Below, one piece after another: positions 1 to 23,124 of a stretch of DNA of 23,124 nt. Each line of letters begins with the position of its first letter. Within the stretch, counting starts at the first letter, position 1. Source of the DNA: a virus; the IMG/VR virus record IMGVR_UViG_3300006565_000054, positions 1-23,124 of that record; one strand, 5' to 3'. The translations under genes were made by a program, and so were the position numbers. The notes beneath the pieces are model-generated. The model was not told the origin of the DNA, made no database searches, and saw only the letters and a list, made by a program, of their open reading frames with translations.

Positions 1-236
1 ACAAATCCCTCAAGGTAGACTAGAGGAAGGATAACCAATTCAAGACCATTTAACTCGGTTAGGTTCCTTCTTTGAACATCAACCTTCACTTCTTCTTTAA
101 CAGTTTCAGTCACAATAGGATCTCCATTGAGTTTACTTTCAACTGTTGTATTTAGTGGTGTTGATTTTGCAGTTGCCTTGCGTGTTCTTCTCTTACGTGG
201 TGTAGTTGAAGTCTTACGAGCAGTTGCAGTTGGCAT
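1..236 (-). CDS. Hypothetical protein with basic N-terminus (3' end outside window)
   Basis: The reading frame opens with ATG at 236-234 and stays open for 78 codons to the window edge, so the C-terminus is missing. An in-frame TAA lies two codons upstream of the ATG, which fixes the start. The first 25 residues are rich in Thr, Lys and Arg (TARKTSTTPRKRRTRKATAK), which suggests a disordered basic tail that could bind nucleic acid. The following stretch is more acidic (VTETVKEEVKVDV) and the visible end turns hydrophobic. I do not recognise the family. It follows the methyltransferase after a 189-nt gap, and no good Shine-Dalgarno is visible before the ATG. Function is unknown; that the frame is coding is likely from its continuity and position. 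Confidence 0.6.
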   Translation of the reverse strand, partial: MPTATARKTSTTPRKRRTRKATAKSTPLNTTVESKLNGDPIVTETVKEEVKVDVQRRNLTELNGLELVILPLVYLEGF

Positions 237-425
237 AGATTAGAAATCAAAGTGAAAAGAGTGTTGAAGGACTAGGGGCAGTGTGGTAAATTACCCCAAC
301 GGTAATGTCCTGCTTCTTACTTGCTCAAGAGGTGCTTCACCTGATCCTAACCCATTTACTGAGTCTAATTACAGGTACTAAGTCAAGTGTGTCAGGTAGT
401 TAGGAACCTAGTGATCCCTCAACAT
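237..425 (-). other. 189-nt untranslated gap/leader with small inverted repeats
   Basis: This is one of only two sizeable non-coding gaps in the window. No ORF, tRNA or intrinsic terminator was recognised in it. Two short perfect inverted repeats are visible: a 6-bp stem ATTACC/GGTAAT at 290-306 with a 5-nt loop, and a 5-bp stem AGGTG/CACCT at 330-342 with a 3-nt loop. If transcription starts at the late-promoter-like motif at 423-430, most of the gap would be the 5' leader of the partial gene at 1-236. A structured leader or a small RNA is possible but unproven. Confidence 0.4.
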
Positions 426-430
426 TTATA
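423..430 (-). promoter_or_regulatory. Late-promoter-like motif TATAAATG on the methyltransferase stop codon
   Basis: Read on the minus strand the sequence is TATAAATG, 7 of 8 bases of the T4 late promoter TATAAATA. The TAA inside it is the stop codon of the methyltransferase. It would drive the partial gene at the left edge with a leader of about 180 nt. The motif is short and AT-rich, so a chance match is possible; the support is that the same arrangement recurs at other gene ends in this window. Confidence 0.35.
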
Positions 431-1400
431 ATATAGCACTATCCAACAGGTCTGTCAGTCCATTCTGTGACACTTCCTCGATTGGTACATGATACTCACT
501 TACTCTCTTCCTAATCAGGTCACCATAATTTTCATGCAACTCACATCCAATATAGTCTCTACCTAGTGATTTTGCCACCGCAGCAGTTGTTCCACTACCC
601 ATGAAGGGATCTAATACAATGTCACCCTTCTCGCTACCAGCGAGGATACAAGGTTCAATCAGGTCGGGTGGATATGTAGCGAAGTGTGCTTCACGATATG
701 GTTTATTTGTTACTGACCAGACAGATCGTTTATTCTTTGTTGGATATGATTTTGTAAGACCTGAATGTGGTTGTAGTCCTGTTCCCTCGTTGTGATACTT
801 TCCTTTTGATCTGTCTCTGGTTCCCCAGTCTTTTGCGGGTTCTTTGATTGATTCGTTGTCATAGAAATACTTCTTATTTTTACTGAATAGAAAAATATAC
901 TCATGTGATTTAGTACATCTGTCTTTAACTGACTCTGGCATTGGATTTGGTTTATGCCAAATAATATCTTGTCTTAGATACCATCCGTCTGCCCTCATAG
1001 CAAACGCAAACATCCATGGAATACCTATGAGATCCTTTTCTTTTAATCCTTCAAGTCGATTTCCTCTGCGAGGACACACATCTGGTAAGTCTTGTTTAGT
1101 ATTTGAGACTGTCTGTTTTGCCAGTCCTTGTCCTTTTCCAGGTCTGTAATTATAGTAACTATCGCCAAGATTAACCCAACAAGTTCCATCATCTGTGAGC
1201 ACATTTTTTACCTCCTTGAATACGTTTACTAACTGTTCGATAAATTCTTCTGGTGTTTGTTCCTGTCCTATCTGTGAATTTTCTCCACCATAGTTTCTTA
1301 GACCGTAGTATGGTGGAGATGTAACACACATCCTTGCACTCTGTGGTAGAAATCCACATAGAGTCTCTCTACAATCTCCATATAGAATAGTGTCCTTCAT
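426..1400 (-). CDS. DNA (cytosine-N4/adenine-N6) methyltransferase, beta-class
   Basis: This 324-aa protein is an AdoMet-dependent DNA methyltransferase of the N4/N6 amino-methyltransferase family. The catalytic motif IV TSPPYYG is at residues 27-33, near the N-terminus. The AdoMet-binding motif I LDPFMGSGTT is at 263-272, near the C-terminus. This motif order is that of the beta class. SPPY is the form common in N4-cytosine enzymes, but N6-adenine activity cannot be excluded. The segment SVWSV...FATYPPDLIEP (226-250) is typical of the family. The central region (about 85-225) would include target recognition. The start overlaps the stop of the upstream ORF as ATGA, so the gene is probably translationally coupled to the helicase operon. 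No cognate restriction endonuclease is visible, which fits an orphan phage enzyme used for DNA self-protection or regulation. Length is normal for the family. Confidence 0.9.
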   Translation of the reverse strand: MKDTILYGDCRETLCGFLPQSARMCVTSPPYYGLRNYGGENSQIGQEQTPEEFIEQLVNVFKEVKNVLTDDGTCWVNLGDSYYNYRPGKGQGLAKQTVSNTKQDLPDVCPRRGNRLEGLKEKDLIGIPWMFAFAMRADGWYLRQDIIWHKPNPMPESVKDRCTKSHEYIFLFSKNKKYFYDNESIKEPAKDWGTRDRSKGKYHNEGTGLQPHSGLTKSYPTKNKRSVWSVTNKPYREAHFATYPPDLIEPCILAGSEKGDIVLDPFMGSGTTAAVAKSLGRDYIGCELHENYGDLIRKRVSEYHVPIEEVSQNGLTDLLDSAIL

Positions 1401-1639
1401 TTAGTTTGCTCTGATACTATTGCTTGTAACTTACCATTCTCAATGGTAATGTTTATAGTATGTTGAAAATCAGTATCATTCTCCATGATTCTAATATCAA
1501 TCGCACCACCTTCACCATAACGGTACATAATAAATCTGCTATCCTTTACTTCCCACTTATCGGGATTCTTGGCATGTTTATATACAGGATTTGAGTGCTT
1601 ATCCTCATATCCATTTATCCATTGAAACTGTCCTATCAC
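1397..1639 (-). CDS. Small hypothetical protein (80 aa, GTG start)
   Basis: The protein is soluble, with Trp-, Tyr- and Asn-rich patches (FQWINGYEDKHSNP, FIMYRYGEGGAIDI) and a likely beta-strand-rich C-terminal half. The frame is open further upstream, but that part is read over the membrane-protein gene in another frame. The GTG at 1639 has a strong GGAGG Shine-Dalgarno 5 nt upstream and overlaps the previous stop as GTGA, so it is preferred. ATG at 1651 is the alternative start. Its own stop overlaps the methyltransferase start as ATGA. I recognise no family. Tight coupling on both sides argues that it is a real gene of the helicase/methyltransferase operon. Confidence 0.65.
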   Translation of the reverse strand: MIGQFQWINGYEDKHSNPVYKHAKNPDKWEVKDSRFIMYRYGEGGAIDIRIMENDTDFQHTINITIENGKLQAIVSEQTK

Positions 1640-1881
1640 GTTGCCCTCCATGCCACATAGCATATAAAACCCAATCCTAATAGTATTGCAAAAGGAATAG
1701 GAAAGAATGGTAATACTATCATAGCATGTATTACCTGTATAAGAATTATACCATAGAATATCCACATAATCCACATCCCAATCTTATTGTGAAGGGAACC
1801 TCTCTTGTATGGATGGCAACCAATAGGGCCACTATCCCATCCATCTTGCATGTATTCTTTTGTAGGAATTTCTTTACTCAT
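1636..1881 (-). CDS. Small two-TM membrane protein (81 aa)
   Basis: The N-terminal 33 residues are polar, with a CHPYKRG patch and a lysine before the membrane part. Two adjacent hydrophobic stretches follow: about 34-56 (GMWIMWIFYGIILIQVIHAM) and about 58-77 (PFFPIPFAILLGLGFICYVA). The short Pro-containing turn between them suggests a helical hairpin in the inner membrane. I do not recognise the family. The start ATG overlaps the stop of the 50-aa ORF by ATGA, and its stop overlaps the next GTG. The role is unknown; a membrane protein between a helicase and a DNA methyltransferase is unexpected. A holin-like role is conceivable on size and topology alone, but no lysis context is visible. Confidence 0.7.
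   Translation of the reverse strand: MSKEIPTKEYMQDGWDSGPIGCHPYKRGSLHNKIGMWIMWIFYGIILIQVIHAMIVLPFFPIPFAILLGLGFICYVAWRAT
1645..1649 (-). promoter_or_regulatory. Shine-Dalgarno GGAGG deciding a GTG start
   Basis: GGAGG on the minus strand lies 5 nt upstream of the GTG at 1639-1637. It falls within the last codons of the 81-aa membrane protein gene and just downstream of the alternative ATG (1651-1649), with which it overlaps by one base. The spacing therefore favours the GTG. Confidence 0.55.
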
Positions 1882-2030
1882 TGTTTTTCATAATAATTAT
1901 TTCTTGGATCATCATAGTCTATCCAAGGAGACTCCCACCACTGATGGTATTTTTTCTTTCTTCTGGGTTTATAACCCATCATTTCAAAGAAACGATTATG
2001 CTGTTCTTTTCGATCTTTATCAGGTATCAT
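1878..2030 (-). CDS. Small basic/aromatic hypothetical protein (50 aa)
   Basis: This short ORF starts with ATG at 2030-2028 and ends with TGA at 1880-1878. It overlaps the helicase stop (ATGA) at its start and the 81-aa gene start (ATGA) at its end, and so fills the gap between them exactly. The protein is highly charged and aromatic: basic in the middle (GYKPRRKKKYHQWW) and acidic/Asn-rich near the C-terminus (SPWIDYDDPRNNYYEKQ). The Trp/Tyr content and double overlap make a chance ORF unlikely. I recognise no family. Nucleic-acid or partner binding is plausible from composition only. Confidence 0.65.
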   Translation of the reverse strand: MIPDKDRKEQHNRFFEMMGYKPRRKKKYHQWWESPWIDYDDPRNNYYEKQ

Positions 2031-3205
2031 CTTGTCACCACCGATGTTGCTGCTTCACCCTTGTTGAAAATAGTATCAACAACGGCCTCTACTTTACGTG
2101 CAGTAGATACACCCACCTTAGAGTAAACTGGAACACAAACTAAACCGTATGCTTTATCAGTTGCCCCCTTGCGGATCACTCTACCGATTGTTTGACTGAT
2201 ACCAATGTAATCCATAGATCTTAAGAACAAAACTGCCTCAAGTCCATTTACATTGATACCCTCAGATAAGATACTATGATGTAGAACTACAAACTTAGTA
2301 TAGTTATCCTTACCCCACTCATTCAATACCTCAAAAAACTTATCTCTACCTACCTTCTTACCATTGATAAATGCACCAGTCTTTGCAGTGATATACATCC
2401 AGTTATAACCACGCTCTCTCAACTGAACACAGAAGTCAGTCTGTGATACTAGGTTTGTGATCTGCTTTGTTGACTTAGCACATATCAATACCTTACTCTT
2501 CTGTATGTTATCAATAGAGTTTATCATCTGCTCACAATCCTTATCAGCAACCAACTCATGCTTGTCTAATAAACGTGACTCATATACTTCTACCTTTGGT
2601 GGTAAAATGTAACCTTGCTCTACCAACTGAGGAGCTGGAACCTGACATATAACATTACCGAATATGTCACTATCATTCATACCTGCCTTAAATGGTGTTT
2701 TACTGTGCTTAGGTGTGGCAGTAAAGAAGTATGAATGGTCAGCATACATTGAGAAGTGCTCTACAGATTCAATGAAGTTTCTTTGTACTGAATTGTGTGC
2801 TTCATCAAAGTAAACTACATCAACCACAATATCACTCTCTTGTATTCTGTGTAGTGAATGGTATGTTGTAAAGATTAACTGATTAGACTCATAGCATAGG
2901 AAGTTATGGTATCTAATGTCATTAACTTTGGTTGAAGAGTAATGCTCTGTCTCACCACTGTGAACATGCATAACTCTAACATCGTTGAACTCTCCTGTTT
3001 CCAAGAACTCAGAACATAGTTGCTCTGCTAATAGGATACGTGGAGCAACCACGACAATGGTTGAAACCTCTTGTGTACGAAATACTCTCTTAGCATCCTC
3101 TATCATACACATGGTCTTACCACCACCTGTAGGAACGATAATTTGCCCCTTAGAATGGTTTGCCATAGCATCCAGAGCATCAATTTGGTGTGGACGTAAT
3201 GGCAT
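2027..3205 (-). CDS. Superfamily II DEAD/DEAH-type DNA helicase (UvsW-like)
   Basis: The protein is about 392 aa and carries the full set of SF2 motifs. Numbering from the TTG codon at 3208, these are: RPHQ near the N-terminus (5-8), Walker A VPTGGGKT (25-32), motif Ia APRILLAEQ (55-63), DEAH in YFDEAHNS (133-140), TATP motif III (163-166), motif V SEGINV (315-320), and motif VI QTIGRVIRKG (339-348) with its arginine finger. The family unwinds or remodels nucleic acid with ATP. T4 UvsW acts in recombination-dependent replication and fork regression. This protein is shorter than T4 UvsW (about 500 aa) and begins almost directly with the helicase core, so it may be a trimmed relative or a different phage SF2 helicase. 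ATG at 3205 is preferred over the TTG at 3208. It is first in a chain of overlapping genes behind a strong sigma70-like promoter. Confidence 0.88.
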   Translation of the reverse strand: MPLRPHQIDALDAMANHSKGQIIVPTGGGKTMCMIEDAKRVFRTQEVSTIVVVAPRILLAEQLCSEFLETGEFNDVRVMHVHSGETEHYSSTKVNDIRYHNFLCYESNQLIFTTYHSLHRIQESDIVVDVVYFDEAHNSVQRNFIESVEHFSMYADHSYFFTATPKHSKTPFKAGMNDSDIFGNVICQVPAPQLVEQGYILPPKVEVYESRLLDKHELVADKDCEQMINSIDNIQKSKVLICAKSTKQITNLVSQTDFCVQLRERGYNWMYITAKTGAFINGKKVGRDKFFEVLNEWGKDNYTKFVVLHHSILSEGINVNGLEAVLFLRSMDYIGISQTIGRVIRKGATDKAYGLVCVPVYSKVGVSTARKVEAVVDTIFNKGEAATSVVTR

Positions 3206-3226
3206 CAATGTTTCTCAGTTGGATAT

Positions 3227-3255
3227 ATTATACCATTAAAAAACTCCCTTGTCAG
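3227..3255 (-). promoter_or_regulatory. Sigma70-type promoter for the helicase-methyltransferase operon
   Basis: On the minus strand CTGACA (3255-3250; 5 of 6 to TTGACA) is followed by a 17-nt spacer and then a perfect TATAAT (3232-3227). The transcript would start near 3220, about 12-15 nt before the helicase ATG at 3205. The -35 box lies in the loop and adjoining stem base of the upstream terminator hairpin. This is the best match to a host sigma70 promoter in the window and suggests that the operon is transcribed independently of the late genes. Confidence 0.75.
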
Positions 3256-3260
3256 GGAGT
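3238..3260 (-). terminator. Rho-independent terminator after the structural gene block
   Basis: Minus strand ACTCCCT-GACA-AGGGAGT followed by TTTTT gives a perfect 7-bp GC-rich stem, a tetraloop and a U tract. It lies about 90 nt after the TAG of the 913-aa gene. It has no U tract on the plus strand, so it acts in one direction, against transcription leaving the late block. Confidence 0.85.
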
Positions 3261-3352
3261 CCTTGTGCCAGTCGTGCCACTGGTTCTTAAAAAAATATAA
3301 AGTTTCTCTTACAACCCATACAAACGTATGTATAATAATTAAGAATTAAACA

Positions 3353-6094
3353 CTACTTGATGTTAATCACAACAGGATTAGAAGTACCAGCATCGTTCTT
3401 AGCATACAACTTGTAAACAGTTGATCCACTGGTAGGAGCAATTGGAGTAGTTCCTTGCAATGTTTTAGTTACATTAAAACTTGCATCCATAGGAGTATCT
3501 GTTCCAAATATTGAGTCAGAAGAACTTGCACTTGTATCTACATTTGTTGCAACCCAAGATATTGATGATCTACCATACGTAGTTCCTTCTGACATTACAA
3601 CATCTGTGGAATTAAATACTTCCTGACCACCAAAAGTAACTCTAAATGCAACACCAGCAGGGTTATATTGCCAATTTTCAGGATCACTTCCTCCTACATG
3701 TCTATTAGTTACCTTTATCGAGATTGTATGTTTACCTACAGCAAAAGATTGTTTGTATGGAGTACCATCTGTATATGAGGTTCCAGTTTGAGTATCTACC
3801 CATTTACCCATTTTACTAACAGCATCATTAGCAGGATAATGACTATCATAATCTGTAGTTCTACCTTTCGATACACCATCAATAGTCCATTCTGCTAAGT
3901 TATCTGACTCAATCTCGAAGGTATATTCACCTTCCTTACTTACATCAGGAATATTCCAAAGCCAAGTTGTAGTGTAATCTTGATCAGTACCATCTTGAGT
4001 ACCAGGATCATTACTTCCCCACATTGCATAATCTCGCATAAATTGTGACCAATACTGTTGAATAGCAATATATTCCCAAGACCCATCTTCAAGTTTATTA
4101 CCCATAGTTTGAGAATTATATGATTCAATCCATCTTGTAGTCTTACCATCACCACTATCAAAAGTGGCATCTGCTGGTGCTATTACAAGTTCTGAATTCT
4201 GTGAAGTTAAATTTTGAGTATCATCAAAGAATCTTAATTTCTGACCATATTCCATTATTCTATCATTAATCAACCAATTCGCACCAGAAGAAGGTTGGTT
4301 AAAGAAGGATAATCCAGTGTATATAACATCATAAATTCCTTCTTCAAATTCAGTTATTGGTAAATCTCCATTAACTAAATTATTACCTCTTTGTTTACTT
4401 TTATCAACTTCTACCGACCAAACTAAAGTACCATCAGATTTTTTTATCTCAATCTTTTCTACACCATAAGAACCAATATTAAATATCTCTTTCCACCAGA
4501 AATAAAGTTTACATCTAACTGGTCCTTGAGCAAATCCACTGGAATTATAAGCACTAGTTACATTTAAAGTTTGTTTATTTGTATTATCTATTGCAGGATA
4601 ATTAAATCTAATATGTTCAGCATGACTTGCAGTAATTGTTGGCATGTCAGGAACTGGATCTGGAGTACCTTCACTTCCATCACATTCTAAACCAACAGAT
4701 CCTTTAACATTAGCACTTCCTGTGCTACCAAATATAGGTGTTTTAAAGAATTTTCCACAAATAGCAGCACCACCTTTACCACCACCTTCTCCTTGTGATA
4801 ATCCAGTAGCAAGAGGACTTCTACCAAGAGTGTTTCCACCAGGTTGTCCATAATCACCACCATCTCCACCTTTACCACCAGGAGTAGAGTTTGTAGCACC
4901 TGAAGGTGATTGACCTTGAGCACAAGCTTGACATTCAGCGTATATATTTTCAGATCTTCCTGGTTGACCTAATGTTCTAGTTTGTTTTCCACCACTAATA
5001 GCTTGTCTATATCCCCATCCAGCACCTTCTCCACCAGCACCACCTAAACCCTGTTCTGGTGTAGTAGATGAACAAGGACTTGGAGTATATGTTGTACAAT
5101 TAATTACTCTACAATAATCTGCAGAAATAGATCCATATCCAGCAGAGGGATCATCATGAGTTCCTGGAGGACAAGGTAATGTTGCTATATGTAAACTTGC
5201 ATACACAGATCCACCACTGGGACATCCACCAGTTCCACTACCATGACAACCTTCATTATACCCACCAAGATAATATGAAGTACTACATGATGTTGAAGAT
5301 GCTGGTTGACATATACCTGCTTGAGTAGGCCATGCACCCATTTGACCTTGCTCACCACCTCCTCCACCACCAAATATCTCTCCACCTTGATTGTAAATGT
5401 ATGTTCTACTCTCTGAACCCATATGTCTTATGGTCAAAGCAGGTCCACCATCCTTACCAGGATCACTTAAAGTTTTATCAGGTTGAGATGCATAATTATA
5501 AAATCCTGATCTTCCAGCAGATCCATATATTCCACCAGTAACATAAAGTCTTACATTTAATGCTTTTAATGGATCAGGTAAAACTAATTTTGCTGCTGGT
5601 TTCTTATCCTTTCCCGTTCCACCATCACCAGTTAATCCATTAGTTCCAGTATCATCAGAAAAGGCTCTTCCTGCTATATTGATTATCTTCTGAACATTTC
5701 TTGTATAATTTCCAGTTGTTTTTCCAACAGTATCTAAATCATTTTGACCATCCCAATCAATACCATCAGATCCACTCTTCAATCCCAAATCTAAAAACTT
5801 ATTATCTCCACTTTGATTAGCAGTATATCTTTTAATGGAATTTCTCATTAAAGATGCTTTCCAATTATTACTATTACCAGAAAATGTTCCATTTGGATAT
5901 GAATCTACTGGTATAGAAGTATTCTCAGTAGAATCAGGTACAATTGGATCTCTCTCTGCTAATCTAACGTCACGAAAAAGTTCTGAAGCAGATACTGATC
6001 CAGAACTTTTTTCTTTAAATTTAGATCTAAACTCACTCCACTTTATTTCACCTGAAGTGAAATATGGACCAGCTTTTGTTACACTAACTGCCAT
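3353..6094 (-). CDS. Gly-rich, Cys-rich tail/virion protein (913 aa)
   Basis: This is a probable tail fibre or virion surface protein. Its N-terminus (VTKAGPYFTSGEIKWSEFR) resembles the start of T4-like cyanophage tail proteins and may be the attachment part. Residues about 180-475 are Gly-rich (for example FGGGGGGEQG, GGAGGEGAGWGY, GGKGGDGGDYGQPGG) and contain 12 cysteines (262-471), dense at 262-341. The second half is beta-rich: residues 720-825 (EGEYTFEIESDNLAEWTIDG, then GKHTISIKVTNRH) look like a lectin or PA14-like domain, and the C-terminus (VYKLYAKNDAGTSNPVVINIK) resembles an Ig-like strand pair. The ATG has a strong AAGGAG site 6 nt upstream that overlaps the stop of the 641-aa gene, so the two are coupled. 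It is the last gene before the terminator. Receptor binding or decoration is inferred. Confidence 0.75.
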   Translation of the reverse strand: MAVSVTKAGPYFTSGEIKWSEFRSKFKEKSSGSVSASELFRDVRLAERDPIVPDSTENTSIPVDSYPNGTFSGNSNNWKASLMRNSIKRYTANQSGDNKFLDLGLKSGSDGIDWDGQNDLDTVGKTTGNYTRNVQKIINIAGRAFSDDTGTNGLTGDGGTGKDKKPAAKLVLPDPLKALNVRLYVTGGIYGSAGRSGFYNYASQPDKTLSDPGKDGGPALTIRHMGSESRTYIYNQGGEIFGGGGGGEQGQMGAWPTQAGICQPASSTSCSTSYYLGGYNEGCHGSGTGGCPSGGSVYASLHIATLPCPPGTHDDPSAGYGSISADYCRVINCTTYTPSPCSSTTPEQGLGGAGGEGAGWGYRQAISGGKQTRTLGQPGRSENIYAECQACAQGQSPSGATNSTPGGKGGDGGDYGQPGGNTLGRSPLATGLSQGEGGGKGGAAICGKFFKTPIFGSTGSANVKGSVGLECDGSEGTPDPVPDMPTITASHAEHIRFNYPAIDNTNKQTLNVTSAYNSSGFAQGPVRCKLYFWWKEIFNIGSYGVEKIEIKKSDGTLVWSVEVDKSKQRGNNLVNGDLPITEFEEGIYDVIYTGLSFFNQPSSGANWLINDRIMEYGQKLRFFDDTQNLTSQNSELVIAPADATFDSGDGKTTRWIESYNSQTMGNKLEDGSWEYIAIQQYWSQFMRDYAMWGSNDPGTQDGTDQDYTTTWLWNIPDVSKEGEYTFEIESDNLAEWTIDGVSKGRTTDYDSHYPANDAVSKMGKWVDTQTGTSYTDGTPYKQSFAVGKHTISIKVTNRHVGGSDPENWQYNPAGVAFRVTFGGQEVFNSTDVVMSEGTTYGRSSISWVATNVDTSASSSDSIFGTDTPMDASFNVTKTLQGTTPIAPTSGSTVYKLYAKNDAGTSNPVVINIK

Positions 6095-6100
6095 TAATTA

Positions 6101-6106
6101 CTCCTT
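6101..6106 (-). promoter_or_regulatory. Shine-Dalgarno AAGGAG overlapping the upstream stop
   Basis: AAGGAG on the minus strand is 6 nt before the ATG of the 913-aa gene and shares bases with the TAA (6107-6105) of the 641-aa gene. This implies coupled translation, and it is the clearest ribosome binding site in the window. Confidence 0.8.
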
Positions 6107-8030
6107 AATGAAGATTAACCCATGAACCAGATGGATAAGATCCAACATAGACTTGCAGTTTACTATTTGTTGTATTGTAAACTATTGCCCCACCTATTAT
6201 ATTAATTAAATTATTCCTTTCAGTATTTGTTACTCTTGGTGGAACCATAAATGACTTATTACCTAATGCTCCACCTAAATTCTTACCAGCAGAAGAGAAG
6301 TCAACAGCACATGCTAAAGATTCACCTACACCAAAGAACGATTTTCCTTGAATAGAACCAGCAACATCCAACTGAGCCATTGGTTGAGTTGATCCAATTC
6401 CAACTTTATTAAAGACTGCTGTTCCAAAAGGACAATCAAGATCAATATTTGGACCAATATTTTCTAAATCAGTACCAATTCCAATGGTTGTTACACCAGA
6501 GATAATCTGTTCAACATGGATATTTAAGAAAGTAGATATTCCACTATTACTATTAATATTAGAACTTATAAGATCAGGTAAACTAAATTGAGTTGTTCCA
6601 GAAACAGTTAAGTTACCATCAATAACAGTATCACCCTGAACATCTAAATTACTCTTAACATAAACATTATCAGCGAATGTTGCTATTCCAGCAACATCTA
6701 AAGGATATTCTGGTATCTTATTAATACCCAAATTACCTTTATAATCAAGAGTCATTAAATTAGTATTAGTCTTACCATAAACCCAATTAAATGATCCAGT
6801 ATTTACACCAACAAATCCACCACCATGTATAACAGTATTGACATTACCAGTATCACCATTAATTATGTCAAGAGTCTTAGGACTTTGACCAAACTTAAAT
6901 TGAGCAGTACTTTCTCCTATTCCAACAGATGATTTTTGACTTAACTGTAATATTGCAGTCTCTTCACTCTGAATATCAACAGTTGATATACCTACACTAA
7001 AAACTTCAATTTGTTTTAATGGATTATTAATTCCAACTCCAAGTTGATTAGTAACGTGAAGTTTACTTGCAGTTGATATACCAAGTACAGATCTACTGGA
7101 AGTTAGATCCCCAGTGGTAAGAATACCAGATACAGTATCTCCAGAAATACTTCCAGTAACTTTAAGTTCGTGGAATGTAGAAACACCGACTGAATCTACA
7201 TTACCTACTATATTACCTTCTACATGACCTACTACATTACCAGTAAGATTACCAGTAAATCCAATACCAGCAGTTACAATACCAGTAACATGAGCATTAG
7301 TGGATTTAATTTGAACTATAGTTGATATACCACTGAGAATATTACCCCTTACATCTCCAGTAAATCCAATACCAGCAGTTACAATACCAGTAGCATGAGC
7401 ATTAGTGGATAAAATCTGTGTAATAGTTCCAATTCCACCTTGAATATCACCCAATACACTTCCATTAAATGTAGTAGCAGTAACAACTCCTGTTGCTACA
7501 ACACCACCACGAGAATTAATTCCTACACCATCAGCAAAATATCCTAAATCAGTATTTCCACCAACCTGTAAGAAGAATCTTGGATCATCAGTTGAAATAC
7601 CTACCCCACCTTGAGCGTATATACTTGTATAACCTAAACCAACATCCATATCTAACCATTGGGATGTTGGTAAATTTAATAAATTCTTACCATCACCATA
7701 ATAAGTAACAACACCCGTAGGATCTGTTGCTGTTATAACACCTGCCTTTCCAACACTAATACCAGCACCAATTACACCAGCAGAAAAATCATTTCCATTA
7801 ACTTCTAACTCAACAACTGTTAAAGAAGTAACAATACCAGTAGTTGCATTAAGTACTCCAGATCCAAGAACATTAGGATCTTGAATAACTTTAACCTTTC
7901 CTCTAACATCAAGTGCCTCAGTAGGTATAGTAGTTCCTATACCTACCAGACCATAGGGATTGACAATTAGATTATCATCATCAACTTGAACACCATTACG
8001 AAAATTAAATGATTTCCTGATATTAGCCAT
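6105..8030 (-). CDS. Tail fibre-like structural protein with VGIGTT repeats (641 aa)
   Basis: This is a beta-rich virion protein. The N-terminus has FRNGVQVDDDNLIVNPYGLVG followed by the repeat VGIGTTIPTEALDVRGKVKV. Further copies of the (V/L)GIG.T.P...LDV element recur as VGISTDDPRFFLQVGG, LGVGINNPLKQIEV, LGINKIPEYPLDVAG and VGIGSTQPMAQLDVAG. A central part repeats GIVTAGIGFTG twice (see the 54-nt DNA repeat) and is followed by GN(V/I)-type short repeats. The last 60 residues (KSFMVPPRVTNTERNNLI, then GGAIVYNTTNSKLQVY and GSWVNLH) are a common C-terminal module of phage fibre proteins. The short gap before it holds a late-promoter-like AATAAATA but no clear Shine-Dalgarno. It is likely part of the distal tail fibre or baseplate, upstream of and coupled to the 913-aa gene. 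Confidence 0.78.
   Translation of the reverse strand: MANIRKSFNFRNGVQVDDDNLIVNPYGLVGIGTTIPTEALDVRGKVKVIQDPNVLGSGVLNATTGIVTSLTVVELEVNGNDFSAGVIGAGISVGKAGVITATDPTGVVTYYGDGKNLLNLPTSQWLDMDVGLGYTSIYAQGGVGISTDDPRFFLQVGGNTDLGYFADGVGINSRGGVVATGVVTATTFNGSVLGDIQGGIGTITQILSTNAHATGIVTAGIGFTGDVRGNILSGISTIVQIKSTNAHVTGIVTAGIGFTGNLTGNVVGHVEGNIVGNVDSVGVSTFHELKVTGSISGDTVSGILTTGDLTSSRSVLGISTASKLHVTNQLGVGINNPLKQIEVFSVGISTVDIQSEETAILQLSQKSSVGIGESTAQFKFGQSPKTLDIINGDTGNVNTVIHGGGFVGVNTGSFNWVYGKTNTNLMTLDYKGNLGINKIPEYPLDVAGIATFADNVYVKSNLDVQGDTVIDGNLTVSGTTQFSLPDLISSNINSNSGISTFLNIHVEQIISGVTTIGIGTDLENIGPNIDLDCPFGTAVFNKVGIGSTQPMAQLDVAGSIQGKSFFGVGESLACAVDFSSAGKNLGGALGNKSFMVPPRVTNTERNNLINIIGGAIVYNTTNSKLQVYVGSYPSGSWVNLH
7252..7410 (-). 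repeat. Pair of 54-nt direct repeats inside the fibre gene
   Basis: Segments 7252-7305 and 7357-7410 are identical except for one base (AACATGAGC versus AGCATGAGC on the plus strand) and lie 105 nt apart, centre to centre. They are in frame and encode the doubled STNAH(A/V)TGIVTAGIGFTG segment. Such near-identity at DNA level points to a recent duplication or gene conversion. Confidence 0.85.
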
Positions 8031-8047
8031 TTATAATAATTTTTAGT

Positions 8048-8055
8048 TATTTATT
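8048..8055 (-). promoter_or_regulatory. Late promoter-like AATAAATA before the 641-aa gene
   Basis: Minus strand AATAAATA differs from T4 TATAAATA only at the first base and overlaps the stop codon of the 1882-aa gene (TAA at 8056-8054). It lies 17 nt upstream of the ATG at 8030. With the motif centred near -10 the leader would be only about 10 nt. Confidence 0.5.
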
Positions 8056-11000
8056 AGGATAGAGCATCAACCTTGGCTGATAGTTCTTTGATTGCCTCAA
8101 TCAAAACTGGAATTAGTTTTTGATATGAAACTGATTTATGACCATCTTCATTAGTTCTAACTAAACCAGGAAGACCAAGTGCTTCAACTTCTTGTGCAAT
8201 TACACCAGTATCTTGTGTACCTGCTAGAGTTTGATCTCTAAATTCCTTCCAAGTAAATGTATTACCACTAATTGATATTACTTTATCTAAGGCATTAGAT
8301 ATAGGAGTAACACTATCTTTTAATGTACTATCAGATGGAGAGAAGTACGCAGTAATATCACCAGTACAACTAAGATCACCCGTAATACCAACTCCATTAT
8401 TAGAAGTTTGTAATTTAGTTGCTCCATTATACATCAACTGTATTGAGTTTGCACCTAAAGTGTTTACTGCTCTTAATGCAACATTAGAACCAGTATAAAT
8501 TTCAACATGCTCACTGGCATCAGTACCACCTTGAATCTTAAGAATACCATTATCATTTTTGATAATTGAGTCGGTCCCGTCATGGAAGATTTCCATATCC
8601 AACCCAGTCCCGAAGTAGGCTTTCTTACCATCAGGTAGTTTTATATCACCAAAGGTTGATGTTCCTGTGATTGATAAATCTCCACCAAGAGAGGTATCAC
8701 CACCAATAGATACACCACCCATAACAGTAAATGCTGTTGCAGATGTTGAGAATATCTTAGTATCTCCACAAACATTCAATCTCTTACCAATTCCAACTCC
8801 ACCTTTAACAGTGAAAGCACCTTGTAAAGTTTGAGAACCAGTAGTACAAACAGTAGTAGAAGGATCAGAATCTGTAGAATCATTAATAAAGGTTTTAGCA
8901 TCAACGGTGAAGTCCTTAGTAATAGTAACAGTTTCATTAAATCTAACCTTACCATTAAATGTAACAGGACCATCAAACTGAGATAGAATCTGTTTGGATG
9001 ATCCACCCTCAACAAGTAATCTCTGTTTAATAATTACTTCATCAAATACAACACTCAATTGACTTGGATCTTCACCCGTTACAGTTGGAACTGGAATATC
9101 AAATGTTATCTGTTCACCAGAGTCAGATGAAATCTTAGTGTTTCCAATATAGAAATCACCCTTATCATTCATACCTGTGTAAACAACAGTACCACAAGAT
9201 GTTTCTTGTGATTGTGATAAGAACTCTTCCCTTTCAGTAGGTGTCTTTAATTGAACCTGTGGAAGAGCAGTTGAATAGTTACCTGGACCATAACCAAGAT
9301 ATTCAAACGTATGACCAGATGCACGAAGTATAGAAGGTCTTCTTAATTCAATAGGTATTGGTTTAATCTTCTTAATCTGAGAGTTAATAACATGATTATC
9401 AACAATAGTACCTAATGCACCACGAAGAACTGTTATTTTACCAGATGAGAGTGTACTCTTAACAACTCTCATTATCTCTCCATCAATTTGAATGTAAGAA
9501 CCTAAAGGTAATCTACTTTCTATTGACTCTTGAGTGGTTGTTCCATCAGATAATTTAATTGTAAACTTATCGCTTGTTGCACTATTAATCTCTTCACCAA
9601 GTATTAAATTCTCATGCTCAAAGAATGATAATCCTCTTGTACCTAAATTCTCACCAGCCTTATCAGATCCTGCATTATTAGAAGACATTCCATGCTTAAG
9701 AATGTAAGTAGGATTTACTAAATTAGTAGTAGATCCAATATCTACTTTGAAAGAAGTAACATCAATAACTTCAGAAACTATAAAATCACCAAGATTGTTA
9801 TCATTATTATCAAGAACTCTGAACGAATTACCCTCTAATAAACCATGAGCAGCAGTACATGTAACTGTACTTATTGTAATATCATCAGGGTTTGGACTTG
9901 GTAAAGCAGCAGATGAAACTGCTACCCAAGGACCTAAATCAATTACTTGTTGACCATCAAGAATCCTATCTGTAAGAGGTTTCTTAATTGCAATAGATTT
10001 TGTAGAAGAAACAGCATTTATTCTATAGTAAGCATCAGTTCCTGTGCTTATACCTGTTACTTGAACATAATTACCTGTTGCAGTTGTTATACCAGCCTCT
10101 ACAAAAGCAACATTTGAACTTGGAGCTCCACCAATACCACCAGCAGATGGTAATGAACTATCAAAGTATAATGGACTTAAACTTGAACTATAAGCAGAAC
10201 CAGATTGTTCGATTTCATATTCAGTAACTGCTCCACCACTAACAACAACTTTAGCAGTAGCACCTTTCCATACAGCAGAAGCTGGTGCAGATGCATCATC
10301 AAATAATTTTATATTATGATATGTACCATCAGTATGACCTGATCCACCTGTTAATGTTCCACCATAATTCAAACCTTGAAGATCATGCTCCTTATCTAAA
10401 TTCAATATAGGAGAAGTTCCATCGTTATTAGTAACATTAGCAATACTATTACTAATACCAAAATTTAATAGTGCTTTATTAGCAGTTTCTCTGGTAATAC
10501 TCTTCTTAAGATCATTAGTTACAACATCACCAAGAGGGAATCTTTTTGCATAACTTGTTGCTTCCTGTGGATTATCTTCAACATTATCTCGATCTAATTC
10601 TGGATAGAGATTAACAACATTCTGATTATATCTCGAATCAGTAAATTGTTTTTCAAGTTTGTTTCCACCATTTAAAACATATAGATGATAAACACCATCC
10701 TGAGATCCTTCAACATATTTGTTTATAGTTTCAGATCTATAGATGAATAGGTTTTGATCATTATTGTTTCTTTGGAATCTTGGTAAAGAAAGTGATCTTG
10801 TATGAACGTCATTATTCCAAGTTCCTACATTATGAACTACGTCTAAAATATCAGTTGTCTTATATGTAAATGTTTTAGAATCAATAACACTGACTACTTT
10901 AAATGTTCCATTATATCCACGATTCTCAATACCAGTTGGATTAACAGTACAAGTTAAGTTTTTAAGAGTAACAATTTCATCAGGATTTAAATTATGATTT

Positions 11001-13702
11001 TTATCAGATCTAATAGTAACAATTTTTGTACTTACATTATAATCAAGATATGAAATAAATCTTGTATTTCTTTCAAAATCATATCCTAACGTAGCAGAAT
11101 CAGTTATTATATCATTTAATGTAAAATCAACATCATCTCGAACATTTGTATCACTGGATTCTTGTATAACAAAACTATCTTGTGGATCTCGTGCATTCTT
11201 TAATTCTTTAGGAATAACATATCTAAACTTGTATAGTTTATCATCTAAACTTCTACTATCACTCTTTCTGGTAATATAAGGTATCTCATCATTTGTATCA
11301 GATAACGTTGCTCTATTAGCATAAATCGTATTTCCAGAACCACCTTCTACATGAATAAACCAACCACCAACTTTAGTTTCACCACCAATAGTATATGTTG
11401 AGGTATCAAACTGCATTGGATGACCAATTTCACCAGGATCCTTATCGGATACTCTACTAATAACATGCAAAATACCAGCGTCAGGACTTGATATAGTGTT
11501 AATATATGCAGGTGTTGTTCTTTCTGCATTAGTCTTAGATGCTGCAATCTGTATTTCAAGACTGTTTAACTGAATACCATCTTGTCTTGTACTATTCTTA
11601 CCATCAGTAATTGCATAGTATATCTTATGAGGATCTAATCCTTCAGGAAGATCTGCATTATCTTTAAAAATTCTTATAGACTCACCATTACTTAACTCAT
11701 GTCCACCAGCAATTGTTATCTTATGAATTGCATTGGAAGAATTGTTAGTAGTATCATTATGAATTGCTTCATATGCTTTTTCTGAAGTAAATGAAGTACC
11801 TGTTGGATTATCACCAGCATCACGAGTAGAACATACAATCTTTGCTTCCCAAGTACTGCCACCCTTCTCAATGTATAATTTTTCATTAACCTTTGCACCA
11901 ATTCTAAATCCTTGAGCAATCTCTGAAGGTAGAACTGATTTATTATCTTGCCCTAATAAGTATATTCTTTCATCATCAGCAGCAGCAACAATCCTTGCTT
12001 TATCTAACTGAGGTAAATCTACTCTGGTATCTGCAGAAACAACTGCTTTTGGTGTAATAACTGAAGTAATAAATCCTTTATTATCCTTATCAAATGATTC
12101 CTTCTTAAATCCATCAGCAGCAAGAGCAAACTGACCAAAGTTAGAGTTGGAGTTTGTAATTGATGCGTCAGCACCAGACTTCATTAAGAAGTGAATATGA
12201 TAACCAATAGCGAACACAGAAACAATCTGTAGAACAGCATCATTTTCTATCGTAATATGTGAAGTTTTCCATCCATTTCTATAAACAGCATCCTTATCTA
12301 AGTGATATACTTTTGAAGGATTTGGTGATGATGATTTAGATGATAAAGTTTCACCAGTTTGCTTAGTATAATCTATAACATCAAAATCCCTACTTCTAGA
12401 ATTATACCTTGTAAATGCTCTATCATCTTTCTGTAGAGATACACCAGTAAACTGAGCAACAACCATTGAACGGAATCCAGTTGCCTTAGATCCGTCTGCC
12501 TTCATACCCTGCATACCATAAACTGATCTCAATGAACAGTTAAAGATATAAGGAGATGCACCAGTAACAGTATCAACTTCAACACTTACTGTTGCATTAC
12601 CAACACTTAATCCACCTGCAACTCCAGCAGGTAAAAATGGATCTACTTGTGGTAATAGATATGTGAATTGAGTATCACTTAAAACACTCTGAACCTTTGT
12701 AGAAATATTATAATCTGGTACATTAACCTTTTCAATTTTAATTGGAGTTCCACCAGTTAATTCATGAGGAATAGCAGTAGTTACAGTAACAACTGGACCA
12801 GGAGTTGCACCATCACCAGATCTAAGTGCTGTAATTTGAATTCTATCAGATGAGAAAGCACCTACAATTTCATACTCAGGTCTTTGTTTCGCAAAAGATT
12901 TTGCATCAGAAGGGAATTTTTGATCAATATCTCTACTTGAAGCCCTATTATATGCATTAGATAGTTTACTATAATAAACATCTAAATCAGTTAATCCACC
13001 AAAAGAATCTAACTTATTAATACCATCAGCATATTCAAATACAGTTAGTTTATGGTGAGAGAATACTGGTTTTGATCTATTAGTAAGGTCAAAATTAGTT
13101 GGGTCAGTATATACTAAAGTATTCTCGTCTCCATCAAAAATAGTAAATTGCCAGAAATAACAAGCACCAGTAACCCTAAAGAGTGCAGATCCCTTTACAT
13201 TCTCATCAGTAGGATTAGGAACATACTTAGGTCTTATCTTCGTCTTTCTTAAATCTAATCCAACAACAGAAGTTCCTCTTGGAATTATAACACCACCTTC
13301 TGTACTATTAAACTTATAAAGTATATTATCTTCTTGTGTTAAATCAAAGTTTGAATTAAGAGTTAAAGTAAGTGTATTCTGTGCTCCACTCTCTGATCCA
13401 TTTGGACTTATTGCCTTTGCAACACCTGATTCATTTTTAATACCAAATCCTGGTCTATTATCTACAAGGTGTTCACCAGGAAATAATAATATAGTTGTCT
13501 TCTCTACTATATCATTATCATTACCTCTTAAATATGAAAATCTTGCCGATTCTAAGAGTGCTCTTTGAATCGTTTTAAAAGGTTTTGTTAATGAGTTACC
13601 CTGATTTTCAATTCCATCAGTGGCATCAAGATCATTTGGATTTACATAAAGAATGCGACCTTCACTATTCTTTATAAAATTCTCTAACTTATTAAGAGGC
13701 AT
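8054..13702 (-). CDS. Giant tail fibre/spike protein with C-terminal S74 (endosialidase-type) chaperone domain (1882 aa)
   Basis: This is the largest gene in the window. The N-terminal module (residues 18-80, YVNPNDLDATDG...KPFKTIQRAL...LLFPGEHLVD) and the 380-540 region (IFNCSLRSVYGMQG; SVFAIGYHIHF; SITNSNSNFGQFAL) look like a pectate-lyase-type beta-helix module. Residues about 1466-1525 carry HTFEYLGYGPGN and KGDFYIGN. GGVGIGKRLNVCGDTKI at about 1633-1649 is a fibre repeat. The last 93 residues are a peptidase S74 intramolecular chaperone domain. It has the S-D-x-x-L-K cleavage motif SDSTLKD at 1790-1796, TGVIAQEVEALGL, and a final helix KLIPVLIEAIKELSAKV that would drive trimerisation. 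In that family the domain folds the trimer and then cleaves itself off just before the Ser, which predicts a mature 1789-aa fibre. The preceding gap has a CTAAATA motif on the upstream stop. Confidence 0.88.
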   Translation of the reverse strand: MPLNKLENFIKNSEGRILYVNPNDLDATDGIENQGNSLTKPFKTIQRALLESARFSYLRGNDNDIVEKTTILLFPGEHLVDNRPGFGIKNESGVAKAISPNGSESGAQNTLTLTLNSNFDLTQEDNILYKFNSTEGGVIIPRGTSVVGLDLRKTKIRPKYVPNPTDENVKGSALFRVTGACYFWQFTIFDGDENTLVYTDPTNFDLTNRSKPVFSHHKLTVFEYADGINKLDSFGGLTDLDVYYSKLSNAYNRASSRDIDQKFPSDAKSFAKQRPEYEIVGAFSSDRIQITALRSGDGATPGPVVTVTTAIPHELTGGTPIKIEKVNVPDYNISTKVQSVLSDTQFTYLLPQVDPFLPAGVAGGLSVGNATVSVEVDTVTGASPYIFNCSLRSVYGMQGMKADGSKATGFRSMVVAQFTGVSLQKDDRAFTRYNSRSRDFDVIDYTKQTGETLSSKSSSPNPSKVYHLDKDAVYRNGWKTSHITIENDAVLQIVSVFAIGYHIHFLMKSGADASITNSNSNFGQFALAADGFKKESFDKDNKGFITSVITPKAVVSADTRVDLPQLDKARIVAAADDERIYLLGQDNKSVLPSEIAQGFRIGAKVNEKLYIEKGGSTWEAKIVCSTRDAGDNPTGTSFTSEKAYEAIHNDTTNNSSNAIHKITIAGGHELSNGESIRIFKDNADLPEGLDPHKIYYAITDGKNSTRQDGIQLNSLEIQIAASKTNAERTTPAYINTISSPDAGILHVISRVSDKDPGEIGHPMQFDTSTYTIGGETKVGGWFIHVEGGSGNTIYANRATLSDTNDEIPYITRKSDSRSLDDKLYKFRYVIPKELKNARDPQDSFVIQESSDTNVRDDVDFTLNDIITDSATLGYDFERNTRFISYLDYNVSTKIVTIRSDKNHNLNPDEIVTLKNLTCTVNPTGIENRGYNGTFKVVSVIDSKTFTYKTTDILDVVHNVGTWNNDVHTRSLSLPRFQRNNNDQNLFIYRSETINKYVEGSQDGVYHLYVLNGGNKLEKQFTDSRYNQNVVNLYPELDRDNVEDNPQEATSYAKRFPLGDVVTNDLKKSITRETANKALLNFGISNSIANVTNNDGTSPILNLDKEHDLQGLNYGGTLTGGSGHTDGTYHNIKLFDDASAPASAVWKGATAKVVVSGGAVTEYEIEQSGSAYSSSLSPLYFDSSLPSAGGIGGAPSSNVAFVEAGITTATGNYVQVTGISTGTDAYYRINAVSSTKSIAIKKPLTDRILDGQQVIDLGPWVAVSSAALPSPNPDDITISTVTCTAAHGLLEGNSFRVLDNNDNNLGDFIVSEVIDVTSFKVDIGSTTNLVNPTYILKHGMSSNNAGSDKAGENLGTRGLSFFEHENLILGEEINSATSDKFTIKLSDGTTTQESIESRLPLGSYIQIDGEIMRVVKSTLSSGKITVLRGALGTIVDNHVINSQIKKIKPIPIELRRPSILRASGHTFEYLGYGPGNYSTALPQVQLKTPTEREEFLSQSQETSCGTVVYTGMNDKGDFYIGNTKISSDSGEQITFDIPVPTVTGEDPSQLSVVFDEVIIKQRLLVEGGSSKQILSQFDGPVTFNGKVRFNETVTITKDFTVDAKTFINDSTDSDPSTTVCTTGSQTLQGAFTVKGGVGIGKRLNVCGDTKIFSTSATAFTVMGGVSIGGDTSLGGDLSITGTSTFGDIKLPDGKKAYFGTGLDMEIFHDGTDSIIKNDNGILKIQGGTDASEHVEIYTGSNVALRAVNTLGANSIQLMYNGATKLQTSNNGVGITGDLSCTGDITAYFSPSDSTLKDSVTPISNALDKVISISGNTFTWKEFRDQTLAGTQDTGVIAQEVEALGLPGLVRTNEDGHKSVSYQKLIPVLIEAIKELSAKVDALS

Positions 13703-13738
13703 CTTCTTATACTACTGTCCAGGTGGTATTTCTATACT

Positions 13739-13945
13739 TTATTTAGCTTTGTTAGTTACAGGATCAATATAGGTAATAATTTCTGGATCTGCAGTATCTT
13801 TTATAACTTCCATAACAGACATAAATTGATCAATATTATCACACTCAACCACTTTCTGATCACCCAGATCACTAAAAAGTATAATAGTTCTTTTACATAT
13901 ATTAATTAATATACTTTCTACAGATTCATTCGGATCATTATCCAT
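13739..13945 (-). CDS. Small acidic hypothetical protein (68 aa)
   Basis: The ORF lies alone between the oxygenase and the giant fibre gene, with 47 nt upstream and 36 nt downstream. It is acidic at the N-terminus (MDNDPNESVESIL), with an alternating hydrophobic core (CKRTIILFSDLGD) and a helix-like segment (IDQFMSVMEVIKD). There is no signal peptide, membrane segment or recognised domain. No convincing Shine-Dalgarno precedes ATG 13945. The family is unknown; a small virion-assembly or accessory factor is a guess from position only. Confidence 0.6.
   Translation of the reverse strand: MDNDPNESVESILINICKRTIILFSDLGDQKVVECDNIDQFMSVMEVIKDTADPEIITYIDPVTNKAK
13740..13746 (-). promoter_or_regulatory. 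CTAAATA late-type motif before the giant fibre gene
   Basis: Minus strand CTAAATA matches the last six bases of TATAAATA and contains the TAA stop of the 68-aa gene. It lies 37 nt upstream of the ATG at 13702, a sensible distance for a late promoter. The call depends on the same arrangement recurring elsewhere in the window. Confidence 0.4.
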
Positions 13946-13992
13946 TTAACTATACCAATTTTTTAATATGATACCACAAAAATTAAATCTCG

Positions 13993-14592
13993 TCAAGATA
14001 ATGTTACATAATACCATGTAACTGCTACTCTTTTCTTACCCTTAGTTACAGATTGACCCGAATGTGGATAACACCAATTAGAAGGAAAAATTAAACCATA
14101 CCCTGCCTTTGGTTTAAAAGTTGCATGTGGAAATTCTGTTCCACCTCCCTCAAATCCATTAGACAAATAAACAATCACAGATATTTTTCTTTCATATTCA
14201 GGTAATTGTGGTCTTTGAGCAGCATCGTGATGAAATTTATACTCTTGTCCACCACTATATTCAAGTATCTGTATACTTTCTCTCCAAGATTTTGTGCCTC
14301 TACCACCAGGAACAGGATAATATGTAAAATTCTGACATAATTTTGATACTTTAAATTTATAATCAACTAAAGCAGAATTGATTCTATCATGTAAAAGATT
14401 AGTCGCTTCATCACCATCAACTAATGATGTTGAAACACTTGATCTTATAGTAGTATCAACTTTAGCTTTATTTTTTATATTTCCACTAAAAACAGTCGCT
14501 TTTTTAAATTCACATGTTTCGTCTATATGCTTATTAATTATTTTTAAATCTTCATCACTAAGAATTTTAATAATTTGTATTAAATCATTCAT
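13993..14592 (-). CDS. 2OG-Fe(II) oxygenase, prolyl 4-hydroxylase type
   Basis: From the ATG at 14592 the protein is 199 aa. The double-stranded beta-helix core is complete. The iron ligands are H121-x-D123 in FHHDAAQ and distal H177 in YPHSGQ. R188 (or K187), 10-11 residues further in KGKKRVAVTWYY, would bind the 2-oxoglutarate carboxylate. Family-typical VIVYLSNGFEGGGTEF (139-154) and GYGLIFPSN (164-172) are present. Such enzymes use O2 and 2-oxoglutarate to hydroxylate substrates, in this subfamily often proline in peptides. Two collagen-like Gly-Pro-Pro genes lie just upstream in the same cluster, so phage fibres are the obvious candidate substrate; this is inference. A TTG at 14604 could add four residues (MAFV). 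Upstream are an extended -10 (TGTTATAAT) and a CATAAATG motif. No strong Shine-Dalgarno is seen. Confidence 0.9.
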   Translation of the reverse strand: MNDLIQIIKILSDEDLKIINKHIDETCEFKKATVFSGNIKNKAKVDTTIRSSVSTSLVDGDEATNLLHDRINSALVDYKFKVSKLCQNFTYYPVPGGRGTKSWRESIQILEYSGGQEYKFHHDAAQRPQLPEYERKISVIVYLSNGFEGGGTEFPHATFKPKAGYGLIFPSNWCYPHSGQSVTKGKKRVAVTWYYVTLS

Positions 14593-14610
14593 TACAAATG
14601 CCAAATATTA

Positions 14611-14624
14611 ATAATAATTATTAT
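14611..14624. promoter_or_regulatory. 14-nt palindrome beside an extended -10 upstream of the oxygenase
   Basis: ATAATAATTATTAT is a perfect inverted repeat. Overlapping it on the minus strand is TGTTATAAT (14628-14620), an extended -10 box, about 28 nt before the oxygenase ATG. No -35 match was found at 17 nt. The palindrome could be an operator, but simple AT-richness may also explain it. Confidence 0.3.
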
Positions 14625-14628
14625 AACA

Positions 14629-14636
14629 CATTTATG
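14629..14636 (-). promoter_or_regulatory. CATAAATG late-type motif on the stop of the 139-aa gene
   Basis: Minus strand CATAAATG is one base from CATAAATA, the motif seen at 16939-16946. It contains the TAA stop of the upstream gene. It would place the oxygenase start about 37 nt downstream. Confidence 0.35.
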
Positions 14637-15051
14637 ATGGTTTTGTTGGCCAAGATGAATGTGATGCTTTATATGCGATATCCTTTACATTACTATCAGT
14701 AACATTTGCTGGCAAATCTCTTAATTCCTGTCTGTATGTACTCCATTCTGCTTTCTTAGTAGAATCTAATGGGGAATCAGGATATTGAGTCCAATCTGAA
14801 GCAGATAATTTTTTATTTCTTTTCATTCTAAGTTGTTTATAATGGTCACTTGTAGTACGTAAATCTACTGGTTGTGGAACTACAATTGTTGATTCAAAAT
14901 AAGATTGCCCAACACCAACACCATCTGCAATTCCAGTTGCTGCTAAAGCAACCTGAACAGATCCAGTAGGAGGTGTCCAAGTAGTTGTATTACCATCCCA
15001 TTCTATAATATTTGTTACTATATTATTTTCAATAATAGCATACCTACCCAT
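14632..15051 (-). CDS. Tail-assembly-chaperone-like / fibre-associated protein (139 aa)
   Basis: The N-terminal part (GRYAIIENNIVTNIIEWDGN) is a short beta-rich domain often seen at the start of such phage proteins. Residues about 70-115 contain YKQLRMKRNKKLSASDWTQY, PDSPL and KAEWSTYRQELRDLP. These match from memory the (R)xxRNxLLxxSDWTQxPDxPL...WxxYRQxLRDxP signature of the phage tail assembly chaperone-like family found in fibre-assembly proteins. The ATG has AGAGGT about 8 nt upstream, overlapping the stop of the 492-aa collagen-like gene. That position fits a dedicated folding or attachment partner of the collagen-like fibre. The chaperone role is inferred from the family signature and context. 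Confidence 0.75.
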   Translation of the reverse strand: MGRYAIIENNIVTNIIEWDGNTTTWTPPTGSVQVALAATGIADGVGVGQSYFESTIVVPQPVDLRTTSDHYKQLRMKRNKKLSASDWTQYPDSPLDSTKKAEWSTYRQELRDLPANVTDSNVKDIAYKASHSSWPTKPS

Positions 15052-15063
15052 TTTAATTACCTC

Positions 15064-16542
15064 TTAAAAACCAAATACCATTATACACCCATTTGATCCA
15101 GAATTACCAGAAGTATTCTGATCACAGGTTACAACACCATCTGCACCTTCTCCATAACTTCTACCACCCCAAGCAGACATTCCACCTTGAGCTCTTGCAG
15201 CATGTTCATCGACAGTAGTATTACCAGCACTTGTGGCCATATTACCATCTCCACCATTTGCACCATTCATCCCAAAACCATTACCTGCTCCACCAGTACC
15301 ACCCTCAGATACTCTAGTAGCAGGAGAGTAATCTGTTCCGCTACTTCCAGTACCACCTGCACCATAAAGACCAGTATTTCCAAATGTTGTTGTTCCACCA
15401 GTTCCACCAGTTCCACCAACCCATCCACCACCAGAGGAACCACCACCTCCACCAGTTCCGACAGTTACAGACATTGAAGCAGGTAAACTTGATGCAGCAT
15501 AAATCCACATACCCATACCACCAGCTCCACCACCACCAGTAGCACCACCATCACATCCATCATCATCTTGTGCATTAGCACCACCAGATCCACCACCTCC
15601 ACCAATACAAATTACCCAAAAATGACTATATCCAGATGGTTTTGTCCAAGTTCCAGATGATTGGAATGTTTGTAAATTTGCACCACCACCGCCACCACCA
15701 GCAGAACCATTCGATGCTGCTGTTATTCTACCTTGTTGGTCAACAGTTATGTTTGCATTAGTATATGAGTCAGGAGTTACAGCAGTATTATCCAGATTCA
15801 TTGTAAATTCATTCTGACTCTGAACTGAATTTGTAAGAGCAGTTCCAGCATTGAATTTAATAGTATAATCAGTTGCGGATGAAGTATTTTCTGTTCCGTC
15901 TAATTTTAAATTAACATTTCCACCGCCAGCATTTTCAACAGTATATGAATAAGTTGTATCGACATTAGTACCTGGAGGACCAGGAGGACCAGGAGTTCCA
16001 GTTCCTGGAGGACCAGGAGGACCAGGATTACCAGTTCCAGGAGTACCATCCTCACCATCTTCACCTGGAGGACCAGGAGGACCACTGCCTGGAGGACCAG
16101 GAGGACCTGGTGTAGTTGAATCTTCTCCTGGAGGACCAGGATTACCAGGAGGTCCTGGAGGACCAGAATCTAATGGAGTAAACTCTAAAGCAGTTTCTCC
16201 CGAATTTACTTTAACTGTTTTACCAGATTGTCCAGAATATCCAGGAGAAGTATCAGGAGTATCTGTTAATTCTAAAAATGTTCCTGCACCACCACCAGTG
16301 CCTGGAGGACCAGGAGGACCAGGAGGTCCTGGAGTATTTCCTGGAGGACCAGGAGGACCAGGGTTACCAGTTCCTGGAGGACCAGGAGGTCCAGGAGTTG
16401 CAGGACCAGGAGGACCAGGAGGACCTTCAGGTCCATTACTTGGAACTCTATCCCAAGCATACCCATTCCACTTCCACATCACACCATTTTCGGTATGAGT
16501 CTCGTCTAGTTCAGGACTATTTGGAAAATCAAATGCTGCCAT
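15064..16542 (-). CDS. Collagen-like tail fibre with Gly-rich adhesin-like tip (492 aa)
   Basis: The domain order is clear. Residues 1-35 ([19 protein letters not shown]...[10 protein letters not shown]) form a short N-terminal module common in phage fibres. Two collagen-like segments of Gly-X-Y (39-86 and 127-192, mostly GPP) flank a known fibre linker (88-124, [20 protein letters not shown]). A beta-rich region follows (197-278). The C-terminal 210 residues are Gly-rich ([19 protein letters not shown], then GGGGGSGG loops, ending CIMVFGF), like Gly-rich receptor-binding domains of phage adhesins. ATG 16542 overlaps the previous stop as TAATG and has a purine-rich AGAGAG site. The frame also opens at 16578 (12 extra residues read over the 124-aa gene), which is less likely. 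It is predicted to form a trimeric collagen helix carrying the host-recognition tip. Confidence 0.85.
15968..16167 (-). repeat. GPP-coding tandem repeat tract (second collagen segment)
   Basis: Low-complexity DNA built of 9-nt units (plus strand GGAGGACCA and variants) encodes Gly-Pro-Pro triplets with Glu/Asp/Thr-containing interruptions. It is locally GC-rich against an AT-rich background. Confidence 0.9.
16299..16436 (-). repeat. GPP-coding tandem repeat tract (first collagen segment)
   Basis: The same 9-nt unit repeats encode residues 37-82 of the 492-aa protein. The units are near-identical to those in the neighbouring 388-aa gene, so slippage or exchange between the two genes is possible. 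Confidence 0.9.
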
Positions 16543-16916
16543 TATCCACTCTCTGGTATAACCACTATATTGTACCATTTAATAGGGTACGAACCACTAA
16601 CAGCATCTAAATTAGCAGTATGTCCATCTGCAAGCCAAAATTCATCTACAAAAGTTCCACCATTAGTTGCTACAGCTCTGGTCATTTGACCAGAACTTGT
16701 AATATGTTTACCAAAACCTACAAATCTATCATTAGTTCCACTAGTTTCTTCAAACATATAACCAGATCCAGCTGATCCAAATCTCAATTTAATACCAACA
16801 GTCGATGCTTGAGAATTATCTGCTGCAAGAGCAATACCAATAATCACACGAACATTCTCACCAGTGCTATTGGTATAACTCCAATTACCCGATCCTGAAT
16901 ATACTGTTGCTGCCAT
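16542..16916 (-). CDS. Small beta-rich virion-associated protein (124 aa)
   Basis: The protein is rich in Gly, Ser, Thr and aromatic residues, with alternating beta-strand patterns (NVRVIIGIALAADN; VGIKLRFGSAGSGYMF; DEFWLADGHTANL; YPIKWYNIVVIPESG). It has no signal peptide or membrane segment. It lies between two collagen-like fibre genes. It starts 25 nt after the first, behind a CATAAATA motif and an AGGAAA site 10 nt upstream, and ends with a TAATG overlap into the second. I do not recognise the family. The composition would suit a globular knob domain or cap of a fibre; this is an inference. Confidence 0.7.
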   Translation of the reverse strand: MAATVYSGSGNWSYTNSTGENVRVIIGIALAADNSQASTVGIKLRFGSAGSGYMFEETSGTNDRFVGFGKHITSSGQMTRAVATNGGTFVDEFWLADGHTANLDAVSGSYPIKWYNIVVIPESG

Positions 16917-16938
16917 AATCTTTTAATTTCCTGTTTAC

Positions 16939-16946
16939 TATTTATG
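16939..16946 (-). promoter_or_regulatory. Late promoter-like CATAAATA before the 124-aa gene
   Basis: Minus strand CATAAATA matches 7 of 8 bases of the T4 late promoter and contains the TAA stop of the 388-aa gene. It lies 22 nt before the ATG at 16916, with AGGAAA in between. This spacing makes it the best late-promoter candidate in the window. Confidence 0.55.
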
Positions 16947-18108
16947 GCAATCCCATTGGAATATGCCATTGACTTTCAAATGGACCAGCACCACTACCAG
17001 CAGCAGAACCTGGAGGACCAGGAGATCCAGCAGGACCTTGTGCTACTGCTACCCATTGATCACTATTACCATCATTATAATACACATATAATGCTCCAGT
17101 GTCACTTTCCCACCACAAATCACCCTCTGAAGGTGCAGGAGAAGTTGGTGGAGTTTCACTGATTTGTAGTCCAGCAATACCTGCAGGACCAGGAGGTCCA
17201 GGAGTACCTGGAGTACCAGGAGTTCCATCATCTCCATCAGGACCTGGAGGTCCAGGAGAGGGAGGACCAGGAGGACCTGGGTTTCCTGGAGGACCAGGAG
17301 GACCACCAGCAGGACCAGGAGGTCCAGGATTACCATCTTCACCTGGAGGTCCAGGAGTTCCAGGAGTTCCAGGAGTACCTGGACTTCCAGTTCCTGGAGG
17401 ACCAGGATTACCAGGAGTTCCATCATCTCCATCGGGACCTGGAGGTCCAGGAGGTCCAGGAGGACCACCTGGAGGACCAGGAGGACCAGGAGGACCATCT
17501 TCACCTGGACTTCCATCACCACCACCAGAACCTGGAGGTCCAGGAGGTCCAGGAGGACCACCACCTGGTCCAGGAGAACCTGGAGGACCTGGAGGACCAA
17601 CTCCACCACCAGCAATTACTGTTACCCATTGACTACTATCACCATCATCATAGTAAATACACAAATCACCATGATCATTTTCCCACCACAATTCACCATG
17701 ATTTGGATCTAATGGAGGATCTTCTCCTATAGTAACAGGAATAACTGTTACAGTTGCAGCAATACCTGGATGACCAGAAGGATGTTGAACATCTACTTGA
17801 GCCGTTACTGCTGCACCTACAAAATTAAGTTGGGTTATACTACTTGCAGCACTAACAAGAATACCTTCATCATATACACTAATAGCACCTGGAATTACTC
17901 CACCACCAACAGGAACCCAATATCTTTTACCCTCAAAACCAGGAACAGAAACCAACTGATACTGTTGTCCAGAAGGAACAGGAGGGCTAGTTATAGGATC
18001 GGCAAGATTAGGCTCTGCCTGTTCTAATCCAAGATACCTATACCTATCGTCCTTTAATTGATCTTGGGGGGTTCGTTTAGCCCTACCGCTAATATACTTC
18101 TTAGACAT
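16942..18108 (-). CDS. Collagen-like structural protein with flanking WW/YY modules (388 aa)
   Basis: The N-terminus is basic and soluble ([20 protein letters not shown]) and is followed by a beta-rich part. Residues 138-164 ([20 protein letters not shown], then SSQWVTV) and 327-355 ([20 protein letters not shown], then SDQWVAV) are two copies of one module. Between them, residues 171-312 form a long collagen-like stretch of about 47 Gly-X-Y triplets, mostly GPP, with acidic breaks such as GDDGTPG and GEDG. A short second GPPG patch (about 358-367) and [11 protein letters not shown] close the protein. The start overlaps the end of the 345-aa gene by 8 nt. It is probably a trimeric rod attached by its N-terminus, and a candidate substrate of the downstream prolyl hydroxylase-type enzyme. 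Confidence 0.85.
17180..17606 (-). repeat. Long GPP-coding tandem repeat tract
   Basis: About 427 nt of 9-nt unit repeats (GGAGGACCA, GGAGGTCCA, GGAGTACCT on the plus strand) encode residues 168-310 of the 388-aa protein. Codon choice is narrow (Gly GGT/GGA, Pro CCT/CCA). Locally the tract is the most GC-rich part of the window. Confidence 0.9.
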
Positions 18109-19138
18109 TACTGTTTTCTAAGACACTCGCAGTTAATTCCATTTCCAAAGGAGCAACAAATCCACCAGCACGACTCTGACCAACATTAACCCTTATACTA
18201 CTATTAGTAGCAACAACGGCAATTGTTAATTCATTAGTAGATGTTGATGATGATCCAGCAGGATCAGTATCTCGTGGATAAGAATGTTCCGTATAATAAT
18301 CATCCATAGAGCATCTAAAGAATACTGAATTATCCACTATCTTAATTTTATCACCATTAGATAAACTATTAGCACCTATAGTCAATACCAATTCTCCAGG
18401 TGCTAAAGTAATACCCTCCATAGTTTTTGCAATATTATCTCCATTATACAATGCATGAGTAACATTAAATTTAGACCCAGAAGAACCACCACTTATAACT
18501 TCAACTGCTTCAAAATTTGCTCTTGAGAATCTATGTAAAGCAGAATTATAAGTATGAGGATTACCACTTGCTCCTCCAACAGTCATTGAAAATGTTCTTG
18601 ATATACCAACATTATCAACTATACTATCAACAGTATAAGATTGTTGAGGGTCTGGAAAAACATTAGTTGTAATTCCAGAATATGATGAGCAAGTAAAATA
18701 CAATCCACCTAAAGTAACTTCATTTCCAGCAATAAATCCATGATTTTCTTTACACATTACAGTAGCAATTCCTGTTGGTTCATCATAATCAACACCAGTA
18801 ACTATACCAACATTCTGTTGAGTACCTTTAATATAAACCCTATCAAGAACTATAGGAGTTTTTTCTAAAACTATTCTACCATCTACTAATATTAAAGCAT
18901 CATTAGGTGGTATTTCTGCATCTTGTATAATTCTTACATCTCTTGTATTACCAGTACTTCTTGATTCCCTTCTTTGAAAAAATGTAACTTTTGGATAAGT
19001 TATACCAACACCAACATTTGCAACTTGAGCATATAACAACAAAGATGTACTACCAGTTGGAACCTCATATATTTTTTGCAATCCAGGAGAAACTGGAACA
19101 GCAATATTAATAAACTTATTTACGGGTGCTATTGCCAT
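18101..19138 (-). CDS. Cyanophage-type virion structural protein (345 aa)
   Basis: This is a beta-rich protein without membrane segments. The N-terminal domain ([21 protein letters not shown]) and strands up to about residue 110 resemble a baseplate/fibre connector. Residues 115-190 hold a module also common in these phages ([21 protein letters not shown]). Near the C-terminus is [20 protein letters not shown] then RDTDPAG, a motif I associate with T4-like cyanophage structural proteins. It starts one base after the 1110-aa gene stop, with GAGATAAG just upstream, and overlaps the collagen-like gene by 8 nt. It is therefore probably co-translated and part of the same fibre or baseplate assembly. 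The exact role is not known. Confidence 0.7.
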
Positions 19139-19139
19139 C

Positions 19140-22100
19140 TTATCTCAACGCTAAAATTAACGGGGTCATTTGTGCTTGTATTGCTCTATTAAAGTCTCTT
19201 CCTCTAATAGTAGAAGTTGTCTGGTCAATAGTTAGACCATCACCAATTCTAAAATTACCTTTCTGATCGGTACTTGTGAATGGGCATTGTCCACCGTTTA
19301 TAGCAACAACTTCATTCTCAGGTATTGGTTTTCCACCTTGGAAGGGGTTCGCAATATTTATATCCGTACCTGCACCAATATATTCAAAGGAATGTGAACT
19401 GGTTATAATTCTACTCAGTCTTACAAATTCCATCTTACTTGTAGACTTAACCTTATAAGGTATAAACTCATTAAAAGTTACTGTAGATAATCCAGTAACT
19501 GAAGAAACTGTGGTTGCTTCATCAATAGTATATAAAATTGGATCCATATCTGCTGTTAATTGTGCAGATCCATTTCCAGAAATATTCAAAACAACATTTT
19601 GGGTTGGTAAGAAATTCCTACCACTAGCAATAATATCAACAGAAGTAATAGTTCCAGCAGCACTTACATTAGGAGAAAACTCAGCAAAAATTGATTCTGG
19701 ACCTTCTGGAAGAGTAGCAGTAACAAGAGGAGGTGCAGATGCAGCATAATCACCAGGATTACCACCATTAACAACAGTAACACCTCTTATAAATTGTAAA
19801 GGTTTGGTAATTGATGCAGTAGATGGACTATCTGGATAATCATTCATATCTAAATGGAAATAAGCACCTTGTCCATCAAATGGAGTTCTAAATTGTCTGG
19901 GTGTATTAAAATCTCTAACTTGATTTAATACCACTATATCAGATTCACCGTTTATATCAGCATTTAAATTACCATCAAATTCAACAACACTAGTACCGTC
20001 AGAAACTAATCCATAAGTACCAAATGAAGAGTTTGAGTTTGTTAAGTCACATTGCCCACCAGATGTACAACCAATACCTATTTGATTTCCAATCGTAAAA
20101 ATAGAAACTAATTGGGCATATCCATTATTAGAAATAGAAACACCAATACCTGCTTCATTATATTGTGTAAATGAGTCACAAACCATACTCTTTAAATCTT
20201 GTCCAAGATCATTAGTTCCAGTAAATGAAGCATCAACATGATGACCATTGATCCTCATACCAATACTCTTACTCATAAAATTAGTACAGTTTCTAATATA
20301 TGGAGATCTCCATCTACCACTTGGTCCTTCATTTGCAGGACCAACATCAAGAAAACCACTTACAGCTGCAGGTGAAACTCCAGCACTAATATACGCTTGT
20401 GTTGGTGGGAAAGCAACTGCAGCACAATCCGTATTATCTTGTGATACTGATGTACCAGAGAAATTTAGATTTTCAATCAAACATCCTCTTCTAACATGGA
20501 ATACATCCCAATTAGGATTATTAGGTATAATTGTTACAAGTCTAATATCTTCTCCCTTTACAGTAACATCTGTTCTTAATCCAATCGGATTATCTTCATA
20601 ATATACACCAGAACGAACTTTAATTGTATCTCCTGGTTGTGCTTTTTCTGCTGCTTTACCAATAGTTCTTAAGGCATCACCCTCTAATAGCCCCTCATTA
20701 TCATCATCACCATCCAATGTAACAAAGATAATATTTTCAGTTTCAACACCAGATGGTCTCCAAGATACACCAACACCAATAGAAGTTAATCTCCAATCCT
20801 TTCTTGGATTAGACGCATCGTTAGGATCTGGTATTAAATTATTATAATCAATTAAAGAACTTTCTAATTCTAAAGTACCAATAAGTTTTGTATTCTGTCC
20901 AACATTTAAGTTCTTCTCAATTCCAACACCACCTTCAACTATTAAAGCACCAAGATCCTTAGTTGGAGATTGTGTAGTACCATGAATATGAAGATCACCA
21001 CCAATATTAACGTCTTTCTCAATACCAACACCACCATCAACTACAAGAGCACCAATGTCTTTAGTTGTGGATTGTGTTGGTGATTCAATTTTAGTATCTC
21101 CACCAACAAATAATCTCTTTGCTATTCCAACACCACCATCAATTTGAACGGAAGCAGGAGCAGTAGGACTTGTAGAATCTGTAAGATCATTAAATGTTGC
21201 TATTCCATCTACATCTAATGTATTATTAAGAGTTGTAGCACCATCTACGTCTAATGTAGAATTAAATGTAACAGCACCATCAGTATTCAATGTAGTGTCA
21301 AAATCAACAGCACCTGTTGCATGAACTGTGCCAGAAATATCTAAATCAGTACTTGGATTATCATTTTTAATACCAACCTTAGTCATCCTATAGATTGGTG
21401 CATCATTAGCAGATCCTACATGACCCCACAAATCTTGAGTTTGTATTCTTGCAATTTGTGTTGGATTTTCTGGATCAGGGATAGGAAGTACTGTATCAGT
21501 TCCTAATCCAAGACTATTAACCTGTCTAAAATTAATAGTCGAGAATAACTGAGAAGTACCATTAATAGGTAAATAAACACTCTCATCCTGTACATATATT
21601 CCATCAAGATTTACAGGAGATGCATTTACCCACCTAATTCCATTAGAATCTCGATTTAAATACCATCCATTTGCACCTGGAGAATCTGCAGAGTCAATAA
21701 TATTTTTATCAATCTTTACAGATCCTTCAATATCAAGTTTAATCGGACCTTCTTGCGAAGCATTGTATCCAGGTATATTACCAGGATTTGTACTTCCAAT
21801 ACCAACTATACCAGTATCAGTAACAACAAAAGAGTCATCCCATTTTCCAACTTGGAATCTTTGATACGGTTGAGTAGTTCCTATACCTACCGAAGATACT
21901 CCAGTTACTGGATCAGAAGCAACAATAAACGATTTTTCTCTATATCCAACTTGAAATCTTCCATCAGGTACTGTAGTTGCTATTCCGACTCTACACGGGT
22001 TAACAGTAACAGTTAAACATTCATTACCTACTTGGAATATTCCATCAGGTTGAGTAGTACCTATACCTGTAGAACCACCTTCAGTAACAACAAAAGATTT

Positions 22101-22472
22101 ATCTCCTACTTGGAATTTTGTATCTGGTTGGGTAGTACCTATACCTACTCTATTACCATATTCACCATCAGCTATCTCACCTTTTGATATAACTGTTAAT
22201 ACAGTACCACCAACACCTACATGAAGTCTGTGTCTTACTGTCAAATAATCGGTATCAATAAGATTTTCAACTCTTAAATCACCACCAATAGTAATATTCT
22301 TTTCTACGTCAAGATTTATAAATGTCCCATCACCACCTGTTCCTGTACCTCCAGAAGCAGTTCCTTCTAAATCAGCATATAATTTTCCATAAACATGAAC
22401 ATCATTATAAAATTCGGCAACATTACCTACCTTAAAATTATCCAGTCCCCCAAAATTCTCTTCCTGAGTCAT
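19140..22472 (-). CDS. Fibre/baseplate protein with VGIGTT repeats and beta-helix module (1110 aa)
   Basis: Residues 109-230 contain five copies of a V(G)IGTTQPDxxFQVG repeat. Residues 396-428 hold repeats of LDVDGATTLN type, and 446-526 hold three GGVGI(A/E)K units (GGVGIAKRLFVGGDTKI). The central part (578-670, FVTLDGDDDNEG...ALRTIGKAAEKAQPGDTIKV) resembles a pectate-lyase-like right-handed beta-helix; 725-830 (YIRNCTNFMSKSIGMRIN, SIFTIGNQIG, LTNSNSSFGTYGL) continue it. The C-terminus has HSFEYIGAGTD and KGNFRIGDGLTID. Most of these modules recur in the 1882-aa protein. No S74 chaperone is present here. The start overlaps the spike-like gene by one base (TAATG), with GGAGGA 8 nt upstream. 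A structural role in the baseplate or side fibres is likely; enzymatic activity is not supported. Confidence 0.78.
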   Translation of the reverse strand: MTQEENFGGLDNFKVGNVAEFYNDVHVYGKLYADLEGTASGGTGTGGDGTFINLDVEKNITIGGDLRVENLIDTDYLTVRHRLHVGVGGTVLTVISKGEIADGEYGNRVGIGTTQPDTKFQVGDKSFVVTEGGSTGIGTTQPDGIFQVGNECLTVTVNPCRVGIATTVPDGRFQVGYREKSFIVASDPVTGVSSVGIGTTQPYQRFQVGKWDDSFVVTDTGIVGIGSTNPGNIPGYNASQEGPIKLDIEGSVKIDKNIIDSADSPGANGWYLNRDSNGIRWVNASPVNLDGIYVQDESVYLPINGTSQLFSTINFRQVNSLGLGTDTVLPIPDPENPTQIARIQTQDLWGHVGSANDAPIYRMTKVGIKNDNPSTDLDISGTVHATGAVDFDTTLNTDGAVTFNSTLDVDGATTLNNTLDVDGIATFNDLTDSTSPTAPASVQIDGGVGIAKRLFVGGDTKIESPTQSTTKDIGALVVDGGVGIEKDVNIGGDLHIHGTTQSPTKDLGALIVEGGVGIEKNLNVGQNTKLIGTLELESSLIDYNNLIPDPNDASNPRKDWRLTSIGVGVSWRPSGVETENIIFVTLDGDDDNEGLLEGDALRTIGKAAEKAQPGDTIKVRSGVYYEDNPIGLRTDVTVKGEDIRLVTIIPNNPNWDVFHVRRGCLIENLNFSGTSVSQDNTDCAAVAFPPTQAYISAGVSPAAVSGFLDVGPANEGPSGRWRSPYIRNCTNFMSKSIGMRINGHHVDASFTGTNDLGQDLKSMVCDSFTQYNEAGIGVSISNNGYAQLVSIFTIGNQIGIGCTSGGQCDLTNSNSSFGTYGLVSDGTSVVEFDGNLNADINGESDIVVLNQVRDFNTPRQFRTPFDGQGAYFHLDMNDYPDSPSTASITKPLQFIRGVTVVNGGNPGDYAASAPPLVTATLPEGPESIFAEFSPNVSAAGTITSVDIIASGRNFLPTQNVVLNISGNGSAQLTADMDPILYTIDEATTVSSVTGLSTVTFNEFIPYKVKSTSKMEFVRLSRIITSSHSFEYIGAGTDINIANPFQGGKPIPENEVVAINGGQCPFTSTDQKGNFRIGDGLTIDQTTSTIRGRDFNRAIQAQMTPLILALR
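21783..22148 (-). repeat. Five imperfect VGIGTTQPDxxFQVG coding repeats
   Basis: Within the 1110-aa gene, units recur at residues about 109-123, 135-149, 162-176, 195-209 and 223-230 (the last truncated). On the plus strand the repeating DNA is the ATTCCATCAGG/TGGTTGAGTAGT-type phrase. The units differ from each other, so this is an old, diverged array. Confidence 0.75.
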
Positions 22473-23124
22473 TATAGAAGTCCTCCAAGTTTATCCTCAA
22501 GACTGGAAGCAGCACTCTCAATAGATGCAGCATTAATACCAGAATTTGCTGCCATTTTCTCCATACTACTTGCCATATCTTTAAATGGACTTTTAAAAGA
22601 ACCACCAGTAAATGATTTTGCAATCTCAGGTGTTCCAACCTCAGTACCACTAAAGACCAATCCACCAAAAGTTACATCACGAGGAGCAAGATTACCAGCC
22701 ATAGCAGTGGTATTTAAAACAGGTGTATCCAATTCAATTTCATTCGATGCTTTTAAAGTCATCTTTTTTCCAGCATCTATTTTAATATCTTCATCAGCAT
22801 CAATTGTAATATTTTTACCAGTTATTTTAACTTGACCATTTGCCATTGCAGTTATGGTAACATCCCCATTCTTACCAATAATATTAATACAACATTCACC
22901 ATCTTTTGCTTTAGCACCACCAACAATATCAATACACTGATCATTGTATATGTGATACAATCCACCATTAGTCATTCCAAGAGAACTAGTGTTATTATCA
23001 GCACCAGAACCAAAAAGGTCATAGACTGTAGATCCATTCAAACCCATCTGAGGATTTCCAGTATCAATCCTAAATCCAGGTCCGAAATTAACATACTCTC
23101 GGTTTTGCCAATTTTGATCTGGTC
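22472..23124 (-). CDS. Baseplate central spike-like protein, gp5-type C-terminal beta-helix (5' end outside window)
   Basis: The frame is open from the right edge to the stop at 22472, so the gene begins beyond the window and the internal ATG at 23047 need not be the start. The 25 codons before it are continuous (including FGPGFRIDTGNP). The segment GDVTITAMANGQVKITGKNI, TIDADEDIKIDAGKKM, TLKASNEIELDTP has the alternating short-strand pattern of T4 gp5/VgrG triple-stranded beta-helix spikes that puncture the outer membrane. A Cys pair (GECCINIIG) lies before it. The last 35 residues look helical (MASSMEKMAANSGINAASIE). The family assignment is by pattern only. Any lysozyme or OB domain would lie outside the window. 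Confidence 0.65.
   Translation of the reverse strand, partial: PDQNWQNREYVNFGPGFRIDTGNPQMGLNGSTVYDLFGSGADNNTSSLGMTNGGLYHIYNDQCIDIVGGAKAKDGECCINIIGKNGDVTITAMANGQVKITGKNITIDADEDIKIDAGKKMTLKASNEIELDTPVLNTTAMAGNLAPRDVTFGGLVFSGTEVGTPEIAKSFTGGSFKSPFKDMASSMEKMAANSGINAASIESAASSLEDKLGGLL
22481..22486 (-). promoter_or_regulatory. Shine-Dalgarno GGAGGA of the 1110-aa gene
   Basis: GGAGGA on the minus strand is 8 nt upstream of ATG 22472 and sits inside the last codons (LGGLL) of the spike-like gene. With the TAATG overlap, this implies coupled translation. Confidence 0.75.

Follow-up and report, generated by a model that had tools for sequence, protein, structure and literature searches.

We propose that a small 2-oxoglutarate (2OG) and Fe(II)-dependent oxygenase encoded in the tail-fiber region of an uncultivated marine cyanophage is a collagen prolyl hydroxylase that matures the collagen-like fibers encoded beside it, and that related phages carry other modules of this kind, notably one resembling the lysyl hydroxylase LH3. 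Judging from sequence comparison, we give this reading a probability of roughly 0.7. It draws on the genes and their order, the class of the enzyme, its linkage to collagen genes, and a match between enzyme type and the residue that dominates the collagen repeat. Some phages, in other words, probably mature their fibers chemically as animals mature collagen.

We found no report in the open-access literature that connects phage or cyanophage collagens to a prolyl or lysyl hydroxylase. A review of the area describes the collagens of phages as short and brings up hydroxylation only in connection with giant viruses and Bacillus (PMC8968730). The functions of cyanophage 2OG oxygenases were described in 2022 as not specifically investigated (PMC9602691), and viral P4HA has been counted among the most abundant auxiliary genes with a use that "remains cryptic" (PMC9301287).

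The Fiber Island

The window, by which we mean the whole 23,124-base stretch of DNA analyzed, is a metagenomic contig from an uncultivated virus of the P-SSM2-like cyanomyovirus type. Its nearest isolates are the Prochlorococcus phages P-SSM2 and P-SSM5, with 79% nucleotide identity across the fiber. Every gene in the region lies on the minus strand, and transcription runs from the 1110-aa fiber through the 345-aa protein, the 388-aa collagen, the 124-aa protein, the 492-aa collagen, the 139-aa protein, the oxygenase, and DUF7294 to the 1882-aa fiber (Table 1). A preliminary description of this DNA had reported two Gly-Pro-Pro-rich open reading frames (ORFs) upstream of a 2OG-Fe(II) oxygenase with an assembly-chaperone-like protein between, and all of these genes are present as listed; the 124-aa ORF between the two collagens had been missed. 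Searches of Pfam and PHROG with the latter returned no family. Two starts deserve comment. For the 492-aa protein the start was chosen to fit relatives, the ORF caller having placed it further upstream to give 504 aa, and the real start of the oxygenase was taken as 14592, giving 199 aa.

Table 1. Features of the fiber island and its edges, in order of transcription
Feature	Position	Strand	Basis or remark
Tail fiber, 1110 aa	19140-22472	minus	
Conserved 345-aa protein, upstream edge of island	18101-19138	minus	PHROG 1276; anchor for relatives
Collagen-like fiber protein, 388 aa, about 51 GXY triplets	16942-18108	minus	Pfam Collagen (PF01391) 5.2e-12; shuffle test; sibling contig comparison
124-aa protein (MAATVYSG...), module recurring between collagens of relatives	16542-16916	minus	ORF and comparison
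Collagen-like fiber protein, 492 aa, two GPP-rich segments, then Gly-rich C-terminal domain	15064-16542	minus	20 GPP; PHROG 863 tail fiber assembly across C-terminal half
Phage tail assembly chaperone-like protein, 139 aa	14632-15051	minus	PF16778 Phage_tail_APC 7.1e-19; PHROG tail fiber assembly
Prolyl-4-hydroxylase-type 2OG-Fe(II) oxygenase, 199 aa, H121/D123/H177, Lys187	13993-14592	minus	PF13640 56.7 bits; PDB matches; AF2 model
DUF7294/PHROG 662 small protein, downstream edge of island	13739-13945	minus	Pfam and PHROG; syntenic in P-SSM2
Conserved tail fiber, 1882 aa	8054-13702	minus	Neutral anchor for survey; homologues known with and without the cassette

The Gly-X-Y tracts of the 388-aa protein go well beyond what its composition would produce. 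It contains 51 GXY triplets in runs of at least two and 21 GPP, and Pro fills the Y position in 36 of the 51; shuffling its residues gave a mean of 11 triplets and a maximum of 28. The ORF in this form may have arisen as a repeat-mediated join, through assembly or recombination, because its halves lie about 24.5 kb apart in a sibling contig of 99% identity. There, window positions 3996-17515 match one place and 17387-23124 another, and the overlap of the two matches (17387-17515) falls inside the collagen repeat. Each half nevertheless belongs to a collagen ORF in the sibling, whose island holds more collagens than that of the window, so the conclusion that collagen genes lie beside the oxygenase is unaffected.

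Class and Active Site of the Oxygenase

Searches against solved structures place the oxygenase among prolyl 4-hydroxylases (P4Hs). With the window sequence as the phmmer query, P4Hs lead the matches (Bacillus anthracis P4H, or Ba-P4H, at 3.6e-7, with those of PBCV-1 and Chlamydomonas), and after them come only a prolyl 3-hydroxylase and unrelated matches whose E exceeds 0.2. A profile of 29 oxygenase relatives raised only prolyl hydroxylases above noise in the PDB: Ba-P4H (9e-16), Cr-P4H (5e-9), and PBCV-1 vCPH (2e-8), followed more weakly by human C-P4H-II (5e-5) and prolyl 3-hydroxylase (2e-3). The best fold matches of an AlphaFold2 model (pLDDT 87) are a peptide-bound algal P4H, PBCV-1 vCPH, Ba-P4H, and the HIF prolyl hydroxylases. 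Fold alone is not decisive for the class, because PiuC follows close behind (Z 16.2 versus 18.0).

Residue conservation does more than fold to suggest the class. The roles of P4H residues in binding iron, 2OG, and peptide have been tabulated (PMC7948501), and in all three sets the window enzyme and its 29 relatives are invariant: H121, D123, and H177 as Fe ligands on the double-stranded β-helix (DSBH) fold; Y112, T152, and K187 (H177+10) for 2OG; and R50, E105, Y118, R135, and W193 for peptide contact. The lid Trp of Cr-P4H and P4H-TM (Trp279/W99) is not kept and is Ser56 in the window enzyme. Where the ligands had earlier been read as an intact HxD...H...R, the HxD...H portion stands, whereas alignment with known P4Hs, including Ba-P4H and Cr-P4H, makes the residue at the 2OG carboxylate Lys187 instead of an Arg. 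Lys occupies this position in collagen-type P4Hs and Arg in HIF-type enzymes; Arg188 adjoins Lys187 in the window enzyme.

These same data bear on an older label. P-SSM2, an isolate in which five collagen ORFs occur, encodes an enzyme with 59% identity to that of the window. The P-SSM2 gene carries the annotation piuC, and a PiuC/PKHD-type dioxygenase related to iron uptake would share the observed fold and show some NCBIfam similarity. That similarity is weak, however, at 25 bits where the NF003974 cut-off is 143, and the annotation is ruled out on these profile scores. Up to an E of 10, the PDB profile search brought up prolyl hydroxylases but not PiuC, and Lys stands at the 2OG position as in the collagen-type enzymes, leaving this identity with a negligible probability. 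We assign the window oxygenase to the P4H class and infer from that class, together with gene linkage, that it hydroxylates peptidyl proline.

Linkage of the Enzyme to Collagen Genes

To survey relatives, 80 distinct IMG/VR loci were chosen only by the neighboring 1882-aa fiber that they share, which is neutral to both traits. Enzyme and collagen occur together at 25 loci, collagen only at 13, neither at 42, and the enzyme without collagen at none (p = 1.5e-11, a value that ignores kinship and is inflated by relatedness among the loci). The preliminary description had named an oxygenase found in relatives as often without collagen genes as with them as an outcome that would count against it; here collagens accompany 25 of 25 enzymes, and the enzyme is found at 0 of 42 collagen-free loci. 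The two traits undergo 12 and 9 changes on the tree of the fiber. Of six phylogenetically independent pairs, about 2.6 are concordant and 0 discordant, a number of contrasts too small for a sign test to reach significance.

Other anchors give the same picture. Starting from the oxygenase, 41 distinct loci of IMG/VR extend 4 kb or more upstream, and all of them contain collagen segments; 37 have an ORF with at least 15 GXY triplets, and the remaining four have shorter segments of 7-13 triplets. Among isolates that share the neighboring fiber, long collagens lie at the locus in 5/5 with the enzyme (at least 40% identity) versus 0/14 without it. Across 17 whole isolate genomes, an orthologue scoring over 200 bits is present in P-SSM2, S-CAM7, and ACG-2014f, all three of which have a Pfam collagen, compared with 1 of the 14 orthologue-free genomes (S-CAM9). 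In the IMG/VR set, a 2OG gene of any kind occurs at 33/38 collagen loci versus 4/42 collagen-free loci. A general rule that any 2OG oxygenase near the fiber implies collagen is ruled out by S-H35, S-SM1, and S-CAM22, which have such genes there and no collagens.

Searching from the collagen side with a GPP DNA pattern recovered mixed phages and fragments. The cassette enzyme is present in 13 of 50 records and any PF13640 in 23; GPP collagens of other phage lineages make up the 27 records without PF13640, many of them fragments. With the cassette enzyme in only 13 of the 50, hydroxylation of all phage collagens is not implied. A genome scan found no cellular donor, since its only three hits, on contigs filed under single-cell or metagenome-assembled genomes, all have phage gene order.

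This linkage also bears against a metabolic role. The standing proposal for cyanophage 2OG-Fe(II) oxygenases, made for the superfamily by Sullivan et al. in 2010, is an effect on host 2OG and nitrogen signaling or on DNA repair (PMC3037559), in which case the collagen neighborhood would be incidental, and cyanophages carry 1-24 such genes each, many of them away from fibers. The subfamily treated here, by contrast, was always found with collagens wherever a locus extends far enough upstream, sits inside the tail-fiber cluster, and keeps the peptide-contact residues of P4Hs, which makes a metabolic role improbable for it. We consider it very improbable that the target is some other protein, such as EF-Tu or the conserved 1882-aa fiber, with the enzyme merely co-inherited with collagen islands. 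One of the closest folds is that of Pseudomonas putida P4H bound to EF-Tu (4iw3), and Ba-P4H also modifies EF-Tu according to the title of 5v7y. Against this, the conserved fiber is present at the 42 collagen-free loci without the enzyme, and a host target would explain neither the collagen linkage nor the parallel pattern of the LH3-like system described below.

Match between Enzyme and Repeat Residue

Within the 38 collagen loci, the proposed collagen prolyl hydroxylase follows Pro content. It is present at 15 of the 16 loci with at least 10% Pro at Y and at 10 of the 22 others (p = 0.002). When loci are pooled, Pro fills 36% of X and 26% of Y positions where the enzyme is present, versus 2% and 4% where it is absent. 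The motif GPPG occurs at 19 loci with the enzyme and at 0 of 13 collagen loci without it (p = 1e-5), in a post hoc test with the motif fixed by the finding; because enzyme-free loci are Pro-poor in general, this result is a correlation with Pro content and not avoidance of one motif.

The match is not exclusive. Six of the 25 enzyme loci lack GPPG, and some are dominated by Lys or Gln. A rule assigning this oxygenase to Pro-only collagens is ruled out, with 10 of the 25 below 10% Y-position Pro and with an oxygenase tree that mixes repeat types and shows no clean split by them. These observations favor an enzyme that hydroxylates the collagen fibers but not mainly at Y-position Pro, whether as a broad collagen hydroxylase or by acting on another residue or on flanking fiber domains; the same subfamily does have Lys- and Gln-type collagens as neighbors, and GXP triplets are scarce or missing in some of these (loci L009, L043, and L013). 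We nonetheless think such a broad specificity unlikely. The P4H-type active-site residues are invariant across Pro-, Lys-, and Gln-type loci, the enzyme is far more regular at Pro-rich than at Pro-poor loci, and several Lys-type tracts are closed by a short cap, GPPGP(A/S/T), that may serve as the substrate at those loci.

An LH3-Like System in Related Phages

Collagen loci that lack the window's enzyme usually have other 2OG oxygenases among their collagens, and a few have sulfotransferases. In the isolate S-CAM9, overlapping genes downstream of a collagen fiber with Lys at Y encode two 2OG oxygenases and a protein of 613 aa with GT25 and GT_PLOD domains. Proteins of this type also occur in S-PRM1, S-8S53/55/56, and the Roseobacter phage CRP-6, and in two relatives of the window (L346 and L349) the protein is 635 aa long and has a C-terminal lysyl-hydroxylase-like domain. 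GT25 was looked for in the window contig and is absent from it. The tri-domain phage protein, which joins collagen galactosyl- and glucosyltransferase domains to the lysyl-hydroxylase-like one, matches human LH3 (1e-32), procollagen galactosyltransferase 1 (COLGALT1; 3e-21), and mimivirus L230 (2.8e-7). In these relatives GT_PLOD (PF25342) scores 2.3e-43 and the C-terminal part matches LH3 547-709, with the Fe ligands H561, D563, and H610 and the residue K620 invariant in the lysyl-hydroxylase-like domain.

The repeats beside this protein mirror those beside the P4H-type enzyme. From the best 80 of the 427 IMG/VR stretches that encode relatives, 35 distinct LH3-type loci have collagens, and all 35 contain at least 10% Lys at Y (median Y-position Lys 0.37, Pro 0.01). 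The medians at 66 P4H-type loci are 0.00 for Lys and 0.36 for Pro (p = 2e-8 and 1e-13 against the 35, kinship ignored). No collagen is visible at 5 of the 34 LH3-type loci that extend 4 kb or more upstream. Enzyme type thus matches repeat residue in two unrelated systems, which is hard to explain unless the enzymes act on the fibers.

Comparison with Known Systems

The enzyme vCPH of Paramecium bursaria chlorella virus 1 (PBCV-1) has been studied on poly-proline and (PAPK)n-type peptides and is not known to act on a neighboring tail-fiber collagen. Like the window oxygenase it is a virus-encoded P4H, and it shares the fold (PDB 5c5t, Foldseek rank 2) and the catalytic residues, but its virus infects a eukaryotic alga. 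Ba-P4H (3itq, 5hv0) is bacterial, is the best PDB sequence match, and hydroxylates (PPG)n with a preference for the Y position (PMC8968730); it differs in being a cellular gene outside any phage fiber island and has about 20% identity to the window oxygenase by structural alignment. Mimivirus L230, a collagen hydroxylase/glycosyltransferase, is a precedent for viral collagen modification, and it, LH3 (PLOD3), and COLGALT1 are all matched by the tri-domain protein of relatives. They belong to a giant virus or to animals, however, and their target is Lys, in contrast to the P4H-type enzyme of the window. The phage protein also stands apart from them in fusing GT25, GT_PLOD, and lysyl-hydroxylase-like domains in one chain of 590-640 aa. 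Other cyanophage 2OG-Fe(II) oxygenases (PiuC and ferrochelatase annotations, PHROG 61) share superfamily and hosts with the window enzyme but adjoin helicase, ssb, or tRNA genes, and strict tracking of collagen was seen only in the window enzyme's subfamily.

Proposed Maturation and Its Significance

The preliminary description went on to read the cassette as making and maturing a hydroxylated collagen-like receptor fiber. The P4H-class sequence, matching fold, invariant active site, strict co-occurrence with collagen, enrichment in Pro-rich and GPPG repeats, and the LH3 mirror all lend weight to the central part of that reading, the making and hydroxylation of such fibers by a phage cassette, which has to be qualified for the Lys- and Gln-type collagens without GPPG that also adjoin the enzyme. 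A receptor role for the collagens, and a dependence on O2, 2OG, light, or nitrogen, would be further predictions. The catalysis we envisage, with its sites of modification and its effects on the virion and on infection, would run as follows. Late in infection, chains of the collagen-like fibers would be made in the cytoplasm of a photosynthesizing host, where O2 and 2OG are at hand. The co-encoded enzyme would hydroxylate prolines of the Gly-X-Pro tracts, mainly at the Y position, using Fe(II), O2, and 2OG. The hydroxylated chains would then trimerize into triple-helical fiber shafts that the modification stabilizes. In related phages, the LH3-like lysyl hydroxylase/glycosyltransferase beside Lys-type collagens would serve as a module of the same kind.

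Collagen hydroxylation has precedents in animals, in giant viruses, and in Bacillus. The 2OG-Fe(II) oxygenases of cyanophages have lacked a substrate in the roughly two decades since they came to notice, and one subfamily is now given a specific candidate, the adjoining collagen-like tail fibers, accompanied by a matching Lys/LH3 system. We lean toward a wider view in which the fiber loci of marine tailed phages hold a modular, animal-like toolkit for collagen maturation whose enzymes coevolve with the residue at Y: P4H would go with Gly-X-Pro repeats, LH3/COLGALT-type fusions with Gly-X-Lys repeats, and glycosyltransferases and sulfotransferases perhaps with others. Phage adhesins bearing posttranslational modifications would then be widespread in the ocean. 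If the phage version is true, fiber assembly would depend on O2, Fe, and 2OG, and these phages would offer compact, single-chain enzymes for producing modified collagen in bacteria and would add a layer of chemistry to host recognition.

Other Genes at Phage Collagen Loci

Phages encode an LH3/PLOD-like fusion of GT25, GT_PLOD and lysyl-hydroxylase-like domains, which adjoins Lys-Y collagens (Gly-X-Y repeats with Lys at Y) and has 427 related stretches in IMG/VR. At Lys-type loci we also observed a second oxygenase type, ox2, immediately followed by a recurrent protein of 144-169 aa (IAWKGF...GRKYRCLDGKHRIEAL). Thr-rich (GAT)n collagens adjoin GT1- and GT25-type glycosyltransferases in the isolates S-CAM7 and ACG-2014f, an arrangement that recalls Thr-glycosylated collagens of bacteria, BclA among them. 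In cyanophage fibre islands, sulfotransferase genes are interspersed with collagen and oxygenase genes, and fibres there may be sulfated; locus L362 also carries an Asp/Asn beta-hydroxylase (PF05118).

Features at surveyed viral loci (L-numbers) and in isolate phages
Feature	Source	Position or gene	Basis
LH3/PLOD-like fusion	L349	7707-9614	
LH3/PLOD-like fusion	L346	6283-8190	
LH3/PLOD-like fusion	S-CAM9	N161109_031	
LH3/PLOD-like fusion	S-PRM1	gp162	
LH3/PLOD-like fusion	S-8S53/55/56		
LH3/PLOD-like fusion	CRP-6	gp58	
Glycosyltransferase/(GAT)n collagen	S-CAM7	17930-19809; 168723-169460	
Glycosyltransferase/(GAT)n collagen	ACG-2014f	17328-18419	
144-169 aa protein	L004	9197-9631	
144-169 aa protein	L302	4408-4869	
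144-169 aa protein	L349	2850-3359	
Sulfotransferases	L362	6927-7481; 7995-8816	PF03567, PF13469
Putative sulfotransferase	L125	7921-8682	Inspection of sequence only; no Pfam match
Pro-rich collagen/DUF6445/2OG oxygenase	L213	2471-5467	
Pro-rich collagen/DUF6445/2OG oxygenase	L260	1-1977	

Within the window's collagen repeat, the flanks that meet at 17387-17515 lie ~24.5 kb apart in a 99% identical sibling contig, which may reflect a hypervariable island or a repeat-collapsed assembly. The Gly-rich C-terminal domain of the 492-aa fibre protein (15064-15950) is similar to the Gly-rich tips of phage adhesins (PHROG 863) and is possibly the receptor-binding part.

In another lineage of T4-like phages (L213, L260), a DUF6445 protein and a 2OG oxygenase come after the Pro-rich collagens; this oxygenase is 36% identical to the window's over ~104 aa. 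The recurrence in a different lineage suggests that collagen and oxygenase may have been paired on more than one occasion.
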